Below, one piece after another: positions 1 to 64,000 of a stretch of 64,000 nucleotides of DNA. The position numbers and the translations under genes are program-made. Source of the DNA: Noviherbaspirillum saxi (GTDB lineage: Bacteria; Pseudomonadota; Gammaproteobacteria; Burkholderiales; Burkholderiaceae_D); contig NZ_QYUO01000003.1 of the NCBI RefSeq assembly GCF_003591035.1, positions 248,001-312,000 of the forward strand, in the 5' to 3' direction. The first letter of the stretch is position 1. Each line of letters begins with the position of its first letter. The notes below the pieces were generated by a model. The model was not told where the DNA came from. It saw only the letters and a program-made list of their open reading frames with translations, and made no database searches.

Positions 1-353
1 CGCTTGAGATCGACCATGACCTCGTCCACCAGCGGCACCGTGCCACCCAGGACGCCCGAACCGGCGCCGAACGGTATCAGCCTCAGCTTGCGCTGCCGCG
101 CGTAGTCGACCACCGCCTGCACTTCGTCGGCGTCGCGTGGCGACACGATCGCCCCCGGCAGAGTGCCTGGCAAGCTGTCGGCGCGAAGTTTGAACAAGCC
201 GTAGGGCATCCGGTCCCGGCTGTAGGCATAACGATCAGCCTTTCCTGTCAAGACATTCTCATTGCCGACGATTGCGGAAAAGCCTGCCAGAGTCTCATCG
301 CTGAGCTCTGGCACAGAGCCTTCCGAAAATACGGGAGTTGCTAGATTTGCCAT
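1..353 (-). CDS. FAD-binding oxidase, N-terminal part (FAD-linked oxidase / GlcD type)
   Basis: Only the first 117 codons lie in the window; the gene runs off the left edge. Translation from the ATG at 353 gives an N-terminal helical part, then IVSPRDADEVQAVVDYARQ and LIPFGAGSGVLGGTVPL, the typical start of the PF01565 FAD-binding fold. The glycine-rich loop GAGSGVLGG binds the FAD pyrophosphate. Family members oxidise hydroxy acids such as glycolate or D-lactate, or make ether lipid precursors (alkyl-DHAP synthase), so the substrate cannot be read from this fragment. The gene stands alone, transcribed leftwards. A perfect 8+8 palindrome at 384-403, just upstream, may be its operator. Confidence 0.8.
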   Translation of the reverse strand, partial: MANLATPVFSEGSVPELSDETLAGFSAIVGNENVLTGKADRYAYSRDRMPYGLFKLRADSLPGTLPGAIVSPRDADEVQAVVDYARQRKLRLIPFGAGSGVLGGTVPLVDEVMVDLK

Positions 354-383
354 TGCATTCCTTTGCCACCACGTTAATTGAAC

Positions 384-403
384 ATGAACAAACGATTGTT
401 CAT
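384..403. promoter_or_regulatory. Palindromic operator candidate upstream of the FAD oxidase
   Basis: ATGAACAA-acga-TTGTTCAT is a perfect inverted repeat with 8-base arms and a 4-base spacer. It lies 31 bases upstream of the start codon at 353, in an AT-rich stretch. This layout suits a TetR- or GntR-type dimer. No regulator gene is visible next to it inside the window. Confidence 0.45.
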
Positions 404-543
404 ATTGTGCAAAAGAGTTTTTTGGCTGTCAATTGGTTTTTTACACTGTAAGTTACGAGAAAGAAATTATTAACCTTCCCGTAACCTATGATGGCTGACC
501 TAAACGGCAATGGTTGCTGGCAAGTGCGGAGTGCAACACGTTT

Positions 544-842
544 GAACTCCATTCACTTCATTCCGCGGTTATCTACGGGTACGGATTTTTGCCTCCAAGA
601 TTTTCACGGACAAGCTGTTCCAGGAGTTGTGGAAGGCTATCGACGCCGATAACTATGTCGATACACAGCAGTTGGTCGATGCGCTTGTACATGTGTTACG
701 AGGAAACCAGATCTTGGCAATTAGCGCGATAAGGGAACTGATTGGCTTCGCACAAAGACGAAAATGTCAGCCGGAGATCGTACAAGCACTCACTCGGTTG
801 CCCGGTTTTGAAACGTCCATCATGCCAATCCAGATGTGTTGA
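544..842 (+). pseudogene. Open-frame fragment of unknown origin
   Basis: The frame is open from just after a TGA near 541 to 842, but it has no convincing start or ribosome site. The first ATG, at 627, sits inside the open stretch. The residues read like real protein (ELWKAIDADNYVDTQQLVDA, then an amphipathic helical part). I do not recognise the family. The fragment lies in a stretch rich in mobile-element remnants, so I treat it as a decayed gene end. The rest of 404-1068 holds nothing I can support. Confidence 0.2.
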
Positions 843-1068
843 TATCGTTCCCGTCACCTTCAGCTGCCAGTCATTTCGAAACACATCAAAAGAGCAAGAT
901 TCGTCTGTCGGCTGCTCATATCCGACAGCTGTGTATAGTCTTCACCTATGTCGCAGCTATGTTAATGCGCGTCGCAGTTCGGCCAAGAGCGACGCTTCTA
1001 TTTCCCCGTCCAGGCGGTTCAAATGCATTGTTTGCGATGCTCACAACTGACCAATCGTTGCGGATGCT

Positions 1069-1134
1069 AATTCTTGCAGGTGGCGTTGAAACTGAAGCGC
1101 AGGCTCTCTTCCTGATGGAACAACACGGAGCCAT
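1069..1134 (+). pseudogene. Possible EAL-domain remnant
   Basis: The frame reads MLILAGGVETEAQALFLMEQ, which matches the (A)EGVET.AQ..FL block near the end of EAL phosphodiesterase domains, with AEG changed to AGG. Neither the following QGY block nor any of the domain upstream can be found. If real, it is a short scrap of a cyclic-di-GMP phosphodiesterase gene. The match is short, so confidence is low. Confidence 0.25.
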
Positions 1135-1214
1135 ACGGGCCATCGCCAAAGCCATAACCTGTGGATGGGTGCTGAGGTACCACTAGGAATCGCCGACATG
1201 CGCATGGCCGAGGT

Positions 1215-1811
1215 ATGCCGACAGCACTGGCAGGCGCCGTTCGACGTCCTGACCTGAGCGATACCACCCGAGCAGGGTCTCGACTGCGAATCGATGGCGA
1301 AAATCGTTGGATCAACCTGGAGAAGTTGTCATGCCTTCTTGGTGTTGAGCCGGTCAGATTGAAGTCGATTTTTCCAGACCGGACCGTTTTAACCCTCGCC
1401 GGTCAACGACATACGTCCGAGTATCGACCGCGTTTCTGCATTGAGTGCATTGAGTGCCTTAAGCTTGGCTTTCATTGCAGTCTTTATGACCTTAGCACTG
1501 TTCTTACCTGTCTAGTTCATAATTCATTCTTTTCGACAGGATGCACGGGATGCGGCACAGCTAATTGCCTCAGTCGGCATGCGCAAGAAGGCAATCTATT
1601 ACGTCAACCGGGAGTTCGATGCAAACACCACCCTATTCCCACTGCGATGTTTTCCCTCGCTGAGACGCCCCCTGCAGAAAGCTTCTTAAGCTATGTAAAT
1701 GAGAAATGCACAGAACTCGTCGATTGGTGGGACGCCGTAACATCGGCATGTAAAGGTCAAGAGCGATTGTTACGCGGAATCTTTCATTTTGGCGCTAACT
1801 CAAAGAGGTAA
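1215..1811 (+). pseudogene. TniQ-like zinc-ribbon protein, cut at its 3' end by an IS200-type element
   Basis: The 198-residue frame has a helical part (WINLEKLSCLLGVEPVRLKS) followed by a cysteine/histidine cluster: CIEC, CLKLGFHC, CLVHNS and CTGCGT. This is the layout of TniQ and related zinc-ribbon proteins (C..C...GxH...C..H....C..C). TniQ-type proteins act as target-site adaptors in Tn7- and Tn5053-like transposition, but many homologues are uncharacterised. The reading frame ends exactly where the left hairpin of the IS200-like element begins (1813), so I infer that the element interrupted the gene. Family members are usually much longer. No matching tniA or tniB is nearby. Confidence 0.4.
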
Positions 1812-2290
1812 GCCCCCGGATTTTCCGGGGGACTCACCAAGGTTTGAGCTTTACGACGGTCTGCGTGAATTTCTGATCTCTGCCAAGAGAAAGAGAATTC
1901 ACAATGAAAGAGTATCAGAGCCTGAACCATACGAGATAGGACTGCAAATATCACGTGGTATTCATACCGAAGCGGCGAACGAAACGGATATCGGAGTGCT
2001 GCGCCGGCATTCGGGTGAAATATTTCACGAGCTGGTCTCGCACAAGGAGGCGAGGATAGTGGAAGGCCACATGATGGAAGACTACGTGCATATGTGCATC
2101 AGCATTCCACCGAAGTACGCGGTGTCAAGGACGGGCACATGGTGCGTGCATACATCCGCAATCAGGAAGACGAGAATGAGCGGTATGACCAGATGAAGCT
2201 CGAAATGGGGTAAGCCGCCAAGGGCGGCTCACGGTTTCATAAGCGCCTTTGAGGCGCTCACAATATCAAGCCACCGGCTTTGCCGGTGGT
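1809..2290 (+). mobile_element. Degenerate IS200/IS605-family element (tnpA only)
   Basis: A dead Y1-transposase gene (1904-2213) is bounded by subterminal hairpins, as expected for IS200-type elements, which have no terminal inverted repeats. The left hairpin is 1813-1831 (CCCCCGGA/TCCGGGGG). On the right are three: 2214-2228, 2242-2258 and 2271-2289 (CCACCGGC/GCCGGTGG). The left hairpin and the first two right ones share a common frame, TAAGC-hairpin-CTCAC. The boundaries are estimates from the hairpins. The element interrupts a TniQ-like frame. Confidence 0.65.
1904..2213 (+). pseudogene. tnpA: Inactive IS200-type Y1 transposase
   Basis: The gene starts MKEYQSLNHTR and continues DCKYHVVFIPKRR after an in-frame TAG where the family has Trp. 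The frame then shifts to LRRHSGEIFHELVSHKEARI followed by EGHMMEDYVHMCISIPPKYA, the HUH block. A third frame gives the family C-terminus, RAYIRNQEDENERYDQMKL. Four lesions are visible: the nonsense codon, a frameshift, loss of about 50-60 residues between PPKYAVS and RAYIRNQE (including the region of the catalytic Tyr), and a change in the HUH motif (DHVH to DYVH). The gene is dead. The family cuts single-stranded DNA to move IS200 elements. Confidence 0.75.
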
Positions 2291-2430
2291 ATTTGACTGT
2301 GGAATGCGATTGCTACCAGAAATACCAGACCCGTCGCGGCCTGTCGCGATCTGGGGACCGGTATGGCCCGACATCGTGAATGGAGGGGAGGGCGACGAGG
2401 CGGCAATCGTTGCCCCGCCGCTGGAGCTGG
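2291..2430. other. Short gap right of the IS200 remnant
   Basis: One plus-strand frame here reads PDPSRPVAIWGPVWPDIVNG and runs to a TGA at about 2450, just inside the FAH gene on the other strand. It could be the far part of whatever gene the element entered, but I cannot link it to a family. Nothing else is supported. Confidence 0.15.
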
Positions 2431-3198
2431 TCAGGCGACGCGGTTGACTAGCGATCCAATGCCAGGGATGCGGATCTCAACCGTGTCGCCCGGGTGGATC
2501 GGCTTGACGCCAAGTGAGGTGCCACAGGCAATGACGTCGCCGGGACGCAGGGTCATGGTGCGCGACAATTCCGCGACGATCTGGTGCGGATTGAAGGCCA
2601 GGTCGGTGACAGGGTAATCCTGGCAGCGGTCGCCATTGATGTACGACTCGATGCGCAAGGTCAGCGGGTCAACATCGGTTTCCACGCATGGGCCAAACAC
2701 GCTGAAGGTGTCGTAACCCTTGCCCCGGCTGTACTGCGGAAAGGTGGAATCACGGCCCACAACGTCTTGCGCGGTAACGTCGTTGATCACCGTATAGCCG
2801 AAGATGCAATCGCCCGCTTCCTGCTCGGTCGCACCCTTGCAGCGGCGGCCGATAACAATGCCAAGCTCGCCTTCCAACACCACACGTTGGGCTTCGCCGC
2901 CCGGGATGACGATGGTGTCGCCGTCGGTGATGAAACTGCTGGCTGGCTTGAGGAACCACAGCGCCTCTTTCGGCGTTTCCCGCTTGAGCTCGGCGATCTG
3001 CTGTTTCGAGTTGTTCCATAACGCAATCATCGCACCAGGATTGGTCGGCGGCAGCAGTTTGATCTCGGCCCTTACGACTGTGACATCAGTCTCGTTACAG
3101 TCGGCAAACATGTCTCCTTTATACACCCGGACACGATCGTCGCCGTCCATCACGCCAAACCCAACAGCGCCGTTGTATTCAAATCGAACGAATTTCAT
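2431..3198 (-). CDS. Fumarylacetoacetate hydrolase (FAH) family protein
   Basis: The 255-residue protein is typical of small FAH-fold enzymes. The metal site is visible as the E-x-E motif in LEGELGIVIG, followed by the downstream Asp in GYTVINDVTAQDV. The C-terminal LRPGDVIACGTSLGVKPIHP is the usual end of the fold. FAH enzymes cleave or decarboxylate beta-diketo acids such as fumarylpyruvate, acylpyruvates or ring-fission products from aromatic catabolism; the exact substrate is not readable. It starts 14 bases after the TauE-like permease stop, in the same direction, so the two are probably co-transcribed. Confidence 0.88.
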   Translation of the reverse strand: MKFVRFEYNGAVGFGVMDGDDRVRVYKGDMFADCNETDVTVVRAEIKLLPPTNPGAMIALWNNSKQQIAELKRETPKEALWFLKPASSFITDGDTIVIPGGEAQRVVLEGELGIVIGRRCKGATEQEAGDCIFGYTVINDVTAQDVVGRDSTFPQYSRGKGYDTFSVFGPCVETDVDPLTLRIESYINGDRCQDYPVTDLAFNPHQIVAELSRTMTLRPGDVIACGTSLGVKPIHPGDTVEIRIPGIGSLVNRVA

Positions 3199-3212
3199 TC
3201 CTATTCTCCCTT

Positions 3213-3956
3213 TCAGATGATTGCTTTACCGATGAGGGAGCCGCCGCTGGCGACGAGAATGGCTCCCACGAATTTCAACATTGTTTCTTTTGATATATTC
3301 AGATGGACCTTGTTGCCGAGGTACAGACCGGCCATCATCGGCAGCAACGCGGCGGCGATGGCAATCTGGGTCTCTCGCGCCAACAACAGGCCGGTGACCG
3401 CGAACAGAGTCAGGCGCAGGCCGCCGTCAATCACGAACAGCCAGGAGAACGTGGCGCGGATAGCGGTCTTGTCTTGCAGGCGGTGCGTGAGATAGATGAT
3501 GTACGGCGGTCCACTGGTACCAAACAACGCTCCGGCGGTGCTGCCGATCAGGCCGGCCGGCAGCGCCCACAGCGCCGATACATGGCCTTGCGGCTGGATG
3601 CCCAACACGTTGCGCATGCCGAAGTACATCACGAATATCCCCATCGCCAGCAGCACGACGACGGAAGGAAAGCGGATCAGCGCGAACACGCCGAACGCAG
3701 CACCAATCGCGCCAAATGGCAGAAGGCGCTTGATTTCCGTCCAGTCTGCCTGCTTGGCCGATGCGCTGCCGAGCAGGAACGACGCGATGAAGTCCATGGC
3801 CAAAATCAGCGGCACCACCATTTGCAGCGGATAAGAAAAGGCCAGCAACGGCACGGCGATCAGGCCCGAGCCGAACCCAGTGACGCCGCGGATGAAATAG
3901 GCGCTGACAATGACAGCAAGCAGCAGCGCGTGTTGGGAAACGAATTCGAAAGTCAT
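3213..3956 (-). CDS. TauE/SafE (TSUP) family membrane permease
   Basis: The protein is about 247 residues and almost wholly hydrophobic, with some eight predicted membrane segments. It has the family signatures RGVTGFGSGLIAVPLL near the N-terminus and GALFGTSGPPYIIYL in the middle. TSUP permeases export or import sulfite, sulfoacetate, sulfolactate or other small organic anions. I start at the ATG at 3956; an in-frame TTG at 3980 would add eight residues, and neither has a good ribosome site. The FAH gene follows directly. Sulfatase and HpsN-like genes lie elsewhere in the window, but a link to them is speculation. Confidence 0.82.
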   Translation of the reverse strand: MTFEFVSQHALLLAVIVSAYFIRGVTGFGSGLIAVPLLAFSYPLQMVVPLILAMDFIASFLLGSASAKQADWTEIKRLLPFGAIGAAFGVFALIRFPSVVVLLAMGIFVMYFGMRNVLGIQPQGHVSALWALPAGLIGSTAGALFGTSGPPYIIYLTHRLQDKTAIRATFSWLFVIDGGLRLTLFAVTGLLLARETQIAIAAALLPMMAGLYLGNKVHLNISKETMLKFVGAILVASGGSLIGKAII

Positions 3957-3997
3957 AAAAGGAGAGAGCAGGTTGAACAACTAGAATAAGGGTGACG

Positions 3998-6808
3998 TCA
4001 GGAAGTCCCATCGGCGTTGGCGATCATCGTCTCGACCCGGTTGGCCCAAAGGACGTCCTCGATTGGCCTCGGCCGCGAGATCAGATAGCCTTGCGCGTAG
4101 TCAACGCCGATTTTCTTGAGCATGCCGAGCGTGGTGTCGTTCTCAACCCACTCGGCGATCGTCTTGATGCCCATCACGTGACCGATGTCGCTGATCGCCT
4201 GCACCATCGCCGCGTCAATTGGGTCGTCCGCCATGTCCCGCACAAAACTGCCGTCGATCTTGAGGTAATCGACCGGCAGGTTTTTCAGGTAGGCGAACGA
4301 AGACAACCCGCTGCCGAAGTCGTCGAGCGAGAAACTGCAGCCCATTGCCTTGAGTTCCTTCATCAGCGCGACCGCGTGGGTCAGGTTGGCAATCGCCGCC
4401 GTCTCGGTGACCTCAAAACAGATGTCGCGCGGGCGCACCTTGCGGCGCGCAAACTGCTGACGCAAGAAGGCCAGCAGGTTTTCGTCGGACAGCGAAATGC
4501 CCGACAGATTGATGGACACGGTGATCGGATTGTCGCGGGCATGCTGCTCCGGCCGCCTCTCCAGCGCGTCGAACACCATCGCGATGACTTTGCGATCGAT
4601 GGCATGCATCATGTTGTAGCGCTCGGCGGCCGGGATGAACGCCATTGGCAGCACCAGATTGTCGTCATCATCTAGCATGCGCAGCAACACTTCGCAGTGG
4701 CGCCGCCCCCCTTTGATCGGCGCAATGTCCTGGCAGTACAGCACCAGGCGGTCCTGTTCCAGCGCATTGGTCAGCTTGGATACCCACAGCATTTCGCTGC
4801 GCCGATGCGCCATCTCCTTGTCGTGCGGCGCGGCCTCTACCCGATTGCGGCCGTTGTCCTTGGCCTGGTAACAAGCCGCATCCGCCAGAGCCAGGATGTC
4901 TGCAGGGTTGTTGCCGTCGCCCTTGATCGCCACCACGCCGATGGAAACCCCGACGGTAAACAACTTGTCTTGCCAGGCGAACCGGAATTCGGAAACGGTG
5001 GCACGCAGGATCTCGGCCAGATCCATCGCCTGCTTGACTTTGCAATCCTTGAGCAGCACGCCGAACTCGTCGCCGCCCAATCGCGCGAGGGTGTCGGAAG
5101 TCCGGACCCGGTTGTTGAGCAGGGCGCTTAACTGGCGCAGCAGTTCGTCGCCGGCGAGATGGCCACAGGTATCATTGACGATTTTGAACTGATCCAGATC
5201 CATATACAGCAGCGCGTGCTCGCGACCTTCCTGCTCGGCCGAATCGACCATCGCATCGAGGATGCGGGCGAATTCGCGTCGGTTCACCAGCGAGGTGAGT
5301 GCGTCGTGCGTGGCTTGCCAAGTCAACTGGCGCGCCATACTGTGCGACGTGCTGACGTCGCGAAATACCAGTACCGCCCCGATCACCTGGTTGTTGCGGT
5401 CGGAGATGGAGGCTCCGGTAAGCTGGATCGGGATCTGTCCGCCCGCACTCGACACCAGCACCGCATCCTCCCGCACGCCATCGCTCGATGGATCGCGCAC
5501 CAGTTTGTCGATCGAATTTTCGATCGGTTCGCCGGTCGCCTCGATGACGGGCCGGAACACCGTGCCAAGCAGCTTGCCATGGGCCTGGCGCGACGACCAG
5601 CCGAGCAGCTTCTCAGCGACCGGATTGAGGAATTCAACGTTGCCCTTGGTGTCGGTGGTGATCACCGCGTCTGCGATCGAAGCCAACGTGACTTGCGCAC
5701 GCTCAGTTTCCTTGAACAGCGCCTCCTCGGCCTGCTTCTGGCGGGTGATATCGCGGATCACGATGATCTCGCCCATGTGCACGCCGTGTCCGTCATACAG
5801 CGGGGAGGTATTGGCGAAGATGTCGAGGACGCCGCCGTCCTTGGCGCGATGGCGGACCTCGATCGACCGGGATTGGTTCGCATCGTCTGACACCAGACTG
5901 CCGCCGGTCCCAGGTGGCATCAGCATGTCGGTCGATCGGCCGATCGCTTCCTCGGCCGTCCATCGGTAGAGTTCGGTGGCAGCGGCGTTCCAGCTGGTGA
6001 TCATGCCGTGGCGGTCGGTGGTGATGATCGCCACGCTGGACTGTTCGACGATCAGCGCCAGCATTTTGTTACGGGCATCGGTCTCGCTGACTGAGCGCAG
6101 CAGAGTTTCGATGTTTTCCGCCATGCTGTTGAACGCCTGCACGCACGCAATCATCTCCGGCGGGCCGGATGGCGTCATGCGTACCGAGTGGTCGCCTTGG
6201 CCAAAACGCCGCGCCGCCGCGCCGAGCGCATACAGCGGCCGCAGCGCATTGCCGACGGTCGCGAGGGTGATCGCAAACAGCATACCGATGCACAGCAGCA
6301 GGACTTCAAGCTTGTCCTGCAGCGATGCCCAGACGTTGTTAATAGCCGGCACCGCGGTCAGGCGCAGTTCCACGCGGCCGTAGGTCTGTCCGCCAACGAC
6401 GATATCTTCGGACTGCTCGACCGGCGGCAGATTCAACCAACTCTGGAACCACGGTGGCGCTTTCAGTCGCACGTCGTCCTCGGCACTTTCTATGCGGTTA
6501 CCGCGGTTGTCGACCCAGTTGATGCGAACGATGTGGGGCTGCCTGACGCGCACGTCGAGCATTTGCTGGATCAGGCTGTAGTCGCCCACGACGGCCGGCT
6601 CGGCCAACGCCGGCGTCATGAATTTGATTTCGTAATTCAGCCGGTCTTGCAGGTCGCTGCTGTGGAACTTGATCTCGCTTTGGATCACCAGTGTGAAATA
6701 GGTGGCGCCCAGCATCGTCAGCACCAGTCCCGAAAGCAGCATCAGACGCGCGGACAGGGTGAGCCTTTGCCACAGGCGAAACTGTTTTGGATTGACCCAC
6801 AGGCTCAT
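3998..6808 (-). CDS. Membrane sensor with HAMP, two PAS, GGDEF and EAL domains
   Basis: The protein has 936 residues. Membrane segments at about 21-42 and 168-188 flank a periplasmic sensor region. A HAMP linker, two PAS domains (about 250-365 and 375-490), a GGDEF domain and a C-terminal EAL domain follow. The cyclase signature LGGDEF is intact near residue 577. In the phosphodiesterase domain the EAL motif reads EVL (about residue 704). The other catalytic blocks remain: SINLSG, FEVTET, LDDFGSG, LKIDG, AEWVEN and QGY. It could therefore make and break cyclic di-GMP. Its ATG overlaps the stop of the upstream PhnD-like gene by four bases (6805-6808), which strongly suggests that the periplasmic protein feeds this sensor. 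Confidence 0.92.
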   Translation of the reverse strand: MSLWVNPKQFRLWQRLTLSARLMLLSGLVLTMLGATYFTLVIQSEIKFHSSDLQDRLNYEIKFMTPALAEPAVVGDYSLIQQMLDVRVRQPHIVRINWVDNRGNRIESAEDDVRLKAPPWFQSWLNLPPVEQSEDIVVGGQTYGRVELRLTAVPAINNVWASLQDKLEVLLLCIGMLFAITLATVGNALRPLYALGAAARRFGQGDHSVRMTPSGPPEMIACVQAFNSMAENIETLLRSVSETDARNKMLALIVEQSSVAIITTDRHGMITSWNAAATELYRWTAEEAIGRSTDMLMPPGTGGSLVSDDANQSRSIEVRHRAKDGGVLDIFANTSPLYDGHGVHMGEIIVIRDITRQKQAEEALFKETERAQVTLASIADAVITTDTKGNVEFLNPVAEKLLGWSSRQAHGKLLGTVFRPVIEATGEPIENSIDKLVRDPSSDGVREDAVLVSSAGGQIPIQLTGASISDRNNQVIGAVLVFRDVSTSHSMARQLTWQATHDALTSLVNRREFARILDAMVDSAEQEGREHALLYMDLDQFKIVNDTCGHLAGDELLRQLSALLNNRVRTSDTLARLGGDEFGVLLKDCKVKQAMDLAEILRATVSEFRFAWQDKLFTVGVSIGVVAIKGDGNNPADILALADAACYQAKDNGRNRVEAAPHDKEMAHRRSEMLWVSKLTNALEQDRLVLYCQDIAPIKGGRRHCEVLLRMLDDDDNLVLPMAFIPAAERYNMMHAIDRKVIAMVFDALERRPEQHARDNPITVSINLSGISLSDENLLAFLRQQFARRKVRPRDICFEVTETAAIANLTHAVALMKELKAMGCSFSLDDFGSGLSSFAYLKNLPVDYLKIDGSFVRDMADDPIDAAMVQAISDIGHVMGIKTIAEWVENDTTLGMLKKIGVDYAQGYLISRPRPIEDVLWANRVETMIANADGTS

Positions 6809-7707
6809 TGGCGGCTCTCTTCTACCGGGCTGGTACGATAGAGTCGACGCACGTTATTAAATTCAGCGTCGCGCGCGGCGACGAAGCCGAATGGCGATTC
6901 CAAGTGAAACAGGCGAGCGGCTTCTGCCAAAATCTTGCGGCCCTCGGGGTCATCGGACATCGAAATCAACGCGTCCCGCACCGCGTTCACTTTGTCCTTG
7001 GGTATGCCCGGATGTGCCGACAGCGGTATATCCAGGTACTCTTCCGACCGCCACAGCACGCGATAGTTGATGTTCTGTCGCTTGGCGTAGGCCTGGGCGA
7101 CCTGCGAGTTCACCCCAGCGGCCACCGCGCGGCCCGAGACCATTTGCGCAATTGCCCCTTCTTGGGTACCGGCGAAGAGCGGGTTGACCTTGACGCCGGC
7201 GCGTACGAGCATGTCCATCGGTACGGTATAGCCGACGAAAGCGACTTGCGACGGGAAGACGACTTCTCTGCTTCGCAGGTCTGCCACATCGCGAATCGGC
7301 GAGTCGGCCAGCACGATGATCTCGCCGCGGATAGCCGGCTGGTTCGGGCGGGCGAACACCGAATAGCCAACACGGTCGTTCTGGCGGGTGAAATTATGGT
7401 TCGAATAGATGAAAGAGTACTCGCCTCGGTGAACCATTTCCGCATGTTCGGGGCCGGTCTTGGCAAGTTTCAGCTCCAGCGGCACGCCGCTGCGCTTGCC
7501 GATGTAGTGCAGGATCGGGTTCCAGAATTGGGCTGCCAGCAGCGGGCTGCGCTGGCTGATTACACCAAACGACAGCGGCGTAGAGTCTGCCGCCCAAGCC
7601 GGTGCCCCAAGACAAGTAGCGAATAATAGCGACACGACTTTACAATTTGATAATTTCTTCAAAGGATCTCTCCAAACGCCTTTGCGGTGTATTTTAGCTA
7701 TTTTCAT
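6805..7707 (-). CDS. PhnD/SsuA-like periplasmic substrate-binding protein, probable sensor partner
   Basis: The 300-residue protein has a signal peptide ending ATCLGAPAWA and then the PhnD-like fold: LSFGVISQRSPLLAAQFWNP, NPILHYIGKRSGVPLELKLA, and VVFPSQVAFVGYTVPMDMLV. Such proteins usually deliver phosphate- or phosphonate-like ligands to an ABC importer, but no permease or ATPase gene is nearby. Instead the gene overlaps the GGDEF/EAL sensor by four bases. I infer a periplasmic ligand sensor for cyclic-di-GMP control. The ATG at 7707 gives a long charged leader; an in-frame TTG 16 codons later follows GGAGAGATCC and would give a more normal signal peptide. Confidence 0.85.
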   Translation of the reverse strand: MKIAKIHRKGVWRDPLKKLSNCKVVSLLFATCLGAPAWAADSTPLSFGVISQRSPLLAAQFWNPILHYIGKRSGVPLELKLAKTGPEHAEMVHRGEYSFIYSNHNFTRQNDRVGYSVFARPNQPAIRGEIIVLADSPIRDVADLRSREVVFPSQVAFVGYTVPMDMLVRAGVKVNPLFAGTQEGAIAQMVSGRAVAAGVNSQVAQAYAKRQNINYRVLWRSEEYLDIPLSAHPGIPKDKVNAVRDALISMSDDPEGRKILAEAARLFHLESPFGFVAARDAEFNNVRRLYRTSPVEESRQ

Positions 7708-7755
7708 TTCAGCAATTCTATACTTATCAGCAACAATTGCTTATCCTCCATTTCA

Positions 7756-7928
7756 GTGTAGTGCTTCGCAACTGTTGAAACCATCTAAGCGAGTCTTTGC
7801 GCGCCATACGTCGTTGCAAATCCTCGCAATAGGCTGGCTATTGCTGTGGTTTGCGCGCGGCCGGCGAGGCCTAGTCTGTCGCACAAATCCTGTGCTTCTA
7901 TGGTTCCACCAATTACGAAGCACTACAC
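7756..7928. repeat. Palindromic intergenic element, family A copy 1
   Basis: Arms GTGTAGTGCTTCGCAA (7756-7771) and its inverted partner (7913-7928) match at 15 of 16 bases, giving a 173-base MITE-like unit. The core, with TTGCAAATCCTCGC followed by a small hairpin and GGTTTGCGC, recurs at 23779-23943 in the opposite direction. No open frame inside is credible. Confidence 0.5.
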
Positions 7929-8269
7929 TCGCCTCCGCGAGGACGACGGGGGAAGTATGCAGCATGACCAACCAGCACCAATACCCGCCCGCGAACGCAT
8001 GTTGCAAAGATATGTGCATACCATAGCCCTATGAGGAGGAAGGAGTCCTACCGAGAATCGCGATCACAAGCCTGACTCGCACACTTGTGGGTAAAGATCA
8101 GGGCGATTAATGCACGGAATAAGATTAATTCACTGGTTCTTTCGGCAAGAATGGTCCGTTGTATGCTTCCTGCACACGTGGCATCAACCGACTTGTCGGA
8201 AATCAGAAGATGAAATTTTTGAGGATATTTTTGAGGATATGTACGCGAGTTGAGAGGCGCAGATATGAG
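7929..8269. other. Intergenic stretch without supported genes
   Basis: The only structure I see is a 12-base tandem duplication (TTTTTGAGGATA twice, 8216-8239). No frame has a convincing ribosome site. Confidence 0.3.
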
Positions 8270-8295
8270 ATGCCCATGCCGGCCGGCATGGGCAT
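8270..8295. repeat. Perfect 26-base palindrome
   Basis: The arm ATGCCCATGCCGG is followed directly by its exact reverse complement, with no loop. It lies 22 bases downstream of the stop of the small exported-peptide gene (minus strand). It lacks a T-tract, so it is not a classic terminator. It could be a dimeric protein site or a cruciform/processing hairpin. Confidence 0.6.
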
Positions 8296-8317
8296 TCTGG
8301 CGTTGACAATGACTTGA

Positions 8318-8452
8318 CTAACTGGGATCGCCAGTCTTGGGCGACTCGGTACAAGCGGCCGAGTCCTCCAAACCCTGCGACCTTGGGTCCACCGCACTGG
8401 CCGACCCAATCAACATGGCAAATGCAACAATTGCAAACAGGAAGCGCTTCAT
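8318..8452 (-). CDS. Small exported peptide, 44 residues, unknown function
   Basis: A minus-strand frame from the ATG at 8452 is preceded by GGAGGACAT, an excellent ribosome site. The product begins MKRFLFAIVAFAMLIGSASA, a textbook signal peptide with an AxA cleavage site. A 24-residue polar mature part follows, with one Cys and ending KTGDPS. I know no family for it. It stands alone between the region-A repeat and the LysR gene. The start signal and the signal peptide together make a real gene likely despite the small size. Confidence 0.55.
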   Translation of the reverse strand: MKRFLFAIVAFAMLIGSASAVDPRSQGLEDSAACTESPKTGDPS

Positions 8453-8639
8453 ATGTCCTCCGATATGGAATTTCGACCTATCAGTATAGGCACCACCTGA
8501 CCGCTTGCAAAACGTTGCTTACTGCATAGGTGGAAGGAGGTGTCATAGCCAGCTATGGCGACGACGAGCAACGCTGCAGCGCGCCCGTTACAGCCAGAAA
8601 AATTATGCAAATTATCCCGGCGCAACTCCGGACCCGGCA

Positions 8640-9563
8640 TCAAACATTCTGATATTTTCGTCTGGAACCGGTCGGCCCGATCTGCTTTTCTATAAGCTCA
8701 AGCATCGCTTGCGCAGCGATCGACAGTGACTGGCCTTTGCGTTTGGCAATCAGGATAGGACGCATCAAATCCTTTGCGTCCAAAGGGATCGCAACGAGAT
8801 CGAGTTGCCGGAACTGGAATAAAGTGAGTTCAGGTACCAAGGTAATGCCTAAGCCCTGTTCGACCAGACCGGCTACGGTCGCCAGGTGCTCGACTTCAAA
8901 ACCTGAATGCACCGTCTGCACATCGCGCAGCAGGATGTCCACATGCTGCCGCACACTGGACGATTTGGCTAAATGGATGATCTCGTGTCCAGCCAGTTTG
9001 TTGACGTGAACAATACGCTTTTTCGCAAGAGGATGGTCGCGTCGGCACACCACATAGAACGGGTCGCTGCAGAGTGTTTTCGAGTCGAATTCCAGGAAGT
9101 TCGCGCCCGGAGCGGTGAGCACCAGATCGACCTTGCCTTGCCGAAGCAGTGACAGACACTGGTCGGACAGCGCGTCGTAAAGCGTCACCGCCACCCCTGG
9201 ATATAACTTTTTGTATTCAGCAATCACGGCCGGCAAACCATTGGCCGCCAACGAAGGCAGAGCCGCGACCGATACGCGCCCGCGGCGTCTTGCGACGTAA
9301 TCCGACATGTCATCGAATGCGGATTCGATTTCCGATACAAGCGAGCGCGCCACTTCGGCAAACAATTCCCCTTCCGGCGTCAGCGTGACATTGCGCGTGT
9401 CCCGCTCGAACAGCTTTGCACCGACGGCCGCTTCCAGCTTTTGGATCATGACGCTAAAAGCTGACTGGGAGGTATGGCAGCGCTCGGCTGCGCGAGTGAA
9501 ATGTTTCAAATCATCGAGGGCGATGAAAGCATAAAGCAGGCGGGTGGAAATATTGGCGTTCAT
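8640..9563 (-). CDS. LysR-family transcriptional regulator
   Basis: The 307-residue protein has an N-terminal winged helix (FTRAAERCHTSQSAFSVMIQ, then LEAAVGAKLFERDTRNVTLT) and a C-terminal periplasmic-binding-like effector domain. This matches the usual LysR length and order. It is divergent from the AtuA-like gene across a 140-base gap that contains a perfect LysR-type box (9588-9610). It most likely activates the AtuA/AtuA-C/Bug genes in response to their substrate and represses itself. Confidence 0.93.
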   Translation of the reverse strand: MNANISTRLLYAFIALDDLKHFTRAAERCHTSQSAFSVMIQKLEAAVGAKLFERDTRNVTLTPEGELFAEVARSLVSEIESAFDDMSDYVARRRGRVSVAALPSLAANGLPAVIAEYKKLYPGVAVTLYDALSDQCLSLLRQGKVDLVLTAPGANFLEFDSKTLCSDPFYVVCRRDHPLAKKRIVHVNKLAGHEIIHLAKSSSVRQHVDILLRDVQTVHSGFEVEHLATVAGLVEQGLGITLVPELTLFQFRQLDLVAIPLDAKDLMRPILIAKRKGQSLSIAAQAMLELIEKQIGPTGSRRKYQNV

Positions 9564-9587
9564 CCGTGGCCCTTTAGCATGGCAGAC

Positions 9588-9610
9588 ATTAATCTTGAAA
9601 ACAGATTAAT
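9588..9610. promoter_or_regulatory. LysR-type binding box between divergent genes
   Basis: ATTAATCT-tgaaaac-AGATTAAT has perfect 8-base arms around a 7-base spacer and contains the T-N11-A core of LysR sites. It lies 25 bases from the LysR start and about 94 bases from the AtuA-like start, a usual position for a shared activator site. Confidence 0.6.
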
Positions 9611-9703
9611 CCATCGCAAATATGCATTTTACTAAATTATTCGAGCACGCCACAATTCATTCATCGAATCCGCATTTTCAGTGATGCCCACCCAGGAGTT
9701 TCA

Positions 9704-11056
9704 ATGAAGCAAGTCAGAATAGGATCCGGCGCAGGTTATTCCGGTGATCGCATTGAACCTGCGGTTGAACTCGCTGAACGAGGCGAGCTTGATTACCTGA
9801 TTTTTGAATGCCTGGCAGAACGCACTATCGCCATTGCTCAGCGCGCCAAGATGAAGGACCCGGAAGCAGGCTACGATCCGCTGTTGGTGGATCGCATGCG
9901 GGCGGTCCTGCGTCCGTGCAGCGAAAAAGGTATCCGGATAATCACCAACATGGGGGCAGCCAATCCTCTGGCGGCTGCCGCAAAGGTGAGGGAAATCGCG
10001 CAGTCGATGAATCTGCGCAAGCTCAGGATCGCTGCTGTGCTTGGCGACGATGTGTTGGGCATATTGCAGACCGGCGATTACACCGACGATACCGGGCTTC
10101 CGCTCAATCGCCTTGGCAACCGTCTGCTGTCGGCCAACGCTTATCTGGGTGCGCAAGCTCTGGTCGAAGCGTTGGCGCAAGGCGCCGACATAGTTATTAC
10201 CGGGCGCGCCGCCGATCCCTCGTTGGTGATTGCACCGCTTATTCACGAGTTCGGCTGGGCCATGGACGACTGGCATCGCTTGGGCCAGGGCACCTTGGTC
10301 GGCCATCTGCTGGAATGCGCAGGACAAATTACAGGCGGCTATTTCGCAGATCCTGGTTACAAGGATGTCGCCGGACTCGCCCGTCTTGGATTTCCAATCG
10401 GAGAAGTGTCGGAAGACGGCACGGTCGTCATTACCAAAGTGCAAGGAAGTGGCGGCCAGGTGACGGCAGCAACCTGCAAGGAACAGATGCTGTATGAAAT
10501 CCATGATCCAGCCGCATATTTCACGCCGGACGTGGTGGCGGATTTTTCAGCAGTCGAGATCGTCGAGCTTGCGCCAGATCGGGTTCGGGTCAGCGGAGCC
10601 ACGGGACGTCCAAGGCCGGAAACCTTGAAAGTCTCCATTGGCTATATCGACAGCTATATCGGTGAAGGCCAGATGTCCTACGCAGGTCCCGGCGCGCTCG
10701 TGCGCGCGCGTCTCGCACTCGACATTGTTGCGGAGCGGCTGAAGATGACCGCTGTGCAGGCGAGCGAACTCCGCTATGACATTCTGGGTGTCAATGCGAT
10801 GCATGGCGACGCATTAGCCGCTTCGCATTCCGAGCCGTATGAAGTGCGTATCCGTGTGGCTGGACGCACCGACAACCTGCGCGAAGCTGAACGCATCGCC
10901 AATGAAGTGGAAAGCCTGTATACCTGCGGCCCGGCCGGTGGCGGCGGCGCGACGAAGTCTGCAAAGGATATCGTCGCGGTACTCTCGACCTTCCTGCCGC
11001 GCAGCGAAATAAAAACCTCTATTCAATTCGAGGAGTCCCGACATGCTGTTACGTGA
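9704..11056 (+). CDS. AtuA-like protein (DUF1446 / acyclic terpene utilisation family)
   Basis: The 450-residue protein starts MKQVRIGSGAGYSGDRIEPA and carries the family blocks DYLIFECLAERTIA, GIRIITNMGAANP, ADIVITGRAADPSL and YTCGPAGGGGATKS. This is the PF07287 core; AtuA is needed for citronellol/geraniol use in Pseudomonas, but its reaction is not established. An AGGAG site precedes the ATG. The next gene encodes the small AtuA-related C-terminal domain and overlaps this one by 14 bases. Many homologues carry that domain as a fusion. The other atu genes are not adjacent, so the substrate may be a different hydroxy- or branched acid. Confidence 0.85.
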   Translation: MKQVRIGSGAGYSGDRIEPAVELAERGELDYLIFECLAERTIAIAQRAKMKDPEAGYDPLLVDRMRAVLRPCSEKGIRIITNMGAANPLAAAAKVREIAQSMNLRKLRIAAVLGDDVLGILQTGDYTDDTGLPLNRLGNRLLSANAYLGAQALVEALAQGADIVITGRAADPSLVIAPLIHEFGWAMDDWHRLGQGTLVGHLLECAGQITGGYFADPGYKDVAGLARLGFPIGEVSEDGTVVITKVQGSGGQVTAATCKEQMLYEIHDPAAYFTPDVVADFSAVEIVELAPDRVRVSGATGRPRPETLKVSIGYIDSYIGEGQMSYAGPGALVRARLALDIVAERLKMTAVQASELRYDILGVNAMHGDALAASHSEPYEVRIRVAGRTDNLREAERIANEVESLYTCGPAGGGGATKSAKDIVAVLSTFLPRSEIKTSIQFEESRHAVT

Positions 11057-11360
11057 CATTGCGCATTCGCGGGCCGGCGACAAAGGGAATATTTCGAATA
11101 TTTCTGTCATCGCCTACGATCCGAAAGATTATCCGCTACTCGAAAAGTACCTGACTGCAGAACGTGTAAAGGAACATTTCTCGCAGATCGTGCAGGGACA
11201 GGTGCGCCGCTATGCCCTTCCGACGATAGGCGCGTTGAACTTCGTTCTGGAGCAGGCGCTGACAGGCGGGGTCACCCGATCGTTGGCACTGGATGCGCAC
11301 GGCAAATCCTTAAGCTCGGCCATGTTAAGCCTGGACATTCCGGACGCGGACAAGGGGTAA
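11043..11360 (+). CDS. AtuA-related small C-terminal domain protein
   Basis: The 105-residue protein starts MLLRDIAHSRAGDKGNISNI and keeps the block RYALPTIGALNFVLEQAL, both typical of the domain that ends longer AtuA-type proteins. GAGGAGTCCC lies before its ATG, inside the 3' end of the AtuA-like gene, so the two are translationally coupled and probably form one complex. The function is unknown beyond that association. Confidence 0.82.
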   Translation: MLLRDIAHSRAGDKGNISNISVIAYDPKDYPLLEKYLTAERVKEHFSQIVQGQVRRYALPTIGALNFVLEQALTGGVTRSLALDAHGKSLSSAMLSLDIPDADKG

Positions 11361-11438
11361 TCCTTCTTTGAACGTTCCGCGCTCTGCAGCACAGGCCAAT
11401 TCGCAATCTATTTACCATTTATCCCAAGGAGACATGCA

Positions 11439-12413
11439 ATGAATTATAAAAAGCTACCCAATCTTTTCCTGCTCGCCGCATGCGCGGTGGTCGCCACCGG
11501 TGCGTCGGCCCAATCGCAATTTCCTGAAAAGCCGATCCGGTTCGTCGTCCCCTTCGCTTCCGGCACAGCTACGGATCAGCTTGCACGTGCATTGGGACAA
11601 GCGGTGACACAAGAAACCAAACACCAGGTTATTGTCGACAATAAGCCGGGCGGTAACGGTTTCATCGGCGCCAGCGAGGCGGCGCGCGCCGCGCCGGACG
11701 GATACACCGTGTTCATCACGACGAATACCACCCATGCGGCGGCCGAGCATTTGTACAAAAAGCTGCCTTATGATCCGGTAAAGGACTTTGCACCGATCAC
11801 GGGTCTTGGCAAAGGTGGCCAGATCATGGTAGTCAATAGTCAGTTCCCGTCTGCGACCGTGAAAGATTTCATCGCACTGGCAAAAAAGGATCCGGGCAAA
11901 CTGACTTTCGGCAGCGGCAGTTCATCCAGCCGGATTGCGGGCGAACTGTTCCAGCAACTGGCTGGCGTGCAACTGCTCCACGTTCCCTACAAGAGCAATA
12001 CTTTCGCCGTCACCGATCTTCTTGGCGGCCAGATCCAGATGATGATTACCGATTCGGCGACAGGTATGCCACACGTCAAGAGCGGTAAACTGCGTGCATT
12101 GGGATACTCGGCCAAGACACGTTCGCCTCTTGCACCAGACGTTCCTACGATCGAAGAAGCCGGCGTGAAGGGTTATGACATCGGTTACTGGTTCGCCGCT
12201 TATGCGCCAGCAAAAACGCCGCAGCCCATCATCGCCCGGCTCAATGAACTGCTGACCAAGGCGGCAAAGAGCCCCGCCGCGAACAGTGCATTCTATGCGA
12301 CCAGCGGAACCGAAGTGTTTGTCACGTCACCGGAAGAGCTGGCGAAGTTTCAATCTTCCGAGTCCAGGAAATGGGGTGAGATCATCCAGAAGGCCGGGAT
12401 TGAAAAGGAATAA
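11439..12413 (+). CDS. Bug-family (TctC-like) periplasmic solute-binding protein
   Basis: The 324-residue protein has a signal peptide (cleavage after GASAQ) and the Bug signatures: FPEKPIRFVVPFASGTATDQ, IVDNKPGGNGFIGASEAARA, PDGYTVFITTNT and DVPTIEEAGVKGYD. An AAGGAGACA site precedes the ATG. Bug proteins bind carboxylates or amides for TctAB transporters, but most are orphans like this one. No tctA or tctB is near. Co-direction with the AtuA-like pair suggests that it captures the substrate of that pathway. Confidence 0.92.
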   Translation: MNYKKLPNLFLLAACAVVATGASAQSQFPEKPIRFVVPFASGTATDQLARALGQAVTQETKHQVIVDNKPGGNGFIGASEAARAAPDGYTVFITTNTTHAAAEHLYKKLPYDPVKDFAPITGLGKGGQIMVVNSQFPSATVKDFIALAKKDPGKLTFGSGSSSSRIAGELFQQLAGVQLLHVPYKSNTFAVTDLLGGQIQMMITDSATGMPHVKSGKLRALGYSAKTRSPLAPDVPTIEEAGVKGYDIGYWFAAYAPAKTPQPIIARLNELLTKAAKSPAANSAFYATSGTEVFVTSPEELAKFQSSESRKWGEIIQKAGIEKE

Positions 12414-12571
12414 TTACACCTGGCAGGAGCTTGTTCTGATCATCCGCGATTCAAGCAGACAACCTCATTCCCGGCGACGGGCGGTTCACCGCAGTGGGTA
12501 GTTCAGGGTACCCGTCCTGGCGATGGCCGTTTTGTTGTTCATTGCACGCTCCTGTTCTGCTTCGCTACCGG

Positions 12572-14224
12572 TCACGCCGGTCCAACCAGCTTCCGGCTAA
12601 TCATGCCGCTCGTCAGCATCTCCGGCTTGGCCGGTGCGGGCGTGACGTCATATTCTGCCGGTGGCTGGTGATTCGTTGCCTCCACCCGGAACACACTGAC
12701 TGCGCATGCCAGCAAGCCGGCTTCCTCGCGCATGCGCTCCGCCGCAGCCGCTGCTTCCTCAACCAGCGCTGCATTCTGGTTGGTCGCCTCGTCGATCTGC
12801 GTGAACGCCTGGTTGATCTGTTCAATATCGGTGCTCTGCTCGGCGCTGGCCGCTGAAATCTCCACGATGATGTCGGTGACACGCTGCACGCTCGTCACTA
12901 CCTCGTCCATCGTCGTGCCCGCCTGCCCCACCAGCTTGCTGCCGGCGTTCACCCGGTCGACCGAATCGCCGATCAATTGCTTGATTTCCTTCGCCGCGCC
13001 GGCGCTGCGCTGTGCCAGACTGCGCACTTCAGCTGCGACCACCGCAAAACCACGGCCCTGCTCGCCGGCACGCGCCGCTTCCACCGCCGCATTCAGCGCA
13101 AGGATATTGGTCTGGAACGCAATGCCGTCGATCACGCTAATGATGTCGACAATCTTGCGTGCGGATTCATTGATCGATTCCATCGTCTCGACCACCTGCC
13201 CCACTACGTCACCGCCCTTTGTCGCTACTTGCGACGCGGTGGCCGCAAGCTGGTTCGCCTGGCGCGCATTGTCAGCATTTTGCTTGACCGTCGAAGTCAG
13301 CCCCTCCATCGAGGCGACGGTACGTTCCACCGAACCGGCCTGCTGTTCCGTGCGCGACGCGAGATCCATATTACCGGTGGCAATCTCGGCGGACGCAATG
13401 CTGATGGCCTCGATGCCGGTACGGACATCGGCGACAATGCGTGCAAGGCTTTCGTTCATCTCCTTCAGCGACTGGACCAGCATGCCGGTTTCATCCTGGC
13501 TCGTCACTTCGATGGTCGCAGTCAGATCGCCGGCGGCCACGCGCTTGGCCAGTTCCACTGCCTGGCGCAAGGGCCGCGTGATGCTGCGTGTGACGAACAG
13601 GCCGATCATCACCGCCAGGACACAAGCGCCGCCTGCCAGCGCGATCATGACAATGACCGAACGCTTGGCGTCATCTATCGCAGTCCGGCTGCTGCTGACC
13701 ATTGCATCGGCATGGTAGGTAATCAACTGATTCAAGGCCTGGAAATAGGCGACCTGCGCCGTTTGCACAGTGGTATAGAGAATGTCCTTGGCCTGATCCC
13801 TGTCACCCGCCTTGACGAGCTGTTTGAAGCGCTCCAGTTCCGATGTGAACTTATCCCGCGCGTCCACGAGACCTTTCTTCATCTCGAGTTCGTCGGGGGA
13901 CGCGGCGGGTTTCTGGTTGAGTTCACCGATGCTCTTGTCGACGAACTCCATCGACTGCTCAACGCCCGAGAGATAAGTTTTGATTTCTTCCTGGTCGGTT
14001 GCAAACAGGATGTCGCGCATGGTTTGCACCGCGTCGAACAGATCTGACTTGATGCCGTTGGCCAACGCCGTCTGCGGGTAACGTTCATTGACCATCACCT
14101 CGACATTCCGGTTGATATGTACCAGCTTGACGGCACCGAACAGGATCACCACCACCATGACGGCAATTGCCATGCCAAAGCCGATTGTGAGCCGTTGTCC
14201 GATTTTCAGGTTTTTCAGTTTCAT
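12572..14224 (-). CDS. Methyl-accepting chemotaxis protein
   Basis: The 550-residue receptor has a first membrane segment at about 12-32, a periplasmic four-helix-bundle sensor domain, a second membrane segment near 190-212, a HAMP domain and a cytoplasmic signalling domain. The signalling tip is fully conserved (IDGIAFQTNILALNAAVEAA, then GRGFAVVAAEVRSLAQRS). There is no NWETF-like pentapeptide at the C-terminus, so adaptation enzymes must reach it another way. No che genes are nearby. It may steer cells to the hydrophobic or sulfated substrates handled by this region; that is inference. Confidence 0.94.
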   Translation of the reverse strand: MKLKNLKIGQRLTIGFGMAIAVMVVVILFGAVKLVHINRNVEVMVNERYPQTALANGIKSDLFDAVQTMRDILFATDQEEIKTYLSGVEQSMEFVDKSIGELNQKPAASPDELEMKKGLVDARDKFTSELERFKQLVKAGDRDQAKDILYTTVQTAQVAYFQALNQLITYHADAMVSSSRTAIDDAKRSVIVMIALAGGACVLAVMIGLFVTRSITRPLRQAVELAKRVAAGDLTATIEVTSQDETGMLVQSLKEMNESLARIVADVRTGIEAISIASAEIATGNMDLASRTEQQAGSVERTVASMEGLTSTVKQNADNARQANQLAATASQVATKGGDVVGQVVETMESINESARKIVDIISVIDGIAFQTNILALNAAVEAARAGEQGRGFAVVAAEVRSLAQRSAGAAKEIKQLIGDSVDRVNAGSKLVGQAGTTMDEVVTSVQRVTDIIVEISAASAEQSTDIEQINQAFTQIDEATNQNAALVEEAAAAAERMREEAGLLACAVSVFRVEATNHQPPAEYDVTPAPAKPEMLTSGMISRKLVGPA

Positions 14225-14263
14225 GTTTTCCCCTCTCCTCGTGGCTGCTCTTGATATTGCTGA

Positions 14264-14282
14264 CCGCCGGCCAGGCCGGCGG
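14264..14282. repeat. Inverted repeat between the RND and chemoreceptor genes
   Basis: CCGCCGGCC-a-GGCCGGCGG is a near loopless 9+9 palindrome. A run of six T follows on the plus strand, but both neighbouring genes lie on the minus strand, so a terminator role for them is doubtful. Confidence 0.4.
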
Positions 14283-14322
14283 TGGTCGCTTTTTTATGTA
14301 CGCAGTGCAGCGTTGTAAGCCT

Positions 14323-16767
14323 TCAGGCGCGTTTTGCCTCCTGTACGACTTGTTCTACAGCTTCTCCCTGGCTTTGCGCCGCGACATTGCCAACGCCGCG
14401 CAACAGGAAGTGCGACAGCGCCGGAATCAACACCAGGGCGCCCACCATGTTCCAGATGAACATGAAGGTCAGCAAAATGCCCATGTCAGCCTGGAACTTG
14501 ATCGGCGACCAGGCCCAGGTGATCACACCCGCAGCCAGCGTCACACCGACCAGCGCCACCACCTTGCCGGTAAAGCGCAATGCATGGCGATACGCATCAG
14601 CCAGCGTTGCGCCCGCGCGCTGCTGCTGCAACTGGATCGAGAGCAGATACAACGCATAGTCGACGCCGATGCCGACACCCAAGGCGATTACCGGCAAGGT
14701 CGCGACCTTCACGCCCATGCCCAGCGCTACCATCAGCGCTTCGCACAGGATCGAGGTAATCACCAGCGGCACCACTGCCACCACCACCGCGCGCCAGCTG
14801 CGGAAGGTGATGAAGCACAGCAGGATCACCGCCGCATAGACGTATAGCAACATCGTGACATTGGCCTGCTTGACCACGATGTTCGTGGCTGCTTCGATGC
14901 CGGCGCTACCTGCGGCCAGCAGGAACTGGCGCTCCGGCGTGCTGTGTTCTTTGGCGAACTGGTCCGCTGCCTTCACTATCCGGTCCAAGGTCTCGGCCTT
15001 GTGATCGGCGAGATAGGCGACCACCGGCATGACCGAGCATTCGTTGTTGAACAGGTCCGGGTTGCTGGTGGACGCGGTACGCGCTGCATAGTTCAGCACA
15101 TCCTGGTTCGGCGAGATGGCCAGCCACTTGCTGCTGCCCTCGAAAGTGCCGGCAGTGATCTTGCGCACCGCATCGGGCAAGGACACCGTGGTTTGCACAC
15201 CAGGAACTTGCTGCAGCATCCAGCCCAAACGGTCGGTTTCCATCAGCGTGGCGTATTCCAGGCAGCCTTCCGGTTTCGTCTTGACGATCACCGCGAACTG
15301 GTCGTTGGACAAGGAATACTTGCCGGTGATGTAGGCATTGTCGAGGTTGTAGCGCGAGTTCGGGCGCAGTTCCGATGCGCCAGGATCGAGGTCGCCGATC
15401 TTCAGGTTCAGGCTGACGACAAAGCCGGCCACCCCAATCAAGAGCGAGACGGCGATGGCACCTATGGCCCAGCGCCGCTCGGTAAAGCGTTCCAGCCATT
15501 TCCAGATGCCGCCTTCTTCGCGTTGTTCAGCCTGCAAGGCACGCTCGGCCGCCTTCTTGCTCACGCCGGTATACGACAGCAATACCGGCAGCAGCACGAG
15601 ATTGGTGAACACGAGCAAGGCCACCCCCAGGCTGGCAGTAATTGCCAGATCCTGAATCACTGGAATATCGATCAACATCAATACGGCAAACCCGACCGCA
15701 TCGGCCGCCAGGGCAGTCAAACCAGCGAGGAACAAGCGGCGGAACGTGTAACGTGCGGCGACCAGCTTATGCGTGCCGCGGCCGACATCCTGCATGATAC
15801 CGTTCATCTTTTGCGCGCCGTGCGACACACCAATCGCAAACACCAGGAACGGTACCAGGATCGAGTACGGATCGAGCTCGTAACCGAGTGTCGTCACCAA
15901 GCCCAATTGCCACAACACCGCCACCAGCGAACAAAGCAAGACGAGGGTCGTACTGCGCGTGCAGCGCGTCCACCAGAAGATGATGGCAGCGGCGATCACA
16001 GCAGCCACACCGAAATAAATCATCATCTGCTGCAAGCCGGCCAAGAGGTCACCCACCACCTTGGCAAAGCCGACGATACGGATCTCGATCTCGGCCCCTT
16101 CGGCTTGCGCATACTTGGCGCGGATGTCTTCCAGTCGCTTGGACAGTTCTTGGTAATCGAGCGCAGCACCCGTACGCACGTCCTTGTCCATCAGCGGCAC
16201 GAAAATCATGCTGGACTTGTAATCGGTACCGACCAGGCTGCCGTAGATCTGCGCGCGGGCGATGTTCTGGCGCAATTGCTCGGTGTGCTTGGGCGAACCG
16301 TCGTAGTTGTCCGGCATCACGGGGCCGCCGCTGAAACCCTCTTCGGTTACCTCGTTCCAGCGTACCACTGGCATCCACAGCGATTTGACGTTGGCGCGGT
16401 CGACACCCGGCGTCAGGAACAGTTCATCGTTGATCTGCTTCAACGCCTGCAGATACGCAGGGTCGAAAATGTCACCGTTCTTATTCTCGACTACGATGCG
16501 CAGCGCATTGCCCAAACCCTTCAGCTCATTGCGGTTCTCGAGGAAGTTCTTGATGTACGGCTGGTTGTGCGGGATCGTCTTTTCGAAGGCCGCATTCAGC
16601 GTCAGCTTGGTGGCCTGGAAGCCCAGCACCACTGTGGTCAGCACACAGGCGAGAATCACCAGCAGGCGGTTGTTGAAAATCAGCCGCTCGAAACGGCTGC
16701 CGGAGTTGCGGTCGAAATCCTTCAACTCGCGGATGGGCGGCATGTCGTCGATGTTGTTCGTTAGCAT
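14323..16767 (-). CDS. RND-superfamily permease (MMPL / HAE3 type)
   Basis: The 814-residue protein has the RND layout: a single N-terminal membrane segment, a large periplasmic loop, a block of five or six segments, then the same again. The signatures IALGVGIGVDYALYLLSIQL and FVLFAIGVSHGAQKM-like blocks belong to the MMPL/HAE3 group, which moves lipids, hopanoids or other hydrophobic molecules. It is the last gene of a minus-strand set with the YCF48 propeller, DUF1329 and DUF1302 proteins. The YCF48 stop lies only 17 bases before its start. It is probably the inner-membrane pump of a trans-envelope system. Confidence 0.9.
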   Translation of the reverse strand: MLTNNIDDMPPIRELKDFDRNSGSRFERLIFNNRLLVILACVLTTVVLGFQATKLTLNAAFEKTIPHNQPYIKNFLENRNELKGLGNALRIVVENKNGDIFDPAYLQALKQINDELFLTPGVDRANVKSLWMPVVRWNEVTEEGFSGGPVMPDNYDGSPKHTEQLRQNIARAQIYGSLVGTDYKSSMIFVPLMDKDVRTGAALDYQELSKRLEDIRAKYAQAEGAEIEIRIVGFAKVVGDLLAGLQQMMIYFGVAAVIAAAIIFWWTRCTRSTTLVLLCSLVAVLWQLGLVTTLGYELDPYSILVPFLVFAIGVSHGAQKMNGIMQDVGRGTHKLVAARYTFRRLFLAGLTALAADAVGFAVLMLIDIPVIQDLAITASLGVALLVFTNLVLLPVLLSYTGVSKKAAERALQAEQREEGGIWKWLERFTERRWAIGAIAVSLLIGVAGFVVSLNLKIGDLDPGASELRPNSRYNLDNAYITGKYSLSNDQFAVIVKTKPEGCLEYATLMETDRLGWMLQQVPGVQTTVSLPDAVRKITAGTFEGSSKWLAISPNQDVLNYAARTASTSNPDLFNNECSVMPVVAYLADHKAETLDRIVKAADQFAKEHSTPERQFLLAAGSAGIEAATNIVVKQANVTMLLYVYAAVILLCFITFRSWRAVVVAVVPLVITSILCEALMVALGMGVKVATLPVIALGVGIGVDYALYLLSIQLQQQRAGATLADAYRHALRFTGKVVALVGVTLAAGVITWAWSPIKFQADMGILLTFMFIWNMVGALVLIPALSHFLLRGVGNVAAQSQGEAVEQVVQEAKRA

Positions 16768-16784
16768 TGCATTCTTTCTTTGTT

Positions 16785-17846
16785 TTACTTCAGCGCTTCG
16801 ACACGCACGCCACCCATGCCGGCCAGCGCAATCGCGCCGTTGCTGGCTTCAGACACAGCAAATGCCGGGCCCGTCGTCGCGACTTTCACGCGGTTGAAGC
16901 TGGTGCCGTTATCGCTGGACAGCAGCACGTGGCCTGCCTGGCTAACCAGGACGACAGAACCATCCGAGCGTACGAGGCCGCTTGCCAAACCTGCATTGAC
17001 ACCGGTGTCGACCTTGGTCCAGGAAGCACCGCCATCGTTGCTTCGGTACGCATTGCCACGCAAGCCGTACACCAGCACCAAATCCGCCGTACCGGCAACG
17101 CCAAACAGCGTGCCTTGATACGGCAGGTCTACGTGCGTAAAACGCCGCTGCACACGGTCGAATTTGAGCACCAAGCCTTGTTCGCCGGCGATGAACAGCG
17201 TGCCGCCGGCCGGGCGGATCGCATACAAGTGCAAGCCCTTCGGGTTGTCGACACGATCCAACCATGGCATCCAGCTCTGGCCGCCATCTTCGGTACGCAG
17301 AATCAGGTTGAATGCGCCGATGACGAAACCTCTCTTATCGTCTTCGAACCAGACATCGAGGAAGGGTTTATCGGCGCCTTGTGCGGCGAACGCCTCGGCG
17401 TCCTGCTGCAGGCGTTGTGCGACAGGATCGTTCGGATTGGCCGGCTTGCCATACTGCTTGACCAGCAAGTCGGCGGCCTGCTTGCCATCGAGTTGCTTGG
17501 TCCAGGTGGCACCGCCATCGGTGGTATGCAGGATCACGCCTTCATGGCCGACCGCCCAGCCCTTCTGCGCACTTGGGAAATACAGAGCCGTGAGGTCGGA
17601 ACTGAGCGGCACTTCGGCCTGCGTCCAGTTCTGGCCGTCATCGGAATACAGGATGTGGCCGCGCTGGCCCGCTGTAACGAGGCGCTTGCCCGCCAGCGCC
17701 AATGCATTGAGCGGCGCGCGCAGCGCCAGAGAACTCTTGGCTGCCGGTAGTGCCAGCGGCGTGTGAAAGATGGGTTCAGCAGCAGCCGAACCTGCAATAA
17801 TGGCAGCCCCCAGCACAAGCGGGGGCAATAAAGTTTTGTACTGCAC
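16785..17846 (-). CDS. YCF48-like beta-propeller protein, periplasmic
   Basis: The 353-residue protein has a signal peptide (MQYKTLLPPLVLGAAIIAGS, ending AAA) and repeated propeller blades with BNR/YCF48 motifs: ILYSDDGQNWTQ, ILHTTDGGATWTK, ILRTEDGGQSWMPW, AYRSNDGGASWTKV and LLSSDNGTSFNRV. YCF48/HCF136 helps photosystem II assembly in phototrophs, but in non-phototrophs such proteins accompany transport gene sets. Here it sits between DUF1329 and an RND permease. I infer a periplasmic scaffold for that transporter. Confidence 0.88.
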   Translation of the reverse strand: MQYKTLLPPLVLGAAIIAGSAAAEPIFHTPLALPAAKSSLALRAPLNALALAGKRLVTAGQRGHILYSDDGQNWTQAEVPLSSDLTALYFPSAQKGWAVGHEGVILHTTDGGATWTKQLDGKQAADLLVKQYGKPANPNDPVAQRLQQDAEAFAAQGADKPFLDVWFEDDKRGFVIGAFNLILRTEDGGQSWMPWLDRVDNPKGLHLYAIRPAGGTLFIAGEQGLVLKFDRVQRRFTHVDLPYQGTLFGVAGTADLVLVYGLRGNAYRSNDGGASWTKVDTGVNAGLASGLVRSDGSVVLVSQAGHVLLSSDNGTSFNRVKVATTGPAFAVSEASNGAIALAGMGGVRVEALK

Positions 17847-17879
17847 GTCTCGCTCCGTCCAATGTTAATTCGATGTGGG

Positions 17880-17967
17880 CGCCCCGAGGGTGTTACACGC
17901 TCTTGGGGCGATACACGCTCTCGGGAGCGTTTGAATTTATTTGCGGCACCGAAAAGTCCGGTGCCGC
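17880..17967. repeat. Three consecutive hairpins in the DUF1329-YCF48 gap
   Basis: Stem-loops occur at 17880-17910 (CGCCCC/GGGGCG), 17915-17930 (ACGCTC/GAGCGT) and 17943-17967 (GCGGCACCG/CGGTGCCGC, the strongest). The first two also share an ACACGCTCT repeat. In transcription order they follow the DUF1329 stop and precede the YCF48 start. A partial terminator or an mRNA-stability barrier that lowers RND/YCF48 expression relative to DUF1302/DUF1329 is plausible. Confidence 0.5.
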
Positions 17968-17988
17968 ACACGCATTGACTAAATTGTC

Positions 17989-19344
17989 TTAGCGTACGCC
18001 TGCGCCGCTGAGGCTATCCGCAGTCCAGCTACTGTCCGGCGTGAACTTGTCCGACACTTTCACACCGCCCTTACCCGGCCAGACGTTGATGCAATACGTG
18101 CCGGCGATGAGGTCGTAGTGGCCTGCAGCCGTGCTGTAAGCGCCGGATGCATCGTAATTCGGTGTGATGTAGTTGAAACCTGGACGCCACATTTGTCCAC
18201 GGCCGTCATACTGGTCGGAGGCAAGCGCAGCCCAGCTATCCTCGTCCACGTAGAAGGTCCGTTTCGAATAGATGTGACGCTTGCCTTCCTTCAAAGTCGC
18301 CTCGACCACCCATACACGATGCAATTCCCAGCGCACGGACGCTGGATTGATGACCTTCGACCCGAATACCTCTTCCGGATTCGCGGCATAGGCGAAGCGG
18401 TAGGCGTTGTACGGCACATAGAATTCCTTCTTGCCGACCAGCTTGAAGTCGAAGCGGTCCATCTTTCCATTGAACAGATTGATGTCGTCGATTGTCGACA
18501 TGCCGGAGGTACTGGCGTTGGGCGTGTCGTAGGCCAAGTCCGGCGCGAGGCGCACGCGGCGCTGACCCGGCAGGTACTGCCACCTGCGGCTTCCTTTTTC
18601 CGCATCAACATGGTCGTATGACAGGATTGCCTCCCCGGCACGGCGCGCCGGTCCACTGTAATTGGCGCGCGCACGCGTGAAGAGGACGGCGTCACCATCC
18701 TTCGACTCGTCATAGTATGGCGCCTCCTGCGTCCATGTACCCTGGGTGGAGACGAAGAGCTTGCCGGAAGAGTCGACGTTATACGCCGTATATTTCGGCA
18801 CGACAAAACCCACACCCTGAAAACGCGTAATGTGGTTGGTCATCACTTCATTACCGTTCTTCGGGATCGGGAACGGAACGCCGGCACGCGCGCCCTGCAA
18901 GGAGAGACCGTCTTCAGAGAGCTTGGCCCGGGTCGCATTCTTTACCGAATTTTCCTGCAAGGACTTCGGGAGCGATACGGTGCGATGCGTCTTGAAGACA
19001 TCGATGCGAAAGTCCGGATAGGCCTTCATCAACGCCTTGGTGCCTTCGGTCAGCTTGTCCGCGTACTGGGCCATATTCTTCGCGTCGATCGAGAACAGCG
19101 GCTTCTCGCTCGCGAAGGGATCGGGACGCACCCCGTTGGACTTGTCGAAGCCGGCGGGAGCGGTGGTCAGGCCGCCGGTGTATTCGGGAATCGAGCCATC
19201 CTTGTTGCCGGCCTTTTCCGCGCCGGTCATGGTCAGCGTGGTGCCCAACTTCTTGGCGTCCTCCGCACTTACCGCGGCATGGGCGATGCCCATTGACGCG
19301 GACAACAGGCCCGCGCCGATCAATGCTGCTGCTAATTTCTTCAT
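17989..19344 (-). CDS. DUF1329 family exported protein
   Basis: The 451-residue protein has a clear signal peptide (MKKLAAALIGAGLLSASMGI, cleaved after AHA). The DUF1329 blocks follow: KLGTTLTMTGAEKAGNKDGS, the YLPGQRRVRLAPDLAYDTPN region, and RWELHRVWVVEATLKEGKRH. Family members resemble outer-membrane lipoprotein-sorting folds and are thought to bind lipids in the periplasm. The gene starts 16 bases after the DUF1302 stop, so the pair is one transcription unit. Its length is normal for the family. Confidence 0.9.
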   Translation of the reverse strand: MKKLAAALIGAGLLSASMGIAHAAVSAEDAKKLGTTLTMTGAEKAGNKDGSIPEYTGGLTTAPAGFDKSNGVRPDPFASEKPLFSIDAKNMAQYADKLTEGTKALMKAYPDFRIDVFKTHRTVSLPKSLQENSVKNATRAKLSEDGLSLQGARAGVPFPIPKNGNEVMTNHITRFQGVGFVVPKYTAYNVDSSGKLFVSTQGTWTQEAPYYDESKDGDAVLFTRARANYSGPARRAGEAILSYDHVDAEKGSRRWQYLPGQRRVRLAPDLAYDTPNASTSGMSTIDDINLFNGKMDRFDFKLVGKKEFYVPYNAYRFAYAANPEEVFGSKVINPASVRWELHRVWVVEATLKEGKRHIYSKRTFYVDEDSWAALASDQYDGRGQMWRPGFNYITPNYDASGAYSTAAGHYDLIAGTYCINVWPGKGGVKVSDKFTPDSSWTADSLSGAGVR

Positions 19345-19360
19345 GGTGTGTCTCCGTTAT

Positions 19361-21031
19361 TTAGAACGAGGTCTTGAATGTGGCATAAAGTGCGCCGCGA
19401 TCGTTCAGCAGCGCCCCTGCGCCCGCAGATGCAGCAACCGCGCCGGTCGCCGAATTCACCGTGTAATGACCGAATGCGTCAACGTACTTCAGGTCAAAGC
19501 GGTATTTGCTGTACAAGTCCAGGGCCAGGCCCACCGACCAGCTGCCCGCGTACTTGTTGCCGCCGGACGACACTGTCGAGTTACCCGACAGGCCGCGCGA
19601 GTAGTTGACCGGCATCGACAGATCCGCCCCTGGGAATATCTGGAACCAGGTCGGCGTGAAGCCCAGCGACACCCCGAAGAAGTCCTTGCTGACACGGTCG
19701 ATTGCGGTGTAGCCGGTGCGGCCCTTGAACACGTTGTTGGGGTCGTTGGTTACCGACAGCAGACGGCTCCAGGCAAGTTCTGCGTTCCAGGACGCACTGT
19801 CGAACATCGGTGTGGAATTCACCGTGCCAATCACATTGAACACGCCATGCAGCGTTTCGCCGCGCGCACCCAGGACATCGCCGTGTGCCGGCAGACGCGC
19901 GAGCGAAGTAATCACGATCGAATCGCTGGCCAGCGGCATGTTCTTGCGATAGTTCAGGTCCATACCGAAGCTGACGCCAGCAATGTTTCTGGTCAGGCTG
20001 ACGCCGTACATGTCGATGTCGTCTGCGTAGTTCAGGAAGTACTGGCGCGGAGCGGCCCCCATCAGGATCGTCTGGGGCAGGATGTCGGAGAAATTACGCG
20101 CATAGAAACCCAGCGTGCCGTCCAGCCATTCCGGGCTCCAGCGCGCTGCCAGGCCCCAGTCGCCACGTCCCTTGGGCCCAATGTCCCGACCATGGAGTGC
20201 GCGCACGCCCGGCGCCAGAATGAGTGACTCGCCACCGCGCTGCAGGAGGTCTGCGGCGCCGTAATAGGTGCCTGCTTCCGGCAGACGGGCCGCTTCCCAC
20301 TTGAAGAAATATTGACCGGCGATCGACAGATCCGACGTAGCCTGCAGTTGTCCGGAAAGCTGTGCGCGCGGACGAGCCAATTCCTTGACTTCGACGCCAG
20401 GCGTTGCCTGGGCTTTGGCCAGATCGAGTGGCGCTTGGCCGTAATTGATGCCATGCACGGGGTTAGCCAGGGCTTCGCCCCAGTACACGTTATGGCGGCC
20501 GGCACGCACCGTCAGTGGCATGTTGCCGAGGTCCACTGTCCCGAACACGAAAGCGTCGAGCCATTCGCCGGACAAGCCGTTGTAGTAGCGGTTGGCATAG
20601 TTGCTCAAGCCGAAGGCGGGCGCGCCATTGACCAAGTGGTTGGAGGTAGCGAGGCTGGTGTTGTCGAAGTTGCCCGAGTAGGCCCGGTCGTACCAGGAGG
20701 CGGCGGACACGCGCGCGCCGAATTTTTTCTGGTAGACGACGTCGAGCTCGGATAGCAAGTCGACACGGTTCATCACGATGCTGTGGCGCTTGAAATTGCG
20801 ATCACCATCATCGTTATTTGGATTCGCAAGAACGGCAGGATCCTGCTTTTCCACGCGATAGCCGAGGTTGTAGCGCACGGTGTTATCGAAGCGCACCTGC
20901 ATGTCGTCATTGCCCGTATCGACCTCGAATGCGTTCGCGCCTGCGCACACACCCATGCATGCGGCAGCCACGGCAGCAGCGAGCGCCGTGCGCCGAAGGC
21001 CGCTGGACTGGGCTTGTTTGGGGTTGGTCAT
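19361..21031 (-). CDS. DUF1302 family outer-membrane barrel protein
   Basis: I start at the ATG at 21031, which follows GAGGAGATTTAAT; an upstream in-frame start at 21064 lacks a ribosome site. The 556-residue product has a twin-Arg-rich but ordinary signal peptide (ending GANA) and then alternating beta-strand sequence with many Tyr and Trp. It ends in Phe (ATFKTSF), the mark of a Bam-assembled barrel. DUF1302 proteins are recurrent neighbours of DUF1329, YCF48 and RND genes. I infer an outer-membrane channel for a hydrophobic or steroid-like compound. Confidence 0.9.
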   Translation of the reverse strand: MTNPKQAQSSGLRRTALAAAVAAACMGVCAGANAFEVDTGNDDMQVRFDNTVRYNLGYRVEKQDPAVLANPNNDDGDRNFKRHSIVMNRVDLLSELDVVYQKKFGARVSAASWYDRAYSGNFDNTSLATSNHLVNGAPAFGLSNYANRYYNGLSGEWLDAFVFGTVDLGNMPLTVRAGRHNVYWGEALANPVHGINYGQAPLDLAKAQATPGVEVKELARPRAQLSGQLQATSDLSIAGQYFFKWEAARLPEAGTYYGAADLLQRGGESLILAPGVRALHGRDIGPKGRGDWGLAARWSPEWLDGTLGFYARNFSDILPQTILMGAAPRQYFLNYADDIDMYGVSLTRNIAGVSFGMDLNYRKNMPLASDSIVITSLARLPAHGDVLGARGETLHGVFNVIGTVNSTPMFDSASWNAELAWSRLLSVTNDPNNVFKGRTGYTAIDRVSKDFFGVSLGFTPTWFQIFPGADLSMPVNYSRGLSGNSTVSSGGNKYAGSWSVGLALDLYSKYRFDLKYVDAFGHYTVNSATGAVAASAGAGALLNDRGALYATFKTSF

Positions 21032-21590
21032 ATTAAATCTCCTCAATCTTGGTTTTTTCCACAAATTTTTATAGGTGAGCGCATAAATGCGTCATCCCTC
21101 CCTCAAGCGCGCTCTCAACTCCGCATGTCGCCTCCCCCCATCGTCATACCCCTCTTGATTTCGTTGATTTATTTATCGGGTCGATGCAGATTGCGCAGGC
21201 ATGGAATCAAGTCTTTGCCGTGTACTTCTTGCCAGTGGCAAAGATGCAGATGTAAACCAGGAATTGCACATGTGAACCATTGGAAAAATGAAACCCGCCA
21301 GGCGCCAGGCATCTGTTCACGGATCGGCCCGCAAACCTCAAAACGAGGGTAAACGACCAAAACTCCTCGCCGCCCCTCCCAAATTGGCTAGTGAGGAGGG
21401 GGCATGGTGTTTTGAGAAGGAAAACGTGAGGTCAAAATGCGGAACCACGGCGGCAGGCAGGAAGACGGCACAGAACGCGCAAGGGCCGGTTTATCGAGCT
21501 CGGTTCGGCACCCTTCTCCCGCAAGCGGGAGAAGGGGCCGTGCTCCGTGTCAAAAAAATTTTGATAACTTGCTTAGTAATGAATGTGCGA
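21032..21590. other. Leader region of the DUF1302 operon and downstream region of the racemase gene
   Basis: No frame here is convincing. The part nearest 21031 should hold the operon promoter. A hairpin of the dispersed CTCCCGC type lies at 21511-21536, and AT-rich sequence (CCGTGTCAAAAAAATTTTG) follows it at about 21547-21565. That sequence resembles the outer arm of the long inverted repeat at 28280-28453. Confidence 0.35.
21511..21536. repeat. Dispersed CCCTTCTCCCGC hairpin
   Basis: CCCTTCTCCCGC-aa-GCGGGAGAAGGG is a perfect 12+12 hairpin. The same unit occurs at 32763-32788 and 32845-32870 with small changes, which marks it as a dispersed repeat. Confidence 0.6.
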
Positions 21591-22706
21591 TCAGCGATCC
21601 CTAACCCAATCGTTCAGGACGGCCTCGTTATCCTCGCCACGACGCGGAATGCGTCGCGGTTGTGCCAACGGCGTACCGGAAAAGCGCGGCGCCGGATTGG
21701 CCTGCAGCACACCGTCAATGTTGGTGTATATGCCGCGCGCCGCCATGTGCGGATGCGCTGCCGCCTCGTCCACGTTCAATACCGGTGCAAAGCAGGCGTC
21801 GCTTCCTTCCAGCAGCGCACACCATTCGTCGCGGGTGCGGCTGGCAAACAAGGTGACGAGGCGCTCCTGCAATGCCGGCCAGACCTTCGAATCATTTTTT
21901 TTTGCGAAATCCGGGTCGTCGGCCAGTCCTAGCTTTTCCAGCAAGATGCGGTAGAACCTTGGTTCCAGCGAGCCGACCGTGATGAATGTGCCATCGGCGC
22001 AGCGATAGCTGCGATACCAGTGCGGTCCGTCGAGCAGGCTCTGGCCACGTTCATTAACGAACTGACCCGTTGCTTTCATGCCCAACATCAGGTTCATCAT
22101 GTGGGCACTGCCATCCAAGATCGCGGCATCCACCACTTGCCCCTTGCCGGTTGCACGCGCGTTCATGACACCCGCCAGCACGCCGACCGCCAGATACATC
22201 GCACCGCCGCCGACATCGCCAATCATGCCGGGCGGCGCCATCGGCGGCTCTCCGGGCAAGCTGGCATACCAGAGCGCGCCAGAAAGGCCGATGTAATTGA
22301 TATCATGGCCGGCGGCATGCGCCAATGGTCCGTGCTGTCCCCAGCCGGTCATGCGGCCAAACACCAGCTTGGGATTGCGTTCCAGGCACACGTCTGGCCC
22401 GAGGCCCAGGCGCTCCATCACGCCGGGACGCATGCCTTCAAGCAGAATATCGGCGCTCTCCACCAGGCGCAGGACGGTTTTCACGCCTTCATCGGTTTTG
22501 AGATCGACGGCGATCGAGCGCTTTCCGCGGTTCTGGACCGCGTACTTGCCGAAATCAAGATCTTCCGGACCGGCCTTCAGGCGATCAACCAGTACGACAT
22601 CGGCGCCCAAATCCGCCAACAGCATGCCGCAGAACGGTGCCGGTCCGAGTCCGGCAATTTCCAGAACCCGTAATCCCTTCAGCGGGCCGCTTCCATTTCG
22701 AGTCAT
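21591..22706 (-). CDS. Alpha-methylacyl-CoA racemase (CaiB/BaiF family III)
   Basis: I start at the ATG at 22706 behind GAGGAAAGAA; an in-frame start at 22748 would add 14 residues. The 371-residue protein belongs to the CaiB/BaiF family, but its sequence GHDINYIGLSGALWYA and the later GDVGGGAMYLAVGVL are those of alpha-methylacyl-CoA racemases. The three residues known to catalyse in mycobacterial MCR are all present: His134, Asp164 and Glu248 (VGSLEPRFY). The enzyme interconverts (2R)- and (2S)-2-methylacyl-CoA, needed before dehydrogenation of branched or sterol side-chain acids. It lies at the 3' end of the beta-oxidation gene set. Confidence 0.88.
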   Translation of the reverse strand: MTRNGSGPLKGLRVLEIAGLGPAPFCGMLLADLGADVVLVDRLKAGPEDLDFGKYAVQNRGKRSIAVDLKTDEGVKTVLRLVESADILLEGMRPGVMERLGLGPDVCLERNPKLVFGRMTGWGQHGPLAHAAGHDINYIGLSGALWYASLPGEPPMAPPGMIGDVGGGAMYLAVGVLAGVMNARATGKGQVVDAAILDGSAHMMNLMLGMKATGQFVNERGQSLLDGPHWYRSYRCADGTFITVGSLEPRFYRILLEKLGLADDPDFAKKNDSKVWPALQERLVTLFASRTRDEWCALLEGSDACFAPVLNVDEAAAHPHMAARGIYTNIDGVLQANPAPRFSGTPLAQPRRIPRRGEDNEAVLNDWVRDR

Positions 22707-22832
22707 TTCTTTCCTCATGATGAACGTCGAATGAAAAAAACGCCGCACCCTGCATCAAGCAAAGCGCGGCGTGATTCTTCGCCTCCGGTGGGCGAGCATG
22801 GGCAATAAGCGCTGCCCATTCGGAACGCACGA

Positions 22833-23747
22833 TCAGCCCTTCAGACCCTTCATGGCGGTTTCGAAGAAGGCCGCCACTTGCTGGTTGGCGTCTTCACGCG
22901 GCACTGCCGTGCTCCAGTCGCTGATCTGCCCGAATTGCGCTGCCACGGTATCGGGCGTCAGTTCGCCGCCGAGGTACACCGGCGCCGTCTCGACCAGGCG
23001 CACCGACGAGAACACCCCGGCGCCCGCCCCCAGAATCACCTTGCTCGGCGCACCCTCGCTCACCAGGTACAGCGCACCCGGCGTCACTTGTTCCGGACGC
23101 ACTGCCTTGAGCAGCGCTTCCGGCATCACGTCTTCGGTCATGCGGGTGGCCGCGATCGGCGCCAGCGTGTTGACCCGGATGTCGTTCTTCTTGCCTTCGA
23201 TGGCCAGCATGTTCATCAGCCCCGCTACCGCCATCTTCGCCGCCCCGTAGTTGGCCTGGCCGAAGTTGCCGAACAGACCCGCCGCCGAGGTCGTCATCAG
23301 GATGCGGCCATAGTTCTGTTCGCGCATCGTGTCCCACACCGCCTTGGTGCAGTAAGCCGAACCCATCAGGTGCACATCGACCACCGCGCGGAAGTCGGCC
23401 ATGTCCATCTTCGACAGGGTCTTGTCGCGCAGGATGCCGGCATTGTTGATCAGGATGTCGACGCGGCCGAACTCGGCTTTGGCCTGCTCGACCATCGCGC
23501 TGACTTGCTCGAAGTCCGCCACGTTGGCGCCATTGGCAATCGCCGCCCCGCCCAGCGCCTTGATTTCTTCGACCACGGCCAGCGCCGCGTCCGACGAACT
23601 GCCGCCACTCTTGCCGTCGCGGCTGCCGCCGAAGTCGTTGATCACCAACCTGGCGCCAAGCTTGGCCAATTCCAGCGCGTGCACGCGGCCCAGGCCGTTG
23701 CCGGCACCCGTCACAATGGCCACACGGCCGTCAAAGCGAATTGTCAT
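22833..23747 (-). CDS. SDR (R)-3-hydroxyacyl-CoA dehydrogenase, MFE-2 type
   Basis: The start at 23747 follows AGGAGAAAAGAAT; the frame is open for 48 codons further upstream, but that part crosses a repeat element. The 304-residue protein has the NAD-binding TGAGNGLG, the NNAG motif (LINNAGILRDKTLSKMDMAD) and the catalytic Y-x-x-x-K (NYGAAKMAVAG). DKTL and the long C-terminal extension are typical of the dehydrogenase part of peroxisomal multifunctional enzyme 2 (HSD17B4). It should oxidise (3R)-hydroxyacyl-CoA, made by the MaoC-type hydratase encoded just upstream. Confidence 0.9.
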   Translation of the reverse strand: MTIRFDGRVAIVTGAGNGLGRVHALELAKLGARLVINDFGGSRDGKSGGSSSDAALAVVEEIKALGGAAIANGANVADFEQVSAMVEQAKAEFGRVDILINNAGILRDKTLSKMDMADFRAVVDVHLMGSAYCTKAVWDTMREQNYGRILMTTSAAGLFGNFGQANYGAAKMAVAGLMNMLAIEGKKNDIRVNTLAPIAATRMTEDVMPEALLKAVRPEQVTPGALYLVSEGAPSKVILGAGAGVFSSVRLVETAPVYLGGELTPDTVAAQFGQISDWSTAVPREDANQQVAAFFETAMKGLKG

Positions 23748-23778
23748 ATTCTTTTCTCCTGAAATTACTCGATACGGT

Positions 23779-23943
23779 TTAAGGCTACGCTGAATAAGTC
23801 CCGTGATGGCGCGCGCCTGGTTTCGGGATGGGGCGCAAGGCGCAAACCGCAGACATGGCGGGCCATGGCGAGGATTTGCAACGCCGCGCACCGCCCGAAG
23901 CCAGGATGCGCGACGCGCGAGGACTTGTTCTGCGTAGCCTTAA
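23779..23943. repeat. Palindromic intergenic element, family A copy 2
   Basis: The left arm (23779-23801, TTAAGGCTACGCTGAATAAG plus TCC) and the inverted right arm (23921-23943) match at 21 of 23 bases. Inside lies the same core as in 7756-7928, in the other direction. The right arm supplies the TAA stop codon (23940-23942) of the MaoC-like gene. The element fills nearly the whole gap to the SDR gene. Confidence 0.55.
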
Positions 23944-24395
23944 GCAAATTGACGCAGGATCGATTCGGCGACGCACACCGGCTTGGAGGCGCCTTCCATT
24001 TCTATGGTCATTTCGACGATCACCTGCGCGCCATTGCTTTCAATCGGTTCGAACGATTGCAGCTTGAATTGCGCGCGCAGGCGGCTATTGACCGGAACCG
24101 GTTTCAGGAAGCGCACCTTGTTCAAGCCATAATTCACACCCATCTTGACGTTACGGATTTCGAAGGCATTCGGGAGGAAGTGCGACAGCAGGGAGAGGGT
24201 CAAAAATCCGTGCGCAATCGGCCCGCCGAACGGGCCTTTGGCAGCACGCTCGGGATCGACGTGGATCCACTGATGGTCGCCTGTGGCATCCGCAAAGGTG
24301 TTGATGCGGTTCTGGTCGATCACCAACCAGTCGCTGGTGCCGAGTACTTCGCCTACGAGAGATTGCAATTCGGCCAGGGTTTCGTAACTTTTCAT
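23940..24395 (-). CDS. MaoC-like (R)-specific enoyl-CoA hydratase
   Basis: The 151-residue hot-dog protein has the hydratase-2 motif FADATGDHQWIHVDPERAA with the catalytic Asp and His, then GPFGGPIAHGFLTLSLL. It should hydrate 2-enoyl-CoA to (3R)-hydroxyacyl-CoA, the partner reaction of the SDR enzyme that follows. The ATG at 24395 is used; a TTG four codons upstream is less likely. Its stop codon lies inside the terminal repeat of the family A element. Confidence 0.9.
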   Translation of the reverse strand: MKSYETLAELQSLVGEVLGTSDWLVIDQNRINTFADATGDHQWIHVDPERAAKGPFGGPIAHGFLTLSLLSHFLPNAFEIRNVKMGVNYGLNKVRFLKPVPVNSRLRAQFKLQSFEPIESNGAQVIVEMTIEMEGASKPVCVAESILRQFA

Positions 24396-24434
24396 GTGTT
24401 TATCCAAATGGTTTGCTAATAAATCCGTGCAAGG

Positions 24435-25565
24435 CTATGCACGCAATTCCGCTTGCAGCGCTGCCGCACACGCCGCTTCGTGGCGGTCGCTGCTGCCCAA
24501 CAGCAGATCAGCCACGATGGCACGTTTGAAATAATGGCCGATGACGTACTCTTCGGTCATACCGATGCCGCCGTGTAACTGGATGCCTTGTCCGCACACG
24601 AATTTCGCTGCGCGGCAGATCAGCATCTTGGCTTCCGACAGTGTCTTTTGCCGATTCGCTTCATCGTCGTTTTCCACCGATGCCAGTGCGACGTGCAGCA
24701 TCGAACGCGCCACTTCCATCTCGGCTGCCATGTCGGCGATGCGGTGTTGCAGCGCCTGGAAGGTACCGATCGGCACGCCGAACTGCTGGCGTGTTTTCAG
24801 GTATTCGGCTGTGATTTCAATGGTCTTTTCCATCGTGCCGATGAGTTCGGCGCAGAGTGCGACGATCCCGTGCGCCAAACCAGCCTTCAATGCTGCAGAA
24901 CCACCGGCCAGCACGGCATCGCCACCCACTTGCACACCATCAAAGTTGAGTTCCTCGACCCAGGTACCATCATGCAGCGGCAACGCCTGCCGCTTCAGGC
25001 CGGTGCTGTTGGCATCGACCAGAAGCAGCGTGATGTCTTTCGCGCCTGTCACTTGTGCGGACACAATGAAGGCATCTGCGCCGACCGCACCCAGCACCAG
25101 CGACTTGCGTCCTTGCAGCACATAGCCGTCGCCCTGCTTTTCCGCGCGCAGCGATACCGGGCCCGGCATGCCACGCGACTCGGGTTCGCTGTAGGCCAAC
25201 GCGATACGCTTCGAACCGTCGGCGAGTTGCGGCAACAAACGCTCCTTTTGCGCTGCCGTGCCGCCGGCTACCATTGTCTGCGCTGCCAGCACCGCGCAGC
25301 CGAGATAGGGGTCCAGCACCAGACCGCGGCCAAGCTCCTGCGCAATGATCGCGGTGTCGATCAAGTTGCCGCCCAGGCCGCCGTATTCTTCGGGCAAAGC
25401 GGCCATCAGCCAGCCGTTCTCGGCAAAGCTACCCCAGGTGGCGTTGCTGCCGCCCTTGCCTCCCTTCACAAGCGCGGTACGCGCTTCAAGGCTATATGCC
25501 TTGCCGACGTAGCGGCGCACGCTGTCCTGCAACAGCTGTTGTTCCGAATTCAGATTGAAATCCAT
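24435..25565 (-). CDS. Acyl-CoA dehydrogenase, subunit-like copy 1
   Basis: The 376-residue flavoprotein has the ordinary acyl-CoA dehydrogenase order: helical N-domain (LPEEYGGLGGNLIDTAIIAQ), beta-domain (IALAYSEPES) and C-terminal helical domain (KTRQQFGVPIGTFQALQHRI, QLHGGIGMTEEYVIGHYFKR). The gene lies next to a second dehydrogenase gene in the same direction. In sterol side-chain catabolism such neighbouring genes encode two halves of one alpha2beta2 enzyme, with only one half holding the active site. That arrangement is likely here but not provable from sequence reading. Confidence 0.92.
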   Translation of the reverse strand: MDFNLNSEQQLLQDSVRRYVGKAYSLEARTALVKGGKGGSNATWGSFAENGWLMAALPEEYGGLGGNLIDTAIIAQELGRGLVLDPYLGCAVLAAQTMVAGGTAAQKERLLPQLADGSKRIALAYSEPESRGMPGPVSLRAEKQGDGYVLQGRKSLVLGAVGADAFIVSAQVTGAKDITLLLVDANSTGLKRQALPLHDGTWVEELNFDGVQVGGDAVLAGGSAALKAGLAHGIVALCAELIGTMEKTIEITAEYLKTRQQFGVPIGTFQALQHRIADMAAEMEVARSMLHVALASVENDDEANRQKTLSEAKMLICRAAKFVCGQGIQLHGGIGMTEEYVIGHYFKRAIVADLLLGSSDRHEAACAAALQAELRA

Positions 25566-25580
25566 ACGTGTCCTCGGTTG

Positions 25581-25704
25581 CTAGAGCGCTTTGATTGTCA
25601 GTGCAATGGAGGCAAGGTTGCGTCGAGGAGCGCAGGCGTACGCAAGTACGCCGAGCACCACAGACGCAAGATTGACCCATTTCACTGACAAGCAATGCGC
25701 TCTA
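25581..25704. repeat. Palindromic intergenic element, family B copy 1
   Basis: TAGAGCGCTTTGATTGTCAG (25581-25600, plus TG) is repeated inverted at 25683-25704 with two or three mismatches. The centre is GGCGTAC-gcaa-GTACGCC. The final TCTA provides the TAG stop (25702-25704) of the acyl-CoA dehydrogenase gene to its right. A relative lies at 28457-28590. Confidence 0.55.
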
Positions 25705-26910
25705 AAGTTGGAACTGCATCTTGGCGATGATGCCTCGCTGCACCTCGCTGGTGCCGCCATAGATGGTCGACGCACGACGCAGGAACATGTCGTTGGCGAT
25801 GCCACGTGCCAAATCCTGCAGCGGATAAGCTTGGTCAGACGCCGGCTCGTGCGGATGCGGATAGCAGACGGCGCCGTAGTCGCCCAGTGCCTCGATCTGG
25901 GTTTCGGTGATTCTCTGCTGCAGTTCGGTCGCGCGAATCTTCAGCATCGAGCCCAGCACGTGCGATGCGGGATTGTGTTCCTGGTCCAACTTGGCCACGC
26001 GCTGCACCAGCATGCCGATCGCCTGCAATTCAGCGTCCAGGCGTGCGAGCTTCAAGGCAAACTCCGGACGGTCGATCAGCCGCTCACCACCCGCGCGCAG
26101 TTTGGTCGCGAATTGACGCAGCTCGCGCATATAGCGATTGAGCTCCGGCAGGTCAGCGGTGGTTGCATGTTCATTGTTGAGCAGGAACTTGGTGATGCCC
26201 CACCCTGCTCCTTCGGCGCCGATCAGGTTCTTCACCGGCACGCGGACGTTGTCGAAGAAAGTTTCGTTCAGGTGATGCGCATCGTCGATTGAGCGGATCG
26301 GACGCACGGTAACGCCTGGCGACTTCATGTCCACCAGCAGGAAACTGATGCCGGCCTGCTTCTTCACTTCCGGATTGGTGCGCACCAACAGGAAGATCCA
26401 GTCTGCATGATGCGCATAGCTGGTCCAGATCTTTTGCCCGTTGACCACGTAGTGATCTCCATCGCCGCTTTTGACCAACTCGGCGCGCGTGCGCAGCGAG
26501 GCCAGATCGGAGCCGGCCCCCGGTTCCGAGAAGCCCTGGCACCACAGGCGCTCGCCACTGAAGATGGCCGGCATATGCTCGGCCTTCTGCTCGGGCGTGG
26601 CGAATGCGTTGAGCACCGGACCAAGCATCTTTTGGACAAAACCGTCCTGTGTCGGCGCGCCGGCAGCAGTACATTCGTCATCGAATACCAGGATCTGCGG
26701 CACCGACCAGCCGGTGCCGCCGTGTTCCTTGGCCCAGTACGGTGCGCCCCATCCTTGGGCATCCAGAATCTTTTGCCAGCGCATGATCTGTTCGCGCGGC
26801 GAGCGCGTGCAGCGCTGCAGCCCTTTCAGATCGGCCGGCACCTTCGTTTGCAGAAATTGCCGGACTTCCTGACGAAACGATTCCAGCCCTGGATCAGGTT
26901 GAAAATCCAT
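25702..26910 (-). CDS. Acyl-CoA dehydrogenase, subunit-like copy 2
   Basis: The 402-residue protein belongs to the long acyl-CoA dehydrogenase group seen in sterol and branched-acid pathways (FadE type). It has WAKEHGGTGWSVPQILVFDD, WCQGFSEPGAGSDLASLRTR and the C-terminal STIYGGTSEVQRGIIAKMQF, which closes the FAD/substrate site. The gene precedes copy 1, separated only by a family B repeat. A two-subunit enzyme forming 2-enoyl-CoA is the best reading. The stop codon comes from the repeat end. Confidence 0.92.
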   Translation of the reverse strand: MDFQPDPGLESFRQEVRQFLQTKVPADLKGLQRCTRSPREQIMRWQKILDAQGWGAPYWAKEHGGTGWSVPQILVFDDECTAAGAPTQDGFVQKMLGPVLNAFATPEQKAEHMPAIFSGERLWCQGFSEPGAGSDLASLRTRAELVKSGDGDHYVVNGQKIWTSYAHHADWIFLLVRTNPEVKKQAGISFLLVDMKSPGVTVRPIRSIDDAHHLNETFFDNVRVPVKNLIGAEGAGWGITKFLLNNEHATTADLPELNRYMRELRQFATKLRAGGERLIDRPEFALKLARLDAELQAIGMLVQRVAKLDQEHNPASHVLGSMLKIRATELQQRITETQIEALGDYGAVCYPHPHEPASDQAYPLQDLARGIANDMFLRRASTIYGGTSEVQRGIIAKMQFQL

Positions 26911-26924
26911 TCCCCGATCCTCTG

Positions 26925-28103
26925 TTAAGTACGATACATGGTGACGACCGCGGCACCACCAATACCAACGTTGTGCTGCACGGCGATGCGCGCACCTTCA
27001 ACCTGGCGCTTTTCGGCCTGGCCGCGCAGTTGCTGCACGAGTTCCGTGCATTGCGCGAGACCAGTGGCACCGATCGGATGGCCCTTCGACAGCAGGCCAC
27101 CGGACGGGTTGACCACATATTTTCCGCCGTAGGTGTTGTCGCCGTCGTCGATGAACTTCGCCGCACCGCCTTCCGGGCACAGGCCGAGTGCTTCATAGGT
27201 CAGCAGCTCGTTCTGCGCGAAGCAGTCGTGCAGTTCGACCACATTGACGTCTTCGGCGCCGATGCCGGCTTGCTCGTACACCTTGTTGGCCGCAGCGCGC
27301 GACATGCCGAAACCGGCGAGGTGGCGCATGTCGCCGGAATTGAACGTTTCGGGACCATCGGTGGTCAGCGCCTGGCCGGCAATCCACACGCGGGAATCGA
27401 GGCCATGCTTCTTCGCATAGGCTTCGCTGCACAGCACTGCCGCAGCCGCACCGCAGGTCGGCGGGCACGCCATCAGACGCGTCATCACGCCCGGCCACAT
27501 GACCTTGTCGTTCATCACGTCTTCGGTCGTGACGATATTGCGGAACACGGCGTAGGGATTGTTGGCGGCATGGCGGCTGGCCTTGGCGCGGATCTTGGCG
27601 AACGATTCCAGCGGCGTGCCGAAGCGCTTCATGTGTTCCTGGGCCGCAACGCCGAACAAACGCAGCGCCGGCGGCACTTCCGCGGGAACCACGCTGGCGC
27701 ACTGCTCCTGGAACAATCCGAGCGGGGACGGCCGGTCAGTGTACATATCGCCCAGCGCGCCTGGAGTCATCTGTTCGAAGCCGAATGCCAGCGCGACATC
27801 CACCATGCCGCTGGCAATCGCCTGATTCGCCAGAAAGAGGGCCGAGGAGCCGCTGGCACAGTTGTTGTGAACGTTAATGACGGGGATGCCGGTCATGCCG
27901 ACGTCGTACAGCACGCGCTGGCCACCGGTCGAATCGCCGAAGATGTAGCTGGCATAGGCTTGCTGGACCGATTCATAGCCGACCTTGGCGTCCGCCAAGG
28001 CCAGGCGTACCGCCTGCGCTCCCATGACCGGGTAGGTTTCGCTCTGGCCCGGCTTCTTGAATGGAATCATGCCGACACCGGCAACGACGACTTTTTGCGA
28101 CAT
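26925..28103 (-). CDS. SCP2-type thiolase (branched-chain beta-ketothiolase)
   Basis: The start at 28103 follows AAAGGAGAAAGAT. The 392-residue protein has nucleophile Cys82 in HNNCASGSSALF, the HDCF block (VVELHDCFAQNELLTYEALG) and the GHPIGATGLAQ loop. These are features of SCP-x/SCP2 thiolases rather than FadA-type enzymes. SCP-x cleaves 2-methyl-3-oxoacyl-CoA and bile-acid intermediates in animals, which fits the racemase and MFE-2-like enzymes in this operon. The gap to the next gene is 14 bases. Confidence 0.92.
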   Translation of the reverse strand: MSQKVVVAGVGMIPFKKPGQSETYPVMGAQAVRLALADAKVGYESVQQAYASYIFGDSTGGQRVLYDVGMTGIPVINVHNNCASGSSALFLANQAIASGMVDVALAFGFEQMTPGALGDMYTDRPSPLGLFQEQCASVVPAEVPPALRLFGVAAQEHMKRFGTPLESFAKIRAKASRHAANNPYAVFRNIVTTEDVMNDKVMWPGVMTRLMACPPTCGAAAAVLCSEAYAKKHGLDSRVWIAGQALTTDGPETFNSGDMRHLAGFGMSRAAANKVYEQAGIGAEDVNVVELHDCFAQNELLTYEALGLCPEGGAAKFIDDGDNTYGGKYVVNPSGGLLSKGHPIGATGLAQCTELVQQLRGQAEKRQVEGARIAVQHNVGIGGAAVVTMYRT

Positions 28104-28279
28104 ATCTTTCTCCTTTGATTTTAGAAAACTTACTGGCAAGAACGACTACCCCGTTCTTGCTGAGCACGATGTACCTCTTGCACTGTTGAGCTTACGAGTA
28201 TCAACAATATGCGTGCGTGCCATGGATCCGCCCCTCCCCAATAGGGAGGAGGGGTAACGACCGAAAAGCTGTCCTAAAC

Positions 28280-28453
28280 AGGCACGCAAAAGTTTTTTGG
28301 ACACGGTAATGAGACCGTCCCCTCCCCTTCAAGGGGAGGGACAGGGTGGGGATGGGTTAAATGCCTCTGCTGAAACCCATCCCCACCCCCAACCCTCCCA
28401 TTGAAGGGGAGGGAGCTGGAACGCACCCCGTGTTAAAAAACTTATGCGTGCCT
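28280..28453. repeat. Long nested inverted repeat
   Basis: The outer arms AGGCACGCAaaAGTTTTTT and their inverted copy (ending 28453) enclose CCCTCCCC-ttcaa-GGGGAGGG hairpins and an inner pair, GGGGATGGGTT against AACCCATCCCC. The unit covers about 174 bases. It directly abuts the family B element that follows. Confidence 0.55.
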
Positions 28454-28456
28454 GCT

Positions 28457-28590
28457 TAAAGCGGTTTGACGTCGCATGCAAGGGAGCCGAGGTCGGGTCG
28501 AGAAGCCCTTGCTACACCAACCGTACGTGAGGTACGGTGAGCATCGCAGGCCCGAGATCGGTCCCTTTCATGCGACGGCAAACTGCTCTA
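28457..28590. repeat. Palindromic intergenic element, family B copy 2
   Basis: The left arm TAAAGCGGTTTGACGTCGCA pairs with TGCGACGGCAAACTGCTCTA at the right, and the arms extend inward with mismatches. The centre is CCGTAC-gtgag-GTACGG. It ends at 28590, one base from the TGA stop (28592-28594) of the enoyl-CoA hydratase gene. The architecture (TAGAGC ends, GTAC centre) matches 25581-25704. Confidence 0.5.
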
Positions 28591-28591
28591 A

Positions 28592-29392
28592 TCAAAAGAG
28601 GCGGTCCGAACCGGGGTAAAGCGGCGCTTCTTTCGAGAGGAAGCGGTTCAACGACTCGGCGTGATAGTTGCTGCCTGCGCAAAGTCCCTGAAATGCCGCT
28701 TCCAGTTGCGTCAGCGCATGCCGGTCGGTCTCGAACGAACGATTCAGGATGCCCTTGGCCATGCCCAAGACATGGGTCGGCGCATTGTCAAAGCGTTGCG
28801 CAAACTCGATGGCAGTCTCGCGCAAGCGTTCGGCCGGGACCACGGCCTGAACCAGTCCCATAGCCAGCGCCTCATCCGCCGCAATATCACGCGCGGAAAA
28901 AACGATTTCCTTGGCACGCGGCAGGCCAACCAGCCTGGGCAGGATGTATAGCAGCGTCAAATCCGGAACGAAACCCATGCGCGGGAAGCTCGACACAAGC
29001 CGCGCACGCTCGGACGCGATGACGAAATCCGCGGCCAGGGCGAGCGACAGGCCCGCACCAAGCGCGTAACCGTCGACGGCGGCGATGACCGGCTTTTCAA
29101 GGTCCATCAATTCTGAGTGCCAGCGATGGGCGTCGAGCAGCAAGTCGCGGACGGCGAATGACTTTTCATCATCGTCCGACTCCTTGTTTTTCAGGTCCGC
29201 TCCGGAACAAAAGTGACCACCAGCGCCCGTCAGCACCACCGAACGCACCGAGCGATCCTGCCGTACAGCTTTGATGGCGGCAGCCAATGCGTCCTTGATG
29301 GAATCATCGAGCGCATTTCTTCTTTGCGGCCGATTCAGCGTGATGACCGCCGTCTTGCCGACTTTCTCGAATACGACTGGGCTGTCACTCAT
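28592..29392 (-). CDS. Enoyl-CoA hydratase/isomerase family protein
   Basis: The 266-residue crotonase-fold protein has the oxyanion-hole segments GGHFCSGADLKN and AVDGYALGAGLSLALAADFV. The glutamates used by classical hydratases are not obvious: the usual GITP/E-rich positions read SFPRMGFVPDLTLLYILPRL, so the activity may be isomerase, hydratase or lyase. The gene stands between the thiolase operon and the divergent acyl-CoA ligase, and its start is 345 bases from the ligase start. It probably belongs to the same catabolic regulon. Confidence 0.88.
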   Translation of the reverse strand: MSDSPVVFEKVGKTAVITLNRPQRRNALDDSIKDALAAAIKAVRQDRSVRSVVLTGAGGHFCSGADLKNKESDDDEKSFAVRDLLLDAHRWHSELMDLEKPVIAAVDGYALGAGLSLALAADFVIASERARLVSSFPRMGFVPDLTLLYILPRLVGLPRAKEIVFSARDIAADEALAMGLVQAVVPAERLRETAIEFAQRFDNAPTHVLGMAKGILNRSFETDRHALTQLEAAFQGLCAGSNYHAESLNRFLSKEAPLYPGSDRLF

Positions 29393-29737
29393 GTCAATTT
29401 CTCCTTGTGCGATGAGGCCCTACCCCTGCAGGGCGATTTGCTGCCTAAAAGCCAAAAACAATGTTTATCAATAGATTTTCGAATTCACCACGAATGGACG
29501 AAATCGGCCTTTTGCCAGCCTATGGTAGGTATGCACGCGTGATGCTCACACCTCCCTTTTTGTCAGGGGAGCCATCCGCAAAGGGTGGAAAAACAGCGAC
29601 AAGCCGGGCCACGCGGCTGCACTGCCACAGCCGCCCTCTCTTTGCGGGAGGGGACGAAGGCGAAAGCGCATTCCTACACTCGGTGCACCGGACCCCGAAT
29701 TAGAGAAATTAGAGAAATTAGAGAAACCACGGAGACT
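29393..29737. promoter_or_regulatory. Divergent promoter region with a 9-base tandem repeat
   Basis: This gap separates the hydratase (minus) from the acyl-CoA ligase (plus), so it should hold two promoters. Three tandem copies of TAGAGAAAT lie at 29701-29727, directly before the ligase ribosome site. CCTCCC-type and GGGAGGGG-type tracts occur at about 29550-29655. Confidence 0.35.
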
Positions 29738-31318
29738 ATGATGAAATTGAACTTCGCCCGAGTCATGGGCCAGGCTGCCCTGTGCTATGCCAATCAGGAT
29801 GCCCTCGTAAATATCGAGCGCAATCGGCGATACACCTTCCGCGAACTACACCTGCTGACCAATCGCATTGCCAACATGATGCGGACGCGCTTGAATCTGC
29901 GCCGCGGCGATGTCTCTCTTTGCATTCTTGAAAACGATAATCTGTCATTGATGCACGCATGGACGGCCTTCAAGGGCGATGCCGTAGTGGCCCATACGAA
30001 CTTTCGCGACTCCATTGATGAGCACCGTTGGCAGGTCGAGTTCATCCGTCCGAAGGTTGTCTTCATCGAGACTGCGCTGCTGGAACGCTATGGCGACATG
30101 CTGCACCAGTACGGCACTACCGTCGTATGCATGGACCCATTGCCGGCCGCGCACGAAGGCGCACTGTACTTCTGGGATCTGCTGGAAGGCGTATCCGATA
30201 CAGATCCCGACATCGAGTCCGATACGCAGACCGACATACTTATCTATCGCTTCACGGGCGGCACCACCGGCAAGAGCAAATGCGCGCAGTACACCATAGA
30301 CAACTGGCTGGCGGCGCGCGATTCGATGTACGCGGATAGCGAGCAAAGCGCCGCACTGAACGACAAGACGCGCTATCTGCACATCGCTCCGATCAGCCAT
30401 GGCTCCGGCCTGTCTTTGCTGCCTACGCTGTTTCGCGGTGGTTGCACTGTCACGCAGAACGCGGCCGACCTCAAGGCCTGGTGCCGCAATGTGGAAGCGG
30501 AAAAGATCACCACCTGCCTGATGGTACCCACCCTGGTGAACTGGTTGCTGGACCTGCCGGAAGCGTCCCGGCACGACTTGTCCAGCTTGCAAACTCTCTA
30601 CTACGGCGCTGCGCCGATGAGCCCGGCCAAGCTCAAGCAGGCGCAGGAGCGCTTCGGCAACATCTTCTTCCAGCTCTACGGCTCGACCGAATGCGCGCAG
30701 GCCGTGTGCACGCTGACCAAGACCGATCACCTGACCGCAGTGGAAACCGGCCGCCTCGCATCGGCAGGGCGTCCCGCTATCGGCATCGAAATGAAGATTG
30801 TCGACGAAGCGGGCAACGAAGTTCCGATCGGCAGTACAGGCGAGATCTGGTTGCGCGGTCGCGGAACCATTTCCGGCTATTACAAGAATCCGGAAGGCAC
30901 AGCGTCCGAGTTCGCCAATGGTTTCTGGAAGTCAGGCGACCTCGGCTATCTCGACGAGGCAGGCTATCTCTTCATCGTCGACCGCAAGAAGGACATGATC
31001 ATCACCGGCGGCTTCAATGTTTACGCGGTCGAAGTGGAGGGAGCGCTCAACGCGCATCCTGCGGTATCCATGTCTGCTGTCGTTGGCGTGCCTGACGATA
31101 AGTGGGGCGAAGCGGTGCATGCCGAAGTCGTGCTCAAGCCCGGCGCGTCGGTCGATACCGACGCCCTGATTGAGCATGCCAAGGAGCGCCTTGGTCGCTT
31201 CAAGGCACCCAAGACCGTGAAGATCGTTGAAGCGCTTCCGGTCAGTGCCGTCGGCAAGGTCCTGCGCCGCCAGGTGCGTGAAAAATACTGGTCGGATCAG
31301 ATGCGGCGAGTGTCCTGA
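29738..31318 (+). CDS. Acyl-CoA synthetase (AMP-binding, ANL family)
   Basis: GGAG at 29731 precedes two adjacent ATGs (29738 and 29741); the frame is open further upstream, but without a ribosome site. The 526-residue enzyme has the ATP loop RFTGGTTGKSK, the QLYGSTECAQ motif, the adenylate-binding KSGDLGYLDEAGYLFIVDRK and the C-terminal catalytic Lys region SAVGKVLRRQ. It activates a carboxylic acid to acyl-CoA through an acyl-AMP. As the only ligase in the locus it is the likely entry point of the pathway. A T-tailed hairpin ends the transcript at 31343-31368. Confidence 0.92.
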   Translation: MMKLNFARVMGQAALCYANQDALVNIERNRRYTFRELHLLTNRIANMMRTRLNLRRGDVSLCILENDNLSLMHAWTAFKGDAVVAHTNFRDSIDEHRWQVEFIRPKVVFIETALLERYGDMLHQYGTTVVCMDPLPAAHEGALYFWDLLEGVSDTDPDIESDTQTDILIYRFTGGTTGKSKCAQYTIDNWLAARDSMYADSEQSAALNDKTRYLHIAPISHGSGLSLLPTLFRGGCTVTQNAADLKAWCRNVEAEKITTCLMVPTLVNWLLDLPEASRHDLSSLQTLYYGAAPMSPAKLKQAQERFGNIFFQLYGSTECAQAVCTLTKTDHLTAVETGRLASAGRPAIGIEMKIVDEAGNEVPIGSTGEIWLRGRGTISGYYKNPEGTASEFANGFWKSGDLGYLDEAGYLFIVDRKKDMIITGGFNVYAVEVEGALNAHPAVSMSAVVGVPDDKWGEAVHAEVVLKPGASVDTDALIEHAKERLGRFKAPKTVKIVEALPVSAVGKVLRRQVREKYWSDQMRRVS

Positions 31319-31342
31319 CGAGCGCTGCGCTCTTTCAAATTT

Positions 31343-31368
31343 GCTCCGGCTATACACCGGAGCTTTTT
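31343..31368 (+). terminator. Intrinsic terminator after the acyl-CoA ligase gene
   Basis: GCTCCGG-ctataca-CCGGAGC is followed at once by TTTTTCTTT, 25 bases past the ligase stop codon. It is a classic rho-independent terminator on the plus strand. Confidence 0.85.
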
Positions 31369-31491
31369 CTTTGCCTATTACCGGAGAAAAGTCCGAAAAA
31401 AATCCCGCTTCCCTTGCGGGTCGCGGGCAAAGTCAATCACACTTGGATTGGGGAGACAAAATGGCTATTAGATAAAGAGGCTGATGCCGGC

Positions 31492-32736
31492 TCAAGCGCG
31501 CGCGAATATCCCGACGTGTTCGGTGGATTCCTCGACACGCCACAAGCCGCCGCCATTGCCCTGCAGCGCAATGCGCGCCCCGTCGACCTGGCGCTTGCCG
31601 CAGTTGCCGCGCAACTGCTCGACCAGCTCGAAGATCTGGCCGATGCCGGTGGCGCCGATCGGATGCCCCTTCGATTCCAGGCCGCCCGACGGATTGACCG
31701 GCAGCTTGCCGCCGAGGGCGCTGTCGCCGCGCTCGGCCATCACCCCCGACTGCCCCGGCGCGCACAGGCCCAGCGCTTCGATCGACAGCAGCTCGCCGAT
31801 CGCGGTCGCATCGTGCACTTCGGCCACGTCGACATCCTTGGGACTGATGCCGGCTTGTTCGAATGCCGCCTTGCCCGCCAGATGGGTGCAGCCCTGGTCG
31901 AAGTCATCGGCCGCGCGCGCCGAGGCCGACCGCACCACGGAGGCCAGCACCTTGATCGCGCGGCGCTTGTCGAAACCATATTTCTCCAGCGCCGACTCGG
32001 TGCACACGATCGCGGCCGCCGCGCCGTCGGAGATCGGCGAACACATCGGCAGCGTGATCGGATAGGTGATCGGCGGCGCGGCCAGGATTTCCTCGATGCT
32101 CATCGCGTTGCGGTATTGCGAACGCGCGTTGTGCACCGAATGGCCGTGGTTCTTCGACGACACGGCTGCCAGCTGGCGCTGGGTGATGCCGAAGCGCTCC
32201 ATCAGGCCGCCACGGCCCAGGGCCGCATACACGTCCATGAACGGGCTGTACGGCTTGGGCGACTGCGAACCCTCCGGCGGCACGATGCTCTTGCCCATCG
32301 CCGCCAGGTAATGCTTGTTGTCTTCGAAGGTTTCGATGTCCCACGCCGATTCGAAGGCCGAGAACATCTTGGCCTTGTCGCTGTAGAACATCTTTTCCGC
32401 ACCGACGGCAATCGCCACGTCGGCCGCACCGGCCTTGAGCTGGGTGACGGCCAGGTTGAACGCGTGGCTGGACGAGGCGCAGGCGCCTTCGAGGTTGTAG
32501 ATCGGGATGCCGTCCAGGCCCAGCGGCAACAGCGCCACCTGGCCGCGGATCATGTGCTGGCCATCGAAGTGGCCTTGTGTGCAGTTGCCGTAGAACGCAG
32601 CCTGGATGTGCTTGCGGTCGCAGCGGGCATCCTGCAAGGCGTCTTCCACCGCCCAGGCGGTCAGTTGCTTGACAGTCTTGTCGGTGTGGCGGCCGAACGG
32701 CGTCATGCCGACGCCGACGATGTAAATGTTTTCCAT
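31492..32736 (-). CDS. Second SCP2-type thiolase-like protein
   Basis: The start at 32736 is the ATG of MENIYIVGVGMTPFGRHTDK; the frame continues upstream only through repeat sequence. The 414-residue protein has Cys86 in NLEGACASSSHAF, VAEVHDATAIGELLSIEALG in place of the usual HDCF block, and KGHPIGATGIGQIFELVEQL. It is related to the thiolase at 26925-28103 but clearly a different subfamily (HDA instead of HDC). Such non-identical thiolases in sterol pathways may cleave different chain lengths or act as aldolase-type partners. It is preceded by an enoyl-CoA hydratase gene in the same direction. Confidence 0.88.
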   Translation of the reverse strand: MENIYIVGVGMTPFGRHTDKTVKQLTAWAVEDALQDARCDRKHIQAAFYGNCTQGHFDGQHMIRGQVALLPLGLDGIPIYNLEGACASSSHAFNLAVTQLKAGAADVAIAVGAEKMFYSDKAKMFSAFESAWDIETFEDNKHYLAAMGKSIVPPEGSQSPKPYSPFMDVYAALGRGGLMERFGITQRQLAAVSSKNHGHSVHNARSQYRNAMSIEEILAAPPITYPITLPMCSPISDGAAAAIVCTESALEKYGFDKRRAIKVLASVVRSASARAADDFDQGCTHLAGKAAFEQAGISPKDVDVAEVHDATAIGELLSIEALGLCAPGQSGVMAERGDSALGGKLPVNPSGGLESKGHPIGATGIGQIFELVEQLRGNCGKRQVDGARIALQGNGGGLWRVEESTEHVGIFARA

Positions 32737-32762
32737 AATGAGTCCTTGAAAAAGTTGGGACT

Positions 32763-32870
32763 CCCCTCTCCCGCAGGCGGGAGAGGGGTGGGGGGTGAGG
32801 GTGTTTGCAAGGGAGACTGGCTTGACAAGCCCCCTCATCCCCAACCCTTCTCCCGCCTGCGGGAGAAGGG
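32763..32870. repeat. Pair of dispersed CTCCCGC hairpins in inverted order
   Basis: Two hairpins, 32763-32788 (CCCCTCTCCCGC/GCGGGAGAGGGG) and 32845-32870 (CCCTTCTCCCGC/GCGGGAGAAGGG), frame GGGGTGAGGG and CCCCTCATCCCC, which also pair with each other. The composite fills the gap between the hydratase and thiolase genes. A single copy lies at 21511-21536. Confidence 0.6.
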
Positions 32871-32878
32871 AGCAAGAA

Positions 32879-33655
32879 TCAATAGCCCTTGAAGTCGGGC
32901 GTGCGCTTTTCGGCGAACGCGCGCAAGCCTTCGGCCATGTCGTACGAGCGCTGGTGGTTGCGCAGCGCCAGCACTTCGTGGCGCAGCGCATCGGCCACCG
33001 ACTTGTCGGCCGCTTCATTGGCCACTTTCTTCATGTTGCGCAACACCAGCGGGCTCTTCCTGGCCAGCTTGTCGCCAATCGCCTGCACGCGATCAACCAG
33101 TTCGCCATCGGCCACCACTTCGCTGACCAGGCCATAGGTTTTCATGTCCGCCGCCGGCAAGGCATCGCCGGTGAACAGCAGGTACATCGCGATGTTGTGC
33201 GGGATCTTGCGCGGCAGCACGGCCGCGCCGCCACCGCCCGGGAACACGCCGAAGTTCGAATGCGCATCGCCGAACTTGGCGCTGTGCGCCGCGATCACGA
33301 AATCGCAGCACAGCACCGCTTCCATGCCGCCAGCCAGCGCCAGGCCGTTGACGGCCGCGATCACCGGCTTGGGGAATGCGCACAGCAGGTCGAAGAACAC
33401 CACGATGGTGTCCAGGAAATCCGGTTCGCCCGGCTGCGGCGCACCGCCGGCGGCTTTGAGGTCGGCGCCGGCGCAAAAGGCCGGGCCGGTGCCAGTCAGC
33501 ACCACCACGCGCACGGCCTCGTCGTCTTGCCAGTTGCGCAACTGCGCAGTCATGTCGACGAACATGTCGCGGCTCAAGGCATTCATCGCCTTGGGGCGGG
33601 TCAGCGTGATCCAGCCAACCTGGCCCTTCACCTCGAAAGATACGTTTTCGCTCAT
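32879..33655 (-). CDS. Enoyl-CoA hydratase/isomerase family protein
   Basis: The ATG at 33655 follows GAGGAGAAAA. The 258-residue crotonase-fold protein has GPAFCAGADLKAAGG and the oxyanion segment AVNGLALAGGMEAVLCCDFV, then FGDAHSNFGVFPGGGGAAVL, where hydratases usually carry a catalytic Glu. It is one of two crotonase-like enzymes in the locus and is linked to the second thiolase gene. A role in shortening a branched or ring-derived acyl-CoA is inferred. Confidence 0.88.
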   Translation of the reverse strand: MSENVSFEVKGQVGWITLTRPKAMNALSRDMFVDMTAQLRNWQDDEAVRVVVLTGTGPAFCAGADLKAAGGAPQPGEPDFLDTIVVFFDLLCAFPKPVIAAVNGLALAGGMEAVLCCDFVIAAHSAKFGDAHSNFGVFPGGGGAAVLPRKIPHNIAMYLLFTGDALPAADMKTYGLVSEVVADGELVDRVQAIGDKLARKSPLVLRNMKKVANEAADKSVADALRHEVLALRNHQRSYDMAEGLRAFAEKRTPDFKGY

Positions 33656-34274
33656 TTTTCTCCTCAATCAAAATGCAGATGGCGTGTTTGTTCGGATCCC
33701 AAGGTACGCCAAGCCATCCCACCAATTCCCCTCCCCTTGCGGACGAGTAAAACCTCCGGTTCGCTTGCGGATTTATTCGGGCTGACACCGAGGTGTTGAG
33801 CTTGGGCAGAGCGAAGCGACGCGTAAGGGCGCCGATGAAAGATCTGCGGGAAGAATGAAATCAAGCCAATGGTCGACACCTTATCGATAAGGCACATTGA
33901 CTCTGCACTGGGATTTTTAAGCCGACCTCAGCCCACAAGGTTTCTGATACCACCACATGCAGGTGTCCAATGCCTTGCCACTTGGCAAAGACGGTGAGTC
34001 ACAGGACCACCTCGGGATAACTGATACCAATCCCATGCCATAACGCGCCATGACATTGCGTCTTTTTGCGTCTGGCGGCGTTGCACTCGTCGTCAATAGC
34101 TCGCTATTGACTCCTCTTGCGCCTTGCCAGTCGAAAAAATCCATCAATGTCATCCGGCACCTTATGGCATGGGATTGGTATGAGGCATTCCGGTCACTCT
34201 GGAATATGAAGCGCTTGGGAAGTAGACTGGATTCATTCGGAATCCTTTAAACAAACACATTGAAGGAGATCGTC
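33656..34274. other. Intergenic region with repeats upstream of the bacterioferritin-like gene
   Basis: No gene is supported here. It contains the palindrome TTATCGATAA near 33880, a TTGCCActTGGCAA hairpin at about 33973-33988 and the family C element at 34024-34181. The promoter of the bacterioferritin-like gene should lie after 34182. Confidence 0.35.
34024..34181. repeat. Palindromic intergenic element, family C copy 1 (complete)
   Basis: The 158-base unit has perfect 20-base terminal inverted repeats, ATACCAATCCCATGCCATAA at the left and its exact reverse complement at 34162-34181. The centre is GTCAATAGctcGCTATTGAC-like, and the arms between are imperfectly complementary along their whole length, so the unit can fold as one long hairpin. 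A partial relative lies at 42439-42529. Confidence 0.7.
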
Positions 34275-34736
34275 GTGAACATGACCGAAACTGACACTCA
34301 AGCAGCTATCTCGGCACTCAACAAGATTCTTGAAACCGAGCTGGCCGGGGTTGTGCGCTACACACACTACGCCTTGATGGTTTATGGTTACAACCGCATT
34401 CCCATAGTCTCATGGTTAAAAGGCAATGCGGATGAAAGTCTTATGCACGCTCAACGCGCTGGTGAATTGGTCACCTTGCTCGGTGGCCACCCGTCGCTCA
34501 AGATCGGCTCATTGCTTGAAACAGAACAGCACAACATTGGCGACATCTTGCGCGAAAGCTTGGCGCACGAACAAGCTGCCTTAGTCGCCTACTACGAACT
34601 CCTTAATATTGCAGCGGGAAAAACAGTCTTGCTGGAAGAATTTGCTCGAGAAATGATCGTGCAAGAAGAACTTCACCAGGATGAGGTGAATAAGATGCTC
34701 AGATCGCCAGGCGCAATTGAACCATTCAAGCAGTGA
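34275..34736 (+). CDS. Bacterioferritin-like protein
   Basis: GGAG at 34265 stands six bases before a GTG (34275); an ATG two codons later is the alternative start. The 153-residue protein is a four-helix bundle of ferritin type. All di-iron ligands can be seen: E in LETELAGVVRYTHYAL, E..H in ADESLMHAQRAGE, E in LAHEQAALVAYYELL and E..H in VQEELHQDEVNKM. It should oxidise and store iron, protecting the flavin- and radical-rich pathways around it. The Met used for haem binding by classical Bfr is not obvious, so haem content is uncertain. Confidence 0.85.
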   Translation: MNMTETDTQAAISALNKILETELAGVVRYTHYALMVYGYNRIPIVSWLKGNADESLMHAQRAGELVTLLGGHPSLKIGSLLETEQHNIGDILRESLAHEQAALVAYYELLNIAAGKTVLLEEFAREMIVQEELHQDEVNKMLRSPGAIEPFKQ

Positions 34737-34790
34737 CCGCACCATAAAAGGTTGTTTTGCGGGCGGTCATTTCTGTCTCGCAACCAAGCC

Positions 34791-34818
34791 CAGGAAGGCG
34801 GACGCGCCCGCCTTCCTG
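34791..34818. terminator. Bidirectional terminator between convergent genes
   Basis: CAGGAAGGCGG-(6)-CCGCCTTCCTG is an 11-bp stem, 54 bases after the bacterioferritin-like stop and 30 bases beyond the end of the convergent MFS gene. T-tracts are weak on both sides. Confidence 0.55.
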
Positions 34819-34848
34819 CTCAGTTTGACCACTCTCTGAATCGGAAAT

Positions 34849-36207
34849 TTACGCCGATTCAGACTGCACGACACCGACTGAGGCATGACGTGCCACTGCA
34901 CGTTTCACTAACAAGGCAGCTGCCGAGGCCAGCACAACGCCCATCATGATGGTAAACACCGTGCTGAAGCTGAAATTTTCCTTCAACATCAGGGCGCCGG
35001 CGATCGGACCAGCGATGCCGCCGAACCGGCCCATGCCTTGCATCCACGAGATGCCAGTCGAGCGGCCGCTGGTTGGGTAGAACGCGGCAGCAAGAAAGGC
35101 CATCGAGCCTATGGCGCCGCTGATGCCAATACCTGCAATGAATATGCATGCGGCCAGCCAGGCAAGGTTGCCTGCCTGGTGCCCGGCAATCCAGACTCCT
35201 AACCCGCCCAATGCAAACGCTGCGGCGATGACGACATCCCTGTCAAAGCGTCCCATCAGCCAACCGAGCCCGAACGTGCCGATGATGCCGCCCGCTGCCA
35301 GGAGGGTGGTGACGAGCGTTGCCTGCTGCAAGGTTGCGCCCGTCCCCTGGATCAGGGTCGGCATCCATCCCAGCATGAGGTAGTAGGCCGTAGCGGCAAA
35401 GAAGTAGGAACTCCACAGCATCAAAGTGCCGGCCCTGAAACGCTTCGACAGCACCACCGATACACCAGTCTGCTGCTGCGTCTGCGGTTCTTCCGAGAGC
35501 ACGAAGCGTGTATCGTCAAACGATTTGCCAGGTGCAATGCGCCGCAGTACAGCGGCGATTCGATCCGACGGCCAGCCGCGTTGCACCATGAAGCGCAGCG
35601 GCTGAGGCGTGGCGAGCAGCATGAACACGGCAAGCACGATCGGGAAAACCCCGCCGATGATGAAAATGCTTTCCCAGCCGTAGGTCGGAACCAGGGCCGC
35701 CGAAATCAATCCGCAGGCCGTTGCACCGACCAAGGCGCCGCAACCTATCGCATTGACGAGAAGCGCATTCATGCGCGCCGGCGCATATTCGAACATCAGC
35801 GTCGCCGCGCCCGGCAACGCCGCGCCCAGGCCGATTCCCGTCAAAAGACGCCATATGCCAAGCGAGGTGAGCGAGTCGGCAGTCATGGTGCCGATACTGC
35901 ACACGCCAAACATGAACATCGACCAAACGATCACCGTTTTCGGACTAATGCGATCGAATAGAGGTCCGGCTATCAATGCGCCGATCGCCAACCCGAATAC
36001 TGCCGCGCTCATCACCGGACCGAATGCTGCTTTCGATACACCCCACTCTTGCGCAAGGACCGGCACAACAAAACCGACTGCCACAGCGTCGTAGACGTCA
36101 ATCGCGACGAGCAGAAAGCAGGATATGAGGATGCGCCATTGATACGGCGTGAAGCGTTGTTCATCGATGAATTGTTGCACGTTGAGCGTGTGGGATGTGC
36201 TCGTCAT
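34849..36207 (-). CDS. MFS transporter, aromatic acid:H+ symporter (AAHS) type
   Basis: The 452-residue protein has twelve predicted membrane segments. It carries the AAHS-like start FTPYQWRILISCFLLVAIDV, the D-x-x-D/A-x-x motif of segment 1 (IDVYDAVAVG) and the loop-2 motif GPLFDRISPKTV. AAHS members import benzoate, 4-hydroxybenzoate and similar acids. It stands alone, facing the bacterioferritin-like gene, and no aromatic ring-cleavage genes are adjacent. The substrate is therefore open; a small carboxylate linked to the catabolic locus is possible. Confidence 0.88.
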   Translation of the reverse strand: MTSTSHTLNVQQFIDEQRFTPYQWRILISCFLLVAIDVYDAVAVGFVVPVLAQEWGVSKAAFGPVMSAAVFGLAIGALIAGPLFDRISPKTVIVWSMFMFGVCSIGTMTADSLTSLGIWRLLTGIGLGAALPGAATLMFEYAPARMNALLVNAIGCGALVGATACGLISAALVPTYGWESIFIIGGVFPIVLAVFMLLATPQPLRFMVQRGWPSDRIAAVLRRIAPGKSFDDTRFVLSEEPQTQQQTGVSVVLSKRFRAGTLMLWSSYFFAATAYYLMLGWMPTLIQGTGATLQQATLVTTLLAAGGIIGTFGLGWLMGRFDRDVVIAAAFALGGLGVWIAGHQAGNLAWLAACIFIAGIGISGAIGSMAFLAAAFYPTSGRSTGISWMQGMGRFGGIAGPIAGALMLKENFSFSTVFTIMMGVVLASAAALLVKRAVARHASVGVVQSESA

Positions 36208-36356
36208 GGTGTCTCCTGAATAGGGAATAGTTTGAAATCTTTATCGCCTGCCGCAGATTGCATCGGAGGCTTATCAGTGCATTCTCATGTCTGTATGTTC
36301 TCTTAGTTCCTCATCACTTTCTTCCCTTGTTGAAATCGGTTAATTGAACATCCGGG

Positions 36357-37529
36357 CTAATGCGTTTTCACCAACCGGAAGCCCAGGTGCGACATGCTGT
36401 TGTACGGGTCGGTCCCGCGCCGCGCACTGGGCCGGTAACTCAGGCAGTAGTCTTCATTACAGAGAAAAGAGCCGCCGCGCGTCACGCGCCGCGGCGCGTT
36501 CTCCGGCACGCCGGGCTCACTCGGGTCCCATGAACCCGATGGCCCTGCCGGGTTGTCGAGTGTTTTGCGCGCACGCGCGTCGCGTTGGAATTGATCGGCG
36601 CGATACCAGTCGGCCACCCATTGCCAGGCGTTGCCGGTCATGTCATACAAGCCATAACCATTGGCCGGAAAGGTGCCGACCGGGCTGGTGCCCAAGGCGC
36701 CGCCGGCCTTGGGACTGATCACGGGAAAGGCTTGCGCCTGTTGTCCCTGCCAGACATTGGCCATTTGCTTGCCGCCCGGCGCGAACTGGTCGCCCCAGGC
36801 GTAGGTCGCCTGCTCCAGTCCGCCGCGTGCGGCGTATTCCCACTCCGCTTCGGTGGGCAGGCGCTTGCCGATCCACTGCGCGTAAGCCTGTGCATCCTCA
36901 TACGACACTTGCACCACCGGATGATCGTCCTTGCCGTCGATGGAACTGCCGGGACCGTTCGGATGGCGCCAGTCCGCACCTGGCACATAGCGCCACCATT
37001 GTGAATAATCCTGCAGGGGCACCGGACGGGCGGTGCCGACGAACACCATCGCGCCGGCCACCAGCGCACTGTCCGGCGGCTGCAGCGTACCGGGCGGCAG
37101 CTGGGCTTTCAAGGTTTCCCAGTCCGGCTTCCTTTCCGCCGTGGTGACATAGCCGGTGGCGTCGACAAACTGGCGGAACTCGGCATTGGTGACATGATGC
37201 CGGTCCATCCAGAAGCCGTGCACGCGTACCTTATGGGCGGGACGCTCATTGGGCTGCGCAAGCTGATGGTCGCTGCCCATGCGGAACTCGCCGGCAGGAA
37301 TGTAGACCATGCCTTTCAGACCGTGGATGCCATCGCCCAGCACGACCACAGGAGGATGCGTCTGCGCGGATTCAGCGTGCCAAGAGAAGAAGGCAAGCCC
37401 CCCCGCCCCTGTGCCGCATGCCAGCAGCGCCGCCAATACGCCGCGCCGGAAGCGGGACGCTCGACGCGCTTGAGGAGGTATTTTTGCTTCCATGGGCAAT
37501 GACTTTTGCCTGCGTTGATGGCGCTCCAT
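36357..37529 (-). CDS. Formylglycine-generating enzyme (sulfatase maturation)
   Basis: The ATG at 37529 follows GAAGGAGAACG; another in-frame ATG lies at 37565. The 390-residue protein has an N-terminal membrane anchor (about 30-50) and an FGE-sulfatase domain: VYIPAGEFRMGSD, LPTEAEWEYAARGG, NAWQWVADWY and GGSFLCNEDYCLSYRPSARR. The two active-site cysteines (357 and 362) have the same spacing as Cys336/Cys341 of human FGE, and RRGT...HLGFRL follows. This is therefore a true converter of sulfatase Cys to formylglycine, not just an FGE-fold protein. The next gene downstream on this side is an arylsulfatase with a CTAGR motif, its obvious client. Confidence 0.92.
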   Translation of the reverse strand: MERHQRRQKSLPMEAKIPPQARRASRFRRGVLAALLACGTGAGGLAFFSWHAESAQTHPPVVVLGDGIHGLKGMVYIPAGEFRMGSDHQLAQPNERPAHKVRVHGFWMDRHHVTNAEFRQFVDATGYVTTAERKPDWETLKAQLPPGTLQPPDSALVAGAMVFVGTARPVPLQDYSQWWRYVPGADWRHPNGPGSSIDGKDDHPVVQVSYEDAQAYAQWIGKRLPTEAEWEYAARGGLEQATYAWGDQFAPGGKQMANVWQGQQAQAFPVISPKAGGALGTSPVGTFPANGYGLYDMTGNAWQWVADWYRADQFQRDARARKTLDNPAGPSGSWDPSEPGVPENAPRRVTRGGSFLCNEDYCLSYRPSARRGTDPYNSMSHLGFRLVKTH

Positions 37530-37628
37530 CGTTCTCCTTCGCATAAGGCGCTCCTTGTTTGTCATTTGGACTGGAACCGCAATGCGGCTGTGCCGATATC
37601 CAGGAATTCCTGCGCGTGCGCAGCCACG

Positions 37629-39233
37629 TCATTCCTGCTTGCGCCTTATTCCCTGCAAGAATTCCTGAACCAGGTTCGAGCGATCGAACGACTTCGAGCC
37701 TTGTACCGGCGGATAGTCCGCCAGCGACTTCAAGTGCGTGCCGATAATCTCGCCCATCGGTCCGCCCAGCCAGGCCGCCTTCTGGATCAGATGGCCGTAG
37801 GAGTCCTTGCTGTCATAGCTTTCGAACGGATCGCTGCGCAGGTTGAACAGGAGCGGCATGGTGCGCGGCACCAGGTTGGCGTAGTAGTCTTCCTTGGTCG
37901 AGAAGTGGAACTTCCATGGTCCCATCCGAATCGCGGTCAACTTGTTTTCGAAGTAGTACAGGATGTGGCTGCGCGCGCTTTCCGGCGACTTGCCCGTCCA
38001 GTAGTCGAGATTGTTCACGCCGTCGATGACTTGCTTCTTCTCCGTCTTCATCCGTTCGACCACTTCCGGCACGCCCGCGGCGGCGGAAAAAGTGGTGAAC
38101 ATATCCTGATGCCCCTGGATGCCGTTCTTGATCTGGCCGGACTTGATGGCGCCGGGCCAGCGCAGCATCGACGGTACCCGCACCCCGCCTTCGTAGGTCG
38201 TCATCTTCTCGCCGCGGAATGGGGTCGTGGCGCCGTGCGGCCATGAGGCATGTTCGGGACCGTTGTCGGTGGAGTACCAGACGATGGTGTTCTTGTCGAG
38301 GCCGTTCTGCTTGAGGAAATCCAGCACCAGCCCGATATCGTGATCGTGCTGTAGCATGCCGCTGCCCTGGGTGTCGTCCTCATGCGTGTGCTTCGCCGCG
38401 GCGTTGCGCCACTTGTCGTTGAGGTGGGTGTACAAGTGCATGCGCGTCGTATTCAGCCAGACGAAGAAGGGCTTGCCTTCCTTCTTGGACTGCCGCATGA
38501 AGTCGGTTGCCCTGGGAATCAGCTCCGCCGCATCGAAATCTTCCATCCGCTTCATGGTGAGTGGACCGGTATCCTCGATCGTCTGCTTGCCGATACGCCC
38601 GAAGCGCGGATCGACCGTCGGGTCGTCCTTGTCAGTCGCAAACGAATGCAACACGCCACGGGTTGCGAATTTCTGTGCGAACGCTTTGGGACCGCCGGGA
38701 TACTTTTCGGCGTACGACTTGTAGTCCTGGTACTCGTGCATTTCCTCGGTGTTGAGGTGATAGAGGTTGCCGTAGAACTCGTCGAAGCCGTGCACGGTCG
38801 GCAGGTTGGGATTGTTATCCCCCAGGTGGTTCTTGCCGAACTGGCCGGTGCGGTAGCCGACCTTCTTCAATACTTCCGCCAAACTCGGCGAAGCGGCCTG
38901 GATGCCGAGCTTGTCGCCAGGCTGCCCGACGGTGGTCATGCCGGAACGGATCGGATACTGGCCAGTGATGAACGCAGCGCGGCCGGCCGTGCACGATGGT
39001 TGCGCGTAATGATCGGTGAAGCGGATGCCTTCCGTCCCGATTTTGTCGATATTGGGCGTGGTGTAGCCCATCACCCCCATGCCATAGGCGCTCACGTTTT
39101 GCCAGCCGATGTCGTCGCCCCAGATGACGAGGATGTTCGGCTTGTCCTGCTGGGCAGCATGTGCCGACAGCGGCGCTGCAAGCACGATGGCTGTTCCGAG
39201 CAGGGTCAGCATGCGTTTCATTTGCTTGATCAT
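37629..39233 (-). CDS. Arylsulfatase, periplasmic
   Basis: The 534-residue protein has a signal peptide (cleavage after SAHAA). The metal-binding [10 protein letters not shown] comes next, then Cys81 in [10 protein letters not shown], the residue to be converted to formylglycine. Later come [12 protein letters not shown] and [15 protein letters not shown], further active-site and metal ligands. The enzyme hydrolyses organic sulfate esters and releases the alcohol. It is encoded about 100 bases before the formylglycine-generating enzyme on the same strand, and after a thioesterase and an HpsN-like gene. The true start may be the ATG of MKRMLTLL. Confidence 0.93.
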
Positions 39234-39251
39234 GGTGTCTTCCTTGATCTG

Positions 39252-39695
39252 TTAAACCGTGTTGGTTGCCAGTGGCGCAAGCGCTGCGCGCATTACCTCC
39301 GTCAAGGAGGCAGGGCGGCGCGTTTCGCGATCGACGTAGACGTGCACAAAGTGCCCTTGTGCCGCCGCTTCGGTCTCGCCTTCGCGGAACAGTCCGATGT
39401 CGTAGCGCACGCTCGACGAACCGAGTCGCGTCACACGCAGTCCGGCATCGATACGCTCCGGAAAAGCGATCGAAGAAAAATAATTGCATTGCGTCTCGAC
39501 CACCAGACCGATCGTCGGGCTGTTGCCAAAATCGAGTACGTCGTTGCGCAGCAGGTACTCGTTGACGACGGTGTCGAAGTAGCTGTAATAGACGACGTTG
39601 TTGACGTGGGCATAGACATCGTTGTCCATCCAGCGCGTCGCGATCTGCAGGAAATGGGGGTATGCGTCGCGCAGCGCCGCTTCTGATTTTTTCAT
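39252..39695 (-). CDS. Hot-dog acyl-CoA thioesterase (4HBT/FcbC type)
   Basis: The 147-residue protein starts at the ATG at 39695. It has the 4HBT motif TRWMDNDVYAHVNNVVYYSY with the catalytic Asp, then TQCNYFSSIAFPERIDAGL. This group hydrolyses small acyl-CoA thioesters to free acid. The gene is 18 bases upstream of the sulfatase and in the same direction, so the sulfatase unit also includes a CoA-ester step. Confidence 0.9.
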   Translation of the reverse strand: MKKSEAALRDAYPHFLQIATRWMDNDVYAHVNNVVYYSYFDTVVNEYLLRNDVLDFGNSPTIGLVVETQCNYFSSIAFPERIDAGLRVTRLGSSSVRYDIGLFREGETEAAAQGHFVHVYVDRETRRPASLTEVMRAALAPLATNTV

Positions 39696-39725
39696 TTGCA
39701 ATTACCTGTCACGTTTTCTGTCGAT

Positions 39726-39754
39726 GTAAGGCGGGCACGCAGTGCCCTCCTTAC
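39726..39754. repeat. Hairpin between the HpsN-like and thioesterase genes
   Basis: GTAAGG-c-GGGCAC-gca-GTGCCC-t-CCTTAC is a strong 12-bp stem with one mismatch. It follows the HpsN-like stop in transcription order and lacks a T-tract, so partial termination or RNA processing is possible. Confidence 0.5.
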
Positions 39755-39772
39755 ACTTGCTAACTCCGGTCC

Positions 39773-41062
39773 TCAGGCCGCCTTCTTCTTGCCGTAGCGA
39801 CGCACGCGGATGTCCGCCTGCTCCTTGTGGCCGGCAAAACCTTCAATCGCGCACAGGCGCGAGCAGTATTCGCCGATCATGGCCGACGCCTCATCGGTCG
39901 TCACGCGCTGATAGGTGCAGGTCTTGATGAACTTGCCGACCCACAGGCCGCCGGTGTAGCGCGCCGCCTTACCGGTAGGCAGCGTGTGGTTGGTGCCGAT
40001 GACCTTGTCGCCGTACGACACGTTGGTGCGATGGCCGAGGAACAGCGCGCCATAGTTCGTCATGTTGTGCAGGAAGTAGTCCGGGTCCTTGGTCATCACT
40101 TGCACGTGCTCGGACGCGATGCGATCCGCCTCTTTCACCATTTCTTCGTACGAATCGCACAGGATGATTTCGCCGTACTCTTCCCATGCCACGCGGGCGA
40201 TCGGCGCCGTCGGCAGCTTTGCCAGCTGGCGCTCGATTTCGGCGGGTACCGTCTCGGCCAGCGCACGGCTGTTGGTCAAGAGGATGGCGGGCGAATTCGG
40301 GCCGTGCTCAGCCTGACCCAGGAGGTCGGCCACCGCCAGTTCGGCGTCGCAGGTGTCGTCGGCAATGATCAGCGTCTCGGTCGGACCGGCCAGCAGGTCG
40401 ATGCCGACGCGGCCGAACAACTGGCGCTTGGCTTCCGCGACGAAAGCATTGCCCGGACCGACGATCATGTCGACCGGTTCGATTTGCTCGGTGCCCAGCG
40501 CCATCGCAGCGATGGCTTGCACGCCACCCATGCAATAGATTTCATCGGCGCCGGCCAGGTGCATCGCGGCGACAATCGCCGGCGAGGGTTTGCCTTCGAA
40601 TGGCGGCGCAGCGGCGATCACGCGCTTGACGCCGGCGACCTTGGCGGTCAGCACGCTCATGTGGGCCGACGCGACCAGCGGATACTTGCCGCCCGGGATG
40701 TAGCAACCCACGCTGTTGACCGGCAGGTTCTTGTGGCCGAGCACCACGCCCGGCAAGGTTTCGATCTCGATGTCGCGCAGCGCGCTTTTCTGGATCTGTG
40801 CGAAGCGCTTGATCTGCTCCTGCGCGAAGCGGATGTCGATCAACGCCTCTTCCGACAGCGAAGCGATGCAGGCGTCGATTTCTTCCTTGGAGAGACGAAA
40901 GCTGGCCGGGGTCCACTTGTCGAACTTGGTCGAATAATCGCGCACGGCCGCGTCGCCGCGCTTGGCGATATCGTCCAGGATGTTGGTGACGGTGTCGCGC
41001 ACCTGGGCGTTGATTTCCGCTTTCACTTCTTGCGGCTTCGATGTTTTCAGATAGATAGCCAT
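39773..41062 (-). CDS. Histidinol-dehydrogenase-family enzyme, HpsN-like
   Basis: The 429-residue protein belongs to the HisD family. The NAD-binding and active-site blocks are seen: [40 protein letters not shown], zinc ligands in [11 protein letters not shown], the catalytic Glu-His in [11 protein letters not shown] and the terminal His in [10 protein letters not shown]. The rest of the histidine operon is absent, so histidine synthesis is unlikely. The sequence resembles sulfopropanediol 3-dehydrogenase (HpsN), which oxidises dihydroxypropanesulfonate to sulfolactate. Other members use different alcohols. A LacI regulator gene lies 54 bases upstream. Confidence 0.85.
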
Positions 41063-41116
41063 GTGGTTTCCTTTGGTGTTTTTGGAAGAATGTCTAATGG
41101 TGGTTTCAATGGCGGT

Positions 41117-42154
41117 CTAGGCGGAGCCGCGCAAGATGAGTTGTCCCGGCACTTCCTGCAGCACCGCGTGAATGCTGCCCGGCCGGTGCCCGGTGCGCAG
41201 CAGGCCGATCGCGAGATCGATCATCTCTCCCACGGGCTGACGCACCGTGGTCAGGTTGTATTCCGGATAGCTGGCGGCGCGGATGTCGTCGAAGCCGACC
41301 ACGGCGACATCTTTGGGGACGTCGAGCGAAGTGTTCTGGCGCAGGTAGCCAAGCACGCCGAGGGCCATGATGTCGTTGGCGCAGAAAACCGCATCCACGA
41401 GAGGTTTACCTTTCGCAAAGAGTTCGCCGGCAGCAGCAAAGCCGCCATCATAGGTGTAACCACCCTGCACGTTTGCCAGCAGCTTCTGGCCATTTGCTGC
41501 CAAGCCGCGCTCGAATCCGCGCAAGCGGTCGACGGTAGTGGAGATGTTCATGTCACCGGCGATAAAGGCGCAGACCTTTCGATCTTTCTTGACCAGATAT
41601 TCCGCGACCATGACGCCCATGCTCTCGTTGTTGCAGCACACGGACCAGACCATGGGGTCATCGACGCGCCGGTTCATGAAAACTACCGGAATCCCCTGGC
41701 GCGCGCACAGCTCGGATGTGCGCGACGACAGCTTCGCCGCAGTTACCACAATGGCATCCACCTGGTACTGCAAGACCTGCGGCATCACATCGTCCGCCTC
41801 GCCGCCCTTAGGCACGACGAACAGCAGCAACTGCCGGTGGGCCTGCTGCAGTCGCAGCGAAAACTCCTCCAGCGCTTCCGGATAAAACGGATTCGCCATA
41901 TCGCCCATGACCAGCGCCACGATGCCGGAGCGCTGCTGATTCAGCGAGCGCGCAATGGCGTTCGGGCGATAGCCCATTTCATCGGCAAGGCTGATGATGC
42001 GCTGTCGCAAATCGTCTGAAATGCGCGAACCGCTATCGAAGGCGCGCGACACCGTCGAGGTCGCCACGCCCAATCGCACGGCCAAGTCTTTTGCCGTGAC
42101 GCGCACACGGCCGATCGCCGGAGGATTTGCCGTTGGAGATGTATTGCGAACCAT
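41117..42154 (-). CDS. LacI-family transcriptional regulator
   Basis: The 345-residue protein has the LacI helix-turn-helix and hinge (VTAKDLAVRLGVATSTVSRA, then NAIARSLNQQRSG) and a periplasmic-binding-like effector domain. It is transcribed just before the HpsN-like gene, so it likely controls that unit and perhaps the sulfatase genes. A palindrome at 42266-42283 upstream of its start is a good operator candidate. Confidence 0.92.
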   Translation of the reverse strand: MVRNTSPTANPPAIGRVRVTAKDLAVRLGVATSTVSRAFDSGSRISDDLRQRIISLADEMGYRPNAIARSLNQQRSGIVALVMGDMANPFYPEALEEFSLRLQQAHRQLLLFVVPKGGEADDVMPQVLQYQVDAIVVTAAKLSSRTSELCARQGIPVVFMNRRVDDPMVWSVCCNNESMGVMVAEYLVKKDRKVCAFIAGDMNISTTVDRLRGFERGLAANGQKLLANVQGGYTYDGGFAAAGELFAKGKPLVDAVFCANDIMALGVLGYLRQNTSLDVPKDVAVVGFDDIRAASYPEYNLTTVRQPVGEMIDLAIGLLRTGHRPGSIHAVLQEVPGQLILRGSA

Positions 42155-42438
42155 GGCGCTTTAATAGAGTGATAGGCAAGAAGGGCAACAGGATTGCGCA
42201 CGGGGGCGGACAGTGCAGTCGTATGCACCTTCAAGTATTTACCTTGAGAATTTGATGACTTTATTTGTGCATACGTGTGCACACCCTGAGCAGATAGTAG
42301 TGGCCGGCGGCACGAGTTTCCCCCTCTCTTTTTGGGGGGGTATCTCGCGGGCGGCGGGTGACGCAGGCGATTAACCCTGGCCGACGGCAGTTTCTGGAGT
42401 TAGGAGCCGGCGCCGACATCGGCATGTTCGGATGACCG
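42155..42438. other. LacI upstream region
   Basis: Apart from the operator candidate at 42266-42283 and a G/T-rich GGGGGGG tract near 42340, I see nothing supported. The LacI promoter should lie near the operator. Confidence 0.3.
42266..42283. promoter_or_regulatory. LacI-type operator candidate
   Basis: TGTGCA-tacgtg-TGCACA has 6-base arms around a central ACGT, with the CG-centred symmetry common for LacI-family sites. It lies 112 bases upstream of the LacI gene start. A half-site (GTATGCAC) occurs at about 42218. Confidence 0.5.
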
Positions 42439-42529
42439 CAATAGCACCGCTATTGACGCCTCCTGCGCCTTACCAGGCGAAAGAATCCATCGATTTCCTC
42501 TGTCACGTTGCAGGCCGGGACTGGTATTA
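42439..42529. repeat. Palindromic intergenic element, family C copy 2 (partial)
   Basis: From CAATAGC-acc-GCTATTG (42439-42455) to GGTATTAA, the sequence follows the right half of the element at 34024-34181 with about three quarters identity (shared blocks TGCGCCTT and AATCCATC). The left half is not recognisable. Its end holds the TAA stop of the TetR gene (42527-42529). Confidence 0.55.
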
Positions 42530-43204
42530 ATCCGGAGTCGTCAACAGCGCATGCAGCATGCGGGCGAGCAGGAGCGGTGTGTCCGGCTCGCCCAGATATT
42601 CGGGCTTCATCAGACCCATCGCACGCGGCAGAGCCAAAATGGTCTGGTAGACCAGAAACCGTGCCTTTTCACGGTTGCGCACCAGGATCTCGTCAGGAAA
42701 TCGCTCCATCAAGGCATTCGTTGCCACGGACGTCCAGGTGAATTCCGGCTTGACGAGATCCAGGCGGACCAATTCCTCGTAATGGGAAGAACGGGTGAAA
42801 AATTCCCGGTCGACCTGCGACCATTTGTGCAGCAGCGCAATGCCGATCTGCATGATCAATAGGACGCCGTCGAACAGCTTTGCCGAGGGCGGCAGCGCCC
42901 TAAGCTCTTCCACCAGCCGACGGCGTGCTTGCCCGCGGTAGTCCTCGAAGATCGCGGTGATCAGCGCTTCTATGGTCGGGAAGTATTCGTAGATGGAGCT
43001 GACTGCTACGCCGGAACGCAGCGATAGACGATCCAGCGACAAGGCATCGCGCCCTTCTTTCTCCAGGATGTCCCATCCCGTTTTCTTGAGGGCATCCACC
43101 AGCATGACCGAACGTTCCTGGCGCGGACGCTTGCGCGGCTTGGCAGGCAATTCGATATGCAGGATGTCATCGCCTGCAGGTTTTTTTCGGATGTACTTGG
43201 TCAT
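42527..43204 (-). CDS. TetR-family transcriptional regulator
   Basis: The 225-residue protein has an N-terminal TetR helix-turn-helix (LDRLSLRSGVAVSSIYEYFP) and a helical ligand domain. A basic N-terminal arm (KPRKRPRQERS) precedes the DNA-binding part. It is divergent from the LuxE/LuxC/alcohol dehydrogenase/alkylsulfatase genes across a 321-base gap holding a perfect palindrome (43346-43357). It is most likely a repressor released by a fatty acid, acyl-CoA or alcohol. Confidence 0.9.
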   Translation of the reverse strand: MTKYIRKKPAGDDILHIELPAKPRKRPRQERSVMLVDALKKTGWDILEKEGRDALSLDRLSLRSGVAVSSIYEYFPTIEALITAIFEDYRGQARRRLVEELRALPPSAKLFDGVLLIMQIGIALLHKWSQVDREFFTRSSHYEELVRLDLVKPEFTWTSVATNALMERFPDEILVRNREKARFLVYQTILALPRAMGLMKPEYLGEPDTPLLLARMLHALLTTPD

Positions 43205-43345
43205 GAGTCTTTATGCATGAATACAAGCAGCAAGAATAATCGAAGACAGACCAGAGAAACCTGGCTTGCCGATGTGCAATGCTGAAAATCAAATACGGAG
43301 ATATGCCTTGAGCCATAGGCGAAAATTCGCAATTTCCTTTTTTAT

Positions 43346-43357
43346 TCAAGTACTTGA
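43346..43357. promoter_or_regulatory. TetR-type operator candidate
   Basis: TCAAGTACTTGA is a perfect 12-base palindrome in the gap between the divergent TetR and LuxE-like genes, 142 bases from the TetR start. Confidence 0.45.
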
Positions 43358-43430
43358 GTGCTCTCCAAGCGAAGACCGAATCCGGAGAGAAATTTGCGCT
43401 TTCGCTCTCTATACTGACCTCGCAAAAACA

Positions 43431-43452
43431 CGTTGCCGCTACGACGGCAACG
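43431..43452 (+). promoter_or_regulatory. Leader hairpin before the LuxE-like gene
   Basis: CGTTGCCG-ctacga-CGGCAACG is a perfect 8-bp stem about 75 bases before the start codon at 43526. It could shape the 5' leader RNA or be a second protein site. The rest of 43205-43525 shows no gene. Confidence 0.4.
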
Positions 43453-43525
43453 ACGCTGCTCTATGCCCATGCCGGCACGTCTGTTGATTGCCGGGATATC
43501 CACCACTTCGATTAGCGAGTTACCC

Positions 43526-44965
43526 ATGTCCCTTGCGGAAATGTCAATCGAGAAAAAAGCCGAACTGCTGCTGAACAATCCGATAGCGCTGGCCGACTAT
43601 AACTACCGCACCTGGCAACACTTACCGCGCGCCGAGCTTGATGCCGTCAAGCTCGAAGCCTTGAAGCAGCGCTTTGCCGCACTGCGCAACCGCATTCCGG
43701 TCCTGAAAAAACTCGCCGATGGCGAAGGCATCGAACAGATAGAGAAGTTCGACGATGTAGTGCCGCTCTTGTTCGAGCACACGGTCTTCAAATCCTATCC
43801 GCCCTCCCTGTTGGAAAAAAAGAACTTCACGCAGATCAACAAGTGGATCGGCAAGCTGGTGACGCCGGAGTATGCCGAAGCCATCGCCGCCGCCGACGTC
43901 AGCAGCTGCAAGGGGCTGGACGATTGGTTCGACACGATGGACCAGGCAGTGCCGCAAGTGCGCATCTGCCATACCTCCGGCACTTCCGGCACTCTGTCCT
44001 TCCTGCCCAACAGCGTGCGCGAATGGGAAAAGGCATGCGACGTGCGCAAGCTGTTCGTGTGGAAGATGGAGGGCCCGAACACGCCGCAACCGGACCTGCA
44101 TACCGTCTACCCGTATTACCGCAAAGGCTATCTCTCTCACGTGCGCGCCAACGACTTCATGATTCAGGCGTTGCTGCCCGACGAATCGAATTTCCATGCC
44201 GCCTACCCGGCGACGCTCTCTTCCGACGTGCTGCACCTGGGCGCGAAACTGCGCGCCGCGCATGCCAAGGGTACGCTGGATCGTCTGGACATCAGCCCGG
44301 AAATGATCGAGAAGAAAAAGGCGTTCGACAAGCTGCAGGCCGAGATGCCGAAGCATCTGGCAGGCTTCTTCGAAGAGATGGCGACCAAGCTCAAGGGCAA
44401 GCGCGTGTATATCGGCGCGACCTGGAACCTGCTGCACAACATGGCCAAGGCCGGCCTCGAGCGCGGCCTGGAAGGCGTGTTCCACCCCGACTCCTACATC
44501 ACCACCACCGGCGGCGCCAAGGGCGTGGTGCAGCCGGAGGGCTGGCGCGAGGATGTGATGCGCTTCACCGGCGTCAAGACGCTCAACGAGACCTACGCGA
44601 TGTCGGAACTGGTGAGCGGTTCGAACCCGCGTTGCGAGCACGGCCACTTCCATTTCACGCCGACCGTGATCCCCTTCCTGCTCGACCCGGAAACCAGCAA
44701 GCCGCTGCCGCGCGAAGGCCGCGTCACCGGCCGCGCCGCTTTCTACGACTTGGGCGCCGACATCCACTGGGGCGGCTTCATCACCGGCGACGAAATCACG
44801 GTCGAATGGGATAAACCTTGCGCATGCGGCCGCCCGAGCGCCTATGTGGCCGGTCCGATCCAGCGCTATAGCGAAAAGAACGGCGGCGACGACAAGATCA
44901 CCTGCGCCGCGACCGAAGGTTCGCACCGCGAGGCCATGGACTTCCTGAACAATATCGAAGGCTAA
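43526..44965 (+). CDS. LuxE-like acyl-protein synthetase / acyl-activating enzyme
   Basis: The protein is about 479 residues from the ATG at 43526 (ribosome site weak; the frame is open to 43433). The nucleotide-binding block CHTSGTSGTLSFLPNS is the LuxE/ANL form of the ATP loop, and TLNETYAMSELVSGSNPRCE resembles the adenylate-binding motif. A CACG pair near the end may bind metal. LuxE activates a fatty acid as acyl-AMP and passes it to LuxC. A LuxC-like gene follows after five bases, so the pair should work as one complex. No luxA or luxB is present, so light production is excluded. Confidence 0.85.
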   Translation: MSLAEMSIEKKAELLLNNPIALADYNYRTWQHLPRAELDAVKLEALKQRFAALRNRIPVLKKLADGEGIEQIEKFDDVVPLLFEHTVFKSYPPSLLEKKNFTQINKWIGKLVTPEYAEAIAAADVSSCKGLDDWFDTMDQAVPQVRICHTSGTSGTLSFLPNSVREWEKACDVRKLFVWKMEGPNTPQPDLHTVYPYYRKGYLSHVRANDFMIQALLPDESNFHAAYPATLSSDVLHLGAKLRAAHAKGTLDRLDISPEMIEKKKAFDKLQAEMPKHLAGFFEEMATKLKGKRVYIGATWNLLHNMAKAGLERGLEGVFHPDSYITTTGGAKGVVQPEGWREDVMRFTGVKTLNETYAMSELVSGSNPRCEHGHFHFTPTVIPFLLDPETSKPLPREGRVTGRAAFYDLGADIHWGGFITGDEITVEWDKPCACGRPSAYVAGPIQRYSEKNGGDDKITCAATEGSHREAMDFLNNIEG

Positions 44966-44970
44966 ATACC

Positions 44971-46434
44971 ATGACAAAACCCATTGCGCCGATGATCATC
45001 CGCGGCAAAGTCATCACCGACAACCTGATCGAAGTCGGCGGCCGCGGCGGTGACATCTCTTTCCTGACGCCGGATGCGCACAAGTACATCGACAAGCTAC
45101 CGCTGGGCAATCCGGCCAAGCTGGCCGACCTGTACCAGCTCAGCTTCGACGACATCCTCGATTACGCGGTCGAACTGGGCAAGCATCTGGACTTCAGCAA
45201 GAACAAGTACCTGCAAGAAGCTTGCGAGCTGTCCTACCTGACCGCGCCGACCACGCCGACCATCGTCAAGGCGTCCTATATGGGCCTGCACAACATGCTG
45301 TCGCGCGAGTTCATCACCGAGATGGCGGAAAAGACGGTCGGCATCAAGTACCTGGAAGGCTGGGTCAAGGAGAAGCTGCTCGACGGCACCGAACTCGAAG
45401 TACGCTGCTTCGGCGCGCGCACCCTGCACATCGTGGCCGGCAATGCTGTCAGCCTGTCGCTCTGGACCATCATCCGCAACATGGTGCTGCGCAGCGACGC
45501 CATCATCAAGGCGCCGTCCAACGATCCGTTCACCGCGCTCGCGATTGCCCGCACCATGATCGACATGGCGCCGGACCATCCGATCACCAAGCACTTGAGC
45601 GTGGCTTACTGGAAGGGCGGCGACCAGGCCTTCGAACAGCGCTTGTACCAGCCGCAGAACCTGGAGAAGATCGTGGCCTGGGGCGGCTTCGCGGCGATGA
45701 AGCACGTTACCCAGTACATCCAGCCCGGCCTGGAACTGATCTCCCTCGATCCGAAACGCAGCGCCAGCATCATCGGCAAGGACACCTTCGACAGCGAAAC
45801 GTCCATGCGCGAAGCCGCGGTGCGCCTGGCCGCCGACATCGGCGCCATCAACCAGAAGGGTTGCGTATGCGCACGCGTGATCTACGTGCAGAGCGGCACC
45901 GATGAGGAAGGCCTGGAAAAGCTGAACACCTTCGGTCGCTACGTCTACGACGCCATGATGGCCCTGCCGAATGTCCTGTCCACCAAGCCCAAGCGCTACG
46001 ACCAGAAACTGAAAGCAGAAGTAGACGCGCTGCGCCTGGACGACGAGTGGTACAAGGTCATCGGCGGCAAGGATGGTGAAGGTGCCATCATCTGTTCTCA
46101 GATTCCGGAGGCCGTATCCTTCGCCGCCAGCCTGGACGATCGCACTGCCAACCTGGTGCCGGTGGATTCGCTCGACGAGATGATGGCTGCGGTCGATGCT
46201 TATACACAAACCGTCGGCGTCTATCCGGAGAGCGTAAAGGATGAACTGAAAGACATCCTGCCCTTGTACGGCGCACAGCGCATTGTGTCGCTGGGTTACG
46301 CGGCTGCGATGAAGTTTGCAGCCCCGCAGGATTCGATCGAGCCGATGCGCCGCATGGGCAAGTGGATCTCCAACCAGATTGCATCGCCGGAAACCACGGC
46401 GGCGCCCTGGTTGCGCCAGTCGATCGAGATGTAA
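44971..46434 (+). CDS. LuxC-like acyl-CoA reductase
   Basis: The 487-residue protein belongs to the LuxC family, a branch of the aldehyde dehydrogenase fold. The cofactor region HIVAGNAVSLSLWTIIRNMV and the catalytic Cys region GAINQKGCVCARVIYVQ are visible. It should reduce an activated acyl group to aldehyde with NADPH; the reverse, aldehyde to acyl-enzyme, is also chemically possible. Its gene follows the LuxE-like gene by five bases and precedes an alcohol dehydrogenase gene. The set can interconvert acid, aldehyde and alcohol. Confidence 0.87.
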   Translation: MTKPIAPMIIRGKVITDNLIEVGGRGGDISFLTPDAHKYIDKLPLGNPAKLADLYQLSFDDILDYAVELGKHLDFSKNKYLQEACELSYLTAPTTPTIVKASYMGLHNMLSREFITEMAEKTVGIKYLEGWVKEKLLDGTELEVRCFGARTLHIVAGNAVSLSLWTIIRNMVLRSDAIIKAPSNDPFTALAIARTMIDMAPDHPITKHLSVAYWKGGDQAFEQRLYQPQNLEKIVAWGGFAAMKHVTQYIQPGLELISLDPKRSASIIGKDTFDSETSMREAAVRLAADIGAINQKGCVCARVIYVQSGTDEEGLEKLNTFGRYVYDAMMALPNVLSTKPKRYDQKLKAEVDALRLDDEWYKVIGGKDGEGAIICSQIPEAVSFAASLDDRTANLVPVDSLDEMMAAVDAYTQTVGVYPESVKDELKDILPLYGAQRIVSLGYAAAMKFAAPQDSIEPMRRMGKWISNQIASPETTAAPWLRQSIEM

Positions 46435-46500
46435 CGATCCGCTTTTATCCCTCCTCGCGCTAGCGAGCACTTTTGTTCAATTTTCCACCTCTCTCACCCC

Positions 46501-46582
46501 CGTCATCCCCGCGAAGGCGGGGATCCATACGGAGTTTGCTATATCCTCCGGCTTTTGGATCCCCGCCTGCGCGGGGATGACG
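46501..46582. repeat. Inverted repeat with GTCATCCCCGCG arms (dispersed type)
   Basis: CGTCATCCCCGCGAAGGCGG (plus GGATCCA) and its inverted copy at the right end, TGGATCCCCGCCTGCGCGGG (plus GATGACG), enclose about 30 bases. Each arm is itself a hairpin (CCCCGC..GCGGGG). Such GTCAT(C/T)CCCGC units are common dispersed repeats in proteobacteria. It fills the gap between the LuxC-like and alcohol dehydrogenase genes and may end or attenuate the first transcript. Confidence 0.6.
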
Positions 46583-46645
46583 GGGAAATTAATGTGAGAA
46601 ATCGACCTCGGCTACCCGCCTCAACATTATTCAAGGATCAATCAC

Positions 46646-47707
46646 ATGACCACCTGCACAGCCTATGGCGCTTGCGAAGCGCACGCCGATCTCACCCAGA
46701 TGCACATCGAGCGCCGCGCCCTGCGTCCCGACGATGTCGCCATCTCCATCGCCTACTGCGGCGTCTGCCACTCCGACGCGCACCAGGTCCACAACGACTG
46801 GGGCAACACCGTCTACCCCTGCGTGCCCGGTCATGAAATCATCGGCCACGTCACCGCCGTCGGCCCGCAGGTAACGAAATACAAGGTGGGCGACCGCGTC
46901 GCGGTCGGTTGCATGGTCGACAGCTGCCAGCATTGCGCGCCCTGCGAAGACGGCCAGGAACAGAATTGCGTCAATGGCTTGACCGCCACCTATAACGGCA
47001 AGGATCGCCACACCGGCGCAATCACGTACGGCGGCTACTCGGAAAGCATCGTGGTGCGCGAAAAGTTCGTGCTGCGCGTGCCGGACGCGCTTGACCCGCG
47101 CTATGCCGGTCCGCTCTTGTGCGCCGGCATCACGGTGTGGACACCGATGCGCAAGCACGGGGTGCGCAAAGGTTCAAAAGTGGCGGTCGTCGGCTTGGGC
47201 GGCTTGGGCCACATGGGTGTCAAACTTGCCGTCGCGCTGGGCGCCGAAGTCACCGTCATCACGACTTCGCCGAGCAAGGCCGACGATGCGCGTGCACTGG
47301 GTGCGCATCATGTGCTGCTGTCGAGCGATCCCAAGGCGATGATGACCGCGGCCAATGCCTTCGACTTTATCCTCGATACCATCCCGACCAAGCATAACGT
47401 CAACCCGTATCTGATGCTGCTGGGGCGCAACGGCGTGCTAGTGCTGGTCGGTGCCATCGAGCCGCTGGAGCCGATCCATGGCGGACTGTTGATGCGCAAC
47501 AACCGCTCCATCGCCGGTTCGCTGATTGGCGGCATCGAAGATACTCAAGAGCTGCTGGACTTCTGCGCCGAGCACAATGTGTTGCCCAATTGCGAGATGG
47601 TCGATATCCGCGACATCAACACGGCGTTCAAGCGTATGCAGGCCAACGATGTGAAATACCGTTTCGTGATCGATATGACATCGCTGGGGGAAGCCGCGTC
47701 TGCCTGA
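46646..47707 (+). CDS. Zinc-dependent alcohol dehydrogenase (AdhC/YahK group)
   Basis: The 353-residue MDR enzyme has catalytic zinc ligands in YCGVCHSDAHQ and GHEIIGHV, four structural-zinc cysteines in CQHCAPCEDGQEQNC, and the NAD(P) motif VVGLGGLGHMGVKLA. The sequence is close to the cinnamyl-alcohol/YahK group, which prefers NADPH and broad aldehydes. Next to LuxC and the alkylsulfatase, it would interconvert long-chain alcohol and aldehyde. Confidence 0.93.
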   Translation: MTTCTAYGACEAHADLTQMHIERRALRPDDVAISIAYCGVCHSDAHQVHNDWGNTVYPCVPGHEIIGHVTAVGPQVTKYKVGDRVAVGCMVDSCQHCAPCEDGQEQNCVNGLTATYNGKDRHTGAITYGGYSESIVVREKFVLRVPDALDPRYAGPLLCAGITVWTPMRKHGVRKGSKVAVVGLGGLGHMGVKLAVALGAEVTVITTSPSKADDARALGAHHVLLSSDPKAMMTAANAFDFILDTIPTKHNVNPYLMLLGRNGVLVLVGAIEPLEPIHGGLLMRNNRSIAGSLIGGIEDTQELLDFCAEHNVLPNCEMVDIRDINTAFKRMQANDVKYRFVIDMTSLGEAASA

Positions 47708-47867
47708 TGCGGCCGCGTAGCGCATGCGTTTGCCCTGTGCAAACGTCTCGGGCGATTGCCCCTCTCCAAAAGAGGGGCGCAACTGCAAGCAGGCATATAT
47801 ACCTTGTGATGAAATGGCCGCGAGGCGCGGTCCACATTATCAAGTCACTATCAAGAGAGATATCACA

Positions 47868-49883
47868 ATGACACGAGACGCCATTCGCGCCGGTGTTGCC
47901 TTGTCCGCCCGCAATACCATCCTGGCAACGGCACTGGTTTTCATTTTCGGGGCCAACGCCGTTGCGGACAATGTCCCTGCGCCGCAAATGCAAACCAAGC
48001 CAGCCAGCACCTCCACCGCTGCCAGGAATGCCGCCGTATTGCAGCAGTTGCCATTCGCCGACCGCGAAGATTACGAATCGGTCAAGCGTGGCTTGATTGC
48101 ATCGTACAAGGGCGAGATCAAGGCTGCCGATGGCCGCGTCGTGTGGAACATGCAGGCATACGATTTCCTTCAGGCTGACAAGAGCCCAGATACGGTGAAT
48201 CCCAGTTTGTGGCGCCAGGCCCAACTGAATGCGAATGCCGGATTGTTTCAGGTCACCGATCGCCTCTATCAGGTGCGCGGACTCGACCTGGCGAACATGA
48301 CCATCATCGAAGGCAGCAAGGGCTTAATCATCATCGATCCTCTGATGACGACGGAAACCGCGCGCGCGGCGCTCGAGCTCTATTACCAGCATCGGCCGAA
48401 AAAACCGGTGGTCGCGGTGATCTATTCGCACAGCCACATCGACCATTTCGGCGGCGTGCGCGGCGTGGTGGACGAAGCCGATGTCAAGGCCGGCAAGGTC
48501 AAGATCTATGCGCCGGCCGGCTTCATGGAAGAAGCAGTCAGCGAGAACGTGTTTGCGGGCACCGCGATGCTGCGCCGCGGGCAGTATCAGGGTGGCTCCC
48601 TGCTGCCGCGCGGCGAGCACGCTCACGTGGACACCGGCATCGGCAAGGGCACGCCGCAGGGCGGAACCGTCACTCTGATCGCGCCGACCGTGCTGCTGAC
48701 CAAGCATTATGAAACGCATCGCATCGACGGTCTCGATATCGAGTTCCAGTTGACGCCCGGCACCGAAGCGCCAGCGGAAATGAACCTGTACCTGCCGCAG
48801 CTCAAGGCCCTGTGCATGGCCGAGAACGCCACCCACACGATGCACAATATCCTGACGCCGCGCGGCGCGCTGGTGCGCGACGCCAAGGCCTGGGGCAAGT
48901 ACATCGATGACAGCCTGGTGCGCTACGGTGACAAGGCCACGGTGCTGTTTGCCCAGCACAACTGGCCGACCTGGGGCGGCGAACGCATCCGCACAATGCT
49001 GGCCGACCAGCGCGACATGTACACCTTCCTGAACGACCGCACGCTGCACCTGTTGAACCAGGGTCTCACGCCGATGGAAATCGCCGAGGCAATGCAGAAA
49101 CTGCCGGGCGAGCTGGAAACCAAGTGGAGCACACGCGGCTACTACGGCACGCTCAGCCACAATTCGCGCGCGGTGTATCAGCGCTATCTGGGCTTTTATG
49201 ACGCCAATCCAGCCAGCCTCAATCCTCTGTCACCGGTCGAAGCCGGCAAGCGCTATGTGGAAGCATTGGGCGGCGCGGCCAACGTGCTCAAACTGATGCG
49301 TAGCGCGATGGACAAGGGCGACTACCGCTGGGCCGTGCAGCTGGGCAATCACCTGGTTTTCGCCGAACCTGAGAACAGGGAGGCGCGTGCAGCACAAGCC
49401 GACACGCTGGAGCAGTTGGGCTATCAAGCCGAGAGCTCGCTGTGGCGCAACATCTATCTAAGCGGCGCGGCAGAACTGCGCAACGGCGTGCAGGCACAGA
49501 AAGGCATGCGCAGCACCGTCGACCTGGTCAAAGCACTGGAGCCGGGCATGTTCTTCGACTTCATGGCAGTGCGCCTGGATTCCAATAAGGCGGTGGGCCA
49601 TGACATGGCGCTCAACTGGGTGTTCTCCGACCTGAAGAAGCCGTTCGCACTGACCTTGCGCAATGGCGTGCTGACCTATCGCGAGGGTAGCAAGCATGCA
49701 AAGGCTGATGCAACAATCACCATGAGCAAGGCCACGCTCGATCGCATCAACCTGCGCCAGATCGACTTGCCCGCAGCGATCAAGCAAGGCGAGATCAAGA
49801 TCGAGGGCAACGGACAGAAACTGGGCGAGCTAATGGGCATGCTCGCCACGTTCAGTCCGTCCTTCAATATCGTCACGCCGTAA
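47868..49883 (+). CDS. SdsA-type alkylsulfatase (metallo-beta-lactamase fold)
   Basis: I start at the ATG at 47868 behind AAGAGAGATAT; the frame is open to 47724 without a ribosome site. The 671-residue protein has a signal peptide (ending AVADN). A metallo-beta-lactamase domain follows, with the zinc motif SHSHIDHFGG (His188, His190, Asp192, His193), then AENATHTMHNIL and AQHNWPTWGG. An alpha-helical dimer domain and a C-terminal SCP2-like domain come last. This is the full layout of SdsA1, which cleaves primary alkyl sulfates such as SDS to 1-alcohol and sulfate. The alcohol product is the natural substrate of the upstream dehydrogenase. Confidence 0.94.
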   Translation: MTRDAIRAGVALSARNTILATALVFIFGANAVADNVPAPQMQTKPASTSTAARNAAVLQQLPFADREDYESVKRGLIASYKGEIKAADGRVVWNMQAYDFLQADKSPDTVNPSLWRQAQLNANAGLFQVTDRLYQVRGLDLANMTIIEGSKGLIIIDPLMTTETARAALELYYQHRPKKPVVAVIYSHSHIDHFGGVRGVVDEADVKAGKVKIYAPAGFMEEAVSENVFAGTAMLRRGQYQGGSLLPRGEHAHVDTGIGKGTPQGGTVTLIAPTVLLTKHYETHRIDGLDIEFQLTPGTEAPAEMNLYLPQLKALCMAENATHTMHNILTPRGALVRDAKAWGKYIDDSLVRYGDKATVLFAQHNWPTWGGERIRTMLADQRDMYTFLNDRTLHLLNQGLTPMEIAEAMQKLPGELETKWSTRGYYGTLSHNSRAVYQRYLGFYDANPASLNPLSPVEAGKRYVEALGGAANVLKLMRSAMDKGDYRWAVQLGNHLVFAEPENREARAAQADTLEQLGYQAESSLWRNIYLSGAAELRNGVQAQKGMRSTVDLVKALEPGMFFDFMAVRLDSNKAVGHDMALNWVFSDLKKPFALTLRNGVLTYREGSKHAKADATITMSKATLDRINLRQIDLPAAIKQGEIKIEGNGQKLGELMGMLATFSPSFNIVTP

Positions 49884-50107
49884 ATTACTCCTCCTCTTTT
49901 GTCCTCCCCGCACTCCGAGTTCGGCTACGCAGCCCCTCCCTTAAGGAGGGGGGCCGCGGGGAGGGTCCACCTATATCGTTCATTCACACTTTCCGAGGTT
50001 TTTCGACCTCAGGAAACGTGCCGTCTGAATCTCGGCCCCATCCGGATGACCGAGCCAGAAGACCATAACAAGAACAAGAATAATTTTTCCAACTCAAGAG
50101 GAGCAAC

Positions 50108-51436
50108 ATGAGTCAAATCGAGCAGCTTTCGCCAGCGGCGGCGCATGCCCCAGCAACAGCAGCAGAAAACGTTTATCGCAAAGTCACCTGGCGGCTGATG
50201 CCCTATCTGCTTCTCGCCTGCGCGATCAATGCCATCGATCGCATGAATATTTCCTTCGCCAAGCTGCGCATGGCCGAGGACATCGCGTTGACCGACGCCG
50301 CTTTCGGTCTTGGCGCCGGCATCTTTTATCTCGGCTACATCCTCTTCGAAGTACCCAGCAATCTGTTTATGCAACGTATCGGTGCGCGTGCCACGCTGAC
50401 GCGAATCATGATGTTGTGGGGGGCGGTCACGGTGGCAACCGCCTTCGTCACTACACCGAATCAATTGATCGTTGCGCGTTTTTTCCTCGGCATGGCCGAG
50501 GCCGGCTTCTTCCCGGGCGTGATCCTGTATCTGACCTACTGGTTTCCTGCTGCGATGCGCGGCCGCATCACCGCGGTTTTCGTGATGGCAGGGGTTGTTG
50601 CCGGCGTCGTCAGCGGTCCGCTGGCGGGCTGGATCATGACCCACTTCCAGGGCTGGATGGGGCTGCGCGACTGGCAGGTGCTGTTCATATTCGAAGGTAT
50701 CCCAGCCATCGTGCTCGGTGTCTTCGGCTGGTTCTGGCTCACCGACAAGCCGGCGCAGGCTGCCTGGCTGAACGACTCGGAAAAAGAAACCATCGCTGCG
50801 GCACTGGCCGCCGAGTCGGGCAAAAGCGCAGCACACGGCGGTTTTGGCGAAGTGCTGCGCGATCCGAGGCTGTACATCGCCGGGCTGGTGTGCTTTTGCG
50901 TCTACAGCGGCATGAACACGGCCTCCTACTGGATGCCGACGCTACTGCGCAGCTTCGGCCTGGAAAGCTTGAAAACCATCGGCATGGTGTCCAGCCTGCC
51001 CTACCTCGGTGCCCTGATCGGCATGTACCTGCTCGGGCGCAGTTCCGACAAGCGCCAAGAGCGTCGCTGGCATCTTGCGTTGACCCTCCTGACGGGCGCG
51101 ACCTGCTTCTTCCTGCTCGGCTTTGCACAAGGCAATGTGCCGCTGTCGATATTCCTGCTGTGTCTCGGCACTGCGGGCGCGCTGTGCGGCATTTCGCTGT
51201 TCTGGACCATTCCTCCCGCCCTGCTCAGTCCTACCAAGGCGGCCGCCGGCATCGCTGTGATCAGCAGTATCGGCAACCTGGCTGCCGCGCTCAGCCAGTT
51301 CATGGTCGGCGCCATCAAATCGGCAACGGGAAGTTTGTACCTGGCCTTCGATGTGATTGCGGCCGTGCTGGTAATCGGTGCCATCGTGCTGCTGCTCGCG
51401 ATTCCGGCGCGGCATTTGCGCGAGCGCGAGCATTAA
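50108..51436 (+). CDS. MFS transporter, anion:cation symporter (ACS) type
   Basis: The 442-residue protein has twelve membrane segments. The N-terminal block YRKVTWRLMPYLLLACAINA-IDRMNISFAK is that of the ACS family (glucarate, tartrate, phthalate and allantoate carriers). AGSAMAEAGFFPG-like (FFLGMAEAGFFPGVILYLTY) follows. AAGAGGAGCAAC precedes the ATG. It stands after the alkylsulfatase and before a secreted esterase, so a carboxylate product made outside the cell could be the substrate. Confidence 0.9.
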   Translation: MSQIEQLSPAAAHAPATAAENVYRKVTWRLMPYLLLACAINAIDRMNISFAKLRMAEDIALTDAAFGLGAGIFYLGYILFEVPSNLFMQRIGARATLTRIMMLWGAVTVATAFVTTPNQLIVARFFLGMAEAGFFPGVILYLTYWFPAAMRGRITAVFVMAGVVAGVVSGPLAGWIMTHFQGWMGLRDWQVLFIFEGIPAIVLGVFGWFWLTDKPAQAAWLNDSEKETIAAALAAESGKSAAHGGFGEVLRDPRLYIAGLVCFCVYSGMNTASYWMPTLLRSFGLESLKTIGMVSSLPYLGALIGMYLLGRSSDKRQERRWHLALTLLTGATCFFLLGFAQGNVPLSIFLLCLGTAGALCGISLFWTIPPALLSPTKAAAGIAVISSIGNLAAALSQFMVGAIKSATGSLYLAFDVIAAVLVIGAIVLLLAIPARHLREREH

Positions 51437-51496
51437 CGCCAGACTGCGGCGTGCACTGATTCATTGTTTTTGTAATTTTTAATCGGGAGGAGTGAG

Positions 51497-52528
51497 ATGC
51501 AAATAACAAAATTCACGGCATCACTATTGGCGGCGGCCGTCCTGGCCGGATGCGGTGGTGACAATACGCCGCACTTCAGTTCGATGGTGACGTTCGGGGA
51601 TAGCTTGAGCGACGTCGGCAGCTACGCCGTCGGCAACATCAAGACACTGGGCGGCGGCAAGTTTACGGTGAATGCGCCCGACGCCCAGAACTGGACGGAA
51701 GTCATGGCGAACCGATTGCACGCGCTGGCCCAGTGCGCCGCGCAAACAGGTCTCGAAGGCGACGCGGCGCTGGGCTATGCGGCTCCGATCACCAATCACC
51801 CTAACTGCACCAACTATGCGCAGGGCGGCGCCCGCGTGACCAACCCGATCGGATCCGGCAACAAGGCGACGGGGACCGCCAGCCCGGTTCGCGGCATGAC
51901 GGTTCCCGTAGTCACGCAGATCCAGAACCACCTTGCAAAAAATAACGGAAGTTTTAACGGATCGGAAATCGTTTTCGTGCACGCCGGCGGCAATGACGTT
52001 GGCGCCGCCCTCGTGTCGCTTGCTGCCGGAACCGCGCCAGCGACTGTGCTAACGGCGGTGGGAACCGCGGGCGCGGAACTGGCAGGCTATGTCAAGAACC
52101 AGATTGTCGGCAAAGGTGCGAAGTACGTTGTCGTCATTAATGTACCGGACGTCAGCAAGTTCCCGTTTGGCTTGGTGCAAAGCGCGCAGGCGCAAGGGTT
52201 GATGAATACCTTAGTCACCACATTCAACGCGCAATTGCAGGCCGGACTGGCTGGCACCGATGTGGTTCAGGTAGATTTCTATTCCATCAGCCGCGATCAA
52301 GCTGCCAATCCGGCGAAATATGGGATTACGAGCGCGACAACGCCAGCCTGTGACCTGTCCCCGGCGAAAAACCCGCTGGGCCATGTGCTCGTCTGCACCA
52401 AGGCAAATGTCATCCCCGGTGCAATCGACAACCTCCTGTTCGCCGACGCTGGGCATTACACGCCGTTCGGCTACAAGCTGATGGCGGACATGGTATCGGC
52501 AGAACTGGCGAAGCGCGACTTGATGTAA
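51497..52528 (+). CDS. GDSL/SGNH esterase lipoprotein
   Basis: The 343-residue protein has a lipobox (LAAAVLAGC, Cys19), so it should be anchored in the outer membrane. The catalytic Ser36 lies in TFGDSLSDVGSY, the oxyanion Asn in HAGGNDVGAAL, and the Asp-x-x-His pair in FADAGHYTPFGYKLMAD. All four SGNH blocks are present. A GGGAGGAG site precedes the start. It should cleave lipid, aryl or short-chain esters at the cell surface. It is the first of a run of exported hydrolase-related genes. Confidence 0.92.
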   Translation: MQITKFTASLLAAAVLAGCGGDNTPHFSSMVTFGDSLSDVGSYAVGNIKTLGGGKFTVNAPDAQNWTEVMANRLHALAQCAAQTGLEGDAALGYAAPITNHPNCTNYAQGGARVTNPIGSGNKATGTASPVRGMTVPVVTQIQNHLAKNNGSFNGSEIVFVHAGGNDVGAALVSLAAGTAPATVLTAVGTAGAELAGYVKNQIVGKGAKYVVVINVPDVSKFPFGLVQSAQAQGLMNTLVTTFNAQLQAGLAGTDVVQVDFYSISRDQAANPAKYGITSATTPACDLSPAKNPLGHVLVCTKANVIPGAIDNLLFADAGHYTPFGYKLMADMVSAELAKRDLM

Positions 52529-52702
52529 AGGCTATTCCTTATTGAGACGATCGGCGCACTTCAGTGTTCGGCACCGAAGCGCAAATCTTCTCCTTAACCT
52601 CCACACTCCCCCCTTTTTCGGGAGGGGCATGATTGCACACAGCCAATGAAGCCCCCTTGCACACACGGCCGTCTGCGACGGGCGGCCACATTGGAGACAA
52701 AT

Positions 52703-54163
52703 ATGCCGACAGTTAAAAAAGGAAGTACCGCAATTTTCGCCGCCATCCTCGTTGCGATGACAGGCTCATCCGTGTTCGCCCGCGAAGAAACGCTACCTTT
52801 CGGCAAAGTGCCGATGGAGGGCAATCTGCCTGCGCGCAGCGCCATTCCTCAGTTGTTTAACGAATTGGATTTTCAGCAGGCGACGCAAGCGTATCTGTGG
52901 GCGATACCTCTTGTCTCCTATGCGCAGTGGCAGAAAGAGACCTACGAGAAGTTTGGCGCGAAACCCAACGACCTGGTGATCTATACGACGTGGAAAGACA
53001 AGCTCGGCATTCTGACAGCCAATGCGACAACGCCCTACATCATCGGCTTTGCGGAACTGGACAAGTCCGGCCCGCTCGTCCTCGAATTGCCAGCGGGAGC
53101 CACCGCGGGCGGTGTCGGCGATTTCTGGCAGCGATCCGTCGTGGCCCTTGGCCAGAGTGGGCCCGACAAAGGCGCGGGCGGCAAGTACCTGATCGTCCCT
53201 CCCGGCAGCGAACCGCCGGCTGACACCAATGGTTACTACGTTGCGCAAGCCACGACCAATAACGTGCTGATGGGTTTTCGCGTGTTGGACCCGGACCCGG
53301 AAAAAGGCAAGGCCATTATCAGCAAGGTCAAGGTCTATCCCTACAACCAGCGCGCCAACGCTGCCCCGGTACGCATTCTGACTCCTGGCGGCAAGGACTG
53401 GTCCGGTACACAACCGGATGGCATGGCCTATTGGCAGCGCCTGCACGAGATCATTCAACGCGAACCGGTCGACGAGCGCGACCGCTTCTACATGGCCATG
53501 CTCGCCAGCCTGGGAATTGAAAAAGGCAAGCCATTCAATCCCGACGAGCGGCAGCGCAAGGCCTTGGAGCAAGGCGCTACCGCCGGCAAATTGCTGGCAC
53601 AGTCCAACACCTTCGCCAAGCGCTTTTCCAACGTCAGGCATTGGCCGGACCGGCATTGGGAGTATGCGTTGTTCATCAAAGACTCATCACAGCGCCTGGA
53701 AAGCGTCGATCAGCTATGGGAACGAACCTCATGGTTCTATGAGGCGGTCGGCAACAGCAAGGGCATGACTTCGTCCACACCCGGACTCGGGCAAGCCTTT
53801 CTAGGCGCCTGCACCGACAAGAATGATGCATGGCTCGATGGCAGCAAGAACTATCGGTTGCGTGTCGCAGCCAATCCGCCGGCCAAACAATTCTGGTCAG
53901 TCACACTGTATGACACCGACACGCGCCGCTTTGTCGAAAATTCGAAGCAGAAGTCTGATGTATCCAGCCGCGAAAACCTGCAGAAAAACAGTGATGGCTC
54001 GGTCGACCTCTATTTCGGTCCCACGGCGCCGGCGGGGAAAGAAAGCAATTGGGTACAGACCGTACCGGGAAAACACTGGTTTGCTTACCTACGTCTCTAT
54101 GCGCCCACGGAAACGTATTTCAACAAAAGCTGGAAAATGGATGACATCGAGGCTTTGCATTGA
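52703..54163 (+). CDS. DUF1254/DUF1214 exported protein
   Basis: The start at 52703 follows TTGGAGACAAAT. The 486-residue product has a signal peptide (ending SSVFA), a DUF1254 domain (QATQAYLWAIPLVSYAQWQK) and a C-terminal DUF1214 domain ending HWFAYLRLYAPTETYFNKSW. The family is of unknown function, though it is often found with lipid- or alkyl-sulfate-related genes. A 40-residue fragment of a second copy is preserved at 56827-56949. Confidence 0.9.
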   Translation: MPTVKKGSTAIFAAILVAMTGSSVFAREETLPFGKVPMEGNLPARSAIPQLFNELDFQQATQAYLWAIPLVSYAQWQKETYEKFGAKPNDLVIYTTWKDKLGILTANATTPYIIGFAELDKSGPLVLELPAGATAGGVGDFWQRSVVALGQSGPDKGAGGKYLIVPPGSEPPADTNGYYVAQATTNNVLMGFRVLDPDPEKGKAIISKVKVYPYNQRANAAPVRILTPGGKDWSGTQPDGMAYWQRLHEIIQREPVDERDRFYMAMLASLGIEKGKPFNPDERQRKALEQGATAGKLLAQSNTFAKRFSNVRHWPDRHWEYALFIKDSSQRLESVDQLWERTSWFYEAVGNSKGMTSSTPGLGQAFLGACTDKNDAWLDGSKNYRLRVAANPPAKQFWSVTLYDTDTRRFVENSKQKSDVSSRENLQKNSDGSVDLYFGPTAPAGKESNWVQTVPGKHWFAYLRLYAPTETYFNKSWKMDDIEALH

Positions 54164-54476
54164 GACGCTTCGGCATTCATCCCAAAACGAAGCCTGCAAA
54201 TCCGCCCTGATGTAGCGCATCGAAACAGCAGCACAACTCCAATACTTGCTTGTTTTCCCTACCCCTCCCATTGGGGGAGGGGCGTGCTCGCGCTTGACCC
54301 GCCTAGTGTTCTCCTTAGAGAGAGACTTAAGGCGACAAAGCGTTATTGGTTTCATTGACGACTTGACCGGCGCCACAAGAATCAACGCTACGCCACAGGA
54401 GGACGCCTATGTAAAGTCATTACGCCATTAACGCTGGAACTTCAATAAAACAAACCAACTTCCAATGGAGGGACTT
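54164..54476. other. Gap with a CCTCCC palindrome
   Basis: CCCCTCCC-attgg-GGGAGGGG lies at 54262-54282. No gene is supported. The promoter of the following hydrolase should lie after it. Confidence 0.3.
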
Positions 54477-55418
54477 ATGAGAAAAATTACTCACTTCTTT
54501 CAGCCAACGACCCCGTCGCCTCGGCTGGCGCTTCGCCGAAGCGGCGCGCGGCATGCCTTCGCGCTAGTCGCTGCGGTTGCGCTTTCCACTACAGGCGCTC
54601 TCTACGCGCCGTCGGCCGACGCCGCCAACGGGCCGTTCACCACCACATACAGCGGCCGAACTTCGGGGGACTCCTGCAACACCTCGCGGCAGATCGTCTA
54701 CTACGCACCGTCTACAGGCACAGCACCCTTCCCGCTGGTCACATGGACCCACGGCACATTGGGGATCTATAATGACGCCGCGACCCACGAGTACCTGCAG
54801 TACATGGCGGACGCGGGCTTCGTTGCAGCGTCAATCCAGTACGACAACGACACCGACGTCTCTGGGTCGGAGTTGGTGCAAAAGGCCAGATGCATCTTTG
54901 ATGCCGCGAACCCGAACTCCGCCATCAATAAACTCGATGCGCTGGCTGTGGTCGATGTCTCCAAGGGTATCTTCGCGTCTGGGCTCAGCCAGGGATCCTT
55001 GATGGCGCACCTTTCTCGCAACTTTCATTCTCAAGTGCGCGGCGCTTGGCTCAGCGGAACGGGGGACACGGGGCTCTTTTCCGTGCACCTCACGGAGCTC
55101 CACTACACGAATACGGCTCTCGTGAACATCCGAGCCACGAATGGTCAGCAAGACGCGGTTTTCGGTCCAGGCTACTGCCCCGGGAATTATGCGGCCGGCA
55201 ACGCCCAGCAATTGAAGCACGCGACAGGTGTGGGTTATGGCAGCGCATGCTCTGTAGCGACCTCGCATCCCAACAACACGGCCAACGTGTCTTGGTACGT
55301 CGTCCCTGGGTATATGCATACGACCGATTTCGGATTCTGGAACAAGCATGGTCAGTGCTCAGACCCGTGGAGCCGCTGCGCCGTCAAGGACTGGGCGAAG
55401 ACGCTCGTGACTCCCTGA
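54477..55418 (+). CDS. Secreted alpha/beta hydrolase
   Basis: GGAGG precedes the ATG at 54477. The 313-residue protein has a long signal peptide (cleavage near DAANG) and an alpha/beta hydrolase fold. The oxyanion segment is WTHGTLG, the nucleophile Ser171 sits in SGLSQGSLMAH, and the last catalytic His is in PGYMHTTDFG. Eight or so cysteines suggest disulfides, as in secreted esterases or depolymerases. It does not match the GHSHGG lipases that need a foldase, although a lipase-foldase-like gene follows 350 bases later. The substrate is unknown. Confidence 0.82.
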   Translation: MRKITHFFQPTTPSPRLALRRSGARHAFALVAAVALSTTGALYAPSADAANGPFTTTYSGRTSGDSCNTSRQIVYYAPSTGTAPFPLVTWTHGTLGIYNDAATHEYLQYMADAGFVAASIQYDNDTDVSGSELVQKARCIFDAANPNSAINKLDALAVVDVSKGIFASGLSQGSLMAHLSRNFHSQVRGAWLSGTGDTGLFSVHLTELHYTNTALVNIRATNGQQDAVFGPGYCPGNYAAGNAQQLKHATGVGYGSACSVATSHPNNTANVSWYVVPGYMHTTDFGFWNKHGQCSDPWSRCAVKDWAKTLVTP

Positions 55419-55767
55419 TCGCGGCCGCATTGCACCGGTGGGAAATGGGGACATTGCCCATTTCCCACCCTTGCGCAATGATCTCAATGCTCGTGTCCCG
55501 AACGAGGAACGCCATGGGCGTAGCGGACATACTCAACCCGAAGTATCCGGATCAAAGCCGAGTCGGCGGTACGGTCCTACGCCAGCGATTAACATGGGCG
55601 TACAGTTGGAATAAGTCTTCCTGCTTTGATAAGCATCCTTCGCCCGGGAAGCTCATGATTTCTCGGGCGGCATTACACCAGCCTGAATCTGTTGCAGGAT
55701 TTTTCAGGACAGAAAAAAGAATGGCAACCGATTGTAAATCGAGATCGATAGCCGACAAGAGGCTGAC
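55419..55767. other. Gap before the lipase-foldase-like gene
   Basis: One frame is open across much of this gap, but it has no ribosome site or family signature. It is the place where a lipase gene might be expected; I found none of the lipase C-terminal motifs (NDGLV...DH). Confidence 0.25.
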
Positions 55768-56484
55768 ATGAAACTCAAGACAGCGCATGTAGCAGGTGGC
55801 ATGGCCGCCATCTTTGTTGGCGTGGCGTGGTTCGCGCACGAAGACGAGGCGCCCGCCGCCAAGGTGGTGGTGGAAGAGAACCTATTTGCCTTCGTGCGCC
55901 CGATGGATGGCATGCAACTCGAGGCTCGGCCCAAGCCGGACGCAGCCAGGACGGTCGAAGTCCAGGCGCTGGTGGTCAATACTGATTTGCGACAACTGTT
56001 CGACCATTTCCTGGCGGAGCAAGGAGAAAAGAGCTTGAATGAGGTGCGGGCCGAAGCGGAACGCGAAATCGAGCAGCGCCTGCAACCCGGCCCGGCCGCT
56101 GAAGCCAAGCGCCTGTTGGGGCGCTACCTGGATTACCAGCGCGCGCTGGAAGACGCGGATAAGGAAGCGCTACCGGCAGACGGCACGATTGCAACCCTGC
56201 ATGCGCAGGCGGAAGCGATGCGGTATAGGCGGGCCCGGTTTCTCAGCACCCAGGAAGTGCAAGGCTTGTTTGGTCCATATGACCCCTTGGGGCCGCATGC
56301 CTTGGCGAAGCTGGAACTCTATCAGGATCCCGCCTTGAGCAACGAGCAAAAGGCGGAAAAGATCGCGGCGCTGGAGGCGGACTTGCAGAAAACCGGGGAA
56401 GCGGCGCCTGACGAAGATGCTCAGGTGGAAGCCAGCAGCAAAGTGCGGTGGCAAAATCTTGCAGACGATGCGCATACGCCTTGA
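55768..56484 (+). CDS. Lipase-specific foldase (LipB/LifO), apparently C-terminally short
   Basis: The 238-residue protein has an N-terminal membrane anchor and the foldase signature LRQLFDHFLAEQGEKSLNEV (the RxxFD(Y/H)xLSA(x)GE motif), then helical repeats (AKRLLGRYLDYQRALEDADK, LFGPYDPLGPHALAKLELYQ). Lif proteins fold secreted lipases in the periplasm and are usually 310-350 residues. This one stops after about the second domain, and the missing C-terminal piece (AYLAERSKLLN...EQLRVPVYE) is found in the remnant 34 bases downstream. The gene may be truncated and perhaps inactive. Confidence 0.75.
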   Translation: MKLKTAHVAGGMAAIFVGVAWFAHEDEAPAAKVVVEENLFAFVRPMDGMQLEARPKPDAARTVEVQALVVNTDLRQLFDHFLAEQGEKSLNEVRAEAEREIEQRLQPGPAAEAKRLLGRYLDYQRALEDADKEALPADGTIATLHAQAEAMRYRRARFLSTQEVQGLFGPYDPLGPHALAKLELYQDPALSNEQKAEKIAALEADLQKTGEAAPDEDAQVEASSKVRWQNLADDAHTP

Positions 56485-56517
56485 AGAACCTTGGGCTGTA
56501 ACTGACAAGAGGCCCGA

Positions 56518-56812
56518 ATGAAAATAACGAAATCTCTTGGTTGGTCTTTGGCGGCGGCAATTTGCGCCGCCGTTTTTTTCGGCGCAACGCGCCTTTGGCA
56601 GAGTGATGAGGTGAATACGAATGCAAGAGCGGAGCCCGACATGTTCGCCTTCGTGCGTGCAATGGAAGGCACGCATCGCCACTTACCTGGCCGAACGCAG
56701 CAAGTTGCTTAATGCCGGCGGCACGGAAGCGGATCGCCAGGCTGTCATCCAGCAATTGCGCCAATTGCGTTTTAGCCCGCAGGAGCAATTGCGTGTGCCG
56801 GTCTACGAATAA
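56518..56812 (+). pseudogene. Internally deleted second lipase-foldase gene
   Basis: The ATG frame gives MKITKSLGWSLAAAICAAVF, then NTNARAEPDMFAFVRAMEGT, parallel to the anchor of the gene upstream (ENLFAFVRPMDG). At about 56670 the sequence jumps, with a frame change, to ARIATYLAERSKLLNAGGTE and SPQEQLRVPVYE, the foldase C-terminus, ending at 56812. The middle, including the RxxFD motif, is gone. It is a deletion remnant of a foldase, and its C-terminus is the part missing from the preceding gene. Confidence 0.7.
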
Positions 56813-56826
56813 GAACATATTTCAAG

Positions 56827-56949
56827 ATGAAAAGCGTGCGCGAAGGTGATCCGGGCCGCCACTGGTTTGCCTTCCTCCGCCTCTATGCGCCAGCAGAAGC
56901 GTATTTCGACAAGAGCTGGAAGATGGATAACATCGAAGTTATACGTTGA
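56827..56949 (+). pseudogene. DUF1214 C-terminal fragment, second copy
   Basis: The frame reads EGDPGRHWFAFLRLYAPAEA, then YFDKSWKMDNIEVIR and stop. It aligns nearly residue for residue with the end of the DUF1254 protein at 52703-54163 (GKHWFAYLRLYAPTETYFNK). Everything upstream is missing. The fragment lies directly behind the foldase remnant. Confidence 0.8.
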
Positions 56950-57246
56950 GCATCGACATTCTTCAGCATGGGGGCAGTTGCAGTAATCCCAGTCTGGCCT
57001 GCCAACCAGAAAAATATTGCACTTGTATTCTCTCGTGCGACACTGGATGCAGTCGGGGCGAGGACCGCTTCGCGTCGCCGGGCTGGCGTATTCGATAGTC
57101 AATAGTAAGCTTTATCTATAGATCTCGTTCCGAACATATTCAGGACCGGTGTCAATTTCTTGATCTGCTGCACCGTTGTATGGCGTTGAAACAGTAGAGT
57201 GGTCTGAACACCTCATCTGAGAAGCGGGTATTTCAGGAGACATGCC
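56950..57246. other. Intergenic stretch
   Basis: I see no gene or strong structure apart from AT-rich promoter-like sequence between 57100 and 57200, which probably serves the lipoprotein gene. Confidence 0.25.
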
Positions 57247-57645
57247 ATGGCAAGCAAAATATGCATCGCACTGTTTGTCGTGCTCGCAGCAATCGCTCTG
57301 CCAAGCTGTGGCGGAAGCGACGATGCGGCGCCGGCTGCATGCCAGACACACCCACCTCTCCCCGTCGTAAAGGTTTCCTACCCGAATGATTCGGCTCCTG
57401 TCGGGGCGAATGTCAATGTTGCGCCGTCGATTGATGTAACGGCAGGCGATGGCTTGGATGGCGCGATACTGCGATTCGACCTTATCGGCGGCACACTCCC
57501 CAGCGGTCTTTCGCTCAATCCGACCACGGGGCGAATATCCGGAAGAGTCGCCGGATTTCCAGGTAGCTTCTCCTACACTGTCCGCGTGTCCGCAGATTGT
57601 TTTACTGGCTCGGTTACCACCAGTGCAGTTTTCTTTGTCAGATGA
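57247..57645 (+). CDS. Small lipoprotein with a putative Ig-like (He_PIG) domain
   Basis: A CAGGAGACATGCC site precedes the ATG. The 132-residue protein has a lipoprotein signal (LAAIALPSC), a short linker, and one Ig-like repeat: FDLIGGTLPSGLSLNPTTGR-ISGRVAGFPGSFSYTVRVSA, the hallmark of PF05345 modules in surface proteins. It is probably a cell-surface lipoprotein of unknown partner. Confidence 0.75.
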   Translation: MASKICIALFVVLAAIALPSCGGSDDAAPAACQTHPPLPVVKVSYPNDSAPVGANVNVAPSIDVTAGDGLDGAILRFDLIGGTLPSGLSLNPTTGRISGRVAGFPGSFSYTVRVSADCFTGSVTTSAVFFVR

Positions 57646-57789
57646 ATGTACACAGCAGTGGCGGTTCTCACTTAAAGCTATTTCCCGCGAGGGACAGAGT
57701 CGATTGGTATGCCAAAAATGCCGATTCCTCTTGATTGAGCGATTCTTTCCATTGTGGCGTATTCGAATGGGGCATCAAACAAGGCAGGG

Positions 57790-57973
57790 TTACGGACGCC
57801 CAGCCACTCCGGTGCATTCAGCCGCGCAAGTCTTCATTCCGTTTAGGCGTTCGTTTTGTTCTGCGATTTCGAATGTGTCATCGACGGTGAATTTAGGTCC
57901 GCTGGCGGCCAGCTGACCATGGAGTGCTCGTTTTTCGGCCGGGTCCACGATCACCCAATCGATCTGGGCTGGA
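57790..57973 (-). pseudogene. Unidentified gene end next to an IS110 remnant
   Basis: The minus strand holds an open frame without a start: QIDWVIVDPAEKRALHGQLA, then SGPKFTVDDTFEIAEQNERL, ending at the TAA at 57790-57792. It has protein-like composition but no family I can name. Its upstream side runs into the IS110-type fragment, which may have cut the gene. Confidence 0.25.
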
Positions 57974-58156
57974 GCGTTCTATCGGCAGCAACGAAATAAG
58001 GGCGCTGCGCATGGGGGTTGCTGTTCGTGCGTTACCGTCCAAGTGGATCCGAATTCTTTACAAAGTCTGGAAAACAAGACAGCCATACAATGAAGCGACT
58101 TACCTGGATACATTGAAACGCCACGGCTCGCCGTTGATCGCGGTGGCCAAGTAAGC
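57972..58156 (+). pseudogene. IS110-family transposase C-terminal remnant
   Basis: AFYRQQRNKGAAHG is followed, after one extra base in a run of five G (58013-58017), by VAVRALPSKWIRILYKVWKT and RQPYNEATYLDTLKRHGSPL. Both match the end of IS110/IS1111 transposases (FY..QR.KGK.H..A.RALA.KWIRI...W). Only the end is left, and it is frameshifted. The DEDD catalytic part is absent. Confidence 0.65.
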
Positions 58157-58252
58157 CACACAATCCCTTGACAAGTGACTCAGGGCGAAAAGCGGACAGT
58201 CGAAACAATTCTCAAAAAGAGACATTTTTGTTCTTTTTTAGTGGTGCGCCCG

Positions 58253-59992
58253 TCACCGCTTAGTTGCCTTGTAGACTGCTTTTGGGGTTTGAAGCACGAG
58301 ATGCGTAAATTTTCTGTCTGTCTGAATCAGCAAAACACGCGATTGGCTAACCCGTAGCTCCAGATCTGATCCATCGAATTTGCACGGTCTGGCTTCAATT
58401 GCCGGCTCATTCATCTGCTGCCAATAGATTTTTCCGTCCTTGCCGCTAATTGAGAATACCAATCCTTCAACGTCGCCGTCATACGCGCCGGAGATTGCTG
58501 ATGTGGTCTCGGGACTGAGCATAATCGGCTTGCGGGTAAAAACGATGTCGGGGACACCTTCTGCTAATGCCAGAGATACCGATCCGACTTCGTCGTTATC
58601 ATCAATGACAAATCTTGTTTTGATTCTTTCGCTCCAATCGGAGGCGATCCATTCAAAGGTGTTCAGCACTTGGTGATTCAGCTCAGACCAAGGCATGCTC
58701 CCGACGGTACAACCATATAGCTTGCCGTTTTCCAGCTTGACGGCGAAATCCGGATATCCAGGAGAGGTATACGTGCCAGTGTACGCCTCAAGTGGATGAG
58801 ACATTGGCGTCGATCCTTGACTTGCTTCGATGGAAACCAGATTTCCTTTTCCAGCTGCCGCGAAAATGGGGGCATATGTCTGATGAAACCTGGCCGACCA
58901 GTCCTGGCTTGGCAACCCGCGAGCTCGATCCATTGCCTCTCTGAGCAGAATGTGGGGGATCTGAGGTGCGTAAGCGTTCGTTAGAACAATAACGCCAATT
59001 TTCGACTCTGGAACAAAACCAACAATTGCACAGTGACCTTCAATAGTGCCGTCATGGGAAATCATCGTCCCCGCCGCATATGGATATGGGCGGATCATCC
59101 ATCCTAAACCATAAGCAGACATCGTCAGGCCGGACATTGCATATCCCATGTCATTGGTAGGGATCATCATTTGCGGCATATGCATCTGCTTGAGATTTGC
59201 CTTGGAGACGAGCCGAACGTCCCCGAATTTGCCGTCACCGAGGTGTACTTTCAACCACTTGATCATGTCGGTTAACGTGGAATACAGCGCGCCAGCTGCT
59301 CCGGGAGACAGTTCCGTGTATCTGTTAAATGGTAACTGTGTCCATCGGTTGAATTTGCCTTCATCATCGCGCTCGATACGATGCCCTTTGGCCAGCGGAA
59401 CGTCGGTGCCACTGAAGGCCGGACCGAAATTCGACGCTGTCATGCCCAACGGTGAAAAGATACGTTCAGCAATGAACTCGTCCCAACGCTGACCTGCGAT
59501 CTTCTCAATGAGATAACCCGCTGCGTAGTACATGATATTGGTGTATTGCGCTTTCTCGCGAAATGTCGCACTAGGCTTCAGAAAGCGCATGCGCTTGATG
59601 AATTCGCTAACCGGCAAATTCAACCTCCAGGAGGCAAAATCATACCGGGGAAGGCCGGTGCGATGACTTAACATGTCGCGCACCGTGACATGGCGGGTCG
59701 CGTACGCATCATCCAGGATAAATTCCGGCATGTAGTGGAGCACCGGTTTGTCCCAGTCAAGCAATCCATCGTCCACAAGCAAGGCCGCGCTCATGGCAGT
59801 TATCGACTTCGTTACAGAGCCGAGAGGGAAGCGTGTCTCTTCAGTCAAAGGCAGTCTTTTTTCTGTATCGCGCAAGCCGAATGCCCGCTGATAAATCACC
59901 TCATCTTCTCTAATGATACAAATGGATGCGCCAGGACAATGCCACGAATCCATTGTGCTTTTAACGTAGCGGTCAAACTTATCGGTATCCAT
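58253..59992 (-). CDS. Beta-lactamase-family serine hydrolase (class C / esterase type)
   Basis: The 579-residue protein has the penicillin-recognising fold: Ser59-x-x-Lys62 in PLGSVTKSITAM, the Tyr-x-Asn block in AQYTNIMYYAAG and the HDG segment MISHDGTIEGH in place of KTG. A C-terminal beta domain (about 400-579) follows, as in D-aminopeptidase- or EstB-like enzymes. There is no signal peptide, so it is cytoplasmic. Base composition here is lower in GC than in the neighbouring catabolic genes. It lies between the IS110 and integrase remnants, which suggests transfer. Confidence 0.87.
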   Translation of the reverse strand: MDTDKFDRYVKSTMDSWHCPGASICIIREDEVIYQRAFGLRDTEKRLPLTEETRFPLGSVTKSITAMSAALLVDDGLLDWDKPVLHYMPEFILDDAYATRHVTVRDMLSHRTGLPRYDFASWRLNLPVSEFIKRMRFLKPSATFREKAQYTNIMYYAAGYLIEKIAGQRWDEFIAERIFSPLGMTASNFGPAFSGTDVPLAKGHRIERDDEGKFNRWTQLPFNRYTELSPGAAGALYSTLTDMIKWLKVHLGDGKFGDVRLVSKANLKQMHMPQMMIPTNDMGYAMSGLTMSAYGLGWMIRPYPYAAGTMISHDGTIEGHCAIVGFVPESKIGVIVLTNAYAPQIPHILLREAMDRARGLPSQDWSARFHQTYAPIFAAAGKGNLVSIEASQGSTPMSHPLEAYTGTYTSPGYPDFAVKLENGKLYGCTVGSMPWSELNHQVLNTFEWIASDWSERIKTRFVIDDNDEVGSVSLALAEGVPDIVFTRKPIMLSPETTSAISGAYDGDVEGLVFSISGKDGKIYWQQMNEPAIEARPCKFDGSDLELRVSQSRVLLIQTDRKFTHLVLQTPKAVYKATKR

Positions 59993-60116
59993 TTTGTTCT
60001 TCCAAGTCGTTTAGCGGTTTTAGGTTTGAACCGACAATTGCCGAAGACTAAGGGCCGGCCCGGTACAGATGAAAGGCGGGGCGGCGAGTTTAACAAAAAA
60101 ATAACAAAATGGTAAG

Positions 60117-60305
60117 TTGATGCGGGCGTGCAGATTTATGGCGCTCTTGGAAGGACAGAATGGTACGTACTTCATCTACAGGAAAACCAAGAATCTGCGT
60201 GCGGTCCAGCTTCTGCTGAGTCGCACGAAGCTGGAGAGTACGGTGAGATACCTTGGCATCGAAGTTGATGATGCGCTTGAAGTCATCGAAGGGATCGAGG
60301 TCTGA
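60117..60305 (+). pseudogene. Tyrosine integrase C-terminal remnant
   Basis: YRKTKNLRAVQLLLSRTKLE and STVRYLGIEVDDALEVIEGI match the end of phage-like tyrosine recombinases, whose active form reads LLGHTKLESTVRYLG. The catalytic His is replaced (GH to SR), and all of the upstream catalytic part is missing. A hairpin (AGGTGCT...AGCACCT, 60318-60356) follows. Confidence 0.65.
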
Positions 60306-60428
60306 TGCACTGCCGGTAGGTGCTCAGGGCGATGGGCGCTGACCGGGTCAGCACCTCCCATATATATGATATTGATTTAATAACCGCCTCGAAGCAGCAT
60401 ACCTCGCTTTGACCTAGGATCCTGGATC

Positions 60429-61904
60429 ATGCGAGGATTATGTTTAATGAAACGGACGGCCGACATCGTTAGGAAAGTATGTTGGATCGTTGGCAGTCTT
60501 TATGCCTTGGTAGGGATAGCAACGCCTTCACTTGCGAATGGCGCGCGTCCCTCCTGGTTGCAGGAATGTCGACTGCCCGGTTTCAAGGATCCTACCTTAT
60601 GTGGCCACCATTCCGTCTTCGAAAACCGATCGGAAAAAGGTCGCCGGATCGAATTGAAGGTCGTTGTAGTGCCGGCGAAGTCCCCTAATCCGGCACCCGA
60701 TCCGGTGTTTCTTATCACTGGCGGACCTGGACAGGCAGCAACAGACCTCGCACGATTCGCTAATCGGTCCCCTTTGGGCAGCCAACGTGACATCGTTCTT
60801 ATCGATCAACGAGGGACTCGTGGGTCCAACCCACTTATCTGCGATTTGCCCGACTCTGATCGCAATCTTCAGTCCTATTTCGAAGATGTGTTCGAGGTTT
60901 CGACGTTTTCCCGATGCAGGGACGCGCTGGCAGATCGGGCCGACGTACGGTACTACACAACCATACAGGCAATCCAGGATCTCGATGAAGTGCGTGAGGC
61001 GCTTCAATACAGGCAGGTCAATTTATTGGGATGGTCGTACGGTACGCGGGTCGCGCTTCAATACGCACAGGCTTATCCTGAAAGGGTAAGAACGCTCATT
61101 CTAAACGGCACTGTGCCGGTCAATTTCAGGAACCCTCTTCCCCACGCAAGAAGTGCACAACAGAGTATAGATGCGATCTTCGCAGCGTGCGCTCAGGATA
61201 CTGCCTGCAACAAAGCCTTTCCAAACCTTAACCAGAAATTTCAGCAAGTGCTGGCGCGCCTGAATCAGGCTGCTGCCGGAACCATCGTAAGGCACCCGGT
61301 ATCCGGCGAACCGGAAAATGTCCTGATCACCAAACCTACTTTTGTCGAAGCGCTCAGAATGAGTTCGTATCATTACGATCAAATACCCTTGATCCCAAAA
61401 CTCATCAACGATGCGTATCAAGGCAACTTCGCACTGTTAGCCGAAATCATCATGAAGAGAAACCGTTCAAGAGCCAAGTTCCCATGGGGAATGCTGTTGG
61501 CGGTTACCTGTTCTGAAGACGTTAGCCGCATTGCAGATGATGAGGTTGAATCGGCCACAGCCAATACTGCTCTCGGCGATTATCGAATTCGCCGGCAGAT
61601 GAAAGTGTGCTCCGTCTGGCCGAAAACAACGCTGCCTGATAGCTACACACACACCGTTGCATTACCTGTTCCCGCACTCATCCTATCCGGCATCCAAGAC
61701 CCGGTCACACCGACCGAATGGGGAGAGGAAGTTCGAAAAATTCTGCCCAATTCCCTACACATCGTGGTACCAGGTGGCCATATTGTTGGAGGAGGGTGTC
61801 TTACATCGGTCCAACAGGCGTTTCTTGAGGCGCAAACGGTGGACCAGCTGGACATCAGTTGCACTAGGAGCGTGAAATTGCTTGATTTTGCTGTTCTGGA
61901 TTGA
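60429..61904 (+). CDS. Exported alpha/beta hydrolase, tripeptidyl-aminopeptidase (TAP) type
   Basis: The 491-residue protein (an ATG at 60447 is an alternative start) has a signal peptide (ending SLANG). The TAP/proline-iminopeptidase order follows: FLITGGPGQAATDLA, DIVLIDQRGTRGSNPL, the nucleophile in LLGWSYGTRVALQYAQAYPE, and a TAP-like C-terminal domain with LILSGIQDPVTPTEWGEEVR and the His in VVPGGHIVGGG. It should act on peptides or esters in the periplasm. It lies in the low-GC, remnant-rich part of the window. Confidence 0.88.
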   Translation: MRGLCLMKRTADIVRKVCWIVGSLYALVGIATPSLANGARPSWLQECRLPGFKDPTLCGHHSVFENRSEKGRRIELKVVVVPAKSPNPAPDPVFLITGGPGQAATDLARFANRSPLGSQRDIVLIDQRGTRGSNPLICDLPDSDRNLQSYFEDVFEVSTFSRCRDALADRADVRYYTTIQAIQDLDEVREALQYRQVNLLGWSYGTRVALQYAQAYPERVRTLILNGTVPVNFRNPLPHARSAQQSIDAIFAACAQDTACNKAFPNLNQKFQQVLARLNQAAAGTIVRHPVSGEPENVLITKPTFVEALRMSSYHYDQIPLIPKLINDAYQGNFALLAEIIMKRNRSRAKFPWGMLLAVTCSEDVSRIADDEVESATANTALGDYRIRRQMKVCSVWPKTTLPDSYTHTVALPVPALILSGIQDPVTPTEWGEEVRKILPNSLHIVVPGGHIVGGGCLTSVQQAFLEAQTVDQLDISCTRSVKLLDFAVLD

Positions 61905-62072
61905 ACGTAAGGTTTGCCATGGACATAGCGGCAGCCAGCCAACGAATTCGGGCGGTTCTAGTTTTTCTCGCCGCATGAGTCGCCGACCGTCCGCTCACGG
62001 AAAGAGCCAGCGGCCGGTTCGGGTCACGGGACATCTGACACACCTGATTGATATAGTCCCAACTTATACACG

Positions 62073-62345
62073 TCAGTTCACTGCCGAAATGCCGCCATCG
62101 ATTGCCAAGACCTGACCAGTCACGTGTTTGTCGGCATACGATGCAAACAGCAATGCCGCACCTTTCAAGTCCTCGTCATCGCCGATGCGCTGCAGCGGCG
62201 TGCGCCGGGCGATATCGTCCTCGCCCATTTTTTCCAGCGTGTCCTTGGTCATCTTGCACGGGAAGAAGCCTGGCGCCAGCGCGTTCACCGTGATGCCGTA
62301 ACGACCCCACTCCCCCACCAGCGTACGGGTGAAATTGAATAAGTC
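62073..62345 (-). pseudogene. SDR-family oxidoreductase, C-terminal remnant
   Basis: The frame reads FTRTLVGEWGRYGITVNALA, then PGFFPCKMTKDTLEKMGEDD and ASYADKHVTGQVLAIDGGIS, ending at 62073. This is the last third of a FabG-like short-chain dehydrogenase. The NAD-binding part and the Y-x-x-x-K motif are absent. Upstream of 62345 the sequence is unrelated. Confidence 0.65.
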
Positions 62346-62695
62346 GGTTGTCTTTTCCGGGGCGGCGTGAACCTTTTTCAAACGCGTCTGTATCGATGGA
62401 AAACCGATCGCTGGCCGCTGCACGAGAAGACGACAAAACGGCTTTCCCCATCATGTGGCGCAAAACCGGATACCTCCTCATGCAATTCCCAATCGTTGCT
62501 TTGTACGATTGCCAAGGTACGACAACCTATCCCCCTCTTCACCTCCCCTTGCGGACGAGGAGGTCTGAAGCGAAGCGCGTCACCGGCCAGCGTCGCTGGA
62601 GGCACTCCGCACCCTCGCTTTTGGAGGGGGGCGTGGTAGCGTCCTCGCAGACTAGTCTTTGCATCTGGAATGAAAAGAAATGCAGGGACAATCAA
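62346..62695. other. Repeat-like gap before the aldehyde dehydrogenase
   Basis: It contains C/T-rich and G-rich tracts of the dispersed CCTCCCC type (about 62530-62635) but no supported gene. The promoter of the following gene should lie near its right end. Confidence 0.3.
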
Positions 62696-64000
62696 ATGAA
62701 AACCGTAATGAAACTGGCAGATTCTGGTTTGCTAAAGAATCGTGCATTTATTGATGGCGCATGGGTAGCGGCAGATGACGGGGCCACTTTCCCGGTGACC
62801 GATCCGGCGACCGGCGAGGTGCTGGCCAATGTGGCATCGCTCGGTGTTGCCGAAACCCGGCGCGCGATTGCAGCGGCGGAGACCGCGCAGCGGAAATGGC
62901 AGAGTAAATCTGGCAAGGAGCGCGCCAATATACTTCGCGCCTGGTATGACGCGATCATCGCCAATCTGGAAGACCTTGCAATTCTGATGACACATGAACA
63001 AGGCAAGCCGCTGGCGGAATCGCGTGGCGAAATCCAGTACGCGGCATCTTTCGTCGAATGGTTCGCTGAGGAAGCCAAGCGCATTACCGGCGACGTCTCA
63101 CATCATCCACAGGCGGATAAGCGCATTATCGTGCTGAAGCAGCCTGTCGGCGTGTGCGCCGCGATCACGCCATGGAACTTCCCGGCCGCGATGATCACGC
63201 GCAAAGTAGCACCCGCACTTGCTGCCGGTTGCTCCATCATCGTCAAGCCTGCTTCTCAGACGCCGTTGTCCGCGTTGGCATTGGCAGCGCTCGCAGAGCG
63301 TGCCGGCGTTCCGCATGGCGTGATCCAGGTACTTACCGGAAACGCCCGCATGATCGGCGGCGAGCTGACTGCGAGTCCCGTCGTTCGCAAACTGTCCTTC
63401 ACCGGCTCGACCGAGATTGGCCGCACACTCATGGAGCAATCGGCGCCGACCATCAAGCGTTTGTCGCTGGAGCTTGGTGGCAATGCACCCTTCATCGTCT
63501 TCGACGACGCCGACCTGCACAATGCGGTCGAAGGCGCTGTCGCCGCTAAATATCGCAACAGCGGTCAGACCTGCGTGTGCGCCAACCGCATCCTGGTACA
63601 AGACGGAATTTACGACGCCTTTGTGGACGCACTCGCGGCACGCGTCAGCAAACTTCAAGTTGGCAACGGCCTCGATCCGCAGACTGTGCAAGGACCGTTG
63701 ATCGACGAAGCCGCGGTAGCCAAAGTGGAAGAGCTGATTGCTGACGCTACAGCGCTCGGCGCACGCGTGGTAACCGGCGGCAAACCGCACGCGCTCGGCG
63801 GAACCTTCTATCAACCGACTGTGCTCGCCAATGCAAGCGCGCACATGCGCGTCGCCCGCGAAGAAATCTTCGGTCCGGTTGCGCCGGTCTTCCGCTTCCA
63901 TGACGAAGCCGATGCCATTACGCAAGCCAACGATACCGAGTTCGGCCTCGCTGCATACTTGTACACCCGCGACATCAGCCGATCCTGGCGTATCGCCGAG
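62696..64000 (+). CDS. gabD: NAD(P)-dependent succinate-semialdehyde-type dehydrogenase, 3' end outside window
   Basis: The gene begins at the ATG at 62696 (GCAGGGACAAT upstream; a second ATG at 62708) and runs off the right edge after 435 codons. It has ITPWNFPAAMITRKVAPALA, the cofactor loop FTGSTEIGRTLM, the catalytic Glu in LSLELGGNAPFIVF and the catalytic Cys in NSGQTCVCANRI. HEQGKPLAESRGEIQYAASF is typical of GabD. It oxidises succinate semialdehyde, or a similar semialdehyde, to the acid. Confidence 0.9.
   Translation, partial: MKTVMKLADSGLLKNRAFIDGAWVAADDGATFPVTDPATGEVLANVASLGVAETRRAIAAAETAQRKWQSKSGKERANILRAWYDAIIANLEDLAILMTHEQGKPLAESRGEIQYAASFVEWFAEEAKRITGDVSHHPQADKRIIVLKQPVGVCAAITPWNFPAAMITRKVAPALAAGCSIIVKPASQTPLSALALAALAERAGVPHGVIQVLTGNARMIGGELTASPVVRKLSFTGSTEIGRTLMEQSAPTIKRLSLELGGNAPFIVFDDADLHNAVEGAVAAKYRNSGQTCVCANRILVQDGIYDAFVDALAARVSKLQVGNGLDPQTVQGPLIDEAAVAKVEELIADATALGARVVTGGKPHALGGTFYQPTVLANASAHMRVAREEIFGPVAPVFRFHDEADAITQANDTEFGLAAYLYTRDISRSWRIAE

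Follow-up and report, generated by a model that had tools for sequence, protein, structure and literature searches.

A LuxE-like gene, a LuxC-family gene and a zinc alcohol dehydrogenase (ADH) gene form an operon that is conserved in soil bacteria and stands here without light genes, and the association of these three genes is beyond chance. We examined this operon in a 64,000-nucleotide stretch of Noviherbaspirillum saxi DNA (the window). An operator ahead of the operon defines a regulon that adds a carrier and a probably aldehyde-forming thiamine diphosphate (ThDP) enzyme, both missed by an earlier sequence-only reading. We tentatively propose, at a confidence that falls a little short of even, that this is a patchily spread, regulated catabolic module around a free aldehyde, in which LuxE and LuxC would act as a two-protein carboxylate reductase. 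The proposal starts from the observed gene content, its conservation, the predicted fold, the conserved cysteines, and the operator with the genes behind it.

The locus and its enzymes

The order and strands given by the sequence-only reading were confirmed, and all five genes are present. A TetR-family regulator gene (42527..43204, minus strand; PF00440 (TetR_N), 27.4 bits) is divergent from the LuxE-like acyl-protein synthetase (43526..44965), the LuxC-family acyl reductase (44971..46434), the ADH of the CAD/YahK/Ahr type (46646..47707; ADH_N/ADH_zinc_N) and an alkylsulfatase (47868..49883; Alkyl_sulf_dimr, Alkyl_sulf_C and Lactamase_B), which are co-directional on the plus strand. The LuxE stop at 44965 and the LuxC start at 44971 leave the gap of 5 bases noted before. 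A galactonate/HpaX-like MFS organic-anion carrier follows (50108..51436, plus strand). On the minus strand lie two possible pathway neighbours, an HpsN-like member of the histidinol dehydrogenase family (39773..41062) and a 4HBT thioesterase (39252..39701), together with a formylglycine-type sulfatase (37629..39233; PF00884, 178 bits), a possible accessory presumably served by the formylglycine-generating enzyme at 36357..37349 (minus strand; PF03781, 288 bits). A beta-oxidation-type cluster (14323..33655) encodes MMPL, DUF1302/1329, CaiB-type CoA transferase, SDR, acyl-CoA dehydrogenases, SCP2-type thiolases, a full-length CoA ligase and enoyl-CoA hydratases, and several of its members have orthologs near LuxC in other genomes. 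The earlier picture, in which LuxE and LuxC stand as an orphan pair beside an alcohol dehydrogenase amid catabolic genes, is supported, with beta-oxidation genes also in the window. No Rfam match was found in the window at 36-55 kb.

The open-reading-frame list starts LuxE at TTG 43433; ATG 43526, kept in 7 of 7 aligned loci, is the likelier start by alignment. The LuxE-like frame had no Pfam or NCBIfam match at E 0.001, and the three chance-level Pfam rows at E ≤ 10 did not include PF04443, which we take to be the accession of the LuxE family. A 27-member LuxE profile ranked PaaK-type structures best (E 7.5e-6), followed by LuxE 7xc6_E at E 0.0047, and neither fold search listed LuxE in its 50 matches shown; both observations weigh against the proposal above. 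The architecture is that of LuxE, with a predicted ANL fold comprising the N-domain, no PaaK-type C-domain, and a Cys near the C-terminus (residue 460 from ATG 43526, 455 in shorter numbering); we assume that an ANL N-domain without a PaaK-type C-domain defines LuxE and that the C-terminal Cys is the acyl site. All 27 members keep this invariant Cys and the ATP-binding motifs. Against BT_0428 and the PaaK1/2 chains, the alignments stop at residue 330-339 of 422-433 resolved, and against HCL at residue 369-376. Past the end of its PaaK-type alignments, the window protein has about 25 more residues, and it lacks the ~100-residue ANL C-terminal domain with which PaaK-type acyl-CoA ligases carry out CoA transfer. 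An ordinary PaaK CoA ligase is therefore disfavoured, although sequence profiles rank PaaK first. No phage match was found for LuxE.

The LuxC protein belongs to its family by PF05893 (126.6 bits against a cut-off of 21), and its Cys298 aligns with the luminous LuxC Cys that we take to be catalytic. Its score with the luminous-bacteria LuxC equivalog NF052251 was 137.4 bits against a 750-bit cut-off. The pair resembles the luminous LuxC-LuxE fatty acid reductase (PDB 7xc6) in its two-protein make-up: an acyl-protein synthetase of the ANL type that carries a C-terminal Cys, and an acyl reductase whose catalytic Cys is conserved. It differs in having no recognised LuxD, LuxA or LuxB gene alongside in the window, in a LuxC only about 30% identical, in being joined to an ADH and in its catabolic surroundings; moreover, the window LuxE exceeds Photorhabdus LuxE by ~100 residues and has no PF04443 match. 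The ADH is of the YahK/Ahr aldehyde reductase type: YahK is its closest solved relative (366 bits), whereas it scored 324.6 bits with the Ahr NADPH aldehyde reductase model NF047908, under the 470-bit equivalog cut-off, and its operon context differs from that of Ahr. It is probably NADP(H)-dependent.

The alkylsulfatase, whose start is likelier at 47868 than at 47724 and whose N-terminus looks signal-peptide-like by eye, is nearer in sequence to Pisa1 (PDB 2yhe and 4av7, titled sec-alkylsulfatase; 973 bits over 658 residues) than to YjcS (659 bits) or SdsA1 (643 bits), and SdsA1 came last among six sequences at E ≤ 1e-50. The metal-site motif SHSHIDHFGG is common to the window enzyme and Pisa1. 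The primary, SdsA-type identity given to this enzyme previously is rejected, and the release of 1-alcohols deduced from it is unsupported because the enzyme is nearer to the sec-alkyl Pisa1. Pisa1 is an inverting enzyme with a preference for secondary sulfates, and a Pisa1-like enzyme is expected to yield secondary alcohols, hence ketones rather than aldehydes. Among solved proteins, the product of 39773..41062 scored 398 bits with (R)-DHPS dehydrogenase versus 283 with the best histidinol dehydrogenase; it also scored 468 bits with the hisD domain model TIGR00069. It is thus HpsN-like by score, with sulfopropanediol as a putative substrate.

Conservation of the operon

Both LuxE and LuxC show good conservation over many genera. 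Of the 45 clade sequences, 43 have ADH as the gene immediately after LuxC, 41 have LuxE, LuxC and ADH consecutively (LuxE is ~5 kb away in loci L032 and L038), and 36 have a TetR relative no more than 6 kb from LuxC. Of the four-gene co-occurrence on which the sequence-only reading had staked its case, the LuxE-LuxC-ADH trio therefore holds, but the Pisa1-type sulfatase was found within 10 kb of LuxC in 15 of 45 clade loci, versus 0 of 32 distant LuxE-LuxC loci. The sulfatase association is real all the same: across 34 genomes, 12 of 24 Pisa1-type copies lay within 10 kb of LuxC, compared to 1 of 44 other alkylsulfatases. No alkylsulfatase of either kind was present in the DNA examined around LuxC at 29 of 45 loci, some of them truncated at the end of a contig. 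The sulfatase recurs as an accessory outside the core.

These counts are defined as follows. Genes of the loci were called by tblastn and a codon-usage caller, since greedy longest-ORF calls were misleading in this GC-rich DNA. The alkylsulfatase count comprises 68 rows at 42-91% identity, leaving out weaker rows and fragments, among them a broken copy in genome G148. The Fisher values take no account of shared descent. L080 (71%) sits among the 32 distant rows and is apparently the same contig as L036; a 27% metallo-beta-lactamase-fold match in distant locus L065 was left out of the sulfatase count (including it would make the distant figure 2/32). L033, with LuxC and ADH matches broken in frame, was scored as having both. 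Where contig ends truncate a locus, as they do in several cases, absences are not firm. Four of 48 plasmid records were read.

Among 348 Pseudomonas genomes, LuxC-positive ones numbered at least 16, a patchy distribution; counts from these genomes are lower bounds, with at most 3-4 candidates per genome scored. In 6 of 45 loci (the window, L005, L012, L017, L033 and L074) the HpsN-like dehydrogenase is no farther than 10 kb from LuxC. An aldehyde dehydrogenase is present in some other loci (cluster c23, 7 loci), while none appears in the gene lists of compact Pseudomonas loci, which were read rather than searched by family.

An operator shared with a carrier and a ThDP enzyme

Upstream of LuxE we found, through k-mers, the conserved promoter/operator element GAATCCGGA-N21..24-TANACT. 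The window copy (GAATCCGGA-N23-TATACT; 43378..43415, plus strand) has no second exact counterpart in the genome (6.5 Mb), and a near-match scan of the window returned, besides this LuxE site, one site with 2 mismatches at 61201. In 34 block-bearing genomes there were 33 exact copies, all ahead of five kinds of gene: LuxE (22 copies), LuxC, ADH, the MFS anion carrier and a benzoylformate-decarboxylase-like ThDP enzyme. We infer that the TetR protein binds this operator. A palindrome search of intergenic regions gave nothing common to all loci. The operator stands before orthologs of the carrier in several other genomes; none was found ahead of the window MFS gene, and 8 of 16 LuxC-positive Pseudomonas genomes had no exact copy, both of which count against the favoured proposal.

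The ThDP enzyme matched best PRK07586, 'acetolactate synthase large subunit' (753 bits, cut-off 363), and scored 206 bits against the 493 of the benzoylformate decarboxylase equivalog NF005485; it is probably aldehyde-forming. A 2-hydroxyacid dehydrogenase (FMN or FAD) adjoins it in 4 of 10 loci read, as in a mandelate-type route, which consists of a 2-hydroxyacid dehydrogenase and benzoylformate decarboxylase. In contrast to that route, the pairing here accompanies LuxE-LuxC-ADH, joined in some genomes by the HpsN-like dehydrogenase and sulfatases, and the ThDP enzyme has only 135 bits to solved decarboxylases. Further observations run against the proposal: the ThDP enzyme was found at ≥75% in few LuxC-positive Pseudomonas genomes (at least 3 of 16, with at most 4 candidates per genome scored), it has no 2-hydroxyacid dehydrogenase beside it in 6 of 10 loci read, and in the window genome it lies on another contig.

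Candidate roles of the module

Under our proposal, LuxE would adenylate a carboxylic acid with ATP and load it onto its C-terminal cysteine; Cys298 of LuxC would accept the acyl group, which NAD(P)H would reduce to the aldehyde; and the CAD/Ahr-type dehydrogenase would interconvert aldehyde and alcohol. The common operator would co-regulate this operon with the organic-anion carrier and the ThDP enzyme, which may produce (or consume) the same kind of aldehyde, in some strains starting from 2-oxo acids that the adjacent 2-hydroxyacid dehydrogenase would supply. Sulfatases, either Pisa1-type or formylglycine-type with maturase, would be a recurrent, dispensable front end that unmasks the hydroxyls of sulfate esters. 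Reactions, direction and substrate class are what we infer from these genes. The proposed net reaction, acid + ATP + NADPH -> aldehyde, is that of carboxylic acid reductase (CAR), a single-chain enzyme; here two separate proteins are involved, and the intermediate would be Cys-bound rather than phosphopantetheine-bound. As the direction, we tentatively prefer acid reduction to aldehyde oxidation because LuxE keeps its ATP motifs. An ATP-costly reduction is odd within a catabolic cluster, and the 2-hydroxyacid/decarboxylase branch would supply aldehyde, calling for an oxidising sink; both points speak against the proposal. LuxC as such a sink fits the absence of aldehyde dehydrogenase from the compact Pseudomonas gene lists.

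An oxidative pathway, close to the sequence-only reading, is possible but, in our judgement, doubtful. Here the sulfatase would free an alcohol, ADH would convert it to the aldehyde, and LuxC would be an acylating aldehyde dehydrogenase delivering a thioester to beta-oxidation, with LuxE reactivating stray acid. It is consistent with the CoA ligase, acyl-CoA dehydrogenases and SCP2-type thiolases in the surroundings, the association of sulfatases with LuxC loci, the probably aldehyde-forming enzyme in the regulon and the compact Pseudomonas loci that list no aldehyde dehydrogenase. However, such a route needs neither ATP motifs nor a C-terminal Cys, yet LuxE keeps both in all 27 members; the Pisa1-like sulfatase would be expected to lead to ketones; and the window cluster already has a separate full-length CoA ligase.

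A more specific joint reading, which we consider rather unlikely, is a regulon that handles 1,2-diols or 2-hydroxy acids in sulfated form, with LuxC/LuxE as an aldehyde/acyl switch. Two unrelated kinds of sulfatase would free a hydroxyl, the HpsN-like enzyme would yield a 2-hydroxy acid, and FMN or FAD dehydrogenases a 2-oxo acid. From this the benzoylformate-decarboxylase-like enzyme would split off CO2 to leave an aldehyde one carbon shorter, which LuxC/LuxE and the dehydrogenase would process. The regulon would then be one branch of a wider orphan LuxE-LuxC family found beside carbonyl reductases, P450s, flavin monooxygenases or epoxide hydrolases, in clusters apparently made for hydrophobic compounds.

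Also unlikely is aldehyde/acid homeostasis, a side-branch for detoxification or storage (from acid through aldehyde to alcohol and, in some strains, wax esters) that would travel with catabolic clusters without being a pathway step. Wax ester synthase genes close to the operon in L029, L060 and L069, the NADPH-type reductase that the ADH may be, and the patchy spread in Pseudomonas point this way, but WS/DGAT was seen in those 3 loci, to which the survey was confined, and the operator also precedes the carrier and the ThDP enzyme. Finally, despite the homology of LuxC and LuxE, we reject a remnant of a bioluminescence operon as having practically no chance of being correct: luciferase genes are absent, as stated before (no PF00296 gene in the window, C3:248001-312000, the genome's two matches lying far away at C1:177806 and C3:1242697), LuxC is divergent (30% identical to Photorhabdus LuxC and far below the equivalog cut-off), and both proteins are well conserved in many genera.

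If the two-protein carboxylate reductase proposal is true, the LuxC-LuxE chemistry of bioluminescence has a second, widespread role in carbon catabolism, a two-protein ATP-dependent carboxylate reductase joins the enzyme toolbox, and the repeated occurrence of sulfatases next to LuxE-LuxC genes is explained. The operator provides a handle that names the co-regulated carrier, aldehyde-forming enzyme and dehydrogenase, and makes the substrate findable by induction.

Gene order and enzyme identities

Within the window, genes for a LuxE-like protein (43526-44965, + strand), LuxC (44971-46434, +), a zinc alcohol dehydrogenase (ADH; 46646-47707, +) and an alkylsulfatase (47868-49883, +) run in one direction with a divergent TetR gene (42527-43204, - strand), as the sequence-only reading had described. 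At E 0.001, no PF05893 protein other than this LuxC was found in the 6.5 Mb genome. The window LuxC retains the Cys of luminous LuxC and, judged by its score (137 bits where 750 are required) and 30% identity, is far from the luminous enzymes. The ADH is closest to YahK and to CAD-like enzymes of plants; the sequence of its Rossmann loop, VITTSPSK, suggests NADP(H) as cofactor by a rule for such loops. The alkylsulfatase, previously called SdsA-type, proved nearest to the sec-alkylsulfatase Pisa1 (973 bits), ahead of PSdsA (719), 7tl5 (682), YjcS (659) and the primary alkylsulfatase SdsA1 (643). The 211-base LuxC-ADH gap contains two identical copies of a small inverted repeat, ATCCCCGC-N4-GCGGGGAT, 54 bases apart (46505-46524 and 46559-46578), and a GC-rich inverted repeat seen by eye between the sulfatase and the MFS carrier gene (49930-49967) is possibly a terminator.

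We compared 77 sequences: a core of 45 whose LuxC reached at least 76% (the window itself, 36 of 65 LuxC loci, 1 of 48 plasmid records and 7 loci drawn from Pseudomonas), and 32 that were more distant. An ADH of the window type immediately followed LuxC in 43/45 core and 0/32 distant sequences. LuxE stood immediately before LuxC in 43 core sequences, lying about 5 kb off in L032 and L038; in 30 of the distant ones the two genes were adjacent and co-directional. The proposed co-occurrence of all four genes was borne out for LuxE-LuxC-ADH, found in a row in 41/45 core sequences, and less often included the sulfatase: a Pisa1-type enzyme (at least 63%) lay within 10 kb of LuxC in 15/45, compared to 0/32 distant sequences. 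In the two ADH exceptions, the gene was either first in an operon some 14 kb away from the operator of LuxE (L005/L091) or on another contig behind a sulfatase and TetR (L040/L088), and the operator preceded the displaced ADH in both. The LuxC and ADH matches of one Pseudomonas locus (L033, 10225-12636) seem interrupted in frame.

When loci with a formylglycine sulfatase or its maturase (window, L004, L012, L017, L031, L033, L049, L060, L069) and a 51% sulfatase in L022 were added, the proportions were 21/45 core versus 1/32 distant. Across 34 genomes, 12/24 Pisa1-type copies lay within 10 kb of LuxC, compared to 1/44 other alkylsulfatases, and of 348 evenly drawn Pseudomonas genomes at least 16 had LuxC, at least 26 a Pisa1-type sulfatase and at least 7 both; these co-occurrence tests ignore kinship of the genomes. 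Thus, by these counts, the sulfatase is a favoured partner of the module, outside its core. Its position varied: many Pseudomonas have it upstream, separated by TetR, whereas in the window it lies downstream; in L025 it is downstream but convergent, and in L049 upstream but divergent. Since gene order differs among loci, the association has probably arisen at least twice.

The operator and the genes behind it

LuxE upstream regions had in common GAATCCGGA, followed after 21-24 bases by a -10-like TANACT. A slightly wider pattern occurred 27 times in 775 kb (36 core loci and the window): 24 times before LuxE, twice before LuxC where LuxE had moved away (L032, L038) and once before the MFS gene of L012, while a reversed-box control over the same 775 kb gave 0 matches. 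The window's genome held one exact copy, at 43378-43415. The 34 block-bearing genomes contained 33 copies, spread over 25 genomes, and no reversed match. Matching to core loci and reading eight further stretches assigned all 33: 22 to LuxE (in one case a fragment at the end of a contig), 5 to MFS, 2 to LuxC, 2 to ADH and 2 to the benzoylformate-decarboxylase-like ThDP enzyme. As the pattern was derived from LuxE upstream regions, the other 11 sites are independent evidence.

Among the 348 Pseudomonas genomes, a copy was present in 8/16 LuxC-positive versus 3/332 LuxC-negative genomes, 5 of the 8 overlapping with the 34-genome set. The 11 copies in LuxC-positive genomes preceded LuxE (7), the ThDP enzyme (2) and MFS (2); behind the 3 copies in LuxC-negative genomes, the stretch read held no gene of the regulon set. 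The reversed pattern matched 5 of the 348, all LuxC-negative. In several LuxC-positive loci lacking an exact match, the box was paired with a CATACT-like -10; a few such loci (e.g. L015, L018, L049) had no box before LuxE. A second CCGGA box further 5' of LuxE, or a doubled box, was seen in L021, L026, L028, L077, L078 and L079. The operator-binding protein is probably the neighbouring TetR.

The ThDP enzyme and a proposed 2-hydroxy acid route

The MFS carrier matched galactonate and HpaX models below their cut-offs and, by sequence, is in an anion-carrier branch. The nearest solved protein to the ThDP enzyme was benzoylformate decarboxylase (135 bits); the ThDP enzyme retains a His in LLHCGPG, which we take to be significant, and passes an NCBIfam model that names acetolactate synthase. 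A 2-hydroxyacid dehydrogenase directly adjoined it in 4 of the 10 loci read (L005/L091, L016, L017, L029, L060, L069, L089, L090, L092, L112), an FMN-type enzyme in L016 and L092, and in L017 and L112 the unrelated FAD enzyme of GlcD type. That unrelated enzymes of like chemistry swap places beside the ThDP enzyme argues that, in those four strains at least, a 2-hydroxy acid is turned into a 2-oxo acid and then into an aldehyde.

L112 is a second, paralogous cluster in the window's own genome (contig C1, 1838000-1855000), in which a box with TATAAT precedes a ThDP enzyme 82% identical to that of L016. It also holds two sulfatases, the GlcD-type dehydrogenase, an MFS carrier (72%), an HpsN-like dehydrogenase (91%), an SDR, a thioesterase (85%) and a TetR piece; the genes called there include neither LuxE nor LuxC. 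The window carries an HpsN-like enzyme, a thioesterase, a formylglycine sulfatase and a maturase at 36-41 kb; the first, a histidinol-dehydrogenase family protein (39773-41062), is closer to the sulfopropanediol dehydrogenase HpsN among solved proteins. HpsN converts a terminal diol to a 2-hydroxy acid, and such a product of the HpsN-like enzyme could feed the route to aldehyde.

Direction and distribution

Oxidation of aldehyde by LuxE/LuxC is the somewhat less probable direction: although the catabolic surroundings include a CoA ligase, acyl-CoA dehydrogenases and SCP2-type thiolases and the regulon holds a probable aldehyde source, the ATP motifs and Cys of LuxE are kept in 27/27 members, the ADH appears to be of the NADPH type, and several distant LuxE-LuxC pairs adjoin SDR or aldo/keto reductases. 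Wax ester synthases in L029, L060 and L069 were also counted towards reduction, which these sequence features modestly favour. An MMPL transporter and DUF1329 and DUF1302 proteins adjoin beta-oxidation genes at 14323-20956 in the window, and MMPL orthologs occur near LuxC in Pseudomonas.

Among 148 genomes (its own and relatives), the module's sole strong match was its own genome, one other giving a match at 20% identity. LuxC at 76-95% identity was present in Massilia, Pseudomonas, Paraburkholderia, Cupriavidus, Variovorax and Caballeronia. The module is thus patchy in distribution, and its scarcity among the relatives searched together with such close LuxC in other genera fits horizontal spread. 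LuxE-LuxC pairs at 45-72% LuxC identity occurred in Sphingomonadaceae, Paraburkholderia, Gammaproteobacteria, and Myxococcota and Chloroflexota MAGs, as well as on a Mycobacterium avium plasmid and Sphingobium TomTYG plasmids, some adjoining P450, flavin monooxygenase, epoxide hydrolase or TonB receptor genes. On a Sphingobium sp. TomTYG46 plasmid (L070, 13545-16455) the pair lies amid GMC oxidoreductases, an SDR and TonB receptors; 11 Sphingobium plasmids in the collection searched carried LuxC relatives. Five Paraburkholderia/Burkholderia loci (L054, L056, L057, L066, L067) share a conserved cluster of LuxE, LuxC and SDR genes, accompanied by a P450 and an oxidase that by eye is CrtI-like. 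We know of no described LuxE-LuxC-ADH regulon; a wider LuxE-LuxC family apparently includes the operon of LuxE-LuxC with a CAD-type ADH as one of its clades.
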